DNA of 64,000 nucleotides from Variovorax paradoxus (GTDB taxonomy: Bacteria > Pseudomonadota > Gammaproteobacteria > Burkholderiales > Burkholderiaceae_C), in assembly GCA_016806145.1 (NCBI GenBank), contig CP063167.1:1980501-2044500 (forward strand), read 5' to 3'. This document shows positions 1 to 64,000 of the stretch, in pieces. Below the pieces are notes generated by a model. That model was not told where the DNA came from, made no database searches, and worked only from the letters and a program-made list of their open reading frames with translations. The translations under genes and the position numbers were made by a program. How positions within the stretch are numbered: the first letter of the stretch is position 1; every line of letters starts with the position of its first letter.

Positions 1-955
1 CGCCGGTGGACTTGATGACGCGGCCCCAGCGGTCCACTTCCTTGTCGATCCAGCGCGAGAAATCCTCGGGCGAGCCGGCCACCACGTCGAATTCCAGCTC
101 CCGGAGTTTCGCGCTGATCTCGGGCGAGCGCACGATCTTCACGATCTCGGCATTGAGCCGGTCGATCACGGGCCGCGGCGTGCCGCCGGGCGCGAGGAAG
201 CCGACCCATGAGGTGGCGACGAAATCGGGGTAGCCCGACTCGACCATCGTTGGCACCTCGGGCACGTTCGCGAAGCGCTTGTCGCCCGTGGTTGCGATCA
301 CACGCAGCCGGCCGTCCTTGACGAACTGCTGCACGTTGCCCGGCACCAGGAAGGCGCTCTGCACGTTGCCGGCCACCAGGTCGACCAGCGCCGGCCCCGC
401 GCCCTTGTACGGCACGTGCGTGATGTCGACCTGCGCGGCCGACTTCAGCATCTCCATCGTGAGGTGCGAGGCGCTGCCCACCGCCACCGAGGCATACGAC
501 AGCCCGCCCTTGCGCGCCTTGGCCAGCGCCACGAACTCGGCTGGCGTCTTCGCGGGCAGGTCGGCATTGACCACGAGGTACTGCGGCGAGGTCACGGCCA
601 GCGTGATCGGCGCGAGGTCCTTGCGCGGATCGAAGGGCATCTTGCGGAACAGCGTGGCGTTGATCGCGATCGGCCCGTTGTAGCCCACCAGCAGCGTGTG
701 GCCGTCGGGCGGCGACTTGGCGACGTAGTCGGCGCCGATGTTGCCGCCCGCGCCGGGCCGGTTCTCGACGATCACCGGCTGGCCCAGTGCCTCCTGCAGC
801 TTCGGCTGCACCAGCCGCGCCACCGTGTCGTTGGTGCTGCCGGTGATCGGCACGATGATGCGCACCGGCTTGGTGGGCGCCCAGGGCGCGGCGGTGCTGG
901 CACCGGCCAGCACGGCCAGGCCGAGCAGGCTCGCGAGCTTCTTGATGCGGTTCAT
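1..955 (-). CDS. Bug/TctC-family periplasmic solute-binding protein (3' end cut by window edge)
   Basis: This is a periplasmic binding protein of the Bug (tripartite tricarboxylate receptor) family, which captures small carboxylic or aromatic acids. About 318 residues are visible, so only a few C-terminal residues should lie beyond base 1. A signal peptide starts MNRIKKLASLLGLAVLAG and is probably cut after GASTA. Family hallmarks follow: a KPVRIIVP strand, the segment GQPVIVENRPGAGGNIGADYVAKSPPDG in the usual first third, and a VPYKGAGPAL segment in the middle. The ATG at 955 is preceded by an AAGGAGAC ribosome site. It is the last visible gene of a minus-strand dioxygenase operon, 17 bases after another Bug gene. 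No TctA/TctB membrane partners are present in the window. Confidence 0.93.
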   Translation of the reverse strand, partial: MNRIKKLASLLGLAVLAGASTAAPWAPTKPVRIIVPITGSTNDTVARLVQPKLQEALGQPVIVENRPGAGGNIGADYVAKSPPDGHTLLVGYNGPIAINATLFRKMPFDPRKDLAPITLAVTSPQYLVVNADLPAKTPAEFVALAKARKGGLSYASVAVGSASHLTMEMLKSAAQVDITHVPYKGAGPALVDLVAGNVQSAFLVPGNVQQFVKDGRLRVIATTGDKRFANVPEVPTMVESGYPDFVATSWVGFLAPGGTPRPVIDRLNAEIVKIVRSPEISAKLRELEFDVVAGSPEDFSRWIDKEVDRWGRVIKSTG

Positions 956-972
956 GGCGTCTCCTTGGCGGG

Positions 973-1956
973 CTACTTCTGCGGCGCGGGAATGGAGGCG
1001 ATCACGCCCGCCCACTTGTCCGACTCGGCATGGATGAAGCTCTTGAAGCCGGCCGGACCGAGGTAGCGCGGTTCGGCCGCGAGGCCGACGATCTGCGACT
1101 GCACCTCGGGCTTGGCGACCACGGCCTGGATCGCGCCCGCGAGCTTCTCGATCGCCTCGGGCGGTGCCTTGGCGGGCGCGAACAGGCCCATCCACGCGGT
1201 GGCCGAGTAGCCGGGCACGCCGCCCTCGGCGAGGGTCGGAATCTCGGGCGCCACCGCGCTGCGCGTGGCGCTGGTCACGCCGAGCGCCACCAGCGCGCCG
1301 CTCTTGATGTGCGGATAGGCCGAGGTCAGGTCGACCACCGCCACCGGCAACTGGCCGCCGAGCAGGTCGGTCACCGCGGGGCCGCTGCCGCGGTAGGGCA
1401 CGGCGACCAGCTTGAGCTTCGCCATGCTGGCCAGCAGTTCGCCCGCGAGGTGCTGCGCCGTGTACTGGCCGGTGGTGCCGTAGCTCGTTCCCTCGGGCGT
1501 GGCGCGCGCCTTCTCGATGAAGCCGCGCAGGTCGCGCAACCCGGTCTTCGCGCCGGCCACCAGCACCAGCGGGATGTCGGCCACCTTCGCGACCGGCGCG
1601 AGCTGCTCCTGCGGCTTGAGCGGCGCGGCATCGGGCAGGTTCGGATTGACCACGATCGCGCCGGTGGCGCCCATGCCGATGGTGTAGCCGTCGGGCGCGG
1701 ACTTCGCCACGCCGATCAGGCCGGTGGCGCCGCCGCCGCCGGGCTTGTTGTCGACCACCACGGGCTGGCCGAGCGAGGCCGAGAGCTCGCGCCCGACGAT
1801 GCGCGCGATGCCGTCGGCCGAGGCGCCGGGCGCGAAGGGCACGACCAGCGTCACCGGTTTGGAGGGAAAGGGCTGCGCCGTGGCGGCGAAGGCGCAAAGC
1901 GCGAGGGCGGCGCTCGCGAGCGCACGCGCGTTGAAGCGCGTCGAAAGGATCTTCAT
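973..1956 (-). CDS. Bug/TctC-family periplasmic solute-binding protein
   Basis: This 327-residue protein is a second Bug-family receptor. It has a signal peptide (MKILSTRFNARALASAALAL, cut near FAATAQ), the KPVTLVVPFAPG opening strand, the GQPVVVDNKPGGGG motif, and the central VPYRGSGPAV segment that lines the ligand pocket in this family. Length is typical (about 320-330). It sits directly upstream of the other Bug gene and 82 bases downstream of the small gene that ends the dioxygenase subunits. The two receptors may recognise related ligands. The actual ligand cannot be read from the sequence. Confidence 0.95.
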   Translation of the reverse strand: MKILSTRFNARALASAALALCAFAATAQPFPSKPVTLVVPFAPGASADGIARIVGRELSASLGQPVVVDNKPGGGGATGLIGVAKSAPDGYTIGMGATGAIVVNPNLPDAAPLKPQEQLAPVAKVADIPLVLVAGAKTGLRDLRGFIEKARATPEGTSYGTTGQYTAQHLAGELLASMAKLKLVAVPYRGSGPAVTDLLGGQLPVAVVDLTSAYPHIKSGALVALGVTSATRSAVAPEIPTLAEGGVPGYSATAWMGLFAPAKAPPEAIEKLAGAIQAVVAKPEVQSQIVGLAAEPRYLGPAGFKSFIHAESDKWAGVIASIPAPQK

Positions 1957-2038
1957 GGGGCTTGTCTCCGTGGGTTCTGGATGTCGTCGGCGGACGGCCG
2001 GGCTTCGACGGCCCGGTCCTGCCCGCCGCGTGTCGATG

Positions 2039-2233
2039 TCAGTCGGGCGCGAGGTCCTTGATGTCCTCGCAATGGATCAGCTCTTCGTCGCCCGCGGCGA
2101 AGTCGCCGCGCGGCGCGCTCAGGATGCGCAGCTGCACCCAGATGCCGTCGCCCATGTTCTCGACGATCTCGCCGATGGCGCCGCTGCGCAGTTCGAGCCG
2201 GCGGCCCGGCTCGAGGTGCATGATGTTCAGCAT
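2039..2233 (-). CDS. 64-residue protein of unknown function in the dioxygenase operon
   Basis: This is a small acidic protein of 64 residues that I do not recognise. It begins 9 bases after the stop of the dioxygenase beta subunit, in the same direction, so it is almost certainly co-transcribed. A GAGG sequence lies seven bases before the ATG. The first half (PGRRLELRSGAIGEIVE, then GIWVQLRI) has the turn-rich, alternating pattern of a small SH3-like or KOW-like barrel. The end (GDEELIHCEDIKDLAPD) is strongly acidic with one cysteine. By position it could be an accessory or assembly factor for the oxygenase. That role is inferred only from position. Confidence 0.7.
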   Translation of the reverse strand: MLNIMHLEPGRRLELRSGAIGEIVENMGDGIWVQLRILSAPRGDFAAGDEELIHCEDIKDLAPD

Positions 2234-2242
2234 GGGCGGGCC

Positions 2243-2833
2243 TCAGAAGAACATGGTGAGGTTCTTGGCCAGCAGCACGTTCTGGCCGAGCCGGATCTCG
2301 CGCCGCGCGAGCTGCCACCGGCCGTCCACGCGCCGCAGCACGTCGCTGCGCTTGCCGGCGAAGTAGTACTCCTCGTGCTCGCAGCGGTTCTGGTAGATCA
2401 GGAAGCCGCTGAGCACCGACACCTCCTGCTGGCCGGCCGCGTTCTCTTCGATCGCGGTGAGTTGCACGTTGGTGACGAGGCGGCACAGCCGCGACAGCGG
2501 CTCCTCGGCCCAGTGCACGCCGGTGAGGATCTGCTCGGCGCGCTTGGTCAGGGTCCACTTGCCCTCGTTGAACCAGCTCATGTCCTTCTCGTAGCGGGTC
2601 TTCTCACGCGTCTCGTGCTGGCCGAACTTGACGTTGAACATCATCGGCATGAAGTACACGAGGTCCTCGGCCAGCGTGTCCAGCCATTCGCGAAAGCGTC
2701 GCTGGTCGAGCATCTCGGCCTCGTCGTAGAGGAACTCCTCGATCTCGCGCTTGAGTTCGTAGTAGCGCGCGTCGCGCGGCGGCCTCGGCGGCGGGCTGGC
2801 GACGGCGGTCGGTTCGGTGAGGGTCTCGGTCAT
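2243..2833 (-). CDS. Aromatic-ring-hydroxylating dioxygenase, beta subunit
   Basis: This is the small structural subunit of a Rieske non-heme iron dioxygenase, with an NTF2-like cone fold. It holds the alpha subunits in a hexamer and has no metal site of its own. The protein has 196 residues, slightly long for the family (about 155-190) because of a Pro-rich N-terminus (PPPRPPRDARYYELK). Family features are the acidic N-terminal helix (EIEEFLYDEAEMLDQRRFREWLDTL), a LVTNVQL strand, a YQNRCEHEEYYFAGKRSDVLRR strand pair and the ending WQLARREIRL. It follows the SDR gene by 26 bases. The alpha subunit is one gene further upstream, an unusual order since alpha and beta genes are normally adjacent. 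Confidence 0.93.
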   Translation of the reverse strand: MTETLTEPTAVASPPPRPPRDARYYELKREIEEFLYDEAEMLDQRRFREWLDTLAEDLVYFMPMMFNVKFGQHETREKTRYEKDMSWFNEGKWTLTKRAEQILTGVHWAEEPLSRLCRLVTNVQLTAIEENAAGQQEVSVLSGFLIYQNRCEHEEYYFAGKRSDVLRRVDGRWQLARREIRLGQNVLLAKNLTMFF

Positions 2834-2859
2834 CGATGCGTCCTTCGTGGGAGATGCGG

Positions 2860-3689
<830 letters not shown>

Positions 3690-3693
<4 letters not shown>

Positions 3694-5054
3694 CCGGCGA
3701 AGCTCGCCGCGCCGGTGTCGTGGCGGCCCAGCAGCGTGTCCCAGTCGGCGCCGTCCATGTAGTCGCGCCAGCGGCGGTAGAACTGGCGCGGGTTCTCCTC
3801 GCTGACCTGCAGGCTCACGTTGCCGGGCACCGGGCCCTCGGTCGTGACCTTGCCCATCGACTGCTGGTAGTTGTAGGGATAGCGCTTGGCGATGGTGCCG
3901 CGGCTGCCGGCGGTGGCGTAGTTCCAGTTCTCCATGTCGTCCTGCTCGGTCATGCCGGCCGGGCCCGAATAGCGCATGTAGTAGGTGCGCAGGAAGTCCT
4001 TCACCTCCTGCGGCGCGTCGGCGTCGACCAGGAAGAAGCGCCAGGCCTCGGTCGACTCCGGACCGTTGGGATGCCACACGCAGAGGTTGCGCGGCTGCTT
4101 GCCGTGGAACGAGGTGTTCGGATAGATGGTGCCGACGAAGGGCACCAGCCGGTTCTTCTCGGCGCCGAGCCGGCGCTTGCGCTCCTCGTGGCAATGGCGG
4201 AAGTACTCGGCGATCACCGGGTTGTTCTTGTAGGTGTCGACGAAGGGCGTGTCTTCCGGCAGCAGCGCGCTGTGCACGCCGTGGCCGGCGGGGAAGTTCA
4301 CCCACAGGTGCTGCGCGTACTCGAGCTCGTTGTCGCGCCGGCCCTTCACGCCGACCTCGGCGCTCGGGCCGATGCCGATCAGGTCGACCGAGCGGTGGCT
4401 CACGTTGTGATAGGTGTCGCCGAGGAAATTCTCGGCCGCGAATTTCCAGTTGCAGGGGATCACCCATTTCTGCACGCCCACCAGCACTTCGGAGCCGCCC
4501 TCGCGGCCGTCGCGGCAGTCGAGCGCGAGGTCGAGGTGCGCGCGCGCGTCGCCCAGGTAGGTGAGGAAGTCGGGCGCGTCCTTGTCCCAGGTGGCCCACA
4601 CCGTGCCCTTGTAGATCGCGAGCTGCGCGACCTCGATCAGCGACCAGTTCTCCTTCTCGAGGCAGCCGTCGTAGATGGCCTTGAACTGCGGCACGCCGAA
4701 CAGCTTGCCCTCGGTGGTGTAGCTCCAGCTGTGATAGGGGCAGGTGAAGAGCTGCGTGTTGCCGTGGTCGTACTGGCACACCTTCATGCCGCGGTGGCGG
4801 CAGGAGTTGAGGAACACGTGCACCTTGTTCTTCTTGTCGCGCGTGAGGATCACCGACTCCGCGCCCATGCGCGAGGTGAAGTAGTCGCCGGGCTTGGGGA
4901 TCTGGCTCTCGTGGCCCACGAAGAGCCAGGCGCGCGTGAACACCTTCTCGAGCTCTTCCTCGTAGACGTCCTTGCTCGAGAAAATCTCGCGGCTGATCGT
5001 GCCCTGCTTGAGGTCGACCATCCGGTGATAGACCATCGGTGTCGTCGTCGTCAT
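3690..5054 (-). CDS. Aromatic-ring-hydroxylating dioxygenase, alpha (Rieske) subunit
   Basis: This is the catalytic subunit of a Rieske dioxygenase (454 residues), which adds both atoms of O2 to an aromatic ring using electrons from the reductase encoded upstream. The Rieske [2Fe-2S] ligands are visible as C85-x-H87 (in NSCRHRGMKVC) and C105-x2-H108 (CPYHSW). The mononuclear iron site is ENFLGDTYHNVSH, with D213, H216 and H220, and a later acidic ligand is in EQDDMENW. As I count, the two histidines are separated by three residues, one fewer than in naphthalene dioxygenase. The ATG at 5054 follows the reductase gene after 53 bases. The sequence is not an obvious match to BenA or TphA2. Confidence 0.96.
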
Positions 5055-5107
5055 TCGTTGCGTCCTTGTCGTCGTGTGCGTCGGGTGGGGAATCGGAGAG
5101 CGGCGCT

Positions 5108-6115
5108 TCAGTTGAAGCGTTCGCAGAGCATGTCGGCGCGGGCCAGGCCGGCCGAGGCCGCGGCGCTGCGGCCGGCCTCGACCATCGGCGGCGGGCCGCA
5201 CAGGTAGATGCGCGTGGCGGGATCGAGCGCGAGCGTGCCGATCAGGTCGGTGGCATAGCCGCCGTGGCAGGCGTCGCCGGGCTCGGCCTCGGCGGCCAGC
5301 CGTACCTCGAGCGCCGGTAGCCGTTGCTTGAACTGTTCGATGCGCTCGAGCGCGAACAGGTGGGCGCCGCTGCGCACGCCGAGCAGCAGCGTGGTCGGCT
5401 GCATCGCCGCGCCTTCGCGCGCAGCGATCGCCTCGAGCATCGAGAGGAAGGGCGCGAGCCCGGTGCCGCCGGCCACGAACAGGCGCGGCCGCGGTTCCTG
5501 GCGCAGGAAGAAGCTGCCGCGCGGCTCGCTGAGTTCGAGCGTGGCGCCGACCGTGGCCGACTGCGCGAGCCAGCTCGAGAAGGCGCCGCCATCGACCAGC
5601 CGCACGTAGAACACCAGCGTGCTGTCGCCCGAGGCATTGGCCATCGAATAGGAGCGCCAGGCCTCGCTGCCCGCGGCGCGCAGGCGCACGTACTGGCCGG
5701 GCTGGAAGCTCACGGGTGCATCGACGCGGACCTCGAGCCGCATCGTCTCGAGCGCCACGCGCTCGAGCGCGCTGACCGTGCCTTCGATCGGCGGCGGTTC
5801 CTCGGCCGTGGCCTCGGAGAGGTCGTAGGGCAGCTCGATCACGCAGTCTTGCGCCGTGACGCGCGAGACGCAGCACAAGGTGGCGCCGTCCGCGCGGTCG
5901 GCATCGGGCAGCACGGCGCGGTCGTAGTCGCCGAGTTCGACGCTGCCGCAGACCAGCTGCGCGGTGCAGGTGCCGCACTGGCCATTGCTGCAGTCGGTGA
6001 GCAGATTGAGCCCGGCCTCGGCGGCCGCGGCCACGACGGTGTCGCCGGGATTCGCGTCGACGCGGCGCGTGCCGCCATCGGCGAAGAGCAGGGTGATCGC
6101 GACGCTGGCGCTCAT
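5108..6115 (-). CDS. Dioxygenase reductase component (ferredoxin-FAD-NAD(P)H, BenC-like architecture)
   Basis: This protein of 335 residues passes electrons from NAD(P)H to the Rieske oxygenase. It has the fused layout of BenC/TphA1-type reductases: a plant-type [2Fe-2S] ferredoxin domain at residues 1-95 (C42, C47, C50 in DCSNGQCGTC and a fourth ligand at C81 or C82), an FAD domain with the RSYS motif in WRSYSMANAS, and a C-terminal NAD domain with GGTGLAPFLSML and the terminal YLCGPPPMVEAG. Because ferredoxin and reductase are one protein, no separate ferredoxin gene is needed for this operon. It lies just after the first Bug gene and just before the alpha subunit gene. Confidence 0.95.
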   Translation of the reverse strand: MSASVAITLLFADGGTRRVDANPGDTVVAAAAEAGLNLLTDCSNGQCGTCTAQLVCGSVELGDYDRAVLPDADRADGATLCCVSRVTAQDCVIELPYDLSEATAEEPPPIEGTVSALERVALETMRLEVRVDAPVSFQPGQYVRLRAAGSEAWRSYSMANASGDSTLVFYVRLVDGGAFSSWLAQSATVGATLELSEPRGSFFLRQEPRPRLFVAGGTGLAPFLSMLEAIAAREGAAMQPTTLLLGVRSGAHLFALERIEQFKQRLPALEVRLAAEAEPGDACHGGYATDLIGTLALDPATRIYLCGPPPMVEAGRSAAASAGLARADMLCERFN

Positions 6116-6138
6116 CGGTGGCTCCTTCGGTGCGCCGG

Positions 6139-7128
6139 TCAGTCGACCTTGAGGTTGGCGTTCTTCGCGAGCGCGGTCCAGCGCGCGATGTCGGTGGCGA
6201 TCTGCCTGCCGAAGGCCGCGCTGTCGACATGGCCCGGCTCCATGCCGAGGGCCTGCAGTTTCTTCACGGTGTCGGGCTCGGCCAGCACCTCCTTGAGCGC
6301 GGCGCGGATGCGGTCCGCCACCTCGGTGGGCGTGCCCGCGGGCGCCACCAGGCCGGTCCAGATCGGCACGTCGTAGCCGGGCGTGCCCGACTCGGCGATG
6401 GTCGGCACATGCGGCAGCACGCTCGAGCGCTTCGCGGTCGTCACGGCCACGGCCTTGAGCCGGCCGGCCTGGATCTGCGGCAGCACGGCCGCGATGTCGA
6501 GGAAGCCGAGGTCGACCTCGTTGCCCAGCAGCGCGGTGATGACCGGACCGGTGCCCTTGTAGTTGACGTGCGTGAACTTCGCGCCGCCCTCGCTCGTGTA
6601 GAGCTCGGCCGCGAGCTGGAACGAGGACGAGGCCACGCCGTGGTTGAGGCCGCCGGCCGGCGCCTTGGCCGCGAGCGCCTTCAGCTCGGCCATGGTCTTG
6701 GCGCTCGACGCGGCGTTGGTCGTCACCACCAGCGGGAACGAGCCCAGCAGCGCCACCGGCTGGAAGTCCTTGACCGGGTCATAGGGCAGCTTGCCGTAGA
6801 CCGCCGGGTTCACCGTCATCGCGCCCGACGAGGCCACGAACAGCGTGTAGCCGTCCGCCGGCGCCTTGGCCACCAGCTCGGCCGCAATGATCGAGTTGGC
6901 GCCCGCGCGGTTGTCGACCACGAAGGACTGCTTGAGCCGCTCCGAGAGCTTGACCGAGATCAGCCGGGCCAGGATGTCGTTGGTGCCGCCGGGTGCGAAG
7001 CCGACCACCACGCGCACCGGCTTGTCGGGATAGGCGGCCTGCGCGGGCGCGGCCAGGGCTGCAAGAAAGAGGGCGGCGGCCGCCAGCAGAGAGCGGCCGC
7101 GGAGGCGAGAAGGGGTGGCGGGGTTCAT
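6139..7128 (-). CDS. Bug/TctC-family periplasmic solute-binding protein (first gene of the dioxygenase operon)
   Basis: This is a Bug-family receptor of 329 residues. It has a twin-arginine-like but mainly hydrophobic signal region (RLRGRSLLAAAALFLAALAAPAQA), the strand DKPVRVVVGFAPGG and the family segment KQSFVVDNRAGANSIIAA. A VNYKGTGPVI stretch forms the middle of the pocket. It is the promoter-proximal gene of the operon and faces the IclR regulator gene across 174 bases. In terephthalate clusters (tph) an IclR regulator and a Bug receptor (TphC) are arranged in the same way, which supports uptake of an aromatic acid. The ligand here is not known. Confidence 0.95.
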   Translation of the reverse strand: MNPATPSRLRGRSLLAAAALFLAALAAPAQAAYPDKPVRVVVGFAPGGTNDILARLISVKLSERLKQSFVVDNRAGANSIIAAELVAKAPADGYTLFVASSGAMTVNPAVYGKLPYDPVKDFQPVALLGSFPLVVTTNAASSAKTMAELKALAAKAPAGGLNHGVASSSFQLAAELYTSEGGAKFTHVNYKGTGPVITALLGNEVDLGFLDIAAVLPQIQAGRLKAVAVTTAKRSSVLPHVPTIAESGTPGYDVPIWTGLVAPAGTPTEVADRIRAALKEVLAEPDTVKKLQALGMEPGHVDSAAFGRQIATDIARWTALAKNANLKVD

Positions 7129-7155
7129 CGTGTCTCCAATCGCTTGTCGGTGCTG

Positions 7156-7194
7156 TTGTCCGTTGTGTGGACTGTGAGCTCATTATACGGACAA
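7156..7194. promoter_or_regulatory. Inverted repeat in the IclR/Bug divergent promoter (candidate operator)
   Basis: Perfect 7-base arms TTGTCCG (7156-7162) and CGGACAA (7188-7194) are separated by 25 bases inside the 174-base spacer between the divergent Bug and IclR genes. A nested GTCC...GGAC pair lies at 7158-7172. The position fits an IclR binding region controlling both directions. Function is inferred. Confidence 0.45.
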
Positions 7195-7302
7195 GATTCG
7201 ATCGCGCAATCGGGTCGCGTCGGCGCGTCCGCGCGGCGCGGGGGAGGGGATCGGGCGGGAAGCGAAAATGCCGCGATGCAAAGCGACAACACAGGAGGGG
7301 CC

Positions 7303-8073
7303 ATGGAGCCGAAGGAGAAGAACTCGGAGAACGTGCGCGCGGTCAACCGCGCCCTCGACATCCTTCTGGCGTTCACCAAGGACGACGCCGAGCTCACCGC
7401 CGGCGAGCTGCTGCAGCGCGTGGACCTGAGCCGGCCCACGCTCTACCGCATCCTCTACACGCTCGAGACCAAGGGCTTCATCGTCTCGGTCGGCGACCCG
7501 CAGCGTTTCCGCCTCGGGCCCTCGGTGGCGCGGCTGTCGCATGTGTGGACCGAGACGCTGGACCTGTCGGCGCTGGCCGAATCGATCATGCGCGGGCTGT
7601 GGAGCGAGACCCGCGAGACCGTCGCGATGTTCGTGGCGCAGGGCGAGATGCGCCTGTGCCTGGCCGAGATGCCGAGCCCGCAGCCGCTGAACTTCAAGCG
7701 CGGCGTCGGCTACACCGAGCGCATCGCCCGCGGCGCCAGCGGCCGCGCGATCCTGGCCTTCATGCCCGGGGCCGATGAACGGCTCGAGCAATACACCAAA
7801 GACCTGAAGATCGACCTCAAGAAGCTGCGCGCCGAACTCGATCGCACGCGCGAGCGCGGCTATGCCGTCAGCCGCGACGAGCTGATCGAAGGCGCCGTCG
7901 CCGTGGCCGCGCCGTTCTACAACGGCCGCGGCGTCGCGGGATCGATCGGCATCTTCGGCCCGGCCGCGCGCATCGGCGAGGGGCATGTGGACGCGCTGGG
8001 GCGGCAGGTGGTCGCGGCTTGCGCGCGGCTGTCGCAGGCGTTGGGGGTGAAGGGGGCGGGGGAGGCTCCGTAG
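7303..8073 (+). CDS. IclR-family transcriptional regulator
   Basis: This is a DNA-binding regulator of 256 residues with an N-terminal winged helix-turn-helix (AVNRALDILLAF, then ELLQRVDLSRPTLYRILYTLETKGFI) and the IclR effector domain (GRAILAFMPG, GYAVSRDELIEGAVAVAAPFYNGRGVAGSIGIFGP in the expected order). The ATG at 7303 is chosen because AGGAGG ends four bases before it. An in-frame ATG at 7276 would add nine residues and has no ribosome site. It is transcribed away from the dioxygenase operon and most likely senses its aromatic substrate. IclR proteins such as TphR and PcaU act this way, often as activators. Confidence 0.94.
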   Translation: MEPKEKNSENVRAVNRALDILLAFTKDDAELTAGELLQRVDLSRPTLYRILYTLETKGFIVSVGDPQRFRLGPSVARLSHVWTETLDLSALAESIMRGLWSETRETVAMFVAQGEMRLCLAEMPSPQPLNFKRGVGYTERIARGASGRAILAFMPGADERLEQYTKDLKIDLKKLRAELDRTRERGYAVSRDELIEGAVAVAAPFYNGRGVAGSIGIFGPAARIGEGHVDALGRQVVAACARLSQALGVKGAGEAP

Positions 8074-8093
8074 TCCCAGCTACTTCCGGTGAG

Positions 8094-8111
8094 TGTCCTG
8101 GTTAAAGGACA
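8094..8111. promoter_or_regulatory. Palindrome TGTCC-N8-GGACA upstream of the HipB-like gene (candidate autoregulatory operator)
   Basis: TGTCCT (8094-8099) and AGGACA (8106-8111) form an inverted repeat 30 bases before the start of the HTH gene. The half-site geometry, TGTCC-N8-GGACA, is the same as the known HipB operator pattern TATCC-N8-GGATA. It could also act as a weak hairpin after the IclR gene, but no T-run follows. Confidence 0.5.
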
Positions 8112-8141
8112 TTCGCCGAACTTCTTCGAAGGATGTGGCGT

Positions 8142-8414
8142 ATGCAGGACAAGATTCGGCTGCCTGTCGAACTCGGCCAAGCCGTTCGGCGCGCGCGAAA
8201 GGAAAGGCGCCTGAAGGCGACCGACATTGCCGCGCACTCGGGCAGGGCACGCAATGTCCTCTATCGTCTGGAGCAGGGTGAGGACATCACCGTCCGCTCG
8301 TTGTTCGACATCCTGCGCGCCATGGATCTCACGATCCGCCTCGAGCACCTGGGCATGCCGACGCTGGAGGAGGTTGCGCGGCGCTTCGGGCAGGACGAGG
8401 ACGATGCTTCCTGA
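8142..8414 (+). CDS. HipB-like XRE-family helix-turn-helix protein, orphan
   Basis: This small DNA-binding protein (90 residues) has a Cro/C1-type helix-turn-helix over roughly residues 10-65 (ELGQAVRRARKERRLKATDIAAHS, then YRLEQGEDITVRSLFDILRAM). The pattern is that of HipB, the antitoxin and repressor of hipBA modules. The ATG at 8142 is chosen because GAAGGA lies eight bases upstream. An ATG at 8133 would overlap that ribosome site. No hipA toxin follows: the next start overlaps its stop (8404) but gives only 18 codons before a stop at 8458-8460. It is either a relic of a toxin-antitoxin pair or a stand-alone repressor. Confidence 0.8.
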   Translation: MQDKIRLPVELGQAVRRARKERRLKATDIAAHSGRARNVLYRLEQGEDITVRSLFDILRAMDLTIRLEHLGMPTLEEVARRFGQDEDDAS

Positions 8415-8460
8415 AGCTGTCGGGCACTTCGATTTCGGAATCGCGTGCGAGTGGCCTTAA
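8404..8460 (+). pseudogene. 18-codon open frame overlapping the HTH gene; possible hipA remnant
   Basis: An ATG at 8404 overlaps the last codons of the HTH gene, the arrangement expected for a coupled hipA. It encodes only MLPEAVGHFDFGIACEWP before a stop, and the adjoining minus-strand VOC gene ends on the same bases. It is too short to identify, and the hipA interpretation rests on position alone. Confidence 0.2.
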
Positions 8461-8834
8461 AGCGTCTCCCCCGGATCGAAATCCAGCTCCACCTTCGCCC
8501 CGTTCGGATCGTGGCAGAACAGCTGCCAGGTCCCCGCGCCCGCCTGCTGCCGCAGTTCGTACTTCACGCCCGCGGCGTCGAAGCGCGCTTTCACCGTGCG
8601 CAGGTCCTGCGCCGTGAAGGCCATGTGGTCGATCACGCCGGTGCGCTGCGCGGGCACGGGGCGGCCGAAGTACAGGTGCAGCACGGCCTGCGGCCCGCTG
8701 CCGTAGAGCCAGGCCCCCGGAAAGCCGAGGTCGGGCCGGTGGCCCACGCGCAGGCCGAGCAGGCCGGTGTAGAAGTCCAGCGTCTGGCGCTCGTCTTCCG
8801 CGGTGACGGTGAAGTGGTTCATGCCGACGATCAC
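8457..8834 (-). CDS. VOC-superfamily (glyoxalase/extradiol-dioxygenase-like) protein
   Basis: This 125-residue single-domain protein belongs to the vicinal oxygen chelate superfamily, whose members bind a metal and act on glutathione adducts, diols or antibiotics. It starts with the typical strand MNHFTVTAEDERQTLDFYTGLLGLRVG and contains the second repeat IDHMAFTAQDLRTVKARFDAAGV and the ending DPNGAKVELDF. Metal ligands are probably the N-terminal His (in MNHFT), the His in IDHMAF and the Glu in VELDF. It is the last gene of the long minus-strand operon, 31 bases after the SRPBCC-reductase fusion. The substrate is unknown. Confidence 0.9.
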   Translation of the reverse strand: MIVGMNHFTVTAEDERQTLDFYTGLLGLRVGHRPDLGFPGAWLYGSGPQAVLHLYFGRPVPAQRTGVIDHMAFTAQDLRTVKARFDAAGVKYELRQQAGAGTWQLFCHDPNGAKVELDFDPGETL

Positions 8835-8865
8835 TGGCGTTCTCCTTGCATGGTGTTAACAGGCC

Positions 8866-10338
8866 CTAGGCCAGCAGAACCAATGCGCCGATGCTGGCGC
8901 GCGATTCGAGGCGTTCATGGGCGCGCGCCGCGGCATCGAGCGCGAAGCGTTCGATCGGCGGCTTGCGGATGGCGCCGCTGGCGAGCGCATCCCACAGGCG
9001 CTGCGCGCGCTCGGCCAGTTGCGCGGGCGTGGCGACGTAGTCGAACACCACGGGCCGCGAGAAGCTCAGCGACTTGGCGATCAGCAGGTCGGGCGGCAGC
9101 GCGGCCAGCGCGCCGCTGGCCTGGCCGAGGCTGATCCAGTGGCCGCGGCGCGCGAGCGCCGCATGGTTCTCGGCGCGCGCGGCCTCGCCGAGGCCGTCGA
9201 CCAGCACGTCGACGCCGCCGCAGGCGCGCTGCACCGCATCGGCGAAGCGGTAGTCGCGCGTGACGATCACGTGCTCGCAGCCATGGTCGCGCGCGACGCG
9301 CGCCTTCTCCTCGCTCGAGACGGTGCCCACCACCACCGCGCCGAGGCTGCGTGCCCAGGAACACAGCAGCAGGCCGACACCGCCGGCGGCGGCATGCACG
9401 AGGATGCGCGTGCCGCGCTGCACGCGGCCGAGGTCGCGCAGCAGGTAGTCGGCCGTGAGGCCCTTGAGCAGCAGCGCCGCGGCCTCGTCGTCCTCGACGG
9501 CCGCGGGCAGCCGCACCACCCAGTCCGCGGGCACCGAGCGCACGCTGCGGTAGGCGCCGGGCACGGGCCCGAGGTAGGCCACGCGGTCGCCGGGAAAGAG
9601 GCCGCTGACGCCGGGGCCGACATCGATCACGCTGCCGGCCGCCTCCATGCCGGGCACGCCGGGCGCGCCCTCCGACACCGGCAGCATCGACGGCATCCAG
9701 CCGCGGCGCAGGTAGACGTCGAGGAAGTTCACGCCGATCGCGCGCTGGCGGATGCGCACCTCGCCCTCGGCAGGCGCCGCCGCTTCGTCGTCGCGCGGCC
9801 GCAGGACCTCGGGGCCGCCATAGGCTTCGAGGCCCATGCTGCGCCGCGGCAGCGCGAGCGCGGCCGAAGCGGCGATGCCCGCGGATGACGTGGGTGCACC
9901 ACGCTCCAGGTAGCGCCGCAGGTTCGCGAACCCCGCCTCGTAGACGCCGCGCGCCACCGTGTCGCGCAGCTCGCGCTCGCGGCCCGGCGGCGTGGCGAAG
10001 GTCGATTCCCAATGCCAGAAGGTGCGGTTGCCGTCGGTCACGGGCTTCAGGGTGACGGTGGCCACGTAGCGCTGCAGCGGCAGTGTGGCCTCGACGATGC
10101 AGTAGGTGCTTTTGTTTTCGCTGTCCGACAGGCTCAGCAGCTGCTCGCGGATGCGGTTGCCGTCGCGCAGCGTGAAGCTGCGCACGCAGCCCACCTGGTC
10201 GCCGCGCTCGTCGCCCTCGATGCGGCTGGCCTCCACCACCTCGTGCCAGTCGGCATGGCTGTTGAAGTCGCGCAGCACCGCCCACACGCGCTCGATCGGC
10301 GCGTCGATGACGGTGGAGCGCACGACCCGCTGCAGCAT
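8866..10338 (-). CDS. SRPBCC domain fused to a zinc-independent quinone oxidoreductase (MDR)
   Basis: This protein of 490 residues joins two families. Residues 1-148 form an SRPBCC/START-like ligand-binding domain (polyketide cyclase group: STVIDAPIERVWAVLRDF, then VTLKPVTDGNRTFWHWES). Residues 165-490 form an NADPH:quinone reductase-like medium-chain dehydrogenase (GLEAYGGPEVLR, NFLDVYLRRG, VHAAAGGVGLLLCSWARSLGA). There is no stop codon between them. The reductase start resembles a normal N-terminus at an internal ATG (residue 168), so an extra internal start cannot be excluded. The ATG overlaps the stop of the upstream SRPBCC gene (TGATG), and that neighbour is a paralog of the N-terminal domain. 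The SRPBCC part may hand a hydrophobic substrate to the reductase. Confidence 0.88.
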   Translation of the reverse strand: MLQRVVRSTVIDAPIERVWAVLRDFNSHADWHEVVEASRIEGDERGDQVGCVRSFTLRDGNRIREQLLSLSDSENKSTYCIVEATLPLQRYVATVTLKPVTDGNRTFWHWESTFATPPGRERELRDTVARGVYEAGFANLRRYLERGAPTSSAGIAASAALALPRRSMGLEAYGGPEVLRPRDDEAAAPAEGEVRIRQRAIGVNFLDVYLRRGWMPSMLPVSEGAPGVPGMEAAGSVIDVGPGVSGLFPGDRVAYLGPVPGAYRSVRSVPADWVVRLPAAVEDDEAAALLLKGLTADYLLRDLGRVQRGTRILVHAAAGGVGLLLCSWARSLGAVVVGTVSSEEKARVARDHGCEHVIVTRDYRFADAVQRACGGVDVLVDGLGEAARAENHAALARRGHWISLGQASGALAALPPDLLIAKSLSFSRPVVFDYVATPAQLAERAQRLWDALASGAIRKPPIERFALDAAARAHERLESRASIGALVLLA

Positions 10339-10778
10339 CAGCGGCCTCCGAAGTGCCGCTTCAGCGCATCGAAGCCGCCCTGGAACACGCCCTCGCCGAT
10401 CGAGTCGGCCAGCTCGCGCTCGCGGTGTTCCTCGCAGTCGAACTCGGCGCTCCATTCGGCGAAGCAGCGCCCGCCGTCGGTCACCGGCGTGAGCTTGAGC
10501 GTCGCCGTGTAGTGGCTCACGCCCATCGGGCTCTCGAGGATCTCGTAGCTGCAGCTGTAGTCGTAGTCCGAGAGCGCGAGCAGGCGTTCGCGGATCATGC
10601 CGCCGTCACGCAGGTGGAAATGGCGGATGCAGCCCACGCGGTCGGCCGGCTGGTTGTTCTCGATCCGGCAGTCGGCGATCAGCGGATGCCACTGCGGCAG
10701 GCCGTTGAAGTCGCGCACGCGCGCCCACACGTTGTCGGCGCTCGCGTCGATCACGCTCGAGACGTAGACGTTCACCAT
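10338..10778 (-). CDS. SRPBCC-family (polyketide cyclase/START-like) protein
   Basis: This 146-residue stand-alone SRPBCC protein has a helix-grip fold that binds hydrophobic ligands. It begins VNVYVSSVIDASADNVWARVRDFNGLPQWHPL and keeps the VGCIRHFHLRDGGMIRERLLALSD strand series seen in the N-terminal domain of the next gene, so the two arose by duplication. It lies 3 bases after the flotillin gene and overlaps the next gene by one base. The function is unknown, with binding or cyclisation of a pathway intermediate the likely possibilities. Confidence 0.9.
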   Translation of the reverse strand: MVNVYVSSVIDASADNVWARVRDFNGLPQWHPLIADCRIENNQPADRVGCIRHFHLRDGGMIRERLLALSDYDYSCSYEILESPMGVSHYTATLKLTPVTDGGRCFAEWSAEFDCEEHRERELADSIGEGVFQGGFDALKRHFGGR

Positions 10779-10781
10779 GCC

Positions 10782-12470
10782 TTATTCCTTGGGCGTGCCG
10801 GCGCCCAGCGCGGCACGCGCGCCGCTGCTCTCGTTGACCAGCTTCTGGATGTCGCCGCCCTCGATGCCGATCTCGCGCAGCAGCTGGTCGACCAGCGGCG
10901 CCTGGGCCCGGAAGCGCAGCGCGGAATTGACCAGTCCGTCGGCGAAGTTGCCGCCACCCTCGGCATTGCGCGCGCCGCCCGACGAACCGCCGAAGCCGTC
11001 GACCTGCAGGATCTTGATGCCCTCGATGCGCTCCATCGGCCGCACCGACTCGCGGATGATGCCCTCGGCCTTCTCCACCAGCCGCATGCGCAGGGCGGAC
11101 ATGCGCGCCTCGGGCGTGAGCATGTTGTGCGCCTCGTTCATCCAGCGTGCGGCCTCGGCCTCGATCTCGGCGCGCACGCGCGTGGCATCGGCGCGGATCT
11201 TCTCGGCGTCGGCATCGGCCTCGGCCTGGGCACGCAGCGCGGCGCCGCGGTGCGCGCTCGCGTCATGCTCGGCCTGGGCCGCGGAGGTCAGCCGCAGCGC
11301 CTCGCGCTCGGCGATCAGCGCGGCCGCGATCAGCTCGATGGTCTTCTTGCGCTCGGCGCTCTCGACCTCGCGTGCCGTGAACACCTTCTCCTCGGCCGTC
11401 ACGGCCTGGGCGCGCGCGGCCTCGGCTTCGGCCTGGGCCTCGCTCTGCGCCTTGCTCTCGCGCGCCACGGCGATCGAGCGCTGCTGCTCGGCCAGCTCGA
11501 GCGAGGTGCGGCGCTCGAGCTCGGCGCTCTGGATCGCGCGCTCCTTGCCGATGCGCTCCTCCTCGATGGTCTGCTCCGAGCGGATGCGCGCGGCATCGAT
11601 GCTCTGGCGCGCCGCGATCTGCGCACTCTCGGCATGCTGCTCGCGCTGCGCACGCTCGATCGCCACCTCGGCGCGCTGGCGCGAACGCGCCATCTCGACC
11701 TCGCGCTGCTGCGTCAGCCGCGCATGCTCGCTCTCGCGATCGATCTCCAGCGACAGCTTCTCGGCCTCGAGGTTCTTGTTGCGGATCGCGATCAGCGTGT
11801 CCTGCTCGACGTCGTTGCGCTGCTTCTTGCGGCGCTCGATCTGCTCGGTCAGCCGCGTCAGGCCCTCGGCGTCGAAGGCATTGCTGGGGTTGAAGAACTC
11901 CATGCCGGTCTGGTCGAGCTGCGTGAGCGAGGCGGCCTCGAGCTCCAGGCCGTTGTTGGTCAGGTCCTCGGCCACCGCCTCGCGCACCCGCTTGACGTAG
12001 GCGCCGCGCTTCTCGTGCAGCTCCTCCATCGTCATCTCGGCCGCGGCGGTGCGCAGCGCGTCGACGAACTTGCCCTCGACCAGTTCCTTGAGCTGCTCGG
12101 GCTCCATGGTGCGCAGGCCCAGCGTCTGCGCGGCCACCGCCACCGACTCGGCCCTGGCGGCCACGCGCACGTAGAACTCGGCGATCACGTCCACGCGCAT
12201 GCGGTCCTTGGTGATCAGTGCCTTGTCGCGCCCGCGGCTGACCTCCAGCCGCAGCGTGTTCATGTTGACCGGGATCACGTCGTGCACGATCGGCAGCACG
12301 AAGGCGCCGCCGTCGAGCACCACCTTCTGCCCGCCGAGGCCGGTGCGCACGAAGGCGCGTTCCTTGGAGCTGCGCAGGTAGAGCCAGTGCAGCAGCCAGA
12401 CGACGATCGCGACCGCGATCGCCACCACCAGCAGCCCGAGGATGAAACTTCCGAATTGAGAACCTGACAT
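10782..12470 (-). CDS. Flotillin-family membrane scaffold protein
   Basis: This 562-residue flotillin/YqiK-type protein has one N-terminal transmembrane helix (residues about 9-31), an SPFH/PHB domain (AFVRTGLGGQKVVLDGGAFV onward to about residue 190), and a long Ala/Glu-rich coiled coil from about 230 to 470 (many AEAEAARAQ and ERER repeats). The C-terminus is flexible and Gly-rich. Flotillins assemble at lipid microdomains and stabilise membrane protein complexes. The gene sits within a catabolic and transport operon, 16 bases after the TIM-barrel gene and 3 bases before an SRPBCC gene. It may organise the transporter or handle hydrophobic substrates, but that is inference from position. 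Confidence 0.93.
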   Translation of the reverse strand: MSGSQFGSFILGLLVVAIAVAIVVWLLHWLYLRSSKERAFVRTGLGGQKVVLDGGAFVLPIVHDVIPVNMNTLRLEVSRGRDKALITKDRMRVDVIAEFYVRVAARAESVAVAAQTLGLRTMEPEQLKELVEGKFVDALRTAAAEMTMEELHEKRGAYVKRVREAVAEDLTNNGLELEAASLTQLDQTGMEFFNPSNAFDAEGLTRLTEQIERRKKQRNDVEQDTLIAIRNKNLEAEKLSLEIDRESEHARLTQQREVEMARSRQRAEVAIERAQREQHAESAQIAARQSIDAARIRSEQTIEEERIGKERAIQSAELERRTSLELAEQQRSIAVARESKAQSEAQAEAEAARAQAVTAEEKVFTAREVESAERKKTIELIAAALIAEREALRLTSAAQAEHDASAHRGAALRAQAEADADAEKIRADATRVRAEIEAEAARWMNEAHNMLTPEARMSALRMRLVEKAEGIIRESVRPMERIEGIKILQVDGFGGSSGGARNAEGGGNFADGLVNSALRFRAQAPLVDQLLREIGIEGGDIQKLVNESSGARAALGAGTPKE

Positions 12471-12486
12471 GGATGTCGTCTCCTGG

Positions 12487-13317
12487 TTATCGCGTGATCT
12501 GAACGAAGCGGCGCGTGGTCTCGGTCAGCGCCACCTCCGCGGGCAGGCGCTCCATCGAGCTGGCGCCATAGAAGCCGTCGCAGGCGGGGCAGCGCGCGAG
12601 CACGTACTGCGCATCCTCCGGCGTGGCGATGGGGCCGCCGTGAAAGAGCACGATCACCCCCGGGTTCACTTCCTGCGCGGCCGCGGCCCAGCGGTTGATC
12701 AGCGGCACGCAGTCGTCGAGCTTGAGCGCCGTCTCGGCGCCGATCGCGCCGCCGGTGGTCAGTCCCAGGTGGCAGACCACGATGTCGGCACCCGCGCCGG
12801 CCATGGCGCGCGCATCGGCCTCGCTGAAGACATAGGGCGTGGTCAGCAGGTCGAGGGCACGCGCGCGGGCCACGAGCTCGACCTCGAGGCCGTAGCCCAT
12901 GCCGGTCTCCTCGAGGTTGGCGCGGAAGGTGCCGTCGATCAGGCCCACGGTCGGAAAGTTCTGGATGCCCGAGAAGCCCAGCGCGATCAGCCGGTGCAGG
13001 AACTCGTCGGGGATCATGAACGGGTCGGTGCCGTTCACGCCCGCGAGCACCGGCGTGTGCTTGACCACCGGCAGCACCTCGCGCGCCATCTCGCAGACGA
13101 TCTCGTTGGCATTGCCGTAGGCCATCAGCCCCGCGAGCGAGCCGCGCCCGGCCATGCGGTAGCGGCCCGAGTTGTAGATCACGATCAGGTCGATGCCGCC
13201 GGCTTCCTCGCACTTGGCCGACAGGCCGGTGCCGGCGCCGCCGCCGATCAGCGGCCGGCCCGAGGCGATCTTGGCGCGGAAGCGCTCCAGCAGCGCGGTG
13301 CGTGAGATGCGGGTCAT
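12487..13317 (-). CDS. Phosphoenolpyruvate-hydrolase-like TIM-barrel protein (Tm-1 C-terminal-domain family)
   Basis: This protein of 276 residues belongs to the PEP_hydrolase-like TIM-barrel family, the same family as the C-terminal half of the tomato antiviral protein Tm-1. Recognisable parts are [44 protein letters not shown] and [18 protein letters not shown]. The start at 13317 is preceded by GAGGAGGAG at a suitable distance, so a longer N-terminus is unlikely. It follows the LivF-Tm-1 fusion gene by 31 bases. In plants the UPF0261 part and this TIM barrel are one protein, whereas here they are separate neighbouring genes. The reaction catalysed is not established. Confidence 0.9.
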
Positions 13318-13348
13318 GGTGGTAGGCTCCTCCTCGGTTGTTCTTGGC

Positions 13349-15601
13349 TCATGCCCGGCGCGCGCCGGGCGTGGCCCGCGAGACCTCGCGCCAGGCCTCG
13401 ACCAGCGCATCGGCGAAGGCTTCGTCGTTGATGTGCAGCGGCAGCCGCTTGAGCTGGCGGTTCGGCCCGGGCCGGAAGCCGGCCTCGAGCGCCGCGAACA
13501 GCGCGCGGTCGGCCTCGGGGTCGTGGAAGGGCTGGCCCGGCCGGTCGATGGCCGAGACGCCGCCTTCGGGGATGAGGAAGCGCACCGGTCCGCGCATCGC
13601 GTTGAGCTTGGCGGCGATGAATTCGCCGATGGCGCGGCACTCGTCGGCCGTGGTGCGCATCAAGGTCACCGTCGTGTTGTGGCGGTAGAGATTGCGCGCC
13701 CGGAAGCGCTCGGGCACGGTCTCCCAGGCGCCGAAGTTCACAATGTCGAGCGCGCCGCACGAGCCCACGTAGGGCAGGGCGTGGCGCGCGAACACGTCGA
13801 GCCGGTCGGGCCCGGCCGACAGCACGCCGCCCGCGATCTCGTCGGCCACCTCGGTGGTCGACACGTCGATCGCGCCCGCGAGCAGGCCCGAGTCCGCGAG
13901 CTTCTCCATCGACTGGCCGCCCACGCCGGTGGCGTGGAACACCAGGCAGTCCCAGTCGTCCTCGAGCCGCCGCGTCACGGCCTGCACGCAGGGCGTGGTC
14001 ACGCCGAACATGGTGAGGCCGATGGCGGGCCGGGTCACGGCCGAGACCGAGGCCGGATGCGCCACCATGCCGGCCAGTGCATTGGCCGCGTTCGACAGCA
14101 CGCTCTCGCTGATGCGGTTGATGCCCTGCACGTCGGTGACCGAATACATCATGCAGATGTCGCTCGGGCCCACGTAGGGCCGCGTGTCGCCGCTGGCCAT
14201 GGTCGAGACCATGAGCTTGGGCACGCCGATCGGCAGCGCGCGCATGCCCTGCGTGGCCATCGAGGTGCCGCCCGAGCCGCCGGCCGAGATCAGGCCGCCG
14301 AGGTCGCGCCGCGTGCGCAGGAAGGCTTCGAAGGCCAGGCCCATGGCGGCGGTGGCGCTGCCGCGGTCGCCGCTGAACACCGCCGACTCGCCCTTGGGAT
14401 GGTGGCGCGCCACCTCGCGCGGATGCACGCTCGCGGTCGAGGGCTTGCCCGAGGTCGAGAGGTCGACCGTGACCACGCGCAGGCCCAGCCGCTCGATGCA
14501 CTGGCGCAGGAAGAACAGCTCGCGGCTCTTGGTGTCGAAGGTGCCGGCCACGTAGGCCGCGCGCACGCTGCTCGCGGCCACCGGGAAGTCGAACACCTGG
14601 CCCGAGGCCGCCGCGGGCTGTGCCGGTTCGGGCGCGGGCTCGGGCGGTGCGATCAGGCGCGGGATGTCGGCCGCGGGCGCGGCCGTGCCGCCGGCATTCC
14701 AGCGCGTGAAGCCGCGCACGCTGGCCGGCGCGAGGTCATCGAGCGAGGGTGCGCCGTCGCCATGGGCGCGGCGCACGGTGTAGACGCGCGGCGCGTTGTC
14801 GCGGCCGTCGTCCTCGCCCATGCGCGGTGCCGGCTGCTCCGCCTCGGCCTCGTCGCCATGGCCGCCCGAGCGCACGCCCAAAAGCTTCTCCTGCAGCTCG
14901 CGGTCGGCCGCGAGTTCGGCCGCCGGCATCTCGCGCGCGATGCGGCCGTTGACCATCAGCCCGATGCGGTCGGCCACCGAGATCGCCACGCCGAGGTTCT
15001 GCTCGATCAGCAGCACCGCGATGCTGCCCTCGGCCGCGAGGTCGCGCAGCGCCTGCGCCACCTGGTCGACGATGACCGGCGCCAGGCCCTCGGTCGGCTC
15101 GTCCATCACCAGCAGCTTGGGGTTCAGCAGCAGTGCGCGGCCGATCGCGAGCATCTGCTGCTCGCCGCCCGAGAGCTGGGCACCGCCATTGCCGCGCCGC
15201 TCGGCCAGCCGCGGGAACATCGCATAGACGCGGTCGACCTCGCGCCGGCGGCTCGCCACCAGCCGCAGCGTCTCGTCGACCGAGAGCGAGGGCCACACGC
15301 GCCGGCCCTGCGGCACGTAGGCGATGCCGCGGCGCGTGATCTCGTTGGGCGCCAGGCCCAGGATCCCCTCACCCCCGAAGCGCACGCTGCCGCGCGCCGG
15401 CACCAGGCCGGTGAGCGCGTTGCACAGCGTGGTCTTGCCCATGCCGTTGCGTCCGACGATGCCGAGCACGCCGCGCTCGAGCGACAGGCTCACGCCCTGC
15501 AGCGCATGGGCGCGGCCGTAGTAGACGTCGAGGCCCTCGACCACCAGCGCGGTGGATCGGCCAGCCGCCGTGTCGCGATCGCCGCCGCCGAACCAGGCCA
15601 T
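13349..15601 (-). CDS. LivF-type ABC ATPase fused to a Tm-1-like UPF0261 domain
   Basis: This 750-residue protein is made of two unrelated parts. Residues 1-245 are a complete LivF-like ABC ATPase: Walker [10 protein letters not shown] (50-58), signature LSGGE (143-147), Walker B LLVMDEPT (163-170), then [17 protein letters not shown]. Residues 245-345 are a linker that ends rich in Pro and Ala. Residues 346-750 are a UPF0261/Tm-1-like ATP-binding domain ([42 protein letters not shown]-like [15 protein letters not shown], and [17 protein letters not shown]). The ATG overlaps the LivG stop as TGATG. The layout suggests that uptake and a Tm-1-type activity are coupled, or that the fusion keeps them together at the membrane. 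Confidence 0.92.
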
Positions 15602-16422
15602 CAGTGCTTGCTCCCCATGTAGATCGCCTGCACCTGCGCATCGCCCTCGATCTCGGCCGGGCTGCCGGTGCGCAGCACGCGGCCGTTGTGCATCACCGTC
15701 ACGCGGTCGACCACGCGCAGCGCGATGTCCAGGTCGTGCTCGATCAGCACGAAGCTCATGTGCGCGGGCAGCGAGGTCAGCAGCGCCACCAGCTCGCGCC
15801 GCTCGGCCGGCGAGAGGCCGGCCGCGGGCTCGTCGAACAGGATCAGCCGCGGCGCGCCGGCCAGCGCCATGCCGATCTCGAGCTGGCGCTGCTGGCCGTG
15901 CGCGAGGTTGGCCACCTTCTCGTCGGCGATGTGCGACAGGCGCGCGCGCTCGAGCAGGTCCTCGGTCGCGCGCGTGCTCGCATGGCCGGCGCCGGGCCGG
16001 CGGAAGCTGAAGCGGCCGCTGGCCACGCCGCGCACCGCGAGGAACAGGTTGTCGCGCACCGAGAGGTCGCGAAACAGCAGCGAGGACTGGTAGGTGCGCC
16101 GCAGGCCCTTGCGGATGCGGTCCTGCGGCGGCAGGTCGGTGATGTCCTCGCCGAAGAAATGGATGCGTCCCGCGGTCGGCGGGAAGTCGCCCGTGATGGC
16201 GTTGAACAGCGTGGTCTTGCCGGCGCCGTTCGATCCGAGGATGGCGTACTTCTGGCCCGCAGTGACCGCGAGCGAGACGCCGTCGACCGCGCGCAGCGCA
16301 CCGAAGGCGCGCGTCACGCCGTCCAGGCGCAGCGCGTCGCCCGACAGGAGCTGGGTGCTGCCGCCGCGCGCGGGTTGGGGTGCGCGCGAAGCGGGCGGTC
16401 GCAGCGTGGTGATGGTGGCCAT
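15601..16422 (-). CDS. Branched-chain-type ABC transporter ATP-binding protein (LivG-like)
   Basis: This 273-residue protein is one of the two ATPases of a Liv/HAAT-type importer. It has Walker [10 protein letters not shown], the LivG-style signature [15 protein letters not shown], Walker B LILFDEP and the switch histidine in [10 protein letters not shown]. It has about 35 extra N-terminal residues (ending [14 protein letters not shown]) compared with a minimal LivG. The stop overlaps the start of the LivF-Tm-1 fusion, so the two ATPases are translationally coupled. It sits downstream of the binding-protein gene, separated by a 156-base spacer that holds a repeat element. Confidence 0.94.
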
Positions 16423-16451
16423 CTCAGTTCCGTGTGGGGCGATGTCTTGCG

Positions 16452-16558
16452 CCTTCCCCCTCTGGGGGAAGGTCGGGATGGGGGCGGTGCCCGACGAACG
16501 CCGCGCGAACGCGCGGGCCGTCGTGCCCCCACCCCGACCCTCCCCCAGCGGGGGAGGG
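16452..16558. repeat. REP-like intergenic palindromic element
   Basis: This 107-base element lies between the Liv binding-protein and LivG genes. It contains a left hairpin (CCTTCCCCC, 16452-16460, pairing with GGGGGAAGG, 16464-16472), a right hairpin (CCCTCCCCC, 16538-16546, with GGGGGAGGG, 16550-16558), and a longer-range pairing of 16472-16485 with 16525-16538 that has one mismatch. It looks like a dispersed extragenic palindrome and may stabilise or partly terminate the operon transcript here. I see one copy in the window. Confidence 0.75.
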
Positions 16559-16578
16559 AGACAGAGCGCACGCGTGGA

Positions 16579-17841
16579 TCACGTGCGGCAGTCCGGCACG
16601 TCGCGCGTGCCCATCCCCATCTTCTTGAACTCGGCCTCCGACAGCCCCAGCGTCTGCGAGATGTTCGGCACCGACTTCACGACCTTGTTGTAGAACGAGC
16701 CGTCGGGCGCCTTCGTCACCTCGGTGATGTAGGTCGTGCCCACGCCGTTGCGGTTGGCATCGATCTTCACGTCGCCGGCCGGGCCCTTGAAGTTGGTCTT
16801 CTGCAGCGCCTCGCGGTAGGCCTTCTGGTTGTTCGACAGGTCGCCCTTGACCGCGTCGAGCGCATCGAGCGTGGCCTTGGTGTTGATGTAGTACAGGTAG
16901 GCGAACAGCGACGGGCTCGGGAAGCCGTCCTTGAAGCTGGCCTTGTAGTCGGCCACGAACTTCTTCCACTCGGGCGTGTCGATCGAGTCCGCCATCGGGC
17001 CCGCCGAGGCCGTGCCCAGCAGCGATTCGCGGCGCTTGCCCTTGAAGTTCAGCACCGTCTGGTCGACCGTGATCGAGCCGCCGATCATCGGCTTGTCGCC
17101 GCCGGCCTGCTCGTACTGGGTCAGGAAGTTCACCGCATCGGAGCCGCCGAGCACCACCACCAGCGCATCGACGTTCTTCGGGATCTTCGCGATCACCGAG
17201 GCGTAGTCCTTGGTGCCCAGCGGCACCCAGGCCTTGTCGACCACCTTGCCGCCCTTGGCGCAGTAGCTGGCCATGAAGCCCTGCACCTGCGAGTAGGGGA
17301 AGCCGTAGTCCTCGGCGATCAGGAAGGTGCGCTTGTAGCCCTTGGACAGCGCATGCTCGCCCAGGCCCACCATCCACTGCGCGCCCTCGGTGTTGAAGCG
17401 GTAGAAGTTGGGCGCCGGGTCCTGCAGCGTCGCGGCCTGCGCGCCGGCCGAGCCGTTGATGAAGGTGACGTTGGGCTGCGTCTTCGCGTAGTTCTTGACC
17501 GCGATGCCCTCGTCGCCCGACAGCGGGCCGATCATGATCTGCACCTTGTCCTGCTCGACCGCCTTGCGCGTCGAGTTCACGGCCTTGTCGGGCGTGGCGT
17601 CCGACGAGACCTTCACGAACTCGATCTTCTTGCCGCCGGCCATGCCCTTCTTCTCCTTCAGCGCGAGGTCGGCGCCGCGCATGCCGTCCTGGCCCGGCGC
17701 CGCGAACGGTCCCTCGAGCGAGGCCAGCAGGCCGATCTTGAGGGTTTCCTGCGCCTGCGCGAGGCCCGCGGCCCCGGCCATCGCGAACAACGCCGCGGCG
17801 GCGACGATGCCGCGTCCGAACACCTTCTCGACTCTCTTCAT
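16579..17841 (-). CDS. Branched-chain-type ABC transporter substrate-binding protein (LivK-like)
   Basis: This 420-residue periplasmic receptor belongs to the type I (Leu/Ile/Val-binding) fold. A signal peptide is present (KRVEKVFGRGIVAAAALFAM, cut near GLAQA). The mature part starts QETLKIGLLASLEGPFAAPGQDG and contains DGMRGADLALKEK, then NVTFINGSAGAQAATLQDPAPNFYRF. The ATG at 17841 is chosen for its AGAAGGAG ribosome site, seven bases upstream, rather than a longer N-terminus. It is the receptor for the LivHMG and LivF-fusion transporter. Such receptors often bind aromatic acids or amides as well as amino acids. The ligand is unknown. Confidence 0.94.
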   Translation of the reverse strand: MKRVEKVFGRGIVAAAALFAMAGAAGLAQAQETLKIGLLASLEGPFAAPGQDGMRGADLALKEKKGMAGGKKIEFVKVSSDATPDKAVNSTRKAVEQDKVQIMIGPLSGDEGIAVKNYAKTQPNVTFINGSAGAQAATLQDPAPNFYRFNTEGAQWMVGLGEHALSKGYKRTFLIAEDYGFPYSQVQGFMASYCAKGGKVVDKAWVPLGTKDYASVIAKIPKNVDALVVVLGGSDAVNFLTQYEQAGGDKPMIGGSITVDQTVLNFKGKRRESLLGTASAGPMADSIDTPEWKKFVADYKASFKDGFPSPSLFAYLYYINTKATLDALDAVKGDLSNNQKAYREALQKTNFKGPAGDVKIDANRNGVGTTYITEVTKAPDGSFYNKVVKSVPNISQTLGLSEAEFKKMGMGTRDVPDCRT

Positions 17842-17857
17842 GTCTCGCTCCTTCTGG

Positions 17858-19012
17858 TCACTGGTGAATGCGGCCTGAGCCACGGGTGGGGAAAGGTGCG
17901 CCCAGGCGCGTGCGCAATCGATGCCACAGGCCCAGCAGTCCGTCGGGGGAAAAGAGGACGATCGCGAGGAAGACCCCGCCGATCACGAGATTGAAGCGTT
18001 CGCGGTCGACCAGGTCGATGGCGAAGTTCTGCAGCAGCACGAAGACGATCGCGCCGATGAAGGCACCGATGGGGTGCTTCATGCCGCCGAGCACGGCGAT
18101 GATGAGGATGTTGATCATCGCGCCGATGCCGAGCGTGCCGGGCGAGATGCGGCCGTTGTACCAGACCAGCAGCACGCCGCCGACCGCGGCCAGGAAGCCC
18201 GAGACCGCATAGGCCGCGACCCGGTGCGCGGTGACGTCGAAGCCCAGCGCCTGCATGCGGCGCGGGTTGTCGCGGATGCCCTGCAGCGCCACGCCGAAGG
18301 GTGCGCGGATCAGGTGCTTGATGAAGAAGTAGCCCGCCACCGAGCAGCCCAGCGTGAGCAGGTAGAAGGGCACGGGCTCGCGCAGGTCGAGCCCGAACAC
18401 AGTGGGCGCGGCCAGCTTGCTGAAGCCCTGGAAGCCGTTGAACAGCGTGTAGTTCTGCTGCGCGAGGTAGAAGAAGGCCACGCCCACGGCCAGCGTGATC
18501 ATGATGGTGTAGATGCCCTCGGTGCGCACCGAGAGCCAGCCCACCGCGGCCGAGAACAGCGTGGCCAGCGCCAGCGCGACGATCACCGCGAGCCACCAGG
18601 GCCAGCCCAGGCTGATCGCCGTGTTGCTGCTGCTGCCCACGATCGCGACCACGTAGGCCGCGAAGCCCGCCACCGTCATCTGCGCGAGCGAGACCATGCC
18701 GCCATAGCCGCCGAGGAAGGTCAGCGACAGCGCGATCAGGCCGAGCGCGAGCGACTGGGCGCCGATCTGGAAGGTGAAGAAGGGCGAGGCGACGAAGGGA
18801 TAGACCAGCACCAGCAGCGCGACCAGCACATGGCGCCAGCGCACGGGGCGCAGCAGCCTGCCCAGCCAGCGCGGCAGCTCGCCATGGGCCGGCGGCGGTT
18901 CGGCGGGTTGCGATGGCGATGCGACCGCGCGCGGCAACGCGGTGACGCGCGCTTCCTGCGCGGGCATCGACCCGCCCGACTTCATGGCGCGGCGCCACTG
19001 CGCGGCGCTCAC
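17858..19012 (-). CDS. Branched-chain-type ABC transporter permease (LivM-like)
   Basis: This 384-residue membrane protein is the LivM-type permease, with many hydrophobic helices from about residue 60 on and the family motif GGYGGMVSLAQMTVAGF followed by the ATP-binding-protein contact segment FGVALQGIRDNPRRMQALGF. An N-terminal extension of about 50 hydrophilic residues precedes the first helix. The start codon is GTG at 19012, supported by GGAGGT six bases upstream. An ATG at 18985 would be the alternative. A small hairpin (19030-19045, arms TCGCAC/GTGCGA) lies in the 61-base gap after LivH. Confidence 0.93.
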   Translation of the reverse strand: MSAAQWRRAMKSGGSMPAQEARVTALPRAVASPSQPAEPPPAHGELPRWLGRLLRPVRWRHVLVALLVLVYPFVASPFFTFQIGAQSLALGLIALSLTFLGGYGGMVSLAQMTVAGFAAYVVAIVGSSSNTAISLGWPWWLAVIVALALATLFSAAVGWLSVRTEGIYTIMITLAVGVAFFYLAQQNYTLFNGFQGFSKLAAPTVFGLDLREPVPFYLLTLGCSVAGYFFIKHLIRAPFGVALQGIRDNPRRMQALGFDVTAHRVAAYAVSGFLAAVGGVLLVWYNGRISPGTLGIGAMINILIIAVLGGMKHPIGAFIGAIVFVLLQNFAIDLVDRERFNLVIGGVFLAIVLFSPDGLLGLWHRLRTRLGAPFPTRGSGRIHQ

Positions 19013-19073
19013 AGGAGTACCTCCGTGCTTCGCACTGCGGTGCGAGCTTGCTTGGGGCGGCCCGGCGCGGCGC

Positions 19074-20024
19074 TCATGTCGCCTTCCCCATCAGCCCGCG
19101 CGGCTTGAACGCCAGCGCGACCACCATGATCACGAAGGTGAAGACCACGCTGTAGGTCGGCGCATAGGCCAGCCCGAACTGCTCGGCCAGCCCGATCAGC
19201 AGCGCGCCGATGGCGGCGCCGACCACGCTGCCCATGCCGCCGACGATCACCACCACCAGCGAGGCCAGCAGGTAGCGCGTGTCCTCGCCCGGCGAGATCG
19301 ACAGGGCAGTGCCGCCGACCACGCCGGCCAGGCCCGCGAGGCCGGCGCCGATCGCGAAGGTCAGCGCGAACACCAGCTGCACGTTGACGCCCGAGGCGGC
19401 CAGCATGCCGCGGTCGTCGACGCCGGCACGGATCATCATGCCGATGCGCGTGCGCGCCAGCAGCAGCCACAGGCCCACGCCGATCAGCACCGAGGCCAGC
19501 AGCACCACCAGCCGGTAGGTCGGGAACTTCTCGACCAGCGGCAGCGTGGTCGAGCCGTAGATCCACGAGGGCGGATCGAAGGTGTAGATCTCGGCGCCCC
19601 AGATCCACAGCATCAGGTCGGCGAACACGATCGACAGGCCGATGGTCACCAGCGTCTGGCGCAGGTCCTGGCCCTGCATGTGGCGAAACACCAGCAGCTG
19701 CATCAATAGGCCCAGCACCGCGGCCGCGAGGAAGCCCGCGATCACCGCGAGCACCCAGGAGCCGGTGTGCTCGCCGACGAACCAGCCCACGTAGGCGCCG
19801 AACAGGTAGAGCGAGCCGTGCGCGAGGTTCACGTTGCGCATCAGACCGAACACCAGCGTGAAGCCGCTGGCCACGAGGAAGTAGAGCGAGGCCAGCGTGA
19901 GCCCGTTGAGCAGCGTCTTGAAGAACAGCGAGGCGTTGTCGGCCACGGCCCAGACCGCGAACACCGCGATCGGCACGCCGAGCACCAGCCACAGGGCCCA
20001 GCGCGTGAGGGCGGCGCGCGTCAT
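19074..20024 (-). CDS. Branched-chain-type ABC transporter permease (LivH-like)
   Basis: This 316-residue integral membrane protein is the LivH-type permease. Typical segments are LVASGFTLVFGLMRNVNLAHGSLYLFGAYVGW, RTRIGMMIRAGVDDRGMLAASGVNV and LLASLVVVIVGGMGSVVGAAIGALLIG. The ATG at 20024 overlaps the stop of the amidohydrolase as ATGA, so transporter and hydrolase expression are coupled. With LivM, LivG, LivK and the LivF fusion it makes a complete importer. Confidence 0.94.
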   Translation of the reverse strand: MTRAALTRWALWLVLGVPIAVFAVWAVADNASLFFKTLLNGLTLASLYFLVASGFTLVFGLMRNVNLAHGSLYLFGAYVGWFVGEHTGSWVLAVIAGFLAAAVLGLLMQLLVFRHMQGQDLRQTLVTIGLSIVFADLMLWIWGAEIYTFDPPSWIYGSTTLPLVEKFPTYRLVVLLASVLIGVGLWLLLARTRIGMMIRAGVDDRGMLAASGVNVQLVFALTFAIGAGLAGLAGVVGGTALSISPGEDTRYLLASLVVVIVGGMGSVVGAAIGALLIGLAEQFGLAYAPTYSVVFTFVIMVVALAFKPRGLMGKAT

Positions 20025-21316
20025 GCCGCGCGCTCCCAGCCCCGGTCCCAGCCGCGCTCGGACGCGATCGCCGGTGCCTTGGCGAACTCGCCGTCCTTCA
20101 TCACGGCCAGGATGCGCTTCGCATCGCGCAGGATCGAGAGGTTGGCCAGCGGGTCGCCGTCGACCAGCATCAGGTCGGCGAGGTAGCCCTCCTTGACGAG
20201 GCCGAGCTCGTCGGGCCGCATCATGATCTGGCCGCCATAGAGCGTGGTCGAGCGGATCGCCTCCATCGGCGTGAAGCCCAGGTACTTGACGAAGAACTCG
20301 AGGTCGCGCGCGTTCTGCGTGTGCGGCGTGAAGGCGAAGCCGTAGTCGCCGCCGGGCAGCACGCGGATGCCGCGCTTGTGCATCTTCGCGAGCGAGACGC
20401 AGGCCGCGTCCCATTCGATCTGGTAGCCCATGTCGGCCGCCATCTGGTAGGTCACGCCATAGGGCTCGGCCTCGTGCAGCATGGCGTAGAGGATGGCGAT
20501 GCCGGGCGCGACGAAGACGCGGTCCTTCGCGGCCTCGAGCATGTCGAGCGCCTCCTCGTCGACGAAGCTCGCGTGGTAGATCAGGTCGATGCCATGGCGC
20601 AGCGCCTGCTTCACGCTCTCCGACGAGCGCGCATGCGCCACGCCGCGCTTGCCGCGGATCTTGACCTCGCGCATCGCCGCGGCCACCTCCTCGTCGAGCA
20701 TCCAGGTGGTTTCCGAGGGCGACTGCGGCGTGAAGTTGTCGCCCGAGAGGTTGAGCTTGATCGAGTCGACGCCGTACTTGAGGAACAGGCGCACCGCCTT
20801 GCGCATCTCGTCGGCGCCCGAGATGTTCACGCCGAAGCTGAACTCGGGAAAGGGCAGGTGCGGCAGCGTCTCGTCGCCCAGGCCGCCGAGCACCGTGATC
20901 TCCTGGCTCGCCGCGAGGTAGCGCGGCCCGGGGATCTGGCCCGAATTGATCGCGTTGCGGATCACCACGTCGAGCCGCGGCTTGGCGCAGGCCGCGCCCA
21001 CGCAGGAGGTGAAGCCGGCCTCGAGGTAGCGCTTCGCGACCTTGGCGCACCACAGCACGTGCTCCTCGAGCGGCATGGTCTGGATCGCCGCGAGCGTGGC
21101 GGCGTCGTTCCACGAGAAGTGCGTGTGGGCCTCGCACATGCCGGGCATGAGCGTGGCGCCCGCGCCGTCGATCACGGTGGCGCCGCCGGGCGCGATCGGC
21201 GCGGTGCTGCGGCCCACCTGCCGGATGCGGTTGCCGCGCACCAGCACGCTGCCGCTGTAGGGGTTCTGCCCCGTGCCGTCGAGGATGCGCACGTTGGTGA
21301 AGACGACGTCGGCCAT
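20021..21316 (-). CDS. Amidohydrolase-family enzyme (imidazolonepropionase-like), copy 1
   Basis: This 431-residue metal-dependent amidohydrolase belongs to the COG1228 group. Metal-binding and catalytic residues can be seen: the HxH motif in CEAHTHFSW, SIKLNLSGD, a histidine in GVAHARSS, another in IYHASF, and the aspartate in LPGGDYGFAFTPH. It starts MADVVFTNVRILDGTGQNP, typical for the family's N-terminal beta domain. It is a clear paralog of the gene just upstream. Members hydrolyse cyclic amides, carbamates, organophosphates or prolidase substrates, and which applies here is open. It ends overlapping the LivH start. Confidence 0.93.
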   Translation of the reverse strand: MADVVFTNVRILDGTGQNPYSGSVLVRGNRIRQVGRSTAPIAPGGATVIDGAGATLMPGMCEAHTHFSWNDAATLAAIQTMPLEEHVLWCAKVAKRYLEAGFTSCVGAACAKPRLDVVIRNAINSGQIPGPRYLAASQEITVLGGLGDETLPHLPFPEFSFGVNISGADEMRKAVRLFLKYGVDSIKLNLSGDNFTPQSPSETTWMLDEEVAAAMREVKIRGKRGVAHARSSESVKQALRHGIDLIYHASFVDEEALDMLEAAKDRVFVAPGIAILYAMLHEAEPYGVTYQMAADMGYQIEWDAACVSLAKMHKRGIRVLPGGDYGFAFTPHTQNARDLEFFVKYLGFTPMEAIRSTTLYGGQIMMRPDELGLVKEGYLADLMLVDGDPLANLSILRDAKRILAVMKDGEFAKAPAIASERGWDRGWERAA

Positions 21317-21344
21317 GCGGTGCTCCGGTCGGGGTTCGGAAGGC

Positions 21345-22652
21345 CTAGGCGGCCCAGCGGGTGGGAGAGGCGACGCGCAGGCCCTGCGCCTGGCGCAGCG
21401 GCGGGGCGCGATGGAACTCGCCGTCCTTCATGACGGCCAGGATGCGCGACTTGTCCTGCAGCACCGTGATGTCGGCCAGCGGATCGCCGTCGACGAGCAG
21501 GATGTCGGCCAGGTAGCCCTCGCGGATGTAGCCCAGCACCTTGCCCATGCGCATCATCGGGCCGCCCCAGGCGGTGGCCGACAGCAGGGCCTCCATCGGG
21601 CTCATGCCCACGTACTTCACGAAGTACTCGAGGTCCTTGGCATTGGTGCCGTGCGGCGTCCAGGCGAAGCCGTAGTCGCCGCCGGGCAGGATGCGGATGC
21701 CGCGCTTGCGCATCGCCCGCATGCTCTCCACCGCGGCATCGAGCTCGCGGTGGTAGCCCATCTTCGTGGTGACTTCCTTCGTCAGGCCCCACTGGCTCGC
21801 GTGGTGGCAGGTGTTGATCAGCCATGCGAGACCGGGCGCGATGAAGTGCTCCATCTTGTGCGCCTCGAGCAGGTCGAGCGCCTCGCTGTCGGTGAAGCTC
21901 GCGTGGTAGATCACCTCGATGCCGTGCTTCACGCACTGCTTGATCGACCAGGTGGAGCGCGCATGCGCGGCCACGCGCTTGCCCCAGGCCTTGGCCTCCT
22001 CCACGCAGACGCGGATCTCCTCCTCGGTGAACTGGCTCATCTCGCTGGACATGCCGGTGATCGACTCGCCCGAGAGGTTGATCTTGAGCGAGTCGACGCC
22101 GTACTTGGCGAACATGCGCACGCAGCGGCGCATCTCCTCGGCACCGCTGACCACCGCGCCGAAGGCGAACTCGGGCTGCGGCAGGTGCGGCTGCGTGGTG
22201 TCGCCGAGCCCGCCGGGCACGGTGATCTCCTGGCTCGCGGCCAGGTAGCGCGGGCCGACGATGGTGCCGTCGTTGATCGCGTTGCGGATCACCACGTCGA
22301 GCCGCGGCTTGGCGGTGGCGGCACCCACGCAGCTGGTCCAGCCCATGTCGAGGTAGCGCTTCGCGACCTCGGCGCACCACAGGATGTGCTCCTCGGGCGG
22401 CATGCGCTGGATCGCGTCGAGGCTGGGCTGGTCGTTCCACGAGAAATGCGTGTGGGCCTCGACCATGCCGGGCATCAGGAAGGCGCCCGCGCCGTCGATG
22501 ACCTGGGCGCCATGCACGGGCGCGGAGCGCGCGCCGTGCGAAGTCTTCACGACGCGCGCGATGCGGTTGCCCTGCACCAGCACGTCGCCGGTGAAGGGCG
22601 CCTCGCCGCCACCGTCGAAGATGCGGACGTTGGTGAACAGCACGTCGGCCAC
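21345..22652 (-). CDS. Amidohydrolase-family enzyme (imidazolonepropionase-like), copy 2
   Basis: This 435-residue enzyme is homologous along its whole length to the neighbouring amidohydrolase: VADVLFTNVRIFDGGGEAP, VEAHTHFSWNDQ, SLKINLSGE, VAAHARSTW, IYHASFTD and LPGGDYGFAWTPH match block for block. I chose the GTG start at 22652. It follows GAGGAG, sits two bases after the stop of the alpha/beta hydrolase, and aligns exactly with the ATG of the paralog. The duplication suggests related substrates or a hetero-oligomer. The role in ring-opening or amide hydrolysis is inferred from family only. Confidence 0.92.
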   Translation of the reverse strand: MADVLFTNVRIFDGGGEAPFTGDVLVQGNRIARVVKTSHGARSAPVHGAQVIDGAGAFLMPGMVEAHTHFSWNDQPSLDAIQRMPPEEHILWCAEVAKRYLDMGWTSCVGAATAKPRLDVVIRNAINDGTIVGPRYLAASQEITVPGGLGDTTQPHLPQPEFAFGAVVSGAEEMRRCVRMFAKYGVDSLKINLSGESITGMSSEMSQFTEEEIRVCVEEAKAWGKRVAAHARSTWSIKQCVKHGIEVIYHASFTDSEALDLLEAHKMEHFIAPGLAWLINTCHHASQWGLTKEVTTKMGYHRELDAAVESMRAMRKRGIRILPGGDYGFAWTPHGTNAKDLEYFVKYVGMSPMEALLSATAWGGPMMRMGKVLGYIREGYLADILLVDGDPLADITVLQDKSRILAVMKDGEFHRAPPLRQAQGLRVASPTRWAA

Positions 22653-22654
22653 GG

Positions 22655-23452
22655 TCAGCTCCTCGCTTGCGCCGCCAGGAATTCGCGCAACTCGCGCTGG
22701 CACTCGTCGGGGCGCTCGACGGGTGTCCAATGGCCGCACTTCGGCAGCACCACCACGCGCTTGCTGGCGGCACGGTGCAGCCGGTCGGCCATGGCGCGCA
22801 CGGCCTGCGGCGGCGCCACGCCGTCCTCGTCGCCGGTCACCAGCAGCACCGCGGCCTCGATGTTCTCCACCGCCGCGGGCTGCGCGCCGGCCAGGGCCTC
22901 GCAGCTGCGCGCATAGGCCTCGCCGTCCTGGCGCATCAGGCTCTCGCGCACGAAGGCCACCGCCACCGGCAGCCGCTGGCGCGTGTCGGCCGAGATCGCG
23001 CCCTGCAGCAGCGCCTGCGTGATCTCGTGCATGCCCGCCGCGCCGCCGCGCGCCTTGTCGGCGCGGGCCTTCATCGCGGTGCGCGCCGCGTCGGGCGGCG
23101 CGATCAGCGGGCCGAACAGCGCGAGGCTCGCCACGCACTTCGGATGCGCCGCGGCGATGTGCTGGCAGACGATGGTGCCCATCGAATGGCCGACCCAGTG
23201 CGCGCGCTGGATGCCCAGGCGTTCGCAGACCGACAGCACGGTCGCTACATAGCGCTCGATCGTGAGCGGCCCTTCGGCGCGCTGCGAGCGGCCGCTGCCG
23301 GGCAGGTCGATGCGCACCACGCGATGGCGCGCCAGCGCGGGCATCAGCGGCGTGTAGGTGTTCGAGCTGCCGCCCAGGCCATGCACGCAGACGACCACCG
23401 GGCCTTCGCCCTCGTCCTCCACCGCGATGCGGTCGATGAGCTGGAAGCTCAT
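22655..23452 (-). CDS. Alpha/beta-fold hydrolase
   Basis: This 265-residue serine hydrolase has the oxyanion-hole segment VCVHGLGGSS, the nucleophile elbow WVGHSMGTIVCQ, an acid in LLVTGDEDGV and the catalytic histidine in KCGHWTPVERP. Size and motifs fit the enol-lactonase or meta-cleavage-product hydrolase group (3-oxoadipate enol-lactonase, MhpC-like), though lipase-type activity is possible. The ATG overlaps the stop of the FAH-family gene (ATGA) and the gene ends two bases before the amidohydrolase start. Confidence 0.92.
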   Translation of the reverse strand: MSFQLIDRIAVEDEGEGPVVVCVHGLGGSSNTYTPLMPALARHRVVRIDLPGSGRSQRAEGPLTIERYVATVLSVCERLGIQRAHWVGHSMGTIVCQHIAAAHPKCVASLALFGPLIAPPDAARTAMKARADKARGGAAGMHEITQALLQGAISADTRQRLPVAVAFVRESLMRQDGEAYARSCEALAGAQPAAVENIEAAVLLVTGDEDGVAPPQAVRAMADRLHRAASKRVVVLPKCGHWTPVERPDECQRELREFLAAQARS

Positions 23453-24324
23453 GCGAGGGCCTCGAAGCGGTTCTCGATGACGCCGATGCCGTCGATCTCG
23501 ATGCGCACCGTGTCGCCCCGGCCCAGCCATTGCGGCGGGTCCAGGCCCATGCCCACGCCCGAGGGCGTGCCGGTGGCGATCACGTCGCCCGGATGCAGCG
23601 TGATGCCGCGCGAGCAGGTCTCGATCAGCGTCGGGATGTCGAAGATCATGTCGCGCGTCAGGCCGTCCTGGCGCAGCGCGCCGTTGACCCAGCCGCGCAC
23701 GCGCGTGGCGCGGCCGTCCATCTCGTCGGCGGTCACGATCCACGGGCCCATCGGGCAGAAGGTGTCGAAGCTCTTGCCGAGGTCCCACTGCTGGTGGCGC
23801 ATCTGCACGTCGCGCGCCGTGACGTCGTTGACGATGGTGTAGCCGAACACGTGCTCCATCGCCTGCGAGCGCGGGATGTCGCGCCCGCCGCGGCCGATGA
23901 TCACCGCGAGTTCGGATTCGTAGTCGATCTGCACCGATACCGAGGACCGCGGCAGCCGCACCGGATCGTGCGGACCGATCACGCATTCGCCGAGCTTGCC
24001 GAACACGATCGGCCACGGATCGCTCTCGGGCATGCTGCTGCGGAACACCGAGCTCGCGAGTTCGGCCGCATGCGCGCGGTAGTTGCGCCCGACGCAGAAC
24101 AGGCCGCGCAGCGGGCGCGGCAGCGGGGCGCGCAGGGCGATCACCTCGACCGGCAGCCGCGTGCCCGAGGGCTGCGGCAGCGGCTCGTTGCGTGCCAGCG
24201 CCTCGATCAGCGGCAGCACGCCGCGCGAGGCGTCGCCCACCGCCAATGGCGTGGCTTCCCGGCCGTCGGCCGAGATCGTGCCCGCATGGTTGCGGCCACC
24301 CCAACTCCAGCTTGCGAAGCGCAT
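23449..24324 (-). CDS. Fumarylacetoacetate hydrolase-family protein (first gene of the 14-gene operon)
   Basis: This 291-residue FAH-superfamily enzyme cleaves C-C bonds in, or decarboxylates or isomerises, 2-hydroxymuconate-like diketo acids. Metal-site residues are in the family blocks LFCVGRNYRAHAAEL, DYESELAVIIGRGG, GYTIVNDVTARDVQ, KSFDTFCPMGPW and TGTPSGVGMG. The start at 24324 follows GGAG at nine bases; an ATG at 24339 lacks a ribosome site. It is the promoter-proximal gene and faces the TetR-hydrolase fusion gene. An FAH enzyme and an alpha/beta hydrolase together are typical of the lower part of aromatic meta-cleavage pathways. Confidence 0.92.
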   Translation of the reverse strand: MRFASWSWGGRNHAGTISADGREATPLAVGDASRGVLPLIEALARNEPLPQPSGTRLPVEVIALRAPLPRPLRGLFCVGRNYRAHAAELASSVFRSSMPESDPWPIVFGKLGECVIGPHDPVRLPRSSVSVQIDYESELAVIIGRGGRDIPRSQAMEHVFGYTIVNDVTARDVQMRHQQWDLGKSFDTFCPMGPWIVTADEMDGRATRVRGWVNGALRQDGLTRDMIFDIPTLIETCSRGITLHPGDVIATGTPSGVGMGLDPPQWLGRGDTVRIEIDGIGVIENRFEALA

Positions 24325-24404
24325 CGACTTTGTCTCCATATGGCCCCGAGGTCGTCGCGCTGTGCGCCGATCGCCTCGGTGGCTCCGGAAGTCATCTAGG
24401 GATT

Positions 24405-24424
24405 TTTGAGACTTGCGTCTCAAA
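24405..24424. promoter_or_regulatory. Perfect 20-base palindrome, candidate operator of the TetR-hydrolase fusion
   Basis: TTTGAGAC-TTGC-GTCTCAAA lies in the 179-base spacer between the divergent FAH gene and the TetR-hydrolase fusion gene, 80 bases from each start. Eight perfect paired bases around a four-base centre is a normal TetR operator size. I see no second copy in the window. Confidence 0.65.
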
Positions 24425-24503
24425 TCTGGGTGCGCGGATCATACGAGCCGTGTCACCATCTCCACAAGACGACTTCCGCATTTCCGAACCCCGTACAAAC
24501 CCG

Positions 24504-26045
24504 ATGGCAAGACTCAAGCACACACCGAGCGAGGCGCCGCGCGCGCCGGAACGCGGCGTTCGCGCCGCCACCTTCCGCCAGCTGCTGCAGGCCGCGATGG
24601 ACATCATTCGATTGAAGGGCCACATCCCCTCGGTGGCCGAAGCGGCGGCGCGATCGAATGTGTCGCGCGCTACCGCCTACCGCTACTTTCCGAGCCGCAG
24701 CGCGCTGGTCACCGCGGTGGTCGACAGCTCGCTGGGCCCGGTGCGCCAGATGGCCTCGGACAACCCGAACGGCCGCGAGCGGCTGCACGAGCTGTTCTGC
24801 CAGACCTTTCCGCGCTTCAAGGAATTCGAGGCGCCGATGCGCGCCGCGGCGCAGCTCTCGCTCGAGCAGTGGGGCCTCGAGCGCGCGGGACTGCTGGCCG
24901 AGGAACCGTACCGGCGCGGCCATCGCGTGCGCATCCTCGAGCATGCGCTCGAGCCGATGTCCCCGCTGCTGAGCCCGCGCATGCGCGACCGGCTGCACCA
25001 TGCCCTCTCGATCGTCTACGGCATCGAGCCCTACGTGGTGCTCAAGGACATCTGGGGCCTCGAGGACCGCGAGGTCGAACGCACCGCGCTGTGGATGGCC
25101 GATGCACTGGTCGATGCGGCGCTGCGCGACTCGGCGGCCAAGCGCGCGGCGGCCGAAGCCGCGGCGGCGTCGACACCGCCTCCGGCGCCCGAATGGTTCG
25201 ATGCGCAGTACAACAACCGCGCGCGCATTTCCGAGCACCCGTCGATCCTGAAATACTGGGCCGATGCGTCGGCGCAGGCGCTGCAGCGGCCCGGATGGAT
25301 TCGCGACCTGGCCTACGGCGACGACGAGAGCGAGCGGCTCGACATCCTGCCGGCCGCATCGGGTGCCGGGAAGGCGCCGGTTTTCGTCTACATCCACGGC
25401 GGCTACTGGCGCGCGCTCGACAAGCGCGACCATGCCTTCCTCGCGCCGCCGCTGGCCGATGCCGGCGCCACCTTCGTGCAGCTCAACTACGCGCTGTGCC
25501 CGGCGGTCGACATCGAGCACATCGCGCGGCAGATGGCGCAGGCGCTGGCCTGGGTGCATCGCAACATCGCGGCGCATGGTGGCGATCCGGAGCGCATCGT
25601 CGTCGCGGGCCATTCGGCCGGCGGCCACCTCGCCACCATGCTGCTGGCCTGCGACTGGCAGCGCGTTGCGCCCGACCTGCCGCGCGATCTCGTCAAGTCG
25701 GCGCTGCCGATCTCGGGCGTCTACGAACTCGAGCCCCTGCGGCACGCGCCGTTTCTCGCGGCCGACATCGGTCTGACCGAGGCCTCGGCGCTGCGGTTGA
25801 GCCCGGCCGCGATGCCCGCGCCGAAGCAGGGCACCCTGGTGACCGTGGTCGGCGGCGACGAGAGCGAGGAGTTCCACCGCCAGGCCGAGCTGATCGCCAG
25901 CGCCTGGGGCCGCCGCGTGGTGGTGGGCGCCGAGCGGCCCGCGAACCGCAACCACATGAGCGTGCTGGCCGATCTCGCGGACCCGGCATCGGGCACGCAC
26001 CGGCGCGCGCTGGGCCTGCTCGGGCTCGCCGGCTCGCCGCGCTGA
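24504..26045 (+). CDS. TetR-type regulator fused to an alpha/beta hydrolase
   Basis: This 513-residue fusion has a TetR-like DNA-binding domain at the N-terminus (helix-turn-helix about residues 39-65: GHIPSVAEAAARSNVSRATAYRYFPSRSALV) and a ligand-domain-like helical part up to about 210. An Ala/Pro linker (AAAEAAAASTPPPAPE) leads to an arylformamidase-like hydrolase from about 231 (WFDAQYNNRARISEHP). The hydrolase has HGGYW (298-302), the nucleophile elbow GHSAGG (Ser371), an acid in GGDES and a histidine in NRNHMS. There is no stop or ATG at the domain border, so it is one protein. The TetR part presumably binds the nearby palindrome. The fused enzyme might destroy the inducer. Confidence 0.9.
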   Translation: MARLKHTPSEAPRAPERGVRAATFRQLLQAAMDIIRLKGHIPSVAEAAARSNVSRATAYRYFPSRSALVTAVVDSSLGPVRQMASDNPNGRERLHELFCQTFPRFKEFEAPMRAAAQLSLEQWGLERAGLLAEEPYRRGHRVRILEHALEPMSPLLSPRMRDRLHHALSIVYGIEPYVVLKDIWGLEDREVERTALWMADALVDAALRDSAAKRAAAEAAAASTPPPAPEWFDAQYNNRARISEHPSILKYWADASAQALQRPGWIRDLAYGDDESERLDILPAASGAGKAPVFVYIHGGYWRALDKRDHAFLAPPLADAGATFVQLNYALCPAVDIEHIARQMAQALAWVHRNIAAHGGDPERIVVAGHSAGGHLATMLLACDWQRVAPDLPRDLVKSALPISGVYELEPLRHAPFLAADIGLTEASALRLSPAAMPAPKQGTLVTVVGGDESEEFHRQAELIASAWGRRVVVGAERPANRNHMSVLADLADPASGTHRRALGLLGLAGSPR

Positions 26046-26074
26046 TTCCGGCCCGCGCGCGGACCGCGCGCCCA

Positions 26075-26113
26075 GTGGGGTCTGGAAGCCCCACGACGTG
26101 GCGCGCCCACGTC
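26075..26113. other. Two adjacent hairpins after the TetR-hydrolase gene
   Basis: GTGGGG (26075-26080) pairs with CCCCAC (26089-26094), and GACGTGG (26095-26101) pairs with CCACGTC (26107-26113). They lie in the 144-base gap before the next gene. No T-run follows, so termination would need Rho or be partial. Confidence 0.4.
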
Positions 26114-26189
26114 CGACAAGCCCCCGGGGGGCCCCGCGTCGTACAAGTTGCTCAACCTGCTTCAACTTCAACCCCAGGAGAGCTGACCG

Positions 26190-27212
26190 ATGAGCGACAA
26201 GAAGCCCAACCCCGTGATCAATGCGGTGTCCAATGTCGTGGCGGCCCTGCGCGCCGACGACGACCAGATCGCGGTGGCGAAGGCCCACGAATCCCTCGAA
26301 CCCCAGGCGATCGAGAAACTCACGCCCGAGGAGGCGCGCCGGCAACCGACCGCGGCCGATGCCGTGAAGAAGGTGCTCGAGCGGCAGAACCGCTCGGCTG
26401 AGCCCGAGACCCTGGTGCCCGGCGTGACCACGCGCGAGCTGTCGGTGGACGGCGCCACCGGCCCGCTGGCCGCCACGCTCTACACGCCCGCGGGCCAGGG
26501 GCCCTTTCCCGTCGTCCTGTATTTCCATGGCGGCGGCTGGGTGATCGCCAACCGGCAGGTGTACGACGGCGGCGCGCGCGGGCTTGCCGCGGCCGCGCAG
26601 GCCATGGTGCTGTCGGTCGACTACCGGCTCGCGCCCGAGCACAAGTTCCCGGCCGCATGGGACGACGCGCTGGCCGCCTACCGCTGGCTCGCGGCGAACG
26701 CGGCTTCGTTCGGCGGCGATGCCTCGCGCCTCGCGCTCGCGGGCGAGTCGGCCGGCGGCAACCTGGCGGTGGCAACGGCCATCGCCGCGCGCGATGCCGG
26801 CCTGAGCGCCCCGCGCCATGTGCTGTCGGTCTACCCGGTCGCGCAGACCAGCCGCAACACCGAGTCCTACCTCGAGAACGCGATCGCCAAGCCGCTCAAT
26901 CGCGCGATGATGGACTGGTTCTTCACCCATGTGACGCGCAGCGAGCAGGACCTCGACGACCCGCGGCTGTCGCTGGTCGATGCGCCGCTCGCGGGCCTGG
27001 CGCCCGTCACCATCGTCAATGCCAGGCTCGATCCGCTGCGCAGCGACGGCGCGAAGCTCGAGAGCGCCCTGCTCGAGGCCGGCGTGGAGGTCGCGCGCCA
27101 GGAGTACGAGGGCGTGGCGCACGAGTTCTTCGGCGCCGCGGCGGTGCTCGAGAAGGCCAGGGACGCGCAGGCCTTCGCGGGCGAGCGGCTGCGGCGATCG
27201 TTCGCGCGCTGA
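26190..27212 (+). CDS. Alpha/beta hydrolase, hormone-sensitive-lipase family
   Basis: This 340-residue serine esterase belongs to the HSL (fold-3) family. It has the HGGGW oxyanion motif (VLYFHGGGWV), the nucleophile elbow ALAGESAGGNLA, a catalytic aspartate in NARLDPLRSDG and the histidine in GVAHEFFG. An N-terminal cap region of about 90 residues rich in Ala and Glu precedes the catalytic core. No signal peptide is visible, so it is probably cytoplasmic. AGGAG precedes the ATG. It lies 144 bases downstream of the TetR-hydrolase gene and may have its own promoter. The substrate is likely a short-chain ester or amide. Confidence 0.93.
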   Translation: MSDKKPNPVINAVSNVVAALRADDDQIAVAKAHESLEPQAIEKLTPEEARRQPTAADAVKKVLERQNRSAEPETLVPGVTTRELSVDGATGPLAATLYTPAGQGPFPVVLYFHGGGWVIANRQVYDGGARGLAAAAQAMVLSVDYRLAPEHKFPAAWDDALAAYRWLAANAASFGGDASRLALAGESAGGNLAVATAIAARDAGLSAPRHVLSVYPVAQTSRNTESYLENAIAKPLNRAMMDWFFTHVTRSEQDLDDPRLSLVDAPLAGLAPVTIVNARLDPLRSDGAKLESALLEAGVEVARQEYEGVAHEFFGAAAVLEKARDAQAFAGERLRRSFAR

Positions 27213-27244
27213 GCACCCGGAACCCACATGACTGCGAGCACACC

Positions 27245-27631
27245 ATGAGCTTGACCGGCTACCTCGTCGAGGACAACCCCCTGATTCGCGACAGCCTGAT
27301 CGCGACGCTGGAAGAGCTCGCGCCCGTGCACATGGTCGGCACCGCCGAGACCCAGGCCGAGGCCGTGGCCTGGCTGCACGACGCCGACGGTCAATGGGAC
27401 GTGGCCGTGGTCGATCTCTTCCTGCGCCACGGCACCGGCTTCGGCGTGCTCATGGGCTGCAGGGACCGCCTGCCGCGCCAGCGCATGGTGATCTTCTCGA
27501 ACTTCGCGACCCAGGACATGCGCGAGCGCGCGCTGCTGCTGGGTGCCGATGCGGTGTTCGACAAGTCGACGGAGATCGAGGGCCTGCTGCGCTTTCTCGA
27601 GGAGACGGAGCGCGCGGTCGACCGGTCCTGA
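27245..27631 (+). CDS. Single-domain response regulator
   Basis: This 128-residue protein is a receiver domain with no output domain. The acidic pair E9/D10 (YLVEDN), phosphoacceptor D57 (VAVVDLFL), S85 (MVIFSNF) and K107 (VFDKS) are in the expected order. No histidine kinase is encoded in the window, so its partner must lie elsewhere. It starts 32 bases after the lipase-family gene and converges with the alcohol dehydrogenase gene. The ribosome site is weak. Such proteins usually relay phosphate or bind a partner protein. Confidence 0.88.
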   Translation: MSLTGYLVEDNPLIRDSLIATLEELAPVHMVGTAETQAEAVAWLHDADGQWDVAVVDLFLRHGTGFGVLMGCRDRLPRQRMVIFSNFATQDMRERALLLGADAVFDKSTEIEGLLRFLEETERAVDRS

Positions 27632-27645
27632 AGGCGAGCGCGTCG

Positions 27646-28749
27646 TCAGTCGGGAAAGCGCAGCACGGCCTTGATGGTCCGGCCCTGCTCGCCGTCTTCC
27701 ACCGCCTCGTTGATCTGGTCGAAGGCATAGAACCGGATCAGTTTGTCGAAGGGGAAGCGCCCCTGCCGATACAGCTCGACCAGCTTCGGGATGAACAGGT
27801 CCGGCACCGAATCGCCCTCGCAGATGCCGCGGATCTTGCGGCCCAGCAGCAGGCCCCAGGTGTCGAGCCCGATCTCGCTGCCGAATGCGGGCGCGCCGAT
27901 CATGCCGCACTCGCCCATGATCTGGATCGAGTCGACGGCCTGGCGCAGGGCCGTGAGATTGCCCGAGGTCTCGAGCGAGAACTGGGTTCCGCCGCCACCG
28001 GTGATCTCCTGGATGCGCCGCACCGGGTCGGTGGTCCGCGGGTTGACCACATGGGTGGCGCCGAGCTCGAGCGCGAACTGCAGGCGCGCCTCGTTCGGGT
28101 CGACGCAGATGCGGATCGCGCACCCGGTCACGTTGGCCGCGAGCAGCGCCGAGAGGCCGACCGAGCCCGCGCCGTAGATGGCGATCGAATCGCCGGCCTG
28201 CGGGCGCAGCGAGTTGATGACCGCGCCCGCGCCGGTCTGCACGCCGCAGCCCAGCGGGCCCATGATCTCGAGCGGTACGTCCGACGGGATCTTCACCACG
28301 CTGCGTTCGGTGCCCAGGGCGTAGGTCGCGAACGAGGACTGGTTGAAGAAGGCACCGTGCACGACGTCGCCGCCCTTGTGCATGGTGGGCGTTCCGTCCA
28401 TGCGCGCGAAGCCGAAGTTGGCCTTGAAGAAGTGCCGGCAGTACATGGGCTTGCCGGTCTGGCAGGTGTCGCAGTGGCCGCAGAAGTTGCAGCTCATCAC
28501 GACGTGGTCGCCGGGCTGGAGCTTGCTCACGCGGCTGCCGACCTGTTCGACGATGCCCGCGCCCTCGTGGCCGTACACCGCGGGAAAGGGCGCGGGCACC
28601 ACCTGGTCGCGCGGCAGGGTGTCGGTGTGGCACACGCCGCAGCTCTTCATGCGGATGAGCACCTCGTCGTCGCGCGGCGCCTCCAGTTCGATGTCCTCGA
28701 GGGTGAACTTGCCACCCTTCTCGCGCATGACGGCGGCTGTGATCTGCAT
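27646..28749 (-). CDS. Zinc-dependent alcohol dehydrogenase (aryl/benzyl-alcohol type)
   Basis: This 367-residue enzyme is a zinc-containing medium-chain alcohol dehydrogenase. The catalytic zinc ligands are in CGVCHTD, GHEGAG and GPLGCGVQTGAG. The structural zinc is held by CNFCGHCDTCQTGKPMYC, and the Rossmann motif is YGAGSVGLSALLAA. The closest familiar architecture is that of XylB-type aryl-alcohol dehydrogenases. It follows the aldehyde dehydrogenase gene in the same direction (59-base gap), so the pair should oxidise an alcohol to its acid. Confidence 0.93.
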   Translation of the reverse strand: MQITAAVMREKGGKFTLEDIELEAPRDDEVLIRMKSCGVCHTDTLPRDQVVPAPFPAVYGHEGAGIVEQVGSRVSKLQPGDHVVMSCNFCGHCDTCQTGKPMYCRHFFKANFGFARMDGTPTMHKGGDVVHGAFFNQSSFATYALGTERSVVKIPSDVPLEIMGPLGCGVQTGAGAVINSLRPQAGDSIAIYGAGSVGLSALLAANVTGCAIRICVDPNEARLQFALELGATHVVNPRTTDPVRRIQEITGGGGTQFSLETSGNLTALRQAVDSIQIMGECGMIGAPAFGSEIGLDTWGLLLGRKIRGICEGDSVPDLFIPKLVELYRQGRFPFDKLIRFYAFDQINEAVEDGEQGRTIKAVLRFPD

Positions 28750-28808
28750 GGGATGACCTCTTTGGGTGACGGGGGATGGGGGAGGGCGAAGGGTTGCGTG
28801 TCGCGGGC

Positions 28809-30296
28809 TCAGGCCTTGGGCGCGAACCAGGGCGCGGCCACCCGCGTCTGGATCGTCACGGCCTTGAGGTGGGTGTACATGTTGAGCGTCTCGTGGCAGT
28901 ACTCGCTGCCGATCCCGCTCTCCTTGAAGCCGCCGAAGGGCGAGCCGCTCGCGAGGTTGAAGTAGTGGTTGATCCACACCGAGCCGGCCTGCAGCCGTTC
29001 GGCCGTGTCCCAGGCGTTGCGCAGGTTGCCGGTGTAGAGGCCGGCGGCCAGGCCGTAGCGCACGCCGTTGGCCTCCTCGATCATCCGGTCGTGGTCCTTC
29101 CAGCGGATCACGCTGAGCACCGGGCCGAAGATCTCCTCCTGCGCGATGCGCATGCGGTTGTCGGCCTCGAACACCGTCGGCGCGATGAAGTGGCCGTGGG
29201 CCTGCCCCTCGACGGCGATGCGCTGGCCGCCGGTCATCAGCCGCGCGCCTTCGGCCTTGCCGATGCCGATGTAGTTCATCACGCGCTCGCCCTGCTCGGG
29301 CGACACGAGGTTCGAGAGCACGGTGTCGGGCGCGAGCGCCGCGCCGACCTTCACGCGCTCCATGCCGGCGACGAGGCGGTCCATCACGGCGTCGTAGACC
29401 GCGTCGTGCACGAACAGCCGGGTGCCGGCGAGGCAGGACTGGCCGTTGCAGTACAGGGTCGCGAACATCGCGTTGTCGACCACCGCGTCGATGTCCTCGA
29501 TGTCGGGAAAGATGATGTTCGGGCTCTTGCCGCCCAGTTCCAGCGACACGGGCACCAGCCGCTCGGCACCGGCGCGCGAGATGATCCGGCCGACCTCGCT
29601 GCTGCCCGTGAAGGCCAGCTTCGCCACGCCGGGGTGCGCGGTCAAGGCGGCGCCGGCTTCCTCGCCGAAGCCGGGCACGATGTTGATGACGCCCGGCGGA
29701 AAGATCTTCGCGATGTGCCTGCACAGCTCCAGCGTGCTGAGCGAAGCGTTCTCGTCGGGCTTCAGCACCACCGTGTTGCCGGCAGCGATCGCGGGCGCGA
29801 TCTTGAAGGCCGCCATGATCGCGGGCACGTTCCACGGAATGATCTGGCCGCACACGCCGTAGGGCTCGCGGCGGGCGACCATGTAGCCGCCGGGAATCGG
29901 GCGGCCGAATCCCTCGTGCGTGATGGCCGCGGCCGCGAAGTAGCGGTACTGCGAGATCGCGAACTGGTGATCGAGGCCGGTCTCGAAGAGGCGTCGCCCG
30001 ATGTCGACCGAATCGATGCTTGCGAGGCGCTGCTGGTCGGCCTCCACGGCCGCCGCCAGTTTCAGCAGCAGGGCCGAGCGTTCCTCGGGCGCGGTGGCGC
30101 GCCAGGCCGGGAAGGCCCTGGCGGCGGCCCGCACGGCCGCGTCGACCTCGGCGGCGCCGCAGCGGGCAATGCGCGCGATCTGCTCGCCCGTGCCCGAATG
30201 CAGGGCCGCGAAGGTCGGGCCGTCGACCGGCTGGAATGCGTTGTCGATGAAGGCACCGTAGGTTTCGGAAAGACCGAGGTCGTGGATCGAGCTCAT
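28809..30296 (-). CDS. NAD(P)-dependent aldehyde dehydrogenase
   Basis: This 495-residue aldehyde dehydrogenase has the catalytic cysteine in YCNGQSCLAGTR, the general-base glutamate in SLELGGKSPN, the cofactor segment FTGSSEVGRII and the C-terminal FGGFKESGIGSEY. The ATG at 30296 is preceded by AGAGGA nine bases upstream. An in-frame ATG at 30317 is less well placed. It is the first gene of a two-gene operon with the alcohol dehydrogenase and faces an AraC-type regulator gene across a 249-base promoter region. It probably oxidises the aldehyde made by its partner. Confidence 0.94.
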   Translation of the reverse strand: MSSIHDLGLSETYGAFIDNAFQPVDGPTFAALHSGTGEQIARIARCGAAEVDAAVRAAARAFPAWRATAPEERSALLLKLAAAVEADQQRLASIDSVDIGRRLFETGLDHQFAISQYRYFAAAAITHEGFGRPIPGGYMVARREPYGVCGQIIPWNVPAIMAAFKIAPAIAAGNTVVLKPDENASLSTLELCRHIAKIFPPGVINIVPGFGEEAGAALTAHPGVAKLAFTGSSEVGRIISRAGAERLVPVSLELGGKSPNIIFPDIEDIDAVVDNAMFATLYCNGQSCLAGTRLFVHDAVYDAVMDRLVAGMERVKVGAALAPDTVLSNLVSPEQGERVMNYIGIGKAEGARLMTGGQRIAVEGQAHGHFIAPTVFEADNRMRIAQEEIFGPVLSVIRWKDHDRMIEEANGVRYGLAAGLYTGNLRNAWDTAERLQAGSVWINHYFNLASGSPFGGFKESGIGSEYCHETLNMYTHLKAVTIQTRVAAPWFAPKA

Positions 30297-30545
30297 CAAG
30301 GGATTCCTCTGCATGGATGGATGGGGCGCGCGACCGGCCTGGTTTGGCTCGGTCGGCTCGGCTGGCGCCAGTCTTGAGGAAGATGCGGCGCGCCGCGATC
30401 CGGAATGCGAAGCGCTATCCGCGATGCGCAGGACGAGGCCTCCGGGCGTTCCCGTATCGCTTTTCCATGCGGGGAACGCACCCCTAGAATGCTCGCGCGG
30501 CTGCCGTGCGCACGAGCCGCCACGCAGTCCGTGGAAGGGGCGACC

Positions 30546-31499
30546 ATGCACTATCGAACCCATGATCTCGACGAAGCGATCCACGCCGTGGGCGCCGTGT
30601 ACTGCCCGCACGAACTCCACCTGGATCGTCGGGCCAGGGCCCTGGACACGCGGTTGAGTGCGACCGAGGCCCGGCCGCTGGCACTGGTCCAGCTGGCCTA
30701 CGGCGCGCGCGTGGAAGTCGACGCGGGCGAGTTCCCCGGCCTGTTCCTGTTCATGCGCTGCACGGCCGGCGAAGGCACCGTCTCCCAGGGCAACCGCAGC
30801 GCCACCTGGCGGGCCGGCACGACGATCCCCGTGTCGGCCGGCCGGCCCACCCGTTTCGATTTCGGCGCCAGCTTCGAGCAGATCACCTTCCGGCCCGATA
30901 CGGCCGCCTTGGAGGCTTGCTGCGCCAGCCTCGTCGGCCGTCCGCTCGACGATGGACTGAAGTTCGATCCCGTGCCGTTTACGCCGGCGCTCGAGCGTTC
31001 ATGGTCCGGCGTGTGGGACCTGGTCGATACCCTGCCCGCGGCGCTGCCGGCGCCGGCTTATCGTGCGCTCGAGCAGTTCGTCCTCATGTCGCTGCTCCAC
31101 GGGCATCCGCACAACTACACGGGCTGGATGCGCGGAGAGCAGCCCGCATCGCGGCCCGCGCGCCTCGCGACCCTGGCCGAGTCGTTCATTCACGACCGCA
31201 TCGCGGACCTGTCGCTGACGGTGTCCGACATCGCCTCTTCGCTGGGCGTCGGCGTGCGTGCCTTGCAGCTGGCGTTCCAGGCGCACCGCGGCATCACGCC
31301 GACGGCCTATGTGCGGCGCATCCGTCTGGCGCAGGTGCGCGAGCGCCTGCTGGACGCGGAAGACGACGACACCGTGACCGACATCGCGTTCGCCCATGGC
31401 TTCTTCCACCTGAGCCGTCTCGCGCAGCAGTACAAGGCGCAGTTCGGCGAGTCGCCTTCCGACACCTTGCGCGCACGCCATCGCCGCTCGGCGCGCTGA
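30546..31499 (+). CDS. AraC-family transcriptional regulator
   Basis: This 317-residue regulator has an AraC-binding-like N-terminal domain (about residues 10-170) and a C-terminal double helix-turn-helix of the AraC type (SLTVSDIASSLGVGVRALQLAFQAHRGITPTAYVRRIRLAQVRERLL, then VTDIAFAHGFFHLSRLAQQYKAQFGESPSDTLR). GGAAGGGG precedes the ATG. It is divergent from the aldehyde/alcohol dehydrogenase operon and most likely activates it in response to the alcohol, aldehyde or acid. Confidence 0.93.
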   Translation: MHYRTHDLDEAIHAVGAVYCPHELHLDRRARALDTRLSATEARPLALVQLAYGARVEVDAGEFPGLFLFMRCTAGEGTVSQGNRSATWRAGTTIPVSAGRPTRFDFGASFEQITFRPDTAALEACCASLVGRPLDDGLKFDPVPFTPALERSWSGVWDLVDTLPAALPAPAYRALEQFVLMSLLHGHPHNYTGWMRGEQPASRPARLATLAESFIHDRIADLSLTVSDIASSLGVGVRALQLAFQAHRGITPTAYVRRIRLAQVRERLLDAEDDDTVTDIAFAHGFFHLSRLAQQYKAQFGESPSDTLRARHRRSAR

Positions 31500-31555
31500 G
31501 CCGCGGCGCGAGTCCGTACCATGGCGGGTTCGCCATCCGCCTCGACCCGCTCTCC

Positions 31556-32047
31556 ATGTCAGACCCCGTTTTCCGCCAAGCCCTTCCTTCCGATGCCGAA
31601 CGCTGCTACGCGATCGAGATCGGTGCCTACGAAGGCGACGAGGCCGCCACGCTGGCCAAGATCCGCACCCGCATCGCGCAGTACCCGCAGGGCTTCGTCG
31701 TCATGGAGCTCGAGGGACAGCTCATCGGCTTCATCAACAGCGGATGCGCGCACGACGTCGTGATGTCGGACGAGGCGTTCAAGGAACTGGTCGGCCACGA
31801 TGCCGAGGCACCCAACGTCGTGATCATGTCGGTGGTCATCGATCCGCCGTTCCAGGGGCGGGGATACGCCACCGTGATGATGAAGACCTTCGTCGAGCGG
31901 ATGCGGCGGGCCGGCAAGCGGACGATCCACCTGATGTGCAAGGAGCGGCATGTGGCGCTCTATGAACGCCAGGGGTATCGGTATGTGCGGCCTTCGCCGT
32001 CGGACCACGGGGGGATGTCCTGGCACGAGATGGTGATGACGCTGTAA
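31556..32047 (+). CDS. GNAT-family N-acetyltransferase
   Basis: This 163-residue acetyltransferase has the acetyl-CoA-binding A motif SVVIDPPFQGRGYATVMMKTFVERM and a C-terminal LYERQGYRYV strand typical of the GNAT fold. The ATG at 31556 starts MSDPVFRQALPSDAERCYAIE. It follows the AraC gene by 56 bases and converges with a LysR gene. The acceptor (amine, amino acid or peptide) is unknown. It resembles arylalkylamine acetyltransferase-like members in general pattern only. Confidence 0.9.
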   Translation: MSDPVFRQALPSDAERCYAIEIGAYEGDEAATLAKIRTRIAQYPQGFVVMELEGQLIGFINSGCAHDVVMSDEAFKELVGHDAEAPNVVIMSVVIDPPFQGRGYATVMMKTFVERMRRAGKRTIHLMCKERHVALYERQGYRYVRPSPSDHGGMSWHEMVMTL

Positions 32048-32053
32048 CCGACG

Positions 32054-32069
32054 TGCCGCCGCCGCGGCA
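32054..32069. terminator. Hairpin between convergent GNAT and LysR genes
   Basis: TGCCGC (32054-32059) pairs with GCGGCA (32064-32069) around a 4-base loop in the 35-base gap between convergent genes. There is no T-run, so this is at best a weak or Rho-assisted terminator. Confidence 0.35.
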
Positions 32070-32082
32070 GGTCACGAATCCT

Positions 32083-32979
32083 TCAATCGATGAAGGACGC
32101 CAGCTCTTCGGGTGACCCGGTGGGGAATGCCTCCTTCAGGAAGTCCAGGAACGCCGACACGCGCGCGCTCAGGAGCCGACGCGACGGATACAGCGCCCAC
32201 AGCGCGATCTCGGGTCCCTCGACATCGCCCCACAGCGTGAGCTTTCCCGCGCGCAGGTCATGCGTCACCAGCGACAGCGGCAGCCGCGCGGCGCCCACGC
32301 CCGCCCTGGCCGCGTCGCGGACCATGAACAACGAGGACAGGCGCAGCACGGGTTTCGCGGCGATGCGCTTCGTGCCCGAACGACTGCGCATCTCCCAGGT
32401 CACGGTCTCGTCTCCCGTGCCGCCTTCGCGCAGCACGGCCGGCACCGGCGCCTTGCCCGCCGGCCGCGCAAGCGTCGGACTCGCGACCACCACGAGCCGG
32501 TCCCTGAGAAAGATCCGGCCCACCAGTTGCGCATCGGGGTCCGGATTCACCCGGATCACCACGTCATAGCCCTCCTCGACCATGTCGACGGCCCGGTCCT
32601 CGGTCGTCACCTCCAGCTGAACCTCGCCGTGCTTCAGCGCGAAACGCGCGGCGAGCTTGCCCATCGCGGCCTGCGAGAACAGCAGCGGCGCGCTCACCCT
32701 CAATCGGCCGCGCGGTGCCTGGCCGCCCGACGCGATCTCCGCGGCGGTTTCGTCGATCTCGGTGAGCAGCACGCTGGTTCGCTCGTAGAGGGCACGGCCT
32801 TCCTCGGTGAGCTTGAGGGTGCGCGCGCCGCGCTCCAGCAGGCGCAGGCCGAGCTCGCTTTCGAGGTCGGCGACCCGGCGCGACAGCGTCGCCTTGGGCC
32901 GACCGGATTCGCGGGCCGCGCGCCCGAAGCCCCCGTGGCGCGCCACGAGGTTGAAGTCGGCGAGGGCAAGAAAGTCCAT
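32083..32979 (-). CDS. LysR-family transcriptional regulator
   Basis: This 298-residue LysR regulator has the winged helix-turn-helix at residues 1-60 (LVARHGGFGRAARESGRPKATLSRRVADLESELGLRLLERG) and a periplasmic-binding-like effector domain (GRLRVSAPLLFSQAAMGKL, EGYDVVIRVNPDPDAQLVGR). It is divergent from an NmrA-like reductase gene across 107 bases. That pairing is very common in proteobacteria, with the LysR protein controlling the reductase. Confidence 0.93.
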   Translation of the reverse strand: MDFLALADFNLVARHGGFGRAARESGRPKATLSRRVADLESELGLRLLERGARTLKLTEEGRALYERTSVLLTEIDETAAEIASGGQAPRGRLRVSAPLLFSQAAMGKLAARFALKHGEVQLEVTTEDRAVDMVEEGYDVVIRVNPDPDAQLVGRIFLRDRLVVVASPTLARPAGKAPVPAVLREGGTGDETVTWEMRSRSGTKRIAAKPVLRLSSLFMVRDAARAGVGAARLPLSLVTHDLRAGKLTLWGDVEGPEIALWALYPSRRLLSARVSAFLDFLKEAFPTGSPEELASFID

Positions 32980-32989
32980 GGTCCTGGAT

Positions 32990-33046
32990 GTTCCATTGAT
33001 GAGACGAGGTGTCCAAATATACGGGCTATCGGATCATCCATGGAAC
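32990..33046. promoter_or_regulatory. Inverted repeat in the LysR/NmrA divergent promoter
   Basis: GTTCCAT (32990-32996) and ATGGAAC (33040-33046) are perfect 7-base arms separated by 43 bases between the divergent LysR and NmrA-like genes. They could mark two LysR contact sites. The wide spacing makes chance a real alternative. Confidence 0.3.
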
Positions 33047-33086
33047 TCGGAAGATCAAGGCTCCTTCAACGAACCGGAGCCATTCC

Positions 33087-33953
33087 ATGACCATCCTCAT
33101 CACCGGCGCGAGCGGAAACATCGGCCGCCAAGTCGTCCAGCAACTCGCCGACCGCGGCGCCACCGTGCGAGCGCTCGTGCGCGATCCATCGAAAGTCGCG
33201 TTCCCCGCAGGCGTGGAGGTCGCGCAGGGCGACCTGCTCGACGTGGACGCGATGCGCCGCGCCCTGGCGGGCGTCTCCACCCTGTTCCTGCTCAACGGCG
33301 TCGTGCCCGACGAGTTCACGCAGGCCCTGGTCGCGCTCAACCTGGCGCGCGAGGCGGGGATCGAGCGCGTCGTCTACCTGTCCGTGATCCACAGCGACAT
33401 CTACGTGAACGTCCCGCATTTCGCGGGCAAGTTCGCGGTGGAACGCATGCTCGAGCAGATGGGCTTCGGCGCCACCATCCTGCGGCCGGCCTATTTCATG
33501 CAGAACGACCTGACGATCAAGGACGTGGTGCTCGGGCACGGCGTCTACCCGATGCCGATCGGCGGCAAGGGGCTGGCGATGATCGACACGCGCGATATCG
33601 CGGAGATCGCCGCCATCGAACTGATGAAGCGCGAGGCGTCCGCACCGCTCGCGCTCGATCGCATCAACCTCGTCGGGCCCGACACGCTGACCGGCCACGA
33701 CATCGCCGGCATCTGGTCGGATGTGCTGGACCGCCCGATCGCCTATGGCGGCGACGACACCGCCGGCTTCGAGAAGAACCTGCAGAACTTCATGCCGGGC
33801 TGGATGGCCTACGACATGCGTCTCATGAGCGAACGCTTCCTGTCGGACGGAATAATCCCGCAGGCCGACGACGTGCAAAGGCTCGTGGCGCTGCTGGGAC
33901 GGCCGCTGCGCTCGTACCGCGATTTCGCATCCGGCCTCGCCGCCGCGGCCTGA
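33087..33953 (+). CDS. NmrA-like NAD(P)-binding protein (atypical SDR)
   Basis: This 288-residue atypical short-chain dehydrogenase of the NmrA/QorB type has the N-terminal cofactor motif ITGASGNIGRQVVQQL, LVRDPSKVAFPAGVEVAQGDLLD, and RPAYFMQNDL. Members are NADPH-dependent quinone reductases or redox sensors. The ATG at 33087 is the natural start before MTILITGASG. The gene is followed after 38 bases by the DUF1857 gene, and the two are probably one operon under the divergent LysR regulator. Confidence 0.93.
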   Translation: MTILITGASGNIGRQVVQQLADRGATVRALVRDPSKVAFPAGVEVAQGDLLDVDAMRRALAGVSTLFLLNGVVPDEFTQALVALNLAREAGIERVVYLSVIHSDIYVNVPHFAGKFAVERMLEQMGFGATILRPAYFMQNDLTIKDVVLGHGVYPMPIGGKGLAMIDTRDIAEIAAIELMKREASAPLALDRINLVGPDTLTGHDIAGIWSDVLDRPIAYGGDDTAGFEKNLQNFMPGWMAYDMRLMSERFLSDGIIPQADDVQRLVALLGRPLRSYRDFASGLAAAA

Positions 33954-33991
33954 ACACCCGATCCACCAACGAACACCAAGGACGCACCGTC

Positions 33992-34465
33992 ATGATCTAC
34001 TCATCCGCCACGGTCGCCGTGAACCCGCACGGCGAAACCCCGCTCACGCGCGAGCAAGCGTGGAAAGGCCTCGAACTGAAGGCGCGCGACGCACGCCTGT
34101 TCCTCCCACCCGGCCTGTGCACGCGTTGCGATGTCGTCGAGCAGGGCGCGACCCACTTCGTGCGCGAGGCCACGATCGCCGGCGCCGACCTGCGCGAGAT
34201 CATCGCCCTGGAGCCGCAGCGCAAGGTCACCTTCTTCCAGGCGAGCGGTCCGCGCGAAGGCGCGATCGTCAACGAGCTGTTCGAGGACGAGGCCGGCGCG
34301 TTGCAGCTGCGCTTCTATTGCTACATCGGACTGCGCGGCAAGACGCCGAACGGCCCCGAGGAGCAGGCCGAGCAGGCGATGTTCGACAGCGAGCAGGGCT
34401 ACCGCAGCGCGCTGCTGTCGACCTTGAAGCGCACGCGCGAACTGCTCGTCCAGGGCCGACTGTGA
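33992..34465 (+). CDS. DUF1857 (AtaL-like) SRPBCC-fold protein
   Basis: This 157-residue protein appears to belong to the AtaL/DUF1857 family, which has an SRPBCC-like fold and no known reaction. The typical order of segments is LTREQAWKGLELKARDARLFLPPGL, FVREATIAGADLREII, KVTFFQASGPREGAIVNELFEDEAG and RFYCYIGLRG. It follows the NmrA-like reductase gene by 38 bases. A role in binding a small hydrophobic molecule is a guess from the fold. Confidence 0.85.
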   Translation: MIYSSATVAVNPHGETPLTREQAWKGLELKARDARLFLPPGLCTRCDVVEQGATHFVREATIAGADLREIIALEPQRKVTFFQASGPREGAIVNELFEDEAGALQLRFYCYIGLRGKTPNGPEEQAEQAMFDSEQGYRSALLSTLKRTRELLVQGRL

Positions 34466-34484
34466 GGACATGCCGTGGACACGC

Positions 34485-34504
34485 ACCCCGTCATGCGACG
34501 GGGT
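34485..34504. terminator. Strong hairpin between convergent genes
   Basis: ACCCCGTC (34485-34492) pairs perfectly with GACGGGGT (34497-34504) around a 4-base loop. It lies between the convergent DUF1857 and isochorismatase-family genes, where a bidirectional terminator is expected. There is no T-run. Confidence 0.55.
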
Positions 34505-34542
34505 CGAGTTCGCGGATGGTGCGCTGCCATCCCCTTGCGTCC

Positions 34543-35196
34543 TCAGCCCGCGCTGGCGGGCACCGGCGTGTTGAGCAGCTGCTGCTCCCACAGGTAGGCG
34601 ATGCCGCTGCCTCCCGCGTGCTGCGTGATCACCTGGGTCAAGGCGGCGGCGCTGTCCGTGCGTGCCCAGTCGCGCTGCCATTCCGAGGCGACCGCGAGCC
34701 AGGTGAGCATGTTCGCGCCGGCCGCGATCATGCGCTGGATCGCGACCTGGTGCGCCTCGACCGAGACGCCGCCCGACGCATCGGTGACCACGGTGACGTC
34801 CCAGCCTTCGCCGAGGGCCTGGATCGTCGGCATCGCGACGCAGACCTCGGTCCACAGGCCCGCGATGATCAGTTGCTTGCGGCCCGTGGCCTTGACCGCG
34901 TCGACCACGGTCTTGTCCTGCCAGGTGTTGATGAAGGTGCGGTCGATGACCTCCTGCCCGGGAAACACATCGGTGAGCTGCGGAAAGAGCAGGCCGCCGC
35001 GCTCGGCGATCACGCTCGTCAGGATGGTGGGAACGCCGAAGGCCTTGGCGGCCTTCGCGAGGCCGACGGTGTTGTTGACGACCATCTGCGGTTCGTGACT
35101 GTTCAGGTTCGCGAGCTGGTAGGGCTGGTGGTCGATCAGGACGAGGACCGAGTCTTCGGGACGAAGAAGCGAAGAAAGGCCGTTGCGAGAAGTCAT
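34543..35196 (-). CDS. Isochorismatase-family cysteine hydrolase (YcaC-like)
   Basis: This 217-residue cysteine hydrolase of the isochorismatase superfamily has the expected catalytic triad: aspartate in VLVLIDHQPYQL, lysine in TWQDKTVVDAV, and the nucleophilic cysteine in AGLWTEVCVAMP. Length and the GLLFPQLTDVFPGQ segment fit the YcaC group, whose substrates are mostly unknown. The ATG at 35196 opens MTSRNGLSSLLRPEDSV. It is divergent from a LysR gene, which probably controls it. Confidence 0.92.
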   Translation of the reverse strand: MTSRNGLSSLLRPEDSVLVLIDHQPYQLANLNSHEPQMVVNNTVGLAKAAKAFGVPTILTSVIAERGGLLFPQLTDVFPGQEVIDRTFINTWQDKTVVDAVKATGRKQLIIAGLWTEVCVAMPTIQALGEGWDVTVVTDASGGVSVEAHQVAIQRMIAAGANMLTWLAVASEWQRDWARTDSAAALTQVITQHAGGSGIAYLWEQQLLNTPVPASAG

Positions 35197-35347
35197 TGCT
35201 GGTTCCTGTGTTGCCGCTGTTGCGGGATGGGTTCGAGACGACGAGTTCGCTCGTGGCGACGTCGTCCGCAGGGAGTATTGCGATCCAGCGCTTCGCCCGG
35301 TAGTACCATCTTTCGGCGAACTGTGTCGCGATTGGAGGAACGCCAGC

Positions 35348-36229
35348 TTGGACATCGAGGACCTGCGTACATTCGTCGAAGTGGCCAGTGCCGGAGGTGT
35401 CTCGCCGGCCGCGGTGCGCCTGGGTATCTCCAAGTCGATGGTGAGCCGGCGGCTGCTTCGGCTCGAAGCCGAACTGGGTGTTCAACTGCTCGCGCGATCC
35501 ACGCGCGGCGCCGCGCTCACGGAAGCGGGCAGCACCTTCCGCGACTACGCGGCCAAGGTCTGCATCGACATCGACACGGCCATGGAGACGATCCTGCCCG
35601 CGGGCGAGCTTCGCGGCCGCCTGAGGATCGCGGTGCCGTTGAGCTTCGGCCCGACCCACTTCGCGCCCATGCTCGCCGAGATGGCGAAGCGCCATCCCCA
35701 GCTCCACATCCAGACCTGCTACAGCGACCGGTTCGTCGACCTCATCGCCGAAGGCTTCGATTGCGCGATCCGCGTCGGCTATCTCGAGGACTCCAACCTC
35801 ATCGCGCGCAGCGTCGGCCCCATCCACGGCAAGCTCGTGGCGAGCCCGGACTACATCAGCGAGCACGGGTCGCCCGAGACGCCGGACGAACTCGTTGCCC
35901 ATGAGGCGCTGATGCAGGGCACCGAGGCCTGGCAACTGACGGATGGCGACCGGATCATCACGGTCCGACCGCAGGGGCGATTCAAGGCCGACAACGGCAC
36001 GGCACTGGTCGCCGCCGCGGTGGCGGGCCTCGGCATCGCCTATGTGCCGGACTGGCTCACGCACGAATACATCGCCGCCGGCACGCTGGTGCCGGTCATG
36101 ACGCGCTATCCGCCGCCACCCGCGGGTGCTTACGTCATCCGGCCGCCGGGCCAGCATCCGGCCAGGAAGATACGCGTGCTGACCGAGCTGCTGGTCGAGC
36201 ACTGCGAGCGGTTGTCGCACCCCGGCTGA
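35348..36229 (+). CDS. LysR-family transcriptional regulator (TTG start)
   Basis: This LysR-type regulator of 293 residues starts LDIEDLRTFVEVASAGGVSPAAVRLGISKSMVSRRLLRLEAELGVQLL, with the HTH in the usual place. I chose the TTG at 35348 because GGAGG lies nine bases before it and because upstream residues do not resemble any LysR N-terminus and would overlap the divergent gene. The effector domain includes GRLRIAVPLSFGPTHFAP and EGFDCAIRVGYLEDSNL. It is divergent from the isochorismatase-family gene. Confidence 0.9.
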   Translation: MDIEDLRTFVEVASAGGVSPAAVRLGISKSMVSRRLLRLEAELGVQLLARSTRGAALTEAGSTFRDYAAKVCIDIDTAMETILPAGELRGRLRIAVPLSFGPTHFAPMLAEMAKRHPQLHIQTCYSDRFVDLIAEGFDCAIRVGYLEDSNLIARSVGPIHGKLVASPDYISEHGSPETPDELVAHEALMQGTEAWQLTDGDRIITVRPQGRFKADNGTALVAAAVAGLGIAYVPDWLTHEYIAAGTLVPVMTRYPPPPAGAYVIRPPGQHPARKIRVLTELLVEHCERLSHPG

Positions 36230-36256
36230 GCGGGTGCCTCGTCGGTCTCGGGTGCC

Positions 36257-36613
36257 TCAGACCCGGAACCAGATCTTGAACGTCACGTAAAGCGCATACC
36301 CCAGCGCCAGCACCAGCCACACCATGTAGAAGACGTTCGACCAGTACTCGCCCGCATGCATCGCCAGCGTGTACACCTGCCCCGCGCAGCCCTTGCCGAT
36401 GCACGGCACCTCGCCGCGGACCAGCGCGCGCAAGGTGGCGACCAACAGGTAGCAAGCGATGCCACCCGCCACGAGGAAACCGACCGGCCCGACGAAGCCC
36501 TTGGTGAGTTCGTCGTTCTCGTCGCGGTTGCCTTTCGCGAGCAATTTCTGCCCGAAGCGGTACCAGGCGAAGCCCAGCAGGAGCATCAGCGAGTAGTAGA
36601 GGAAGTCGCGCAT
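36257..36613 (-). CDS. Small membrane protein of unknown function
   Basis: This 118-residue protein has three predicted membrane helices (about residues 4-20, 42-65 and 92-114) and a hydrophilic stretch in between with two cysteines (VPCIGKGCAG). I do not recognise a family. It is encoded between a converging LysR gene and another unknown gene read in the same direction 35 bases upstream. Codon use looks like that of its neighbours, so it is probably a real gene. Confidence 0.75.
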   Translation of the reverse strand: MRDFLYYSLMLLLGFAWYRFGQKLLAKGNRDENDELTKGFVGPVGFLVAGGIACYLLVATLRALVRGEVPCIGKGCAGQVYTLAMHAGEYWSNVFYMVWLVLALGYALYVTFKIWFRV

Positions 36614-36648
36614 GGAACGGCAGCAGAGTGAGACAGACGGCGCCGATC

Positions 36649-37356
36649 CTATAGGTGTCCGTTTCGCGTCGAGCGCTCCACCGCAGTCACCGCCCGCTGG
36701 CCCGCATTCGCCGCCTGCGGGTGCGCATGTGCCGCGCACATCGATGCGATCTCGCGCAGCGCCGCGGTCGGGCGCTTCGCGATCTCCACCGCGAGCGCTT
36801 CCGCCACGAAGAAGTTCTCGTGCGATGCGAGTTCGCGCAGCAGCTCCGGATCGCGCAGATCGAGCGATGGAATGAAGGCGACGGCCGCATCCTCGTCGTC
36901 CGCGGAAGCGAGCAGCGAGCGGATCAGCACGCCCACGCCCGCCTGGTCGTCGGCGGACGGCGATGTCGGGGGATGGAAGTCCTCGAGTTCCCGATCGTCG
37001 GCTGCGGCGCGCCGGGCCGCGTCGAGAAAGCCCTCGACATCGGCGAACACCACGCGCGAGTCGCCGTCATGGCTCAGGTACAGGACCGCGCCGGCCAGCG
37101 GCGGCGCGGTCAGCAGCAGGTGATGGTTGCTCGTCTGCGGATCGTCGAGCACCAGGCCATCGAGCCGCCGCGGTATCGGGAGCGATCGCAGGTCCAGGCT
37201 CCAGCGGACGATGTCGTCACCGGAAAGCAGCGACGCGCCGGAGAAGTCCTGCCCCTGGATCCGCGCCAGGTAGGCATCGAGTGCCTGCCGCGCAGCCTCC
37301 GAGAGGGCTTCGGACAGTTCCGGGGAATGCGGATGGGAGGAGGGATCGCTCGACAT
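36649..37356 (-). CDS. Soluble protein of unknown function
   Basis: This 235-residue acidic protein has no signal peptide or membrane helix and belongs to no family I know. The N-terminus is Ser/Pro/His-rich (SSDPSSHPHSPELSEALSEAARQAL), the centre has LLLTAPPLAGAVLYLSHDG and ADVEGFLDAARRAAADDRELEDF, and the C-terminal part has helix-rich segments (LRELASHENFFVAEALAVEIAKRPTAALREIASMC) that read like HEAT/ARM-type helical repeats. Its start lies 67 bases from a palindrome shared with two other promoter regions (see 37423), so it may belong to that regulon. Confidence 0.75.
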   Translation of the reverse strand: MSSDPSSHPHSPELSEALSEAARQALDAYLARIQGQDFSGASLLSGDDIVRWSLDLRSLPIPRRLDGLVLDDPQTSNHHLLLTAPPLAGAVLYLSHDGDSRVVFADVEGFLDAARRAAADDRELEDFHPPTSPSADDQAGVGVLIRSLLASADDEDAAVAFIPSLDLRDPELLRELASHENFFVAEALAVEIAKRPTAALREIASMCAAHAHPQAANAGQRAVTAVERSTRNGHL

Positions 37357-37422
37357 GGACCGATGGTATCGGCGGCCCGACGGGTGACGTGCCGCGCGTA
37401 CCGGAGTTCTCTCGTCCTGAAC

Positions 37423-37436
37423 ATACCGAGTGGTAT
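37423..37436. promoter_or_regulatory. Operator-like palindrome A1 (ATACC-GAGT-GGTAT)
   Basis: A perfect 5+4+5 palindrome. On the minus strand its right arm runs into TATGTT (37425-37420), a possible -10 element for the unknown gene at 36649-37356. It is one of four related sites in the window and lies exactly 112 bases from A2. Confidence 0.7.
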
Positions 37437-37521
37437 CTACTGGAAGGTGAATAGCTGATGCACACCAGATAGTCGAAGGATTCGCATAGAACCTGTCCTC
37501 GAGCCCGAGGGTCCGCCTCGA

Positions 37522-37551
37522 TTGACTGCTCGCCATACCTAATAGTATGTT
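37522..37551 (+). promoter_or_regulatory. Predicted sigma70 promoter of the cyclase gene
   Basis: TTGACT (37522-37527) and TATGTT (37546-37551) are separated by 18 bases. The same two elements with the same spacing occur at 47172-47201. In both, the palindromic operator begins 13 bases after the start of the -35 element and reaches into the -10, so a bound repressor would block RNA polymerase. Confidence 0.65.
37535..37548. promoter_or_regulatory. Operator-like palindrome A2 (ATACC-TAAT-AGTAT)
   Basis: Second member of the pair; one mismatch from a perfect palindrome. It overlaps the predicted -10 of the cyclase promoter. Confidence 0.7.
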
Positions 37552-37630
37552 TCGTCTGCTGACGGCAGCGTGACACGACGCCACGCGCGCAGCCCTTCTT
37601 TTGGCCTCTCTCTTCAAGAAAGCTCCGCCC

Positions 37631-38653
37631 ATGGACAAGCCACGCTGGCAACACCGCCCCGAAGGATCGAACTGGGGCGATTTCGGCCCCGACGACCAGA
37701 TCGGTCGCATGAACCTGCTGACACCGGCCACGCGCCTGCGCGCCTTCCGCGAGGTCGAGCACGGCACGGCGTTCTGCCTGAGCCTGCCGCTCGATCATCC
37801 GGGCGGCAACACGCTGTTCCAGCACCGCAAGGCGCCGAAGTTCGTCTACGAGAAGCGCGGCGACAGCTTCAACTTCAACTACCGGCTGTCCAACGTCAAC
37901 GACTGCTTCTGCGACGTGATCTCGGACGACGCGGTGCTGATGTTCCTGCAGTACTCGACGCAGTGGGACGGCCTCGGCCACGTGGGCCAGATGTTCGATG
38001 CCGACGGCGACGGCCGGCCCGAGAAGGTCTACTACAACGGCTTTCGCGCCGGCATCGAGATCGTCGGCCCCGACGACGCGGAACGCGGCTGGGGCGCGCG
38101 CTCGATCGGCATCGAGCGCATGGCCACGGCCGGCGTGCAGGGCCGCGGCGTGCTGGTCGATCTCGAGCGCATCCACGGCCGCGAGCGCGCGGTGGTGGGC
38201 TACGACGGCCTGATGGCCGCGCTCGAGGCGCAGGGCGCGAGCGTGGAGCAGGGCGACTTCCTGTGCCTCTACACCGGCTTCGCCGACCTGATCCTCGAGA
38301 TGAACAAGCAGCCCGACGGCGAGGTGCTGGCGCACTCGTGCGCGGTGCTCGACGGCCGCGACGAGAAGCTGCTGCAGTGGATCACCGACTCGGGCATCGT
38401 CGCGATCTGCGCCGACAACTTCGCGGTCGAGGCCTATCCGGCCCGGCCGGGCGCGAACGGCTCGTACCCGGGGCTGCCGCTGCATGCGCACTGCCTCTTC
38501 AAGCTCGGCCTGCACCTGGGCGAGCTCTGGTATTTCGCCGAGCTCGCGCAATGGCTGCGCGCGCACGAGCGTTCGAGCTTCCTGCTGACCGCGCCGCCGC
38601 TGCGGCTGCCGGGCGCGGTGGGCTCGCCGGTCACGCCGGTGGCGACGGTCTGA
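37631..38653 (+). CDS. Cyclase-family (kynurenine-formamidase-like) metal hydrolase
   Basis: This 340-residue protein belongs to the cyclase/kynurenine formamidase superfamily, metal-dependent hydrolases that open cyclic amides, lactones or N-formyl groups. Recognisable segments are SLPLDHPGGN, TQWDGLGHVGQMFD (metal-binding Asp and His), VYYNGFRAG, GVLVDLERI, and CLYTGFADL. The ATG at 37631 is preferred over a TTG at 37601. It is followed after 62 bases by a Bug receptor gene, so the pair forms a small uptake-and-hydrolysis unit under the promoter at 37522. Confidence 0.9.
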   Translation: MDKPRWQHRPEGSNWGDFGPDDQIGRMNLLTPATRLRAFREVEHGTAFCLSLPLDHPGGNTLFQHRKAPKFVYEKRGDSFNFNYRLSNVNDCFCDVISDDAVLMFLQYSTQWDGLGHVGQMFDADGDGRPEKVYYNGFRAGIEIVGPDDAERGWGARSIGIERMATAGVQGRGVLVDLERIHGRERAVVGYDGLMAALEAQGASVEQGDFLCLYTGFADLILEMNKQPDGEVLAHSCAVLDGRDEKLLQWITDSGIVAICADNFAVEAYPARPGANGSYPGLPLHAHCLFKLGLHLGELWYFAELAQWLRAHERSSFLLTAPPLRLPGAVGSPVTPVATV

Positions 38654-38715
38654 AGCGCGCGCATCTGCACGCGCGAATCGACGAAGAACGACGAAGAACC
38701 AAGGAGACAAGAGAC

Positions 38716-39705
38716 ATGCGAATCCGATCGAAGACCCTGGCGCTGGCCGCCGCGCTGGCCTTGCCGCTGCTGCCGCTGGCCGCGGCGGCGCAGGCCGATG
38801 CCGCGGCCAACTGGCCGACCAAGCCCGTCACGCTGGTCGTGCCGTTCCCGCCCGGCGGCACCAGCGACGTGGTGGGGCGCCAGCTCGCGGTGCAGCTCGG
38901 CGAGGCGATGGGCGGCACCTTCATCATCGACAACAAGGCCGGCGCGGCGACCGCGATCGGCGCCTCGTTCGTGGCGCGCGCGCCCAAGGACGGCCACACG
39001 CTGCTGCTGTCGGCCGGCAGCACCTTCACCACCACGCCGCACCTGATCGACAAGCTGCCCTACAAGCTCGAGGACTTCGCGCCGGTGGCGGCGGTCGCCA
39101 CCGTGCCCTTCGCCTTCGTGGTGAAGAAGGACTTCCCGGCGAAGACGGTGGCCGAGTACGTGGCCTATGCCAAGGCCAACCCCGGCAAGATCAACAACGC
39201 CACCAACGGCCAGGGCAGCATGGTCCACCTGCTGGGCGAGCTGATCGCCACCGGCCTCGACGTGAAGATGACGCAGGTGCACTACAAGGGCGCGGCGCCG
39301 GCCACCATGGACATGATCGGCGGCATCGTCGATTCGAACGTGGAGGCGCTCACGAGCGCGCTGCCGAACGTGAACGCGGGCAAGTACCGCGCGATCGCGG
39401 TGCTCAGCGCCGACCGCCAGCCGCTGATGCCCGAGGTGCCGACCTTCAAGGAGCTCGGCTACCCCTCGATCGTGGGCGAGACCTGGTATGCGGTGTTCGC
39501 GCCGGCGGGCACGCCCAAGCCCGTGATCGACAAGCTCAATGCGGCGCTGCGCAAGGTCACGACCTCGAAGCGCTTCGCCGATGCGATGCACAAGATCGGC
39601 AACGAGGCCAAGGCGAGCACGCCGGCCGAGCTGATCGAGGTGACGCAGCAGCAGAGCCAGAAGTGGGGCGAGCTCATCACGCGCCTCAACATCAAGGCGG
39701 AGTGA
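38716..39705 (+). CDS. Bug/TctC-family periplasmic solute-binding protein
   Basis: This 329-residue Bug-family receptor has a signal peptide (RIRSKTLALAAALALPLLPL, cut near AAAAQA), KPVTLVVPFPPGGTSDVVGRQLA, the segment GGTFIIDNKAGAATAIGASF, and VHYKGAAPATMDM. AAGGAG precedes the ATG. It follows the cyclase gene and converges with the PRISE-type reductase gene. The most likely ligand is the substrate of the cyclase or its precursor. Confidence 0.95.
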   Translation: MRIRSKTLALAAALALPLLPLAAAAQADAAANWPTKPVTLVVPFPPGGTSDVVGRQLAVQLGEAMGGTFIIDNKAGAATAIGASFVARAPKDGHTLLLSAGSTFTTTPHLIDKLPYKLEDFAPVAAVATVPFAFVVKKDFPAKTVAEYVAYAKANPGKINNATNGQGSMVHLLGELIATGLDVKMTQVHYKGAAPATMDMIGGIVDSNVEALTSALPNVNAGKYRAIAVLSADRQPLMPEVPTFKELGYPSIVGETWYAVFAPAGTPKPVIDKLNAALRKVTTSKRFADAMHKIGNEAKASTPAELIEVTQQQSQKWGELITRLNIKAE

Positions 39706-39709
39706 GTTT

Positions 39710-39729
39710 CCGGCTGCCTGCCTAGCCGG
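39710..39729. terminator. Hairpin between convergent Bug and PRISE genes
   Basis: CCGGCT (39710-39715) pairs with AGCCGG (39724-39729) around an 8-base loop. It overlaps the last codon of the minus-strand gene. A weak terminator is possible; no T-run follows on the plus strand. Confidence 0.35.
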
Positions 39730-40795
39730 GCAGGTAGCGCAAGTCGCGCATCGCCTGCAGGTGCTCGACGATGCATTGCTCGGTGTCGATGCAGTCGCCG
39801 AAGCCGGCCTGCCGCAGCTTGACGGTGGACACCAGCGGCGGCAGCGCGAGCGGGCGCCGCGCGGCCCAGGTCGCCTCGGCGTACTGCCACGAGAGTCCGA
39901 TCAACGCATCGAGATCGCTCTCGCGCAGGCCCTCGCGCTGCGCGATCCGCTGCCACAGCGCGGCCTGCGCGGGCATCTCCTCGCGCAGGCGCGTGCCCGT
40001 GGCTTCGCCGAGCGGCATGTCGAAGAAGGCGGCCAGCCGCTCGAACAGGCTGGCCCAGACCACCACGTCGCCGTTGGCGATGTTGAAGGCCTCGCCATGC
40101 GCGCGCGGCTCGTGCCAGGCCCATTCGATGGCCTTGGCGATCAGGCGCGCGTCGGTGCACTCGGTCAGCAGGTGCGGATGGGCGGGGCAGGCCAGCGGCT
40201 GGCCGCGCTCGCGCGCGAGCGCCGCGTAGGCACCGATCGCGGCCACCGGGTTCATCGCGCTGCCGGTCGCCACGCCCAGCACGATCTGTGGCCGGAACAC
40301 GGTCCAGCCGAAGCCCGCGCGCGCCGCGCGCTCGGCCACCAGGTCCTGCTGGTCGAAGTAGAAGTTGGCGTGGTCGCGCACCGCGTCCTGTTCGCGCGCG
40401 GGCACGCGCATCGGCCGGCCCGTGTGCACGCCATAGGCCTTGGTGCCCTGCAGCAGCGTCACGTGTCGCAGGGGCGCGCCCTCGAGCGCATCGAGCGTGT
40501 GGCGCAGCATGCGGTTGTTGAGTTCGATGTTCTCGCTCGCACGCCAGCCCTGCAGCAGGTCGGGCTGCTCGTTGAGCGCGGCATAGACCAGGTGCGTGGC
40601 ATCGCGGTGCGGCGCCAGCGCCTCGCGCGTGGCCCGGGCATCGCGCAGGTCGGCCGAGACCCAGGTCGCGTCGGGCGCGAAGTCGGGCCGCCTGCGCGCC
40701 AGGCCCACGGCACGCAGGCCGGGCCGGGCCGCGAAACGTTCCATCGCGGCGCGCCCCACCACGCCGAGCGCGCCCACCACCAGCACCTTGTCCAT
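39722..40795 (-). CDS. PRISE-type SDR (progesterone 5-beta-reductase/iridoid-synthase-like)
   Basis: This 357-residue atypical SDR appears to belong to the PRISE family. It begins DKVLVVGALGVVGRAAMERF (cofactor motif), then LARRRPDF, and has the lysine of LLQGTKAYGVHTG and NFYFDQQDLVAERA in place of the ordinary YxxxK motif, as PRISE members do. PRISE enzymes reduce the double bond of enones, including steroid and monoterpene enones. It is the last gene of the leftward operon, 4 bases after the quinone reductase gene. The substrate is not known, but a cyclic or branched enone is suggested. Confidence 0.88.
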   Translation of the reverse strand: MDKVLVVGALGVVGRAAMERFAARPGLRAVGLARRRPDFAPDATWVSADLRDARATREALAPHRDATHLVYAALNEQPDLLQGWRASENIELNNRMLRHTLDALEGAPLRHVTLLQGTKAYGVHTGRPMRVPAREQDAVRDHANFYFDQQDLVAERAARAGFGWTVFRPQIVLGVATGSAMNPVAAIGAYAALARERGQPLACPAHPHLLTECTDARLIAKAIEWAWHEPRAHGEAFNIANGDVVVWASLFERLAAFFDMPLGEATGTRLREEMPAQAALWQRIAQREGLRESDLDALIGLSWQYAEATWAARRPLALPPLVSTVKLRQAGFGDCIDTEQCIVEHLQAMRDLRYLPG

Positions 40796-40799
40796 GGCC

Positions 40800-41780
40800 T
40801 CAGTCCTCCGTGGTCAGCACGACCTTGCCGTGCACGCGGCGCTGCACCAGGTCGTCGAGCGCATCGGCCGCGCGCTCGAGCGGATAGCGCGCCGAGACAT
40901 GGGGCCGCAGCCGCCCGTCGCCGACCCATTGCATCAGCTCGCTCAGGTTGGCGGCATTGACTTCGGGCTCGTTGCGCGTGAAGGCGCCCCAGAACACGCC
41001 GAGCACAGCGCAGCCCTTGAGCAGCGGCAGGTTCAGCGGCAGGCTCGGGATGCGGCCGGCCGCGAAGCCCACCACCAGGAAGCGGCCGCGCCAGGCCATG
41101 CCGCGCAGCGCGGGTTCGCTGTAGTCGCCGCCGACCGGGTCGTAGACCACGTCCACGCCGCGGCCGCCGGTCAGCGCCTTGATGCGTTCGCGCAGGTCCT
41201 CGGCGGCGTAGTCGATCAGTTCGTCGGCGCCATGGTCGCGGCACACGGCGAGCTTGGCCGGGCTCGAGGCCGCCGCGATCACGCGCGCGCCCATGGCCTT
41301 GCCGAGCTCCACCGCCGCCAGGCCCACGCCGCCCGCGGCGCCGAGCACCAGCAGCGTCTCACCGGGCTGCAGCACGGCACGGTCCTTCAGCGCATGGTGC
41401 GAGGTGCCGTAGGTCAGCGTGAAGGCCGCGGCGGTCGCGAAGTCCATGCCATCGGGCATCGGCAGCGTGCGCGCGGCCTCTGCCACCACTTCCTCGGCAT
41501 AGCCGCCCCAGGTGGTGGCGGCGATCACGCGGTCGCCGGGCTTGAACCGCGTGACGCCTTCGCCCACCGCCTTGACGATGCCGGCGACCTCGCCGCCGGG
41601 CGAGAACGGCAGCTCGGGCTTGAACTGGTACTGGCCCTGGATGATCAGCGTGTCGGGAAAGTTGACGCCGCAGGCCTTGACCGACACCACCAGCCGGCCC
41701 GGGCCGGCCACGGGCGAGGGCACGTCCTCCACCACCAGCGAGGAGGGCGGCCCGAACTGCCTGCAGAGCACCGCCCTCAT
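40800..41780 (-). CDS. NADPH:quinone oxidoreductase-like MDR enzyme
   Basis: This 326-residue zinc-free medium-chain reductase is quinone-oxidoreductase- or enoyl-reductase-like. It has MRAVLCRQFGPPSSLVVED, GVNFPDTLIIQGQYQFKPELPFSPGGEVAG, and VLGAAGGVGLAAVELGKAMGA. The ATG overlaps the stop of the CoA-transferase gene (ATGA). Relatives reduce enoyl-CoA or quinones with NADPH. Its place in an operon of acyl-CoA enzymes favours an enoyl or enone substrate. Confidence 0.92.
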   Translation of the reverse strand: MRAVLCRQFGPPSSLVVEDVPSPVAGPGRLVVSVKACGVNFPDTLIIQGQYQFKPELPFSPGGEVAGIVKAVGEGVTRFKPGDRVIAATTWGGYAEEVVAEAARTLPMPDGMDFATAAAFTLTYGTSHHALKDRAVLQPGETLLVLGAAGGVGLAAVELGKAMGARVIAAASSPAKLAVCRDHGADELIDYAAEDLRERIKALTGGRGVDVVYDPVGGDYSEPALRGMAWRGRFLVVGFAAGRIPSLPLNLPLLKGCAVLGVFWGAFTRNEPEVNAANLSELMQWVGDGRLRPHVSARYPLERAADALDDLVQRRVHGKVVLTTED

Positions 41781-43018
41781 GGCCGTTCCCCCTGCGCGAT
41801 CGCGCCCTCGGCGCCCAGCTCGGCGAGTTCGGCGTCGCCGACCGCGAGCAGCTCGCGCAGCACCTCGTGCGTGTGCTGGCCCAGCAGCGGCGGCGGCCGC
41901 TTGTATTCGACCGGCGTGGCCGAGAAGTTGAGCGGGTTGGCCACCACCGACAGCGAGCCCGACAGCGGATGGTCGATCTCGCGCACCATCGCGCGATGCC
42001 GGATCTGCGGATCGTCGAACACCTGGCGGAAGTCGTTGATCGGGCCGCTGGGCACGTTGGCCTCGCGCAGCAGCGGCAGCCAGTGGGCGAGCGGCTGCTG
42101 GCGCAGGATGTCGGCGATCGCCGGCACCAGCGCCTCGCGGTTCGCCACGCGTTCGGGCGTGGTCGCGAAGCGCGGGTCGGCCGGCCATTCGGGATGGCCG
42201 AGCACGCGCGCGAGCGAGGCGAACTGCGAGTCGTTGCCCACGGCGATCATCATCGGCCCGTCGGCGCAGGCGAAGTCCTGGTAGGGGCAGGTCAGCTGCG
42301 AGCGGATGCCCACGCGCTGCGGCAACTGGCCGGCCACCAGGTAGCTCATCGCCATCGAGGAGGTGGCGGCCACCTGCGCGTCGAGCAGCGCGAGGTCGAT
42401 GTACTGGCCCACGCCGCTGACGGTGTCGCGGTGGTGCAGCGCGGCCAGGATGCCGATGGTGGCGTAGAAGCCCGCGGTGGTGTCCGACACGGGGTAGCCC
42501 GCGCGCTGCGGTCCCGCGCCGGGCTCGCCGTCGGGAATGCCGGTCAGGCTCATCACGCCGCTCATCGACTGGAAGATCAGGTCGTAGCCCGGCATCGCGC
42601 TGTAGGGGCCCGACTGGCCGAAGCCGCTGATCGAGCAATACACCAGCTTGGGATTGACGCGCGCCAGCGAGGCGTGGTCGAGCCCGTAGCGCGCGAGGTC
42701 GCCGGCCTTGAAGTTCTCGACCACCACGTCGGCGCAGGCTGCGAGCCGGCGGATCAGCCGCTGGCCCGAGGGCTTGGCCATGTCGATGGCGATCGAGCGC
42801 TTGCCGCGGTTGAGCGCGAGGAAGGTCGAGCGCTCCTGCGTCTCGCCGCCCGCGCGGTCCTTGAGGCGCGCGCCCTGCTGGCGCACGTCGTCGCCGATGC
42901 CGGGGCGCTCGACCTTGATCACGTCGGCGCCGAAGTCGGCCAGCATCTGCGTGGCCCAGGGGCCCGAGAGCACGCGGCTCAGGTCGAGCACGCGGATTTT
43001 CGAAAGCAGTCCACTCAT
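41777..43018 (-). CDS. CaiB/BaiF-family (class III) CoA-transferase
   Basis: This 413-residue class III CoA-transferase starts SGLLSKIRVLDLSRVLSGPWATQMLADFGADVIKVERPG, and the catalytic aspartate is in MPGYDLIFQSMSGVMSLTG. It has the usual CPYQDFACADGPMMIAVGND C-terminal block. It moves CoA between carboxylic acids without ATP and may activate the imported acid. It is clearly homologous to the enzyme at 58179. It lies between the MaoC and quinone reductase genes. Confidence 0.94.
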   Translation of the reverse strand: MSGLLSKIRVLDLSRVLSGPWATQMLADFGADVIKVERPGIGDDVRQQGARLKDRAGGETQERSTFLALNRGKRSIAIDMAKPSGQRLIRRLAACADVVVENFKAGDLARYGLDHASLARVNPKLVYCSISGFGQSGPYSAMPGYDLIFQSMSGVMSLTGIPDGEPGAGPQRAGYPVSDTTAGFYATIGILAALHHRDTVSGVGQYIDLALLDAQVAATSSMAMSYLVAGQLPQRVGIRSQLTCPYQDFACADGPMMIAVGNDSQFASLARVLGHPEWPADPRFATTPERVANREALVPAIADILRQQPLAHWLPLLREANVPSGPINDFRQVFDDPQIRHRAMVREIDHPLSGSLSVVANPLNFSATPVEYKRPPPLLGQHTHEVLRELLAVGDAELAELGAEGAIAQGERP

Positions 43019-43029
43019 CGGGTGTGTCC

Positions 43030-43890
43030 TCAGGCGGTTTCGAGATGGCCGTTGTCGATGACCACGACGCCGCGCGCGGGCACGCTGGCGCGGAAGGCGG
43101 CGCGGGTCGGTCCCTCGCGCCAGAGTTCGAGCCGCACCGTCTCGCCGGGGAACACGGGCGAGGAGAAGCGCCCGCCCATCTCGCGCAGCGCGGTGGGGTC
43201 GCCGTCGCACCAGCGCTTGACGATGCCGTGGCCCGCCACGCCGAAGGTCGCGAGGCCGTGCAGGATCGGGCGCGCGAAGCCGGCCTCGCGCGCGATCGCC
43301 GGCACCGCATGCAGCGGGTTGTAATCGCCGCACAGCCGGTAGATCAGCGCCGACTGCGGCGAGGTCGGCAGCTCGATCGCGGCATCGGGCGCGCGCGCCG
43401 GAATGGCGTGCGGCGCTGGTTGCGCGCGGCGCTCGCCGCCGAAGCCGCCGTCGCCGCGGCAGAACACCGTCTGGCGCACGGTGGCCAGCAGCTCGCCGCT
43501 GTGCATGTCGGCGATCTCGCGCTCGACGAAGATCAGCGCGCCGCGGCCCTCGCCCTTGTCGATCAGGTCGACGATGCGGCTGGTGCCGCGCACCGAGGCC
43601 TTGGCCGGCAGCGGCCGGTGGATGCGCGTCGAATGCTCGCCGTGCACCGTGCGCACCCAGTCCAGTCCCAGCGGCAGGTCGCGCATCCAGAAGCCCGGGT
43701 AGCCCATCACGTTAGCCATGGTGGGCTGCACCTTGAGCCGCGTTTCGTCGACGAAGGCCAGGTCGGCCTCGTCCATCGGGTCGAGGCCCACGCCGATGCC
43801 CAGCGCGTAGACGATGCATTGCTGCCAGTCGTAGTGCTGCTCGATGCGCGGGATCTGGGCGGCCAGCAGCCGTTCGGGGTCGATGGTCAT
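43030..43890 (-). CDS. MaoC-like enoyl-CoA hydratase/dehydratase (double hot-dog)
   Basis: This 286-residue protein is a hydratase-2/MaoC-type enzyme with two hot-dog halves. The hydratase-2 motif is in the second half, YRLCGDYNPLHAVPAIAREAGFARPILHG, with D189, N191 and H194 as the expected active-site residues. It adds water to a trans-2-enoyl-CoA. It lies directly downstream of a thiolase-like gene and near a DUF35 gene. In steroid side-chain degradation a MaoC-DUF35 hydratase acts with a thiolase-like aldolase, and this set may work the same way. Confidence 0.93.
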   Translation of the reverse strand: MTIDPERLLAAQIPRIEQHYDWQQCIVYALGIGVGLDPMDEADLAFVDETRLKVQPTMANVMGYPGFWMRDLPLGLDWVRTVHGEHSTRIHRPLPAKASVRGTSRIVDLIDKGEGRGALIFVEREIADMHSGELLATVRQTVFCRGDGGFGGERRAQPAPHAIPARAPDAAIELPTSPQSALIYRLCGDYNPLHAVPAIAREAGFARPILHGLATFGVAGHGIVKRWCDGDPTALREMGGRFSSPVFPGETVRLELWREGPTRAAFRASVPARGVVVIDNGHLETA

Positions 43891-43897
43891 GCGGTCC

Positions 43898-45058
43898 TCA
43901 CAAGGTGGCGGCCGTGCCGAGGATGGCGGTGGCCTGGCTCGACAGCACGCCGCCGTTGGCGTGCGCGAGCGAAATCTCGACGCCCTCGACCTGCCGCGCG
44001 CCGGCGCTGCCGCGCAGTTGCTCGACCGACTCGATCACGGTGAACAGGCCGTACATGCCCGGGTGGTTGCACGACAGGCCGCCGCCGTTGGTGTTGACCG
44101 GCAGCCGCCCGCCCGGCGAGATGGCGCCCGAGGACACCATCGCGCCAGCCTCGCCCTTGGCGCAGAAGCCCAGGTCCTCGAGGAACAGCAGCGTGTTGAT
44201 GGTGAAGGCGTCGTAGACCATCAGGTGGTCGATGTCCTTCGGGCCGACGCCGGCCATCGCGTAGGCGCGCTGGCCCGATTCGACCGCGCAGGTGGTCGTG
44301 AGGTCGGGCATGGCCGAGATCTGGCGGTGGCTCACGGCCACGCCGGTGCCCAGCACGTAGGCCGCGGGCCGCGGCATGTCGCGCGCGCGCTCGGCACGCG
44401 TCAACACCAGCGCCGCGCCGCCGTCGGTCACGAGGCAGCTGTCGGCCTTGGTCAGCGGGTCGCTGATCATGCGCGAGGCCAGCACCTCGGCGCGGCTCAG
44501 CGGATCGCGCGCGAAGGCATCGGGATTGAGCCGCGCCCAGTCGCGCGCGGCCACCGCCACGTCGGCCAGCTGCTCGCGCGTGGTGCCGTACTGGTGCATG
44601 TGGCGCGCCGCGGCCAGCGCATAGCTCGACAGCGGATAGCGCGGGCGGAACGGCGATTCGAAGGGCTGCGGATCGGGCATCGAGGCCAGCTTGCCGCCGG
44701 CCGTGAGCTGGTTGGAGCCGTAGCAGATCAGCGCGACCTCGCACAGGCCGAGCTCGAGCGCCATCAGCGCCGACTGCAGGTGGAACAGGAAGGAGGCGCC
44801 GCCGACCATGGTGCCGTCGGCATGCCGGGGCTTGATGCCCAGGCGCTCCGCGACGTTGAGCACCGGCAGGCCCGAGGTCGACATGGCGCAGAACAGGCCG
44901 TCGACCTGCGACATGCGCAGGCCGCAGTCCTCGAGCGCGAGCACGGCCGCTTCCTGCAACTGGTCGAAGGGCGTGCGGCCGGGCGCGTTCCAGCGCCGCG
45001 TGTTGCCGATGCCGACGATGGCGCCGCGGCCGCGCAGGGAATGCGTCGCGCGGCTCAT
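43898..45058 (-). CDS. Thiolase-fold protein lacking thiolase cysteines (Ltp2-like, probable acyl-CoA aldolase)
   Basis: This 386-residue protein belongs to the thiolase superfamily (SCP-x/Ltp2 branch). At the position of the nucleophilic cysteine the sequence is VGGASFLFHLQSAL (about residues 85-98), with no cysteine. The C-terminal region reads NTNGGGLSCNHPGMYG and AHANGGVLSSQATAILG, again without the usual catalytic CxG. This is the pattern of thiolase-like aldolases such as Ltp2, which cleave a 3-hydroxyacyl-CoA by retro-aldol reaction. Its start overlaps the stop of the DUF35 gene (ATGA), and a MaoC gene follows after 7 bases, just as in ltp2-type clusters. Confidence 0.88.
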   Translation of the reverse strand: MSRATHSLRGRGAIVGIGNTRRWNAPGRTPFDQLQEAAVLALEDCGLRMSQVDGLFCAMSTSGLPVLNVAERLGIKPRHADGTMVGGASFLFHLQSALMALELGLCEVALICYGSNQLTAGGKLASMPDPQPFESPFRPRYPLSSYALAAARHMHQYGTTREQLADVAVAARDWARLNPDAFARDPLSRAEVLASRMISDPLTKADSCLVTDGGAALVLTRAERARDMPRPAAYVLGTGVAVSHRQISAMPDLTTTCAVESGQRAYAMAGVGPKDIDHLMVYDAFTINTLLFLEDLGFCAKGEAGAMVSSGAISPGGRLPVNTNGGGLSCNHPGMYGLFTVIESVEQLRGSAGARQVEGVEISLAHANGGVLSSQATAILGTAATL

Positions 45059-45444
45059 GGCGTGCCTCCCTCGGCCGGCGCGAACACCACGAAGGGCTCC
45101 TCGCCGGCCACGATGCGTGCCCGCACGTGCTGGCCGATGCGCACCGCGTCGGGCGCGACGTCCTCCACGCGGCTCATCATGCGCGCGCCGCCCTCGAGGT
45201 CGACCAGCGCCACGTTGTAGTCGCCCGCGCGGTCGCGCACGGTGGTCAGCGAATACACGCTGCCCAGTCCCGGCGAGACGCGCCATTGCAGCCGCGGGCT
45301 GCCGCAGGCGCGGCACACCAGCGCCGGCGGAAAGCGCACCGCGGCGCAGTCCTCGCAATGCTGCAGCATCAGCCGGCCTTCCTGCAGCGCCTGCTGGTAC
45401 TGCGCATCGGGGCCGGGGCCGTCGAATCGGGTATCGGTGGCCAT
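45055..45444 (-). CDS. DUF35 OB-fold zinc-ribbon protein
   Basis: This 129-residue protein has a rubredoxin-like zinc ribbon (CEDC at about residues 30-33 and CRAC at about 45-48) and a C-terminal OB fold (VYSLTTVRDRAGDYNVALVDLEGGARMMSRV). DUF35 proteins bind acyl-CoA and are obligate partners of thiolase-like aldolases and of MaoC subunits. Its stop overlaps the start of the thiolase-like gene, supporting a complex between the two. It follows the enoyl-CoA hydratase gene by 4 bases. Confidence 0.93.
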   Translation of the reverse strand: MATDTRFDGPGPDAQYQQALQEGRLMLQHCEDCAAVRFPPALVCRACGSPRLQWRVSPGLGSVYSLTTVRDRAGDYNVALVDLEGGARMMSRVEDVAPDAVRIGQHVRARIVAGEEPFVVFAPAEGGTP

Positions 45445-45448
45445 GGCG

Positions 45449-46213
45449 TCACTTGCCCTGCCACACGGGCTTGCGCTTCTCGGCGAAGGCGGCCGAGCCC
45501 TCGCGCGCATCGGCCGAGCTGAACACGTGCTCGGTCAGCGCGGCCTGGCGTTCCCACAGCTCGGCGGCGGGCCAGTCCTGCGACTCGACCACCACGCGCT
45601 TGCTCGCGGCCACCGACAGCGGGCCGTTGGCCGCGATGGTCTGCGCCAGCCGGCGCGCCTCGGCCAGTGCCTCGCCGGGCGCGGCGAGCCGGTTGACCAG
45701 GCCGTAGTGGTAGGCGCGCGCGGCCGGGAACATGTCGCCCGTGAGCGCGAGTTCGAGCGCGATGCGGTAGGGCAGCTGGCGCGGCAGCCGCACCAGGCCG
45801 CCGGCCGTCGCGGCCAGGCCGCGCTTGACCTCGGGCACGCCGAACTGGGCGTTCTCGGCCGCCACCACCATGTCGCAGGCCAGCACCAGCTCGAAGCCGC
45901 CGGCCAGCGCATAGCCCTCGACCGCGGCGATCAGCGGCTTCACCGGCGGCTTCGCGGTCAGGCCGCCGAAGCCGCGGCCCTCGATGCTCGGGCGCTCGCC
46001 GCGCAGGAAGCCCTTGAGGTCCATGCCGGCGCAGAAGGTGCCGCCGGCGCCGGTGAGGATGCCGATGCGCAGGTCGTCGCGCCGGTCGAGTTCGTCGAGC
46101 GCGGCCGCGATGCCGCGCGCCACCGCGAGCGTGGCCGCGTTGCGCGCCTGCGGGCGGTTGATGGTGATGGTCAGGATGCCGTCGCTGCTGTCGACGAGGA
46201 CTTCTTCGGTCAT
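45449..46213 (-). CDS. Enoyl-CoA hydratase/isomerase-family protein
   Basis: This 254-residue crotonase-fold enzyme has the oxyanion-hole segments GGTFCAGMDLKGF and GYALAGGFELVLACDM, and the catalytic glutamate positions in GGFE and FGVPEVKRGL are both occupied. It probably hydrates or isomerises an enoyl-CoA. It lies between the hydroxyacyl-CoA dehydrogenase-like SDR gene and the DUF35 gene in the leftward operon. A second hydratase (MaoC type) is encoded in the same operon, so the two may act at different steps. Confidence 0.94.
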   Translation of the reverse strand: MTEEVLVDSSDGILTITINRPQARNAATLAVARGIAAALDELDRRDDLRIGILTGAGGTFCAGMDLKGFLRGERPSIEGRGFGGLTAKPPVKPLIAAVEGYALAGGFELVLACDMVVAAENAQFGVPEVKRGLAATAGGLVRLPRQLPYRIALELALTGDMFPAARAYHYGLVNRLAAPGEALAEARRLAQTIAANGPLSVAASKRVVVESQDWPAAELWERQAALTEHVFSSADAREGSAAFAEKRKPVWQGK

Positions 46214-46258
46214 GGGTGCTTCCTCTGGGGGAGAAGGTTGAACGGGAGGGCGGGCGAT

Positions 46259-47026
46259 TCAGCGCGGCGCCATGCGCAGCGCGCCGTCGAGCCGGATGGT
46301 TTCGCCGTTGAGCATCGGGTTGCTCACGATGTGCAGCGCGAGCTGCGCGTATTCGTCGGGCGTGCCCAGCCGCGAGGGATGCGGCACCGAGGCGCCGAGC
46401 GAGAGGCGCGCCGCTTCCGACACGCGCGCGAGCATCGGCGTGTCGAAGATGCCGGGCGCGATGGTGCACACGCGGATCGCCTTGCTCGCGAGGTCGCGCG
46501 CCGCCACGATGGTCAGGCCCACCACGCCGGCCTTCGACGAGGCATAGCCGATCTGCCCGATCTGGCCCTCGTAGGCCGCCACCGAGGCGGTCAGCACGCA
46601 GACGCCGCGCTCGCCCTCGGCCGTGTGCTCGTTGCGCGCCATGCGCGTGGCCGCCAGCCGCAGCGTGTTGAAGGTGCCGACCAGGTTGATGCGCACGATG
46701 TTCTCGTAGGTCTCGAGCGACCCCGGGCTGCCGTCCTTGTCGACCAGCCGCACCGGGCCGCCGCGGCCCGCGCAGTGCACCAGCACGCGCAGCGGGCCGA
46801 AGGACTCGGCGACGTCGCAGGCCGCGTTCATGTCGACCTCGCTGGTGACGTCGGCGGGCGCGAAGCGGACCCGCTCGCCGAGGCTCTTCGCGATGGCCTC
46901 GCCCTGCGAGGAGGGCAGGTCGGCGATCACCACGCTGGCGCCCGCCGCGTGCAGCCGATGGACCGTGGCCAGGCCCAGGCCCGATGCGCCGCCGGTGACG
47001 AGCGCGCTGATTCCTTCTGTGTTCAT
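46259..47026 (-). CDS. SDR, 3-hydroxyacyl-CoA dehydrogenase type II-like
   Basis: This 255-residue short-chain dehydrogenase resembles type II 3-hydroxyacyl-CoA dehydrogenase (HSD17B10). It has the cofactor motif [56 protein letters not shown] (catalytic Ser, Tyr and Lys) and TIAPGIFDTPML. The ATG at 47026 is chosen over longer starts because the codons upstream lie in the promoter. It is the first gene of the leftward operon. It probably oxidises a 3-hydroxyacyl-CoA. Confidence 0.94.
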   Translation of the reverse strand: MNTEGISALVTGGASGLGLATVHRLHAAGASVVIADLPSSQGEAIAKSLGERVRFAPADVTSEVDMNAACDVAESFGPLRVLVHCAGRGGPVRLVDKDGSPGSLETYENIVRINLVGTFNTLRLAATRMARNEHTAEGERGVCVLTASVAAYEGQIGQIGYASSKAGVVGLTIVAARDLASKAIRVCTIAPGIFDTPMLARVSEAARLSLGASVPHPSRLGTPDEYAQLALHIVSNPMLNGETIRLDGALRMAPR

Positions 47027-47072
47027 GAGTGCTTGCCTTGTGCAGTTGGGAAGATGCGTCGGTTCATGATAC

Positions 47073-47086
47073 ATACCGATGAGTAT
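47073..47086. promoter_or_regulatory. Operator-like palindrome B1 (ATACC-GATG-AGTAT)
   Basis: This copy lies 47 bases before the start of the leftward SDR gene. On the minus strand it runs into TATGTA, a possible -10 element. It is one of the four related sites and lies exactly 112 bases from B2. Confidence 0.7.
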
Positions 47087-47171
47087 CGTTGCAACGAGAC
47101 CGTGATGACTTAGCGTGGCATGCCACCTGTCCCATAGGGTATTCGCCTAGGATTCTTTCATCGCGATGGCG

Positions 47172-47201
47172 TTGACCCGATTAAATACTCAGTGGTATGT
47201 T
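47172..47201 (+). promoter_or_regulatory. Predicted sigma70 promoter of the rightward operon
   Basis: TTGACC (47172-47177) and TATGTT (47196-47201) are separated by 18 bases, matching the cyclase promoter at 37522 in sequence and spacing. Transcription would begin about 54 bases before the first binding-protein gene. Confidence 0.65.
47185..47198. promoter_or_regulatory. Operator-like palindrome B2 (ATACT-CAGT-GGTAT)
   Basis: Overlaps the predicted -10 of the rightward promoter, at the same offset from the -35 as A2 has in its promoter. One mismatch from a perfect palindrome. Confidence 0.7.
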
Positions 47202-47261
47202 CGCTCCGCGGCACGACGCGTGCCGCCTGGCCCGAGGTCGCGCACCGCGCAAGGAGACGAG

Positions 47262-48428
47262 ATGGATCCGAGACGACGCATGTTTTCGATGGCCGCGATC
47301 GCCGCGGCGGCACTGGCTTCGGGGGCGGGCGCGATGGCGCAGTCGCCCGTGCCGATCAAGGTCGGCGTGATCCTTCCGCTGTCGGGCGGCGCGGGGCCGC
47401 AGGGCCAGCACGTGACCGAGGCGATCCAGGCCATGGCCGCGCTCATCAACGAGGCCGGCGGCGTGCTCGGGCGGCCGATCGAAGTGCTGGTGCGCGACGA
47501 CGAATCGACGCCGGCGGTCGGCGTGTCGCGCGCCAACGAGCTGATCGGGCAGGGCGTGGCCGTGATCATCGAAGGCTGGAACAGCCCGGTGGCGCTGGCG
47601 ATGCAGCCGGTGATCGCGCGCGCCGGCGTGCTCGACATCACGACCTTCGCGAGCGCCGATGCGGTGCTCTCCGGCGAGGGCAACCCGCTCGCGATCCGCC
47701 TCAATGCCTCCAACTCGCAGGGCGGCGCCGCGGTCGCGCAGGCCATCGCCACCGGCTTCAAGGGCCGGCGCATCGCCTTCCTGACCGAGAACGACGCCTA
47801 CGGCATCGGCACGCAGCAGGCGATCGAGGCCGGGCTCAAGGCGCTGAACCACGACTACCAGAAGGTGGCCGAGGAGAAGTTTCCGTTCACGCAGTCGGAC
47901 TTCCGCATCGCCCTGACCAGCATCCGCGCCGCCAACCCCGACGTGACCGTCGCGATCAATGCCAACGAGGGCCTGGGCATGCCCGCGATCCTGCGCCAGT
48001 TCAAGCAGGGCCGCGTGCCGGGCCAGCTGCTCGCGGCGCTGGGCACGGTGGCGCCGAGCGTGATCTCGGTGGCGGGCGAGGCCGCCAACGGCGTGGCCGG
48101 CGTGGACATCTACTTTCCCGACGTCGAGCCCTTCGCCTCCGATCCGGTCAACAAGCGCTTCGTCGCGCGCTCGCAGGCGATGTTCAAGCGCACGCCCGAC
48201 AAGTTCATGGCGGTGGGCGCGGCCGCGCTGCAGTTCTGGGCCATGGCGGCGAACGAACTCAAGACCTTGGAGCGCGAGCCGCTGGCGCGCCGCATCCGCG
48301 GCGGCAGCTTCAAGGGCACGGTGTTCGGCGACGTGAGCTTCGCGCCCAACGGGCAGCTGCAGCTGCCCACCCATGCCTTCACGGTCAGCAACGGCGCGAT
48401 CGTCGTGCAGAAGCCGGCCGGCCGATAG
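47262..48428 (+). CDS. Branched-chain-type ABC transporter substrate-binding protein, copy 1
   Basis: This 388-residue type I periplasmic receptor has a signal peptide (RRRMFSMAAIAAAALASGAG, cut near AMAQ), then PIKVGVILPLSGGAGPQGQH, NEAGGVLGRPIEVLVRDDES, and IIEGWNSPVALAMQPVIARAG. AAGGAG precedes the ATG. It is a close paralog of the next gene (48473-49624). Both serve the LivGFHM transporter downstream, and they may bind related ligands. It is the promoter-proximal gene of the rightward operon. Confidence 0.94.
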   Translation: MDPRRRMFSMAAIAAAALASGAGAMAQSPVPIKVGVILPLSGGAGPQGQHVTEAIQAMAALINEAGGVLGRPIEVLVRDDESTPAVGVSRANELIGQGVAVIIEGWNSPVALAMQPVIARAGVLDITTFASADAVLSGEGNPLAIRLNASNSQGGAAVAQAIATGFKGRRIAFLTENDAYGIGTQQAIEAGLKALNHDYQKVAEEKFPFTQSDFRIALTSIRAANPDVTVAINANEGLGMPAILRQFKQGRVPGQLLAALGTVAPSVISVAGEAANGVAGVDIYFPDVEPFASDPVNKRFVARSQAMFKRTPDKFMAVGAAALQFWAMAANELKTLEREPLARRIRGGSFKGTVFGDVSFAPNGQLQLPTHAFTVSNGAIVVQKPAGR

Positions 48429-48472
48429 ACGACGCAGAGCCTTTCCCTTCCATAACGAGCTGGAGACACACC

Positions 48473-49624
48473 ATGAAGCTGATTCGCAACCTGATGACGG
48501 CGGCGGGCCTGGGCCTCGCGCTGTTCGGCCTCGCGCCGGCCCAGGCGCAGACGCCGCCGACCGTCAAGGTCGGCACCATCTTCCCGCTGTCGGGCGGCGC
48601 GGGCCCGCAGGGGCAGCACGTGACGCAGGCGATCCAGGCGATGGCGGCGGTCATCAACGAGAGCGGCGGCGTGCTGGGCCGGCGCATCGAGATCGTCTCG
48701 CGCGACGACGAGTCGACGCCGGCCGTGGGCGTCTCGCGCGCCACCGAGCTCGTGAGCTCGGGCGTCGCGGTGATCATCGAGGGCTGGAACAGCCCGGTCA
48801 CGCTCGCGATGCAGCCGGTGATCGCGCGCGCCGGCGTGCTCGACATCACGGCGGTCTCGAAGGCCGACCCGATCCTCTCGGGCGAAGGCAATCCGTTGGC
48901 GGTGCGGCTCAACAGCTCGAACTCGCAGGACGGCGCGGTGATCGCGAACTACATCGCGAAGGTGGTGAAGGCCAGGCGAGTCGCCTTCCTGACCGAGAAC
49001 GACGCCTACGGCAACGGCGCGCAGGAATCGATCGAGGGCGAACTGAAGAAGCTCGGCTACGCCTACGAGAAGGTGGCGGAAGAGAAATTCCCGTTCGCTC
49101 AGGCCGACTTCCGCGTGGCGCTGACCAACGTGCGCGCCGCCAATCCCGACATCACGGTGGCGATCAACGCCAACGAGGGCCTGGGCATGCCCGCGATCAT
49201 CCGCCAGGCCAGGCAGTCGCGGCTGCCGGGCGCGCTGGTGGCCGCGGTGGGCACGGTCGCGCCCAGCGTGATCGACGTGGCCGGCGATGCCGCGCACGGG
49301 CTGGTCAGCGCCGACATCTACTTCCCGGCGGTGGAGCCCTTCGTCTCGAACCCCGCCAACCAGCGCTTCGTGGCGAAGACGCAGGAGCTCTTCAAGTACA
49401 CGCCCGACAAGTTCATGGCGCTGGGCGCCACCTCGCTGCAGGTGTGGGCGATGGCCGCCAACGAGCTCAAGACGCTGGACCGCGAGGCGATCGCCAGGCG
49501 CATCCGCGGCGGCAGCTTCAAGGGCACGGTGATGGGCGACCTGACCTTCGAGCCCAACGGCCAGCTGCTGTCGCACCACTACCTGTTCAAGGTGGACGGC
49601 CGCAAGATCGTGGTGCAGCAGTGA
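48473..49624 (+). CDS. Branched-chain-type ABC transporter substrate-binding protein, copy 2
   Basis: This 383-residue receptor is homologous along its whole length to the previous gene (TVKVGTIFPLSGGAGPQGQH, GGVLGRRIEIVSRDDES, IIEGWNSPVTLAMQPVIARAG). The signal peptide is KLIRNLMTAAGLGLALFGLA, cut near PAQAQ. Tandem duplication of a binding protein is well known in Liv systems (LivJ/LivK), where both receptors share one membrane complex. It is followed 7 bases later by LivG. Confidence 0.94.
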   Translation: MKLIRNLMTAAGLGLALFGLAPAQAQTPPTVKVGTIFPLSGGAGPQGQHVTQAIQAMAAVINESGGVLGRRIEIVSRDDESTPAVGVSRATELVSSGVAVIIEGWNSPVTLAMQPVIARAGVLDITAVSKADPILSGEGNPLAVRLNSSNSQDGAVIANYIAKVVKARRVAFLTENDAYGNGAQESIEGELKKLGYAYEKVAEEKFPFAQADFRVALTNVRAANPDITVAINANEGLGMPAIIRQARQSRLPGALVAAVGTVAPSVIDVAGDAAHGLVSADIYFPAVEPFVSNPANQRFVAKTQELFKYTPDKFMALGATSLQVWAMAANELKTLDREAIARRIRGGSFKGTVMGDLTFEPNGQLLSHHYLFKVDGRKIVVQQ

Positions 49625-49631
49625 GCCGGGC

Positions 49632-50444
49632 ATGCACAGCGACGCGATGAACCCGACCAACGCCAGCGCCACTGCCACCGTGCCGCCCGCGCTGCGCGTG
49701 GAAGGCCTGGGCGTGCGCTACGGCGCGCTGGTCGCGCTCGACGGCGTGGGCTGGGAGGTGGCGCCCGGCGAGCTGCTGGGCATCATCGGCCCGAACGGCG
49801 CCGGCAAGAGCTCGTGCTACGACGCCGTGACCGCGATGGTGCGGCGCGGCGGCCGCGTGAGCCTGCACGGGCGCGACGTGACGGCGGTGCCGCCCTACGG
49901 CCTCGCGGGCCTGGGCCTGAAGCGCGCGTTCCAGCAGAACGCCTTCTTCGACGACCTCAGCGTGCTCGGCAACTTCGTCGCCGTGCTCGGCGCGCGGGCG
50001 CACGCGGGGCTGTGGTCGAGCGTGCTCAACCCGGTCGGCGCCGCGCGCCGGCGTGGCGAGGCCGAGGACTTCGCGGCGCGCCAGCTGGTGCGCTTCGGCA
50101 TCCCGGCGCTCTATCACGCGATGAGCCCGAAGGAGATTCCCTATGGCGTGCAGCGCATGCTGTCGATCGCGCTGGCCTACGGCGCGGGCGCCAGCGTGCT
50201 GCTGCTCGACGAGCCGGCCGCGGGCCTGGGCGGCGAGGACATGGCGGCGCTGGTCGCGCTGCTGTCCGGGCTCAAGCGCGAGGGCGTGGCGCTGGTGGTG
50301 ATCGAGCACCACATGGAACTGATCATGGCCGTGGCCGACCGCATCTGCGTGCTCGACCTGGGCCGCCAACTCGCCTACGGCACGCCGGCGGAGATCCAGC
50401 GGGATCCGCGCGTGCGCGAGGCCTACCTGGGGAAGGCGCAATGA
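49632..50444 (+). CDS. Branched-chain-type ABC transporter ATP-binding protein (LivG-like)
   Basis: This 270-residue ATPase has Walker A GPNGAGKSS, the signature-region sequence IPYGVQRMLSIALAYG and the Walker B region VLLLDEPAAGLGGED, plus VVIEHHMELIMAVADR. The first 15 codons could be skipped by an ATG at 49647. Neither start has a clear ribosome site. It is the first transporter-core gene of the rightward operon and its stop overlaps the LivF start (ATGA). Confidence 0.93.
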   Translation: MHSDAMNPTNASATATVPPALRVEGLGVRYGALVALDGVGWEVAPGELLGIIGPNGAGKSSCYDAVTAMVRRGGRVSLHGRDVTAVPPYGLAGLGLKRAFQQNAFFDDLSVLGNFVAVLGARAHAGLWSSVLNPVGAARRRGEAEDFAARQLVRFGIPALYHAMSPKEIPYGVQRMLSIALAYGAGASVLLLDEPAAGLGGEDMAALVALLSGLKREGVALVVIEHHMELIMAVADRICVLDLGRQLAYGTPAEIQRDPRVREAYLGKAQ

Positions 50445-51187
50445 GCCGCACGGATCAGGACACGGTGCTCGAGGTGCGCGGCCTCGCGGTCTCCTACGCG
50501 GGCAACCGCGCGGTGGCGCTCGACGCGCTGCGCGTCGGACGCGGCGAGATCCTCGGCGTGATCGGCGCCAACGGGGCCGGCAAGTCGACGCTGGTGAATG
50601 CGCTCGCGGGCTGGTCGCGCGGCGATCCGCGCGTGGCCGGCGAGGTGGTGCTGAACGGCGAGCGCATCGATGCCTGGCCCACGCACGACCGCGTGCGCGC
50701 CGGCCTGCTGCTGGTGCCCGAGGGGCGGCTGGTGTTCTCGCGCATGAGCGTGGAGGAGAACCTCTCGACCGCCTTCGCGCCGCTGGCCGCGCCCGGGCGC
50801 AAGGTCTACACGCGCGACGAGATCTACGGCCTGTTCCCGCGCCTGCACGAGCGCCGCGGCCACCTGGGCGCGCAGCTCTCGGGCGGCGAGCGCCAGATGC
50901 TGGGCATCGGGCGCGCGCTGATGATGGGCCCGCGCCTGCTGCTGCTCGACGAACCCTCGATCGGCCTGGCGCCGATGCTGGTCTCGCAGGTGCTGCAGAC
51001 CATGCGAACGCTGGCCCGCTCGGGCCTTTCCATCCTGCTGGTCGAACAGAACGTGCGCGCCGCCATGGAGGTGGTCGACCGCCTCGTGCTGCTGGAGCGC
51101 GGCCGCGTGGTCCTCGAGGGACCGGCGGCCGAGTTCGGCAACGACCCGCGCATCGCGCAAGCCTACCTCGGAGCCCACGCGGCATGA
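50441..51187 (+). CDS. Branched-chain-type ABC transporter ATP-binding protein (LivF-like)
   Basis: This 248-residue protein is the second ATPase of the rightward Liv system, a normal single-domain LivF. It has Walker A GANGAGKST, signature LSGGERQMLGIGRAL and Walker B LLLLDEPSIGLAP, then LLVEQNVRAAMEVVDR. It is a useful comparison for the LivF-Tm-1 fusion at 13349-15601, which adds about 500 residues. It overlaps LivG before and LivH after it, each by 4 bases. Confidence 0.94.
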   Translation: MSRTDQDTVLEVRGLAVSYAGNRAVALDALRVGRGEILGVIGANGAGKSTLVNALAGWSRGDPRVAGEVVLNGERIDAWPTHDRVRAGLLLVPEGRLVFSRMSVEENLSTAFAPLAAPGRKVYTRDEIYGLFPRLHERRGHLGAQLSGGERQMLGIGRALMMGPRLLLLDEPSIGLAPMLVSQVLQTMRTLARSGLSILLVEQNVRAAMEVVDRLVLLERGRVVLEGPAAEFGNDPRIAQAYLGAHAA

Positions 51188-52056
51188 ACCTGTTGCAACA
51201 ACTCATCAACGGCATCGTGCTCGGCCATGCCTACGCGCTGGTCGCGATCGGCTGGACCGTGCTGCTGGGCGTGGCACGCCTGGTGAACTTCGGCCACGGC
51301 CAGATGTACATGCTCGGCGCCTTCGTGAGCTGGTGGGCCGTGACGCGCGCCGGCGTGCCCTACGCGCTGGCGCTGCCGATCGCCATGGCGGTGGGCGCGG
51401 CCTTCGGCGTGGCGATGCAGCGCGTGATGCTGCGCGCCACCTTCGAGCAGAACCTGGTCTCGATCATGATCATGACGCTGGGCTTCGGCTACGTGCTGCA
51501 GGGCGCGGCGGCGCTGATCTTCGGTTCCACCGGCCAGATCCTCGAGACCGCGCTGTCGCAGCGCGAGATCGACATCGGCGATCTCTGGCTGACCTGGCAG
51601 GACGCGGCCATCGTGCTGGCCGCGATCGCGGTCTTCATCGGCCTGAAGTGGACGCTCGACGGCACCCGCACCGGGCGGCTGGTGCGCATGGTGGCGGAAG
51701 ACCCGAAGCTGGCGCAGCTCGCCGGCGTCAACGTGCGGCGCGTCTACTACGGCGTGTTCGCGTTCGAGGGCGCGGCGGTCGCGTTCGCGGCCGGCATGGT
51801 CGCGCCGCGCACGCCGATCCTCACCTCGATGGGCTTCGAGGAGGTCATCATGACCTTCGTGGTGGTGGTGCTCGGCGGCATCGGCAGCGTGGCGGGCAGC
51901 TACGTGGCGGGCGTGGCGCTGGGCATCTTCACGGCGCTGTTCGGCGCGCTGGTCTCGCCGGCCTACACCACGGCCGCGGCCTTCCTGGTGCTGATCGCGG
52001 TGCTGGTGCTGCGGCCCGGCGGCCTGGGCGCCGGCGCGCGCGGGGGAGTGCACTGA
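51184..52056 (+). CDS. Branched-chain-type ABC transporter permease (LivH-like)
   Basis: This 290-residue permease has typical LivH segments: NGIVLGHAYALVAIGWTVLLGVARLVNFGHGQMYMLGAF, TRTGRLVRMVAEDPKLAQLAGVNV, and IMTFVVVVLGGIGSVAGSYVAG. It overlaps LivF (ATGA) and touches LivM (TGATG). Together with LivM it forms the channel of the second importer. Confidence 0.94.
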   Translation: MNLLQQLINGIVLGHAYALVAIGWTVLLGVARLVNFGHGQMYMLGAFVSWWAVTRAGVPYALALPIAMAVGAAFGVAMQRVMLRATFEQNLVSIMIMTLGFGYVLQGAAALIFGSTGQILETALSQREIDIGDLWLTWQDAAIVLAAIAVFIGLKWTLDGTRTGRLVRMVAEDPKLAQLAGVNVRRVYYGVFAFEGAAVAFAAGMVAPRTPILTSMGFEEVIMTFVVVVLGGIGSVAGSYVAGVALGIFTALFGALVSPAYTTAAAFLVLIAVLVLRPGGLGAGARGGVH

Positions 52057-53060
52057 TGGCCCGCCTGCGTCCGCAGCGCGCCGCGCTGCCCATCGTCGCC
52101 GTGCTCGTGCTGTTCGCGCCGGGCTGGCTCGGCGGCGGCGCCTCGGTCTACAGCGCGGCCGTGCTGATCGCGATCCTGGCCGTGCTGTCCTACGGCCTCG
52201 ACGTGATCGTCTCCGACCTCGGCGAGGTCAGCCTCGGCCACACCGTGTTCTTCGCGGTCGGGGCCTACACCACGGCGCTGCTGTCCACGCGCGCCGGTGC
52301 GGGCTCCTGGGCCACGCTCGGCGCCTCGATCGCGCTGGCGCTGGTGTTCGCCGCGGCCATCGGGCTGGTGACGCTGCGGCTGCGCGAGTTCGTGTTCTCG
52401 CTCGTCACCTACGCGATGGCGGTGGTGGCGATGACGCTGGCGGCCAACTGGGCCTTCCTCGGCGGCTCCGACGGCGTGCGCGGGCTGCCGATGCTCGATC
52501 TCTCGATCGGGCCGCTGACGCTGACCGCGCGCAACGACAAGGAGCTCTGGCCCTATGCCTTCGCGCTGCTGGTGGTGGTGATCTACCTGGTCGACCGCTT
52601 CCGCCATTCGCAGCTCGGCGCGGCGGCCATCATGACCCACCTGAACCCGCGGCTCGCGACCATCGGCGGCATCGACCCGGCGCGCGTGCGGCTGCAGGTG
52701 TTCCTGTTCTCGGCGCCGATCAGCGCACTGGCCGGCTGGCTCTACGCCTACCAGCGCGCCTACGTCAGCGCCGACATCCTGGAGAACTACTTCCTGATCC
52801 TGATGCTGACGGCCGTGGTGCTGGTCGGGCGCCGGCAGCTGCTGGGCCCGCTGCTGGCGACGGCGCTGGTGCTGGTGCAGGAGAAGTTCTTCTCGCTCGG
52901 CGGCTACGTCGACAAGATCGTGCTGGGCAGCGTGCTGGTGCTGATCCTGGCTTTCTTCCCGCAGGGGCTGATGGGCCTGGCGCGTCCGCTGGGCCGTCTG
53001 TTCCGCGCGCGCACCGCCCCGGCCACACCTTCTTTGACCACCCTGGAGACTCCCAAGTGA
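52056..53060 (+). CDS. Branched-chain-type ABC transporter permease (LivM-like)
   Basis: This 334-residue membrane permease contains the LivM segments LSYGLDVIVSDLGEVSLGHTVFFAVGAYTTALL and LGAAAIMTHLNPRLATIGG, with a hydrophobic C-terminal half (LILMLTAVVLVGRRQLLGPLLATALVLVQEKFF). It ends with a Pro/Ala/Thr-rich tail. The stop overlaps the GTG start of the acyl-CoA dehydrogenase (GTGA), which ties transport and metabolism together. Confidence 0.93.
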   Translation: MARLRPQRAALPIVAVLVLFAPGWLGGGASVYSAAVLIAILAVLSYGLDVIVSDLGEVSLGHTVFFAVGAYTTALLSTRAGAGSWATLGASIALALVFAAAIGLVTLRLREFVFSLVTYAMAVVAMTLAANWAFLGGSDGVRGLPMLDLSIGPLTLTARNDKELWPYAFALLVVVIYLVDRFRHSQLGAAAIMTHLNPRLATIGGIDPARVRLQVFLFSAPISALAGWLYAYQRAYVSADILENYFLILMLTAVVLVGRRQLLGPLLATALVLVQEKFFSLGGYVDKIVLGSVLVLILAFFPQGLMGLARPLGRLFRARTAPATPSLTTLETPK

Positions 53061-54220
53061 CCGTGATCTGGACCCCATCGCTCGACGACGCCGCCACCCG
53101 CTGGCAACAACTGGCCGACCGCCTCGGACGCGAACGCTTCGCGCCGCTGGCGCCCGAGCTCGACCGCGACCAGCGCTATCCCTGGGAGACCATCGAGGCG
53201 CTGGTGGAGCACCGCTTCACCGGCCTGTTCCTGCCCACGCAGTGGGGGGGCGAGGGCCAGAGCCTGACCGCGACCGTGGCCGCGGTCGAGACGCTGGGCA
53301 TGCATTGCGCGTCGACCGCCGCGATCATGTGCGCCTACCAGCTCGGCGCCTTCCCGATCCTGCTGGCCGGCACCGACGCGCAGAAGGACTTCTACCTGCG
53401 CGAGATGACGCAGGGCCGTGCCACCAGCTTCGCGCTGTCGGAGCGCGTGGCGGGCTCGGATGCCGCGGCCATCGAGGCCACGGCGGTGCGCGAGGGCGAT
53501 GGCTGGCGCCTGCGCGGCGAGAAGTACTGGATCGGCAACGGCGGCGCCTCGCGCTACTACGTGGTGTTCGCCAAGACCGACCCGGCCGCGGGCGGGCGCG
53601 GCATCTCGGCCTTCATGGTCGACAAGGAGAAGCCCGGCGCGGTGGTCGACGAGCTGTCCGACAAGATGGGCATCCGCGGCACCCAGACCTCGAACCTGCG
53701 CGTCGACGTGGTGGTGCCCGACAGCGCGCGCATCGGCGAGCTCAACCGCGCGCTGCGGCTGGCGCTGCAGACGCTCAATGTGGGCCGCATCATGGTGTCG
53801 GCGCAGTCGATGGGGCTGGCGCTCGCGGCCTTCCGCGAGGCCTCGCAGCGCGCCGTCGAGCGCCGTACCTTCGGCCAGCCGATCGGCGAGAACCAGGGCA
53901 TCGGCTTCAAGCTGGCCGACATGGCGACCGAGATCTCGGCCGCCCGCATGATGCTGTACGAGGCCGCGCGCGCCTACGACGCCGGCGCCGACGTCTCGAA
54001 CCTCGGCGCCATGGCCAAGCTCTTCACTTCCGAGGTGGCCCACCGGGCGGCGGACAATGCGGTCCAGATCTGGGGCGGCATGGGCTACTGCAAGCCGACG
54101 GTCGCGGAACGGCTGTACCGCGACCAGCGCATCCTCGAGATCTACGAGGGATCGTCCGAAATCCAGCGGCTGGTGTTGTCACGTGCCGTGCGCAAGGAGG
54201 CGGAAGATCGGGTCAAGTGA
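53057..54220 (+). CDS. Acyl-CoA dehydrogenase
   Basis: This 387-residue FAD-dependent acyl-CoA dehydrogenase has the FAD-binding segment FALSERVAGSDAAAIEATAV, YWIGNGGASRYYVVFAKT, RTFGQPIGENQGIGFKLADM, and the C-terminal DQRILEIYEGSSEIQRLVLSRAV with the catalytic glutamate. The start is GTG at 53057, overlapping the LivM stop. It introduces a double bond into the imported, CoA-activated acid. Length is standard for the family (about 380-390). Confidence 0.94.
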   Translation: MTVIWTPSLDDAATRWQQLADRLGRERFAPLAPELDRDQRYPWETIEALVEHRFTGLFLPTQWGGEGQSLTATVAAVETLGMHCASTAAIMCAYQLGAFPILLAGTDAQKDFYLREMTQGRATSFALSERVAGSDAAAIEATAVREGDGWRLRGEKYWIGNGGASRYYVVFAKTDPAAGGRGISAFMVDKEKPGAVVDELSDKMGIRGTQTSNLRVDVVVPDSARIGELNRALRLALQTLNVGRIMVSAQSMGLALAAFREASQRAVERRTFGQPIGENQGIGFKLADMATEISAARMMLYEAARAYDAGADVSNLGAMAKLFTSEVAHRAADNAVQIWGGMGYCKPTVAERLYRDQRILEIYEGSSEIQRLVLSRAVRKEAEDRVK

Positions 54221-54244
54221 ATCACGAAAGAGAAGAGGTCGGTG

Positions 54245-54928
54245 ATGGCGAGTGCACAACAGGCGGTGGCGGATGCGGGCGGCAACGAGTCGCGCAGCGA
54301 GATCCTGCAGGCGGCGGCGGAACTTTTCATGGAGCTGGGCTATGCGGCGACGTCGATCGACGCGGTGGCGCAGCGCCTGGGCGCCACCAAGGGCCGCATC
54401 TACCACCACTACCGCAGCAAGGCCGACCTCTTCTTCGACGTGCAGATCGCCGCGATGAACCGGCTCAACGAGCAGGTCGAGCCGATCGCGCGCGGCGCGG
54501 GCGACCCGCTCGAGCGCCTGTCCGCGATGGCGCTGCGCCACACCCAGATCCTGCTGACCGAGCTGCCGATGCAGAAGGTGGCGGTGCAGGGGCTGGAGCG
54601 GCACCTGCTGGGTGCCTCCTCGGGCGCCAAGCGGCTGCGCTCGGTGGTCAAGATGCGCGACGACTACGAACAGATGTTCGTCGAGGTGATCGACGACGGG
54701 GTGCGCGCGGGCCTGTTCGTCGACCAGCCGGCGAAGCTCATCACCAAGCCCTTCTTCGGCGCGCTCAACTGGGCCACCGTCTGGTACAGCCAGCGGCGGC
54801 TGCAGAGCGCCGAGGCGGTGGACGACATCGCTCATGCCCTGGCAGCCTTCGCGCTGCGCGGGCTTCTCAAGGATCCAAACCATGAAGCAGCAAGAAAGAC
54901 AGCCCTTTTCCGAGACCATCTGGGATGA
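54245..54928 (+). CDS. TetR-family transcriptional regulator
   Basis: This 227-residue TetR regulator has an N-terminal HTH (SRSEILQAAAELFMELGYAATSIDAVAQRLGATKGRIYHHYRSKADLF) and an all-helical ligand domain. It is encoded inside the rightward operon, between the acyl-CoA dehydrogenase and CoA ligase genes, overlapping the ligase start by 47 bases. It is the best candidate to bind the four ATAC[CT]-N4-[AG]GTAT palindromes, which would make the operon autoregulated and also link it to the cyclase operon. A CoA thioester or free acid is the probable ligand. Confidence 0.9.
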   Translation: MASAQQAVADAGGNESRSEILQAAAELFMELGYAATSIDAVAQRLGATKGRIYHHYRSKADLFFDVQIAAMNRLNEQVEPIARGAGDPLERLSAMALRHTQILLTELPMQKVAVQGLERHLLGASSGAKRLRSVVKMRDDYEQMFVEVIDDGVRAGLFVDQPAKLITKPFFGALNWATVWYSQRRLQSAEAVDDIAHALAAFALRGLLKDPNHEAARKTALFRDHLG

Positions 54929-56216
54929 GAGGGAGACCTGGTCGCGCGACCGCATCGAGGCCTTCCAGCTCGATGCCCTGCGCCGCCAGCTCGAGCGCGT
55001 GGGGCGCACCAGCAGCCACTACCGCAAGGTGTTCGCCGAGGTCGGCTTCGAGCCCGGCGACCTGAAGAGCTTCGCCGACCTGCGCCGGCTGCCGTTCACG
55101 CGCAAGGCCGACTACGTCGCCGGCCTCGAGGCACAGCCCCCGTTCGGCGCCCTGGCCGCCGTCGAACCCGGCGAAGCCGTGCGGGTGCATTTCTCCTCCG
55201 GCACCACGGCCCGGCCCGCGCCGGTGCTCTGGACCCAGGCCGACATCGAACGCTGGGCCGACCTCTACGCGCGCTACCTCTATGCGCAGGGCCTGCGGCG
55301 CGGCGACATCTTCCAGTGCATGTTCAACTACGCGTGGTTCGTCGGCGGCCTCGGCGCCACGCTCGCGGCCCAGCACCTGGGCGCGCTGGTGATCCCGGCC
55401 TCCTCGGGCGACACCGAGCGCCAGATCGAGACCATCTTCCAATACGGCAGCCAGTGCGTGATCGGCACGCCCTCGTTCATGGCCCACATGGCCGAGGCGG
55501 CCGAGAAGCTGGGGCGCGACCTGACGACCTCGCGCGTGAAGATGGTCTGCGTGGGCGGCGAGCCCGGCGCCAGCATCCCCGGCACGCGCGAGCGCATCGA
55601 GCGCCAGTGGGGCGCGAGGATGTTCGACTGCTACGGCGCGCTCGAATGCCAGCCGATCGGCTGGGACACCGCCGCGCAGCTCGGCCCGACGCTGGCCGAG
55701 GACTTCATCTACGTCGAGGTGCTGCATCCCGATACCAAGGAGCCGGTGGCCGACGGCGAGCGTGGCGTGCTGGTGCTGACCCACCTCGACAAGGAGGCCT
55801 GCCCGCTGGTGCGCTGGTGGACCGGCGACATGGTGGTGCGCGACAGCCGCACCGCGCCCGACGGCCGCACCCATGCGCGCCTGGCCGGCGGCGTGCTGGG
55901 CCGCGCCGACGACATGCTGATCATCCGCGGCGTGAACCTGTTCCCCTCGGCGGTCGAGGACATCGTGCGCGCCTTCCCGGGCCTGAGCAACGAGTACCTG
56001 CTGGTGCTCGACGACAGCGTGAAGGACCCGCACACCGGCTTCCTCACCGGCGTGAAGCTGCGCGTGGAGCGCGCGGCGGGCGCGCCGGCCGACCTCGGCG
56101 AGCGGCTGTCGCAGCGGCTGCGCGAGAAGCTGCAGGTGCGCTTCCATGTCGAGGTGGTCGAGTCCGGCACCCTGCCGCGCACCATCCACAAGGCCACGCG
56201 GGTGGTGCATGCCTGA
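54882..56216 (+). CDS. PaaK-like acyl/aryl-CoA ligase (AMP-forming)
   Basis: This 444-residue adenylate-forming ligase resembles phenylacetate-CoA ligase in length. Motifs are the phosphate-binding HFSSGTTARPAPVLWTQAD, MFDCYGALECQPIGWDT, VRWWTGDMVVRD and GRADDMLIIRGVNLFPSAVED. It makes the CoA thioester from acid, ATP and CoA. The start lies within the end of the TetR gene and its stop overlaps the next gene (56209), so all three are tightly linked. Confidence 0.93.
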   Translation: MKQQERQPFSETIWDERETWSRDRIEAFQLDALRRQLERVGRTSSHYRKVFAEVGFEPGDLKSFADLRRLPFTRKADYVAGLEAQPPFGALAAVEPGEAVRVHFSSGTTARPAPVLWTQADIERWADLYARYLYAQGLRRGDIFQCMFNYAWFVGGLGATLAAQHLGALVIPASSGDTERQIETIFQYGSQCVIGTPSFMAHMAEAAEKLGRDLTTSRVKMVCVGGEPGASIPGTRERIERQWGARMFDCYGALECQPIGWDTAAQLGPTLAEDFIYVEVLHPDTKEPVADGERGVLVLTHLDKEACPLVRWWTGDMVVRDSRTAPDGRTHARLAGGVLGRADDMLIIRGVNLFPSAVEDIVRAFPGLSNEYLLVLDDSVKDPHTGFLTGVKLRVERAAGAPADLGERLSQRLREKLQVRFHVEVVESGTLPRTIHKATRVVHA

Positions 56217-57306
56217 GGCGCGGGCCCAGGGCCTGCCGCGCCCGCTGGCCGGCCGGCGCGTGGTCGACCTGTCGCAGTTCATCGCCGGGCCCACCGCGGC
56301 CCAGTACCTCGCGGACTTCGGCGCCGAGGTCACGAAGGTCGAATCGCCGCAGGGCGACGGCGTGCGCACCCTGCCGGGCAATGGCTTCGGCAGCTACTAC
56401 GCGCGCAGCTTCAACACCGGCAAGACGAGCCGGGTGCTGAACCTGCGCGAGGCCGCCGACCGCGCGGCGCTCGATGCCATGCTCGCGGAGGCCGACGCCT
56501 TCGTCTGCAACCTCGCGCCCGCGTCGCTGAGCGGCCTGGGCATGGACGGGCCGACGCTGCGCGAACGCTTCCCGCGGCTGGTGATCGTGCTGATCTCGGG
56601 CTACGGCCAGCAGGATGCGCGCATCTGCATGGACACCATCGCGCAGTGCGAGTCGGGCTTCGCGCTGCTCAACGGCGACGAGGACGGCTCGCCGCGGCTG
56701 TCGACCAGCTGGCCGATCGACATGTTTTGCGGCATGTACGCCGGCATGAGCTGCGCCATGGCCATGCTCGACCCCGCGCGGCAAGGCTGCCTGGTCGACC
56801 TGTCGATGATGGAGGTCGCGGCCAGCATGCTGATCGGGCCGGCGATGCTCGCGGTCAGCGAGGGCGACGCGCTCGATCCGCCGATGGGCAACCGCGACCG
56901 CGCCTCCGCGCCCTCGAGCATCTACCGCTGCGCCGACGGCCACGTCTACATCCTCGGCGGGCTCGATGCCTATTGGCGCCGGCTGCGGCCGCTGGTGGGC
57001 GCCGACGACGCGCCGATCAAGGAGCGCATCGCGCGCGCCGCGCATTTCGACGCCCAGGTCGAGGCCTGGACGCTGCCGCGCCGGCGCGACGAGGTGCTGG
57101 CGCAGATGCGGGCGCTGCAGATACCGGCCGGCAACGTGCGGCCGCCCGAGGAGGCGCTGGCCATGATCCGCGCGCTGCGGCCCGGCGCGGTCTCGCGGGC
57201 GCTGCCATCGGGCGAGCACGTGCCCGCGTTCCCGGCGCTGTTCGACGGGCAGCGGCTGCCGCGCAGCGCGACCCCGCACGTGGGCGGCGGCCTGCGCTTC
57301 GCTTGA
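56209..57306 (+). CDS. CaiB/BaiF-family CoA-transferase
   Basis: This 365-residue class III CoA-transferase begins LAGRRVVDLSQFIAGPTAAQYLADFGAEVTKVESPQGDG. The probable catalytic aspartate is in CMDTIAQCESGFALL. The C-terminal part is shorter than that of the other two CaiB-like proteins in the window. The ATG lies inside the last codons of the ligase gene (8-base overlap). The operon thus has both an ATP-dependent ligase and CoA-transferases, perhaps for different intermediates. Confidence 0.92.
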   Translation: MPEARAQGLPRPLAGRRVVDLSQFIAGPTAAQYLADFGAEVTKVESPQGDGVRTLPGNGFGSYYARSFNTGKTSRVLNLREAADRAALDAMLAEADAFVCNLAPASLSGLGMDGPTLRERFPRLVIVLISGYGQQDARICMDTIAQCESGFALLNGDEDGSPRLSTSWPIDMFCGMYAGMSCAMAMLDPARQGCLVDLSMMEVAASMLIGPAMLAVSEGDALDPPMGNRDRASAPSSIYRCADGHVYILGGLDAYWRRLRPLVGADDAPIKERIARAAHFDAQVEAWTLPRRRDEVLAQMRALQIPAGNVRPPEEALAMIRALRPGAVSRALPSGEHVPAFPALFDGQRLPRSATPHVGGGLRFA

Positions 57307-57355
57307 CGCCGCGTCCTTTCCCCTTCTTCCATCCTTCCGATCCGAGGAGCCTTCG

Positions 57356-58174
57356 ATGGCCAGCACTTCTTCCCTTCCCGCCGCCGACGCGCTGCGGGTC
57401 ATGCGGCCCGGCGTCCACCAGGGACGCTCGGCCTTCATCACCGGCGCCGGCTCCGGCATCGGCCGCGCGATCGCGCTGCGGCTGATGGCGCTGGGCATGG
57501 ACGTCTTCGGCACCGGCCGCCGCGCCGAGGCGCTCGAGGAGACCGGCCAGTTGGCCGAGGGCCTCGCGGGCCGCTTCGGCTTCGAGACCTGCAACGTGCG
57601 CGACACCGAGGCGATCGAGGCGCTGGTCGCGCGCGTCGGCCAGCGCCAGGGCATCGACCTGCTGGTGAACAACGCGGGCGGCCAGTTCTTCGCGCCCGCC
57701 ACCGGCATCAGCCGCAAGGGCTGGGACGCCGTGATCGACGTCAACCTGTCGGCCATCTTCGTCGTGACCAAGGCGGCCTATCCCTTCCTCAAGGCGCGCA
57801 AGGGCTCGGTGGTCAACATCTCGCTGTCGGGCGTGGACCGCGGCTCGATGGGCATCGCGCATTCGATCGCCGCGCGCGCCGGCGTGCTGGGCCTGATGCG
57901 CACGCTGGCGCTCGAATGGGCCAGGGACGATATCGCGCTCAACTGCATCGGCCCCGGCGCGGTGCTGACCGAGGGCCTGGCCGGCGAGGCCGCGAAGGCG
58001 ATGCTCGACCGGCTGGTCGACGCCACGCCGATGGGCCGCGCCACCAGCGTGGAGGAGGTGGCCGAGCTGGTCGCCTTCCTCGCCACGCCGGCCGCGCACC
58101 TCATGACCGGCCAGCTGATCCAGATCGACGGCGCGGCCCACCTGGGCTCGGGCCTGCACATGCTGGCGGCCTGA
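57356..58174 (+). CDS. SDR with altered active site (dienoyl-CoA-reductase-like)
   Basis: This 272-residue short-chain dehydrogenase has the cofactor motif ITGAGSGIGRAIAL, NNAGGQFF, and a serine in NISLSG. At the normal YxxxK site the sequence is HSIAARAGV, giving Ser170 at the Tyr position and Arg174 at the Lys position. 2,4-Dienoyl-CoA reductases also have a non-Tyr residue here (they use a different tyrosine), but keep the lysine. The gene lies between two CoA-transferase genes in an acyl-CoA operon, so a reductase acting on an unsaturated acyl-CoA is plausible. Activity cannot be assumed. Confidence 0.87.
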   Translation: MASTSSLPAADALRVMRPGVHQGRSAFITGAGSGIGRAIALRLMALGMDVFGTGRRAEALEETGQLAEGLAGRFGFETCNVRDTEAIEALVARVGQRQGIDLLVNNAGGQFFAPATGISRKGWDAVIDVNLSAIFVVTKAAYPFLKARKGSVVNISLSGVDRGSMGIAHSIAARAGVLGLMRTLALEWARDDIALNCIGPGAVLTEGLAGEAAKAMLDRLVDATPMGRATSVEEVAELVAFLATPAAHLMTGQLIQIDGAAHLGSGLHMLAA

Positions 58175-58178
58175 AGCG

Positions 58179-59402
58179 ATGGACGGTGCTCTCTCGCATG
58201 TGAAGGTGCTCGACCTGTCGCGCGTGCTGGCCGGGCCCTGGGCCTCGCAGATGCTCGCCGACCTCGGTGCCGACGTGATCAAGGTCGAGCGGCCCGGCAG
58301 CGGCGACGACACGCGCAGCTGGGGCCCGCCCTTCCTGCACGACCGCGACGGCCAGCCCACGCGCGACGCGGCCTACTACCTGTGCGCCAACCGCAACAAG
58401 CGCTCGGTCACCATCGACATCACCACCCCCGAAGGCCAGCAACTGGTGCGCGAACTCGCGGCGCGCTGCGACGTGCTGGTGGAGAACTACAAGGTCGGCG
58501 GCCTCGCGCAGTACGGCCTCGACTACGCCACGCTGCATGCCGAGTTCCCGCGGCTGGTCTACTGCTCGATCACCGGCTTCGGCCAGACCGGTCCCTATGC
58601 GCCGCGCGCGGGCTACGACTTCCTGGTGCAGGCCATGGGCGGGCTCATGAGCGTCACCGGCCGCGCGGAATCGGAGCAGGGCGCCGGGCCGCTCAAGGTC
58701 GGTGTCGCGGTGGCGGACCTGTTCACCGGCTTGTACGCCTCGAACGCGATCCTGGCCGCGCTGGCCTACCGCGAGCGCAGCGGCACGGGCCAGCACATCG
58801 ACCTCGCGCTGCTCGACGTGCAGGTGGCCTGCATGGCGAACCAGGGCATGAACTTCCTCTACGGCGGCCGCTCGCCGGGCCGGCTCGGCAATGCGCATCC
58901 CAACGTGGTGCCGTACCAGGACTTCCCGACCGCCGATGGCGACGTGATCATCGCGGTCGGTAACGACGGCCAGTTCGCGCGGCTGTGCACGGCCATCGGC
59001 CGGCCGGCGCTGGCCACCGACGAGCGCTTCGCGACCAACCTCGCGCGCATCGCGCACCGCGTCGAGCTGGTCCGGCTGCTGCGCGAATGCACGCTGACGC
59101 GTTCCACCGACGAATGGGTGGCGGCGCTCGAGGCGGCCGAGGTGCCCTGCGGCCCGATCAACGACCTCGCGCGGGTGTTCGAGGACGCGCAGGTGATCGC
59201 GCGCGGCATGAAGATCGAGGTCGAGCACGCCACGGCCGGTTCCATTCCACTGGTGGCCAATCCGATCCGGCTGTCGGCCTCGCCGGTGGCCTACAGGCGC
59301 GCGCCGCCGACCCTGGGCCAGCACACGCGCGAGGTGCTGGCCGACGAGCTCGGCTGCGATGCCGGGCGGATCGACCGGCTCGCGGCAAGCCGCGTCATCT
59401 GA
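58179..59402 (+). CDS. CaiB/BaiF-family CoA-transferase
   Basis: This 407-residue class III CoA-transferase is closely related to that at 41777-43018 (VKVLDLSRVLAGPWASQMLADLGADVIKVERPG, and YDFLVQAMGGLMSVTG with the probable catalytic Asp). It is the last gene of the rightward operon, 4 bases after the SDR gene, and converges with a LysR gene. The two homologous CoA-transferases in divergent operons may be halves of a recent duplication serving one pathway. Confidence 0.94.
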   Translation: MDGALSHVKVLDLSRVLAGPWASQMLADLGADVIKVERPGSGDDTRSWGPPFLHDRDGQPTRDAAYYLCANRNKRSVTIDITTPEGQQLVRELAARCDVLVENYKVGGLAQYGLDYATLHAEFPRLVYCSITGFGQTGPYAPRAGYDFLVQAMGGLMSVTGRAESEQGAGPLKVGVAVADLFTGLYASNAILAALAYRERSGTGQHIDLALLDVQVACMANQGMNFLYGGRSPGRLGNAHPNVVPYQDFPTADGDVIIAVGNDGQFARLCTAIGRPALATDERFATNLARIAHRVELVRLLRECTLTRSTDEWVAALEAAEVPCGPINDLARVFEDAQVIARGMKIEVEHATAGSIPLVANPIRLSASPVAYRRAPPTLGQHTREVLADELGCDAGRIDRLAASRVI

Positions 59403-59408
59403 GCGGCG

Positions 59409-60344
59409 TCAGTCCAGCCGCAACTCGGGCGGCGGCACCGCCGAGGCCGCGGGCAGCTCCGCGCGCAGGAAGTCGATCAGCGCGCGCAACTTCGCGGGCA
59501 CGCGGCGCCGGTCGGGGTAGTAGAGCGTGAGGCCCGGCAGCACCGGGCTCCATTCGGCCAGCAGCCGCACCAGCAGGCCCTGCGCGATCAGCGGCTCGAT
59601 GTAGCCGTTGATCATGTAGGCGACGCCGATGCCGTCGAGCGCCGCGCGCACCAGCGCGGCCGAGTCGTTGAGCACGAGCCGGCCGTCGATCGCGAGCTGC
59701 AGCGTCTCGTCGCCGCGCGCGAACTGCCAGCGCTCGACCTGGCCGGTGCTGACGTGGCGAAAGCCGATGCAATCGTGCGCCATCAGTTCGGTGGGATGCA
59801 CGGGCGTGCCGTGGCGCGCGAGGTAATCGGGCGAGGCGATCACATGCGCTTCGATGCGCGGCCCGATCCTGACCGCGATCATGTCCTTCTCGACCAGGTC
59901 GCCGAAGCGGATGCCGGCATCGAAGCCCTGGGCCACGATGTCCACCAGCTGGTTCTCGATCCGCAGCTCGAGCCTGACGTCGGGGAAGCGGTCGAGAAAG
60001 CGCCGCAGTACCGGCTGCAGGCCGATGGTGTAGCCCGCGCGCGGCACGTTGAGCCGCAGCAGGCCGCTCGGATGGTCGGCCTCGCGGCCCAACTCCTCGG
60101 AGACGGCGGCGAGCTCCGACACCACCGGCCGTACCTTCTCGAGATAGCGCTCGCCGACCTCGGTGAGGCTCACGCTGCGCGTGGTGCGGTTGAACAGCGT
60201 GATGCCGAGGCGCCGCTCGAGGCTGCGGATCGACTGGCTCACGGCCGAGGGCGTGACGCCCAGGCGCACCGCGGCGGCCGAGAAACCGCGTTCCTCCGCC
60301 GACACGATGAAGGCGACGAGTCCATCCAGCAGGTCCTGGCGCAT
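59409..60344 (-). CDS. LysR-family transcriptional regulator
   Basis: This 311-residue LysR regulator has the HTH in the first 60 residues (FIVSAEERGFSAAAVRLGVTPSAVSQSIRSLERRLGITLFNRTTRSVSLTEVG) and a standard effector domain (GLLRLNVPRAGYTIGLQPVL, QGFDAGIRFGDLVEKDMIAVRIG). It is divergent from the aldehyde dehydrogenase gene across 249 bases containing a palindrome with LysR-box geometry. It most likely controls that operon. Confidence 0.93.
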   Translation of the reverse strand: MRQDLLDGLVAFIVSAEERGFSAAAVRLGVTPSAVSQSIRSLERRLGITLFNRTTRSVSLTEVGERYLEKVRPVVSELAAVSEELGREADHPSGLLRLNVPRAGYTIGLQPVLRRFLDRFPDVRLELRIENQLVDIVAQGFDAGIRFGDLVEKDMIAVRIGPRIEAHVIASPDYLARHGTPVHPTELMAHDCIGFRHVSTGQVERWQFARGDETLQLAIDGRLVLNDSAALVRAALDGIGVAYMINGYIEPLIAQGLLVRLLAEWSPVLPGLTLYYPDRRRVPAKLRALIDFLRAELPAASAVPPPELRLD

Positions 60345-60483
60345 GCGGCGCTCTCCATTGCGACATCGAAGCGCCGAGTCTAGTGGCGGCTTTGCGATCT
60401 GTTAGTTGGCCTTGCAAGCCCATGCAGCGCTGGCGGCTTGTAGCCATGCGCACCGCTGCGTAGCCTGCGGCCCGGTTCCCACC

Positions 60484-60500
60484 ATTCCACTGTTTGGAAT
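60484..60500. promoter_or_regulatory. LysR-box palindrome upstream of the aldehyde dehydrogenase gene
   Basis: ATTCCA-CTGTT-TGGAAT is a perfect 6+5+6 palindrome in the LysR/aldehyde dehydrogenase spacer. T60486 and A60498 are separated by exactly 11 bases, the T-N11-A rule of LysR binding sites. Confidence 0.6.
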
Positions 60501-60593
60501 CGAACGGTGTCGCGAGCCGCGCGCCCTTCCTACCATGCATCCATTCTTCCTATCCACCGAGACAGCGGCCAGCACGGCCCCAAGGAGACTTCC

Positions 60594-62054
60594 ATGAGCG
60601 CGAGCACGCAAGGCGCGGGCGTCAGGCCCTTCCTGATCGGCGCCACCTGGACAACAGGCCAGGGCACGCCCTTCGAATCGATCAACCCCGCCAACGGTGC
60701 GCGGAACGGCCTGATCGGCAGCGCGAGCCGCGAGGACGTGGACCTCGCGGTGCGCACCGCCAAGGCCGCGCAGGCCCGGCCCGAGTGGCGCGCGATGCTG
60801 CCGCACCGGCGCGCGGCGATCCTGCACCGCATCGCCGACCTGATCGAGGCCCATGCCGAGGAGCTGGCCGAGCGCCAGATGCGCGAGAACGGCAAGCTGC
60901 GCGCCGAGTGCGTGGCGCAGGCGGCCGGCGGCGCGGCGGCCTACCGCTACTTCGCGTCGATCTGCGAGACCATGCCGGCCGAAGTGGCGCCCTCGCGCGG
61001 CGACCACCTGTCGATGGTGCTCTACGAGCCCTTCGGCGTGGTGGCTGCGATCACGCCCTGGAATTCACCGCTCACGCTCGAGTCGCAGAAGGTGGCGGCG
61101 GCGCTCGCGGCCGGCAACGCGGTGGTGCTCAAGCCCTCGGAGTTCACGCCGACCATCGCGCTGCGCGTGGCCGAGCTCGCGCTCGAGGCCGGCCTGCCGC
61201 CGGGCATCCTCAACGTCGTGACCGGCCTCGGCGCCGAGACCGGCTCGGCGCTGGTCGCGCACCCCGACGTGCGGCTGATCTCGTTCACCGGCGGCACCGC
61301 CACCGGCAAGGCGATCGCGCGCGAGGCCGCGGGCCGCATGGCCGCGGTGGCGCTCGAACTCGGCGGCAAGTCGCCGCACATCGTGTTCGCCGACGCCGAT
61401 CTCGACAAGGCGCTGCAGGGCGTGCTGCACGGCGTGTTCTCGTCCAGCGGCCAGTCGTGTATCGCGGGCACGCGGCTGTTCGTCGAGCGCGGCATCCACG
61501 ACGCCTTCGTCGCGCGGCTGGTGCAGGCCGCCAAGGCGCTGCGCGTGGGGCCGCCCGACGATGCGCGCTCGCAGGTGGCGCCGCTGTCGTCCTTCGTGCA
61601 CCGCGACAAGGTCGAGGCCATGGTCGACATGGCGCGCGAGGACGGCGCCGAGGTGCTGGCCGGCGGCAGCCGCCCGGCCGACCCCGCGCTGGCCGATGGC
61701 GCCTACTACCTGCCGACCCTCATCGGCGGCGTGACGAACGACGCGCGCATCTGCCAGCAGGAGGTGTTCGGCCCGGTGCTGTGCGTGATGCCGTTCGACA
61801 ACGAGGAGGACCTCGTCGCGCAGGCCAACGACAGCTTCTTCGGCCTGGCCGCGGGCGTGTGGACGCGCGACTTCCCGAAGGCCTGGCGCGTGGCGCGCGC
61901 GGTCGAGGCCGGCACGGTCTGGATCAACACCTACAAGACGCTCAGCGTGTCGGTGCCCTTCGGCGGCTTCAAGGAAAGCGGCTCGGGCCGCGAGAAGGGC
62001 TTCTTCGGCATCCGCACCTATCAGGAAGCCAAGACCGTGATGGTGGGGCTCTGA
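60594..62054 (+). CDS. NAD(P)-dependent aldehyde dehydrogenase
   Basis: This 486-residue aldehyde dehydrogenase has the catalytic cysteine in SSSGQSCIAGTR, the glutamate in ALELGGKSPH, FTGGTATGKAIA, and ends FGGFKESGSGREKGFF. CAAGGAG precedes the ATG at 60594. It is the first gene of an operon with a 3-hydroxyisobutyrate-dehydrogenase-like gene (1-base gap) and a Bug receptor gene. It probably oxidises an aldehyde from the same pathway. Confidence 0.94.
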   Translation: MSASTQGAGVRPFLIGATWTTGQGTPFESINPANGARNGLIGSASREDVDLAVRTAKAAQARPEWRAMLPHRRAAILHRIADLIEAHAEELAERQMRENGKLRAECVAQAAGGAAAYRYFASICETMPAEVAPSRGDHLSMVLYEPFGVVAAITPWNSPLTLESQKVAAALAAGNAVVLKPSEFTPTIALRVAELALEAGLPPGILNVVTGLGAETGSALVAHPDVRLISFTGGTATGKAIAREAAGRMAAVALELGGKSPHIVFADADLDKALQGVLHGVFSSSGQSCIAGTRLFVERGIHDAFVARLVQAAKALRVGPPDDARSQVAPLSSFVHRDKVEAMVDMAREDGAEVLAGGSRPADPALADGAYYLPTLIGGVTNDARICQQEVFGPVLCVMPFDNEEDLVAQANDSFFGLAAGVWTRDFPKAWRVARAVEAGTVWINTYKTLSVSVPFGGFKESGSGREKGFFGIRTYQEAKTVMVGL

Positions 62055-62055
62055 G

Positions 62056-62961
62056 ATGACGCTGCAGACCCTGGGCTTCATCGGCCTCGGCGTGATGGGC
62101 GAGCCCATGTGCGCCAACCTCGCGGCGAAGAGCGGCGCGCGCGTGCTGTGCCACGACCTCGATGCCGCGCCGATGCGGCGGCTGGCCGAGCGCGGCGCGG
62201 TGCCGGCCGACTCGCTGCGCGCATTGGCGCACGAGGCCTCGGTGGTGTTCCTCTGCCTCGCGAGCGCGCAGGCGGCGGAGTCGGTGGTCGAGGCGCTGGC
62301 CGAGGCCTGGCAAGGCAGCGGAGGCGTTCGCACCGTGGTCGACATGGGCACCACCTCGGTGCTGGCCACGCGCCGCATGGCCGAGCGTCTCGCGCAGGCC
62401 GGCCACCGCTTCGTCGACGCACCGGTGGCGCGCATGCCCGCGGCCGCCATCGCGGGCACGCTGAGCATCATGGCTGGCGGCACGGCCGAGGACGTGAGCG
62501 CGCTGATGCCCCACTTCCGCTGCATGGGCAGCGACATCACGCATTGCGGCGGCACCGGCGCGGGCCAGGTGGTGAAGATCCTGCACAACACCGTGCTGTT
62601 CGAGGCCGTGCAGTCCCTGGCCGAGGCGATGGCCGTGGCGCGCGCGCATGGCGTGGACGGCGCGGTGCTGCTCGATGCCATCGAACTGGGTTCGGCCGAC
62701 AGCCGCGCCGCGCGCGTGCAGGGACGCGAGGCGCTGCTGCCGCGCCACTATCCCGAGGGACGCTTCGCGACGCGCTATGCGCTCAAGGACGTGAGCCTCG
62801 CGCTCGAGCTCGCGCAGGCCGTGGGGCTCGAGGCCGCGATGGCGCGCGAGACCGCCTCGACGCTGCGGCGCACGATCGACGCGGGCTGGGGCGACCGCTA
62901 CTACCCCGCGCTCTACGAGCTCGTGTCGGCCGCGCCGCCGCGCGACGCCGCGAACGACTGA
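62056..62961 (+). CDS. NAD(P)-dependent dehydrogenase, 3-hydroxyisobutyrate-dehydrogenase family
   Basis: This 301-residue beta-hydroxyacid dehydrogenase has the N-terminal Rossmann motif GFIGLGVMGEPMCANL, VVDMGTTSVLATRRMAERL, APVARMPAAAIAGTLSIMAGG (substrate-binding) and GGTGAGQVVKILHNT, where the lysine is the likely catalytic residue. The C-terminal segment RYALKDVSLALELAQAVGL is also typical. It oxidises a beta-hydroxy acid or reduces a semialdehyde, and so fits next to the aldehyde dehydrogenase, which would act on the product. Confidence 0.94.
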   Translation: MTLQTLGFIGLGVMGEPMCANLAAKSGARVLCHDLDAAPMRRLAERGAVPADSLRALAHEASVVFLCLASAQAAESVVEALAEAWQGSGGVRTVVDMGTTSVLATRRMAERLAQAGHRFVDAPVARMPAAAIAGTLSIMAGGTAEDVSALMPHFRCMGSDITHCGGTGAGQVVKILHNTVLFEAVQSLAEAMAVARAHGVDGAVLLDAIELGSADSRAARVQGREALLPRHYPEGRFATRYALKDVSLALELAQAVGLEAAMARETASTLRRTIDAGWGDRYYPALYELVSAAPPRDAAND

Positions 62962-63023
62962 AGTCCTTCCCTTCTGCTCCCGATTCATCACAACGCATGC
63001 CGCACCAGCGGCAGGAGACAGCC

Positions 63024-64000
63024 ATGACCGCTTCCTTCCTCTTTCTTCTCTCGCGGCGCGCCGCCCTCGGCGGCCTGCTCGCGCTGGGCTTCGCCGCCTC
63101 CGCGGCCGCCGCCTTCCCCGACAAGCCCATCACGCTGGTCGTGCCCTTCCCCGCGGGCGGCGCCACCGACGCGATGGCGCGCTTCACCGCGACCCGGCTC
63201 TCGAAGGAACTGGGCCAGCCCGTGGTGGTCGACAACCGCGGCGGTGCCGGCGGCGCGATCGCTGCCGAGGTGGCGCTGGCCGCACCGAAGGACGGCTACA
63301 CGCTGTTCTTCACCACCACCGGCACGATGGCGATCAACCCCTTCATCTACCGCAAGCTCAAGTACAACCCGCTGACCGATTTCGAGCTGATCGGCAACGT
63401 GGCCTCGGCCTCGAACGTGCTGGTGGTGCATCCCTCGGTGAAGGCGAACACGGTGGCCGAGCTGATCGCGCTGGCCAAGGCCAACCCCGGCAAGCTGACC
63501 TACGCCTCGGCCGGCATCGGTGCATCGAGCCACCTGTCGGGCGCGCTGTTCGAGAGCATGACCGGCACCCGGATGTTGCACGTGCCCTACAAGGGCTCCG
63601 CGCCCGCGCTGTCGGATTTCCTCGCGGGCCGCGTCGACATGATGTTCGACACCGCCTCGACCCATGCGCCCTACGTCAAGGCCGGCAAGATCCGCGCGCT
63701 GGCCGTGACCAGCCCGCGCAAGTCGCCCGCCTTTCCCGGCGTGCCCTCGATCGCCGAGGCCGGCGTGCCGGGCTACGACGTCTCGATCTGGTTCGGCGTG
63801 GCCGCGCCCGCGGGCGTGCCCAGGCCCGCGATAGACCGCCTCTCGGCCGCGCTCGAGAAGGCCTGGCAGGCCCCCGACATCAAGGCCGCGCTGGCCGAGG
63901 TGGGGGCCGATCCGCTGTACCTGGGGCCGGCGGAGTACAAGCGATTCATTGCGGCGGAGCACCAGAAGTGGGGGCGGATCGTGAAGGCGGCGGGGGCCGA
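63024..64000 (+). CDS. Bug/TctC-family periplasmic solute-binding protein (3' end cut by window edge)
   Basis: This fifth Bug-family receptor has about 325 visible residues, which is nearly full length. It has a signal region (FLLSRRAALGGLLALGFAAS), KPITLVVPFPAGGATDAMARF, the segment GQPVVVDNRGGAGGAIAAEV and VPYKGSAPALSDFL. I chose the ATG at 63024, seven bases after GCAGGAG. It ends an operon with an aldehyde dehydrogenase and a hydroxyacid dehydrogenase, and probably captures that operon's substrate. No transmembrane TTT subunits are visible before the window ends. Confidence 0.94.
   Translation, partial: MTASFLFLLSRRAALGGLLALGFAASAAAAFPDKPITLVVPFPAGGATDAMARFTATRLSKELGQPVVVDNRGGAGGAIAAEVALAAPKDGYTLFFTTTGTMAINPFIYRKLKYNPLTDFELIGNVASASNVLVVHPSVKANTVAELIALAKANPGKLTYASAGIGASSHLSGALFESMTGTRMLHVPYKGSAPALSDFLAGRVDMMFDTASTHAPYVKAGKIRALAVTSPRKSPAFPGVPSIAEAGVPGYDVSIWFGVAAPAGVPRPAIDRLSAALEKAWQAPDIKAALAEVGADPLYLGPAEYKRFIAAEHQKWGRIVKAAGA

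Follow-up and report, generated by a model that had tools for sequence, protein, structure and literature searches.

The window analysed here is a 64,000-nucleotide stretch of DNA from Variovorax paradoxus. Between positions 8457 and 24324 it holds 14 genes on the minus strand, and a check of open frames and Pfam families recovered all of them with the expected families and, as the first-pass annotation had described, with small gaps apart from one of 156 bases. At the front of the operon are a FAH-family hydrolase (PF01557, 23449..24324), an alpha/beta hydrolase (ABH; PF00561, 22655..23452) and two amidohydrolases (both PF01979), AH1 (21345..22643) and AH2 (20021..21316), which are 62% identical to each other. 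These are followed by the permeases LivH (PF02653, 19074..20024), whose ATG start overlaps AH2 by 4 bases, and LivM (PF02653, 17858..19012), a LivK-type solute-binding protein with relatives in the PDB (PF13458, 16579..17841), and the ATPase LivG (PF00005, 15601..16422). The next gene encodes a 750-aa LivF ATPase fused to a UPF0261 (Tm-1-type) protein (ABC_tran, UPF0261 and UPF0261_C, 13349..15601), and the remainder comprises PEP_hydrolase, a 276-aa TIM barrel also called 'TBST' (PF09370, 12487..13317), a 562-aa flotillin with SPFH and Flot domains (PF01145 and PF15975, 10782..12470), a stand-alone SRPBCC1 (PF10604, 10338..10778), a 490-aa SRPBCC2 joined to an NADPH:quinone reductase-like domain (PF10604 with ADH_N/ADH_zinc_N, 8866..10338), and a glyoxalase-like VOC protein (PF00903, 8457..8834). 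The complete Liv transporter that had been claimed was found in Pfam matches to one binding protein, two permeases and two ATPases. The families named earlier were all recovered, but LivF/UPF0261 and SRPBCC2/quinone reductase are single in-frame fusion genes, which had been missed.

From FAH to VOC, the gaps from each stop to the next start are -4, 11, 28, -4, 61, 16, 156, -1, 31, 16, 3, -1 and 31 bases, with the gap between ABH and AH1 being either 2 or 11 bases depending on the choice of GTG start. A promoter scan found no sigma-70-like promoter in 8300-24700, and because this includes the front of the operon the scan is uninformative on internal promoters. Seven terminator-like sites were found in 8300-24700 compared to 4.6 +/- 2.4 in shuffled sequences, which is within chance. 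The imperfect palindromic repeat reported earlier in the 156-base gap (16423..16578, minus strand) is present and folds strongly as RNA (z -6.8), but it has 45 BLAST matches in its own genome, some of which are one place matched on both strands. The palindrome therefore belongs to an ordinary genome-wide repeat family and is no special feature of this operon.

The regulated unit extends past 24324, to a predicted operator and a divergent TetR gene. The 179-base intergenic stretch between FAH and TetR holds the palindrome TTTGAGACTTGCGTCTCAAA (24405..24424), with 8-base arms and a 4-base spacer. The TetR regulator (24504..26045, plus strand, 513 aa) shares one frame with a second alpha/beta hydrolase (BD-FAE/Abhydrolase_3), which we take to be kynurenine-formamidase-like; in all five same-genus relatives the two are separate genes. 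Exact TGAGACN4GTCTCA occurs once in the three-contig genome of 9.44 Mb. With one mismatch allowed there were 2 places compared to 4 for a backwards control, and it is the exact site alone that is distinctive. The neighbouring gene ABH2 (26190-27212) was considered as a further member and rejected, as it had no match in the five same-genus loci, though this exclusion is weak because those loci reach only 0.9 to 2.4 kb past the hydrolase.

Conservation was examined in 80 loci (L016-L095) around PEP_hydrolase relatives in named genomes, the best 80 of at least 594, a set that is therefore biased to close relatives. The order FAH-ABH-AH-LivHMKGF-UPF-PEP-FLOT-SRP-SRP/QOR recurs in Burkholderiales among these loci, and complete or partial forms were found in Fodinicurvata, Mesorhizobium, Pseudohoeflea, Reyranella (where the contig begins at LivH), Hwanghaeella and Pelagibius (where the hydrolases lie at the opposite end of the operon), and a Rokubacterium; a form lacking hydrolase matches was found in the Olavius 'Delta 3' symbiont. 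The core of LivHMKGF, UPF0261, PEP_hydrolase, flotillin and SRPBCC is shared by a Rokubacterium, the 'Delta 3' symbiont and members of both the Alpha- and Betaproteobacteria. The SRPBCC2-quinone reductase fusion was a single frame in 24 loci; SRPBCC1 is 45% identical to SRPBCC2. The VOC gene was the least conserved member: 7 of the 80 loci have it where it lies in this operon, with 2 further weak matches on the other strand, and it was present in all five same-genus loci.

A check of 31 relatives found PEP_hydrolase, besides the source genome, in 5 of the 18 that belong to the same genus. All five loci carry the whole set, TetR and the hydrolase on the far side of the promoter, with FAH in two pieces in L106. 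Most named relatives of the LivF-UPF0261 protein come from Variovorax. Of 101 genomes in the genus, counting the source genome, 30 hold a near-full-length copy (24 of 87 when only good genomes are counted). At family level 21 of 299 genomes matched, again with the source genome included, 20 over most of the fusion and 1 over UPF0261 only. The operon is therefore accessory, with a patchy distribution. Absence of the cluster from relatives had been named as evidence against the first-pass reading, and the 30 of 101 genomes speak for conservation instead. The locus comparison gives good support to the earlier idea of a single conserved uptake and degradation unit with a membrane-organising protein.

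The outer enzymes are exchangeable. Five alphaproteobacterial loci (L056, L063, L071, L082 and L089), which form one clade within the fused group (support 99/93), keep Liv-UPF-PEP-FLOT-SRP-SRP and have no FAH, AH or ABH matches; CO-dehydrogenase-like molybdenum hydroxylase genes follow instead, as assigned by sequence clusters with one representative of each scanned. A core kept with differing outer enzymes suggests that the core does something general and that the hydrolases are adaptors. Judged from percent identities, the LivHMK block is also exchanged: in L017, L020 and L106 LivHMK is 63-69% identical to that of the window whereas LivG, LivF and UPF are 82-87% identical, and in L018, L104, L105, L107 and L108 LivH and LivK are 89-95% identical and LivM 76-79%. 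ABH has PcaD-type models as its nearest NCBIfam matches, far below their cut-offs. AH1 matches structures of arginine carboxypeptidase, Xaa-Pro dipeptidase and ochratoxinase, from which one may speculate that the imported form is an amino-acid conjugate of an aromatic compound. The same matches, and a second amidase-type candidate in the alpha/beta hydrolase across the promoter, could be read as a sign that AH1 and AH2 lead the breakdown of a compound of amide, lactam or hydantoin type. This reading is quite improbable, since AH has no match in the five loci of the molybdenum hydroxylase subtype, and the unfused loci with AH matches are limited to L066, L080 and L095, where these lie on the other strand. 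The earlier suggestion of an amide compound as the defining chemistry is not supported, because the amidohydrolases are among the outer enzymes that can be exchanged.

The LivF-UPF0261 gene joins a complete LivF ATPase to a complete UPF0261 protein, and it is not a frame error, because the 120 homologues listed span 98-100% of the protein at 79-99% identity. In an alignment of 30 of the 33 fused loci (L020, L024 and L027 left out), the linker varied in length and sequence between conserved domain ends. In a tree of 75 UPF0261 domains (LG+C20, PMSF), the 34 fused rows form one clade with support of 96/83, and fusion was a single change in 98% of bootstrap trees. Reyranella, an alphaproteobacterium, and the Rokubacterium are placed among Burkholderiales in this tree, which points to transfer. 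Flotillin was present in all 30 testable fused loci and absent from 44 of 45 unfused loci (Fisher 4e-20, 75 of 80 loci; L022, L024, L028, L073 and L076 were dropped because less than 2 kb follows PEP_hydrolase). In L087, the sole unfused locus with flotillin, the contig ends within the UPF0261 gene. As the fused rows are a single clade, this statistic describes one event kept in the collected descendants and not 30 independent ones. Six loci combine a LivH or LivM match with an unfused UPF0261, and none has flotillin. The flotillin of the window is the only Flot-domain match in its own genome, and it matches the NCBIfam FloT model weakly (48.9 bits, cut-off 700).

It can be argued that the fusion serves co-expression alone, as a device for expression or stoichiometry, with UPF0261 and PEP_hydrolase acting in the cytoplasm uncoupled from transport. 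The variable linker is consistent with this, as are four of the six Liv-bearing unfused loci (L066, L080, L091 and L095), in which LivF and UPF0261 are separate adjoining genes and Bradyrhizobium, in which they lie about 0.9 kb apart. However, all collected members of a clade of 34 fused rows from several classes are still fused, and flotillin is found in every testable fused locus, which makes a mere device somewhat unlikely.

The UPF0261 domain scores over the cut-offs of PF06792 (208 bits) and PF23189 (300.4 bits) and over that of NF002673 (598.9 bits, cut-off 520), and its AlphaFold model has a pLDDT of 93.8. A Foldseek search with this model returned Tm-1 (3WRW/X/Y) and 9MPY. According to its PDB title, 9MPY (released 2025-09-24) is Saro_1862, a UPF0261 domain protein of Novosphingobium aromaticivorans, with bound acetovanillone. 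PMC13101465 reports that acetovanillone catabolism in this species begins with the kinase MarK, and from species, ligand and year we infer that Saro_1862 is MarK. By analogy, the UPF0261 core gives a lead to an aromatic ketone or similar ring compound. However, profile scores place the window domain nearer to Tm-1 (466 bits) than to 9MPY (287 bits), so that a kinase role is an extrapolation from a separate branch of the family. The second UPF0261 of the same genome and the Agrobacterium vitis UPF0261 (both NF002676, the two examined) each adjoin a HAD hydrolase and an aminotransferase; a kinase with its phosphatase would fit this arrangement, which supports kinase chemistry elsewhere in the family. 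No function for UPF0261 or PF09370 was found in the open-access library searched. The consulted sections of PMC8508112, PMC6867892, PMC2364660, PMC12911418 and PMC13406360 name family members or Acv genes and add no mechanism, with PMC2364660 placing a UPF0261 gene among candidates of a Brucella infection screen.

PEP_hydrolase scores 426.2 bits with PF09370 (cut-off 33.8) and is 66% identical to 2P10. Its model matches TrpA/IGPS/TIM-like barrels: across two lists of 50, the matches were TIM, TrpA, IGPS, PdxS/Snz, ThiE and one designed barrel. An isocitrate-lyase/PEP-mutase type was considered and set aside because all matches besides 2P10 were these other barrels, though absence from the matches listed excludes nothing. 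Residues G227 G228 P229 and G248 G251 S253 are kept in both enzymes and sensors of this family; in TrpA/IGPS/PdxS barrels the GG and GxS loops after strands 7 and 8 bind phosphate, and these residues may correspond to them. No activity of PF09370 in hydrolysis of PEP or phosphonopyruvate was found in the open-access library searched. The domain also occurs as the N-terminal sensor domain of sigma54 activators, which would suit a view of UPF0261 and PEP_hydrolase as regulators or sensors of transport and not enzymes. This is highly improbable given that stand-alone copies of PEP_hydrolase keep 47 residues (including H183, H226, Q119 and E37) that are lost in the 4 sensor-type domains, as expected of an enzyme.

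Regulation was compared across the 22 loci in which a TetR homologue adjoins the operon or a UPF0261-PEP set, namely the window, L104-L108, L026, L042 and 14 pair-type loci (L036, L037, L038, L041, L043, L046, L047, L049, L054, L055, L064, L070, L093 and L098); L029 was left out because its TetR match lies about 6 kb downstream. The palindrome at the boundary of regulator and operon is conserved in these relatives, being exact in 16 of the 22, with one mismatch in 4 (L026, L043, L055 and L098) and two mismatches in 2 (L038 and L041). For L098 the TetR follows the record annotation, and the operator overlaps the annotated TetR start. The pair-type TetR proteins, L098 not included, are 37-43% identical to the TetR of the window. 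Two further loci, L032 and L033, have an exact operator at the locus edge with no TetR in view. It seems that a single regulator-operator pair controls the large operon as well as a two-gene form that occurs mostly in enterobacteria. A search of an open-access library found no relevant report of this operator by title.

The distribution of this operator bears on whether the system serves detoxification or chemical defence, in which a toxic plant, fungal or insect compound would be captured, phosphorylated and hydrolysed. TetR control would fit, and pairs with the same operator occur in Gilliamella, Orbaceae, Erwinia (two mismatches), Pectobacterium and others; these named groups have insect or plant hosts. 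Additionally, PMC2422844 gives the Photorhabdus plu1012-1010 promoter as 10.6-fold up in insect homogenate, and describes a 'PrK012399-domain' gene followed by a TIM-br_sig_trns gene, the former of which we read as PRK02399, that is, UPF0261. The same paper gives 2.0- and 6.6-fold increases for the promoters of plu0801 and plu1017, which have the same domain. However, a dedicated binding-protein importer with several hydrolases and reductases fits feeding better, and detoxification appears fairly unlikely.

We tentatively favour a TetR-controlled system of importer, kinase and degradation for an aromatic or similar ring compound that is phosphorylated at the importer, a proposal whose chance we place slightly short of even. 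The Liv-type ABC importer (LivHMKGF) would take up an aromatic ketone or a comparable phenolic or enolic ring compound, and the UPF0261 domain on LivF would trap the entering compound by ATP-dependent phosphorylation. The separate PEP_hydrolase barrel may then cleave or rearrange the phosphorylated compound, with the SRPBCC proteins holding hydrophobic intermediates and flotillin gathering the complex at the membrane, so that intermediates could be channelled. FAH, the alpha/beta hydrolase, the amidohydrolases, the quinone reductase and VOC would process the products, and TetR would repress the catabolic operon through the predicted operator. A bolder form, in which group translocation occurs as the kinase-bearing ATPase subunit phosphorylates the ring compound leaving the permease in a flotillin patch, and in which Tm-1 (UPF0261 with TBST) is at root a two-step kinase/lyase for ring compounds, is unlikely. 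To our knowledge, kinase-coupled uptake is known from the PTS and not from ABC importers, and no ABC importer with vectorial phosphorylation was found in the open-access library searched.

Some neighbours of related pairs count against a role limited to aromatics. UPF0261/PEP_hydrolase pairs in Rhizobium, Terrarubrum and Qingshengfaniella adjoin sugar ABC genes, Gfo/Idh/MocA oxidoreductases and cupins, and in L077 the set lies beside xylose-isomerase-like barrels and an FGGY kinase. It may be that the substrates form a broader class of enols and ketones in general, or else that the branches adjoining sugar genes differ. No common chemistry was found among the partners of the smaller sets (sulfatase, sugar ABC, FGGY kinase, O-methyltransferase and others), and no substrate could be derived from the nearest solved binding proteins of LivK. 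If the favoured proposal is true, the ATPase of an ABC importer would here incorporate a kinase, giving uptake as in the PTS, and a chemical function would be in view for the Tm-1 family, including a plant virus-resistance gene, and for PF09370. The conserved operator with its single exact site should make the inducer findable, and a compound that releases TetR would be a candidate substrate in the genus and in enterobacteria alike.

Comparison with known systems places the operon near several of them. With MarK/Saro_1862 it shares the UPF0261 fold at 33% identity, with the DTK, GGS, VST-ASG and HNPQ-T-RT stretches in common, but that protein scores further off than Tm-1, and here the domain has an ABC ATPase as its fusion partner and is accompanied by PEP_hydrolase in an operon that lacks the carboxylase of acetovanillone breakdown. 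The Hpe (Rhodococcus GD02) and Acv (Sphingobium SYK-6) pathways for hydroxyphenylethanones would begin in the same way, with a phenolic ketone being phosphorylated by ATP, whereas the two-component kinase HpeHI, biotin-dependent carboxylase and phosphatase, as given in PMC9618137, are absent here. Among the 14 genes there was no Pfam match to a biotin-dependent carboxylase or phosphatase. PMC9618137 also offers an uptake gradient maintained by phosphorylation as one possible reason for HpeHI acting first on a hydrophobic substrate, an idea that an importer-linked kinase would put into effect directly. Plant Tm-1/Tm-1L (PMC5028733) are the closest solved relatives and have the same two partner domains, though there UPF0261 is fused to TBST while here it is fused to LivF with TBST separate, and an antiviral role is not implied by this likeness. 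SPFH and Flot domains are common to this flotillin and to bacterial FloT/YqiK, but here flotillin is kept with one importer operon. Lastly, the importer resembles other Liv/HAAT-type ABC importers in having a binding protein, two permeases and two ATPases, and differs in that its LivF bears an extra 400-aa domain.

The LivH-LivM-LivK block of the operon (16579-20024) was compared with the corresponding genes of L106, one of the same-genus loci, and of two further loci collected for comparison, L017 and L020. The block exists in two versions, with identities of about 90% or about 67% for LivH and LivK, and the LivG and LivF ATPases are constant across both. On these sequences, it is as if the specificity part of the importer had been exchanged as a cassette. 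At 16423-16578 lies an imperfect palindrome, about 120 bases long, that belongs to a repeat with some tens of copies in the genome; among the matches listed all other copies lie on contig 1.

TetR and the alpha/beta hydrolase share a single 513-aa frame in the window (24504-26045, plus strand). Frame comparison showed that a stop codon ends the TetR frame ahead of the hydrolase in all five same-genus relatives, and the single frame would represent either a regulator-enzyme fusion or a sequence error. At L106 the FAH protein was matched in two parts separated by a short gap; the gene may be interrupted there, or it may carry an insertion. When the operon proteins were mapped on the Pragia fontium locus (L043), no UPF0261 match was found between TetR and PEP_hydrolase; the UPF0261 gene there is perhaps broken or diverged.

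The sigma54 activators at three other loci (L066, L080 and L100) have PEP_hydrolase as their N-terminal domain, and these domains have lost residues that are invariant in the enzymes.

The second UPF0261 gene of this genome (L112, C2:298000-313000) belongs to a different NCBIfam branch than the operon copy. Near it lie two matches to class-III aminotransferases and one gene each for a HAD hydrolase, SDR and amidase, and UPF0261, HAD hydrolase and aminotransferase genes likewise adjoin in Agrobacterium vitis. The L112 set could possibly encode an undescribed kinase-phosphatase-transaminase pathway.
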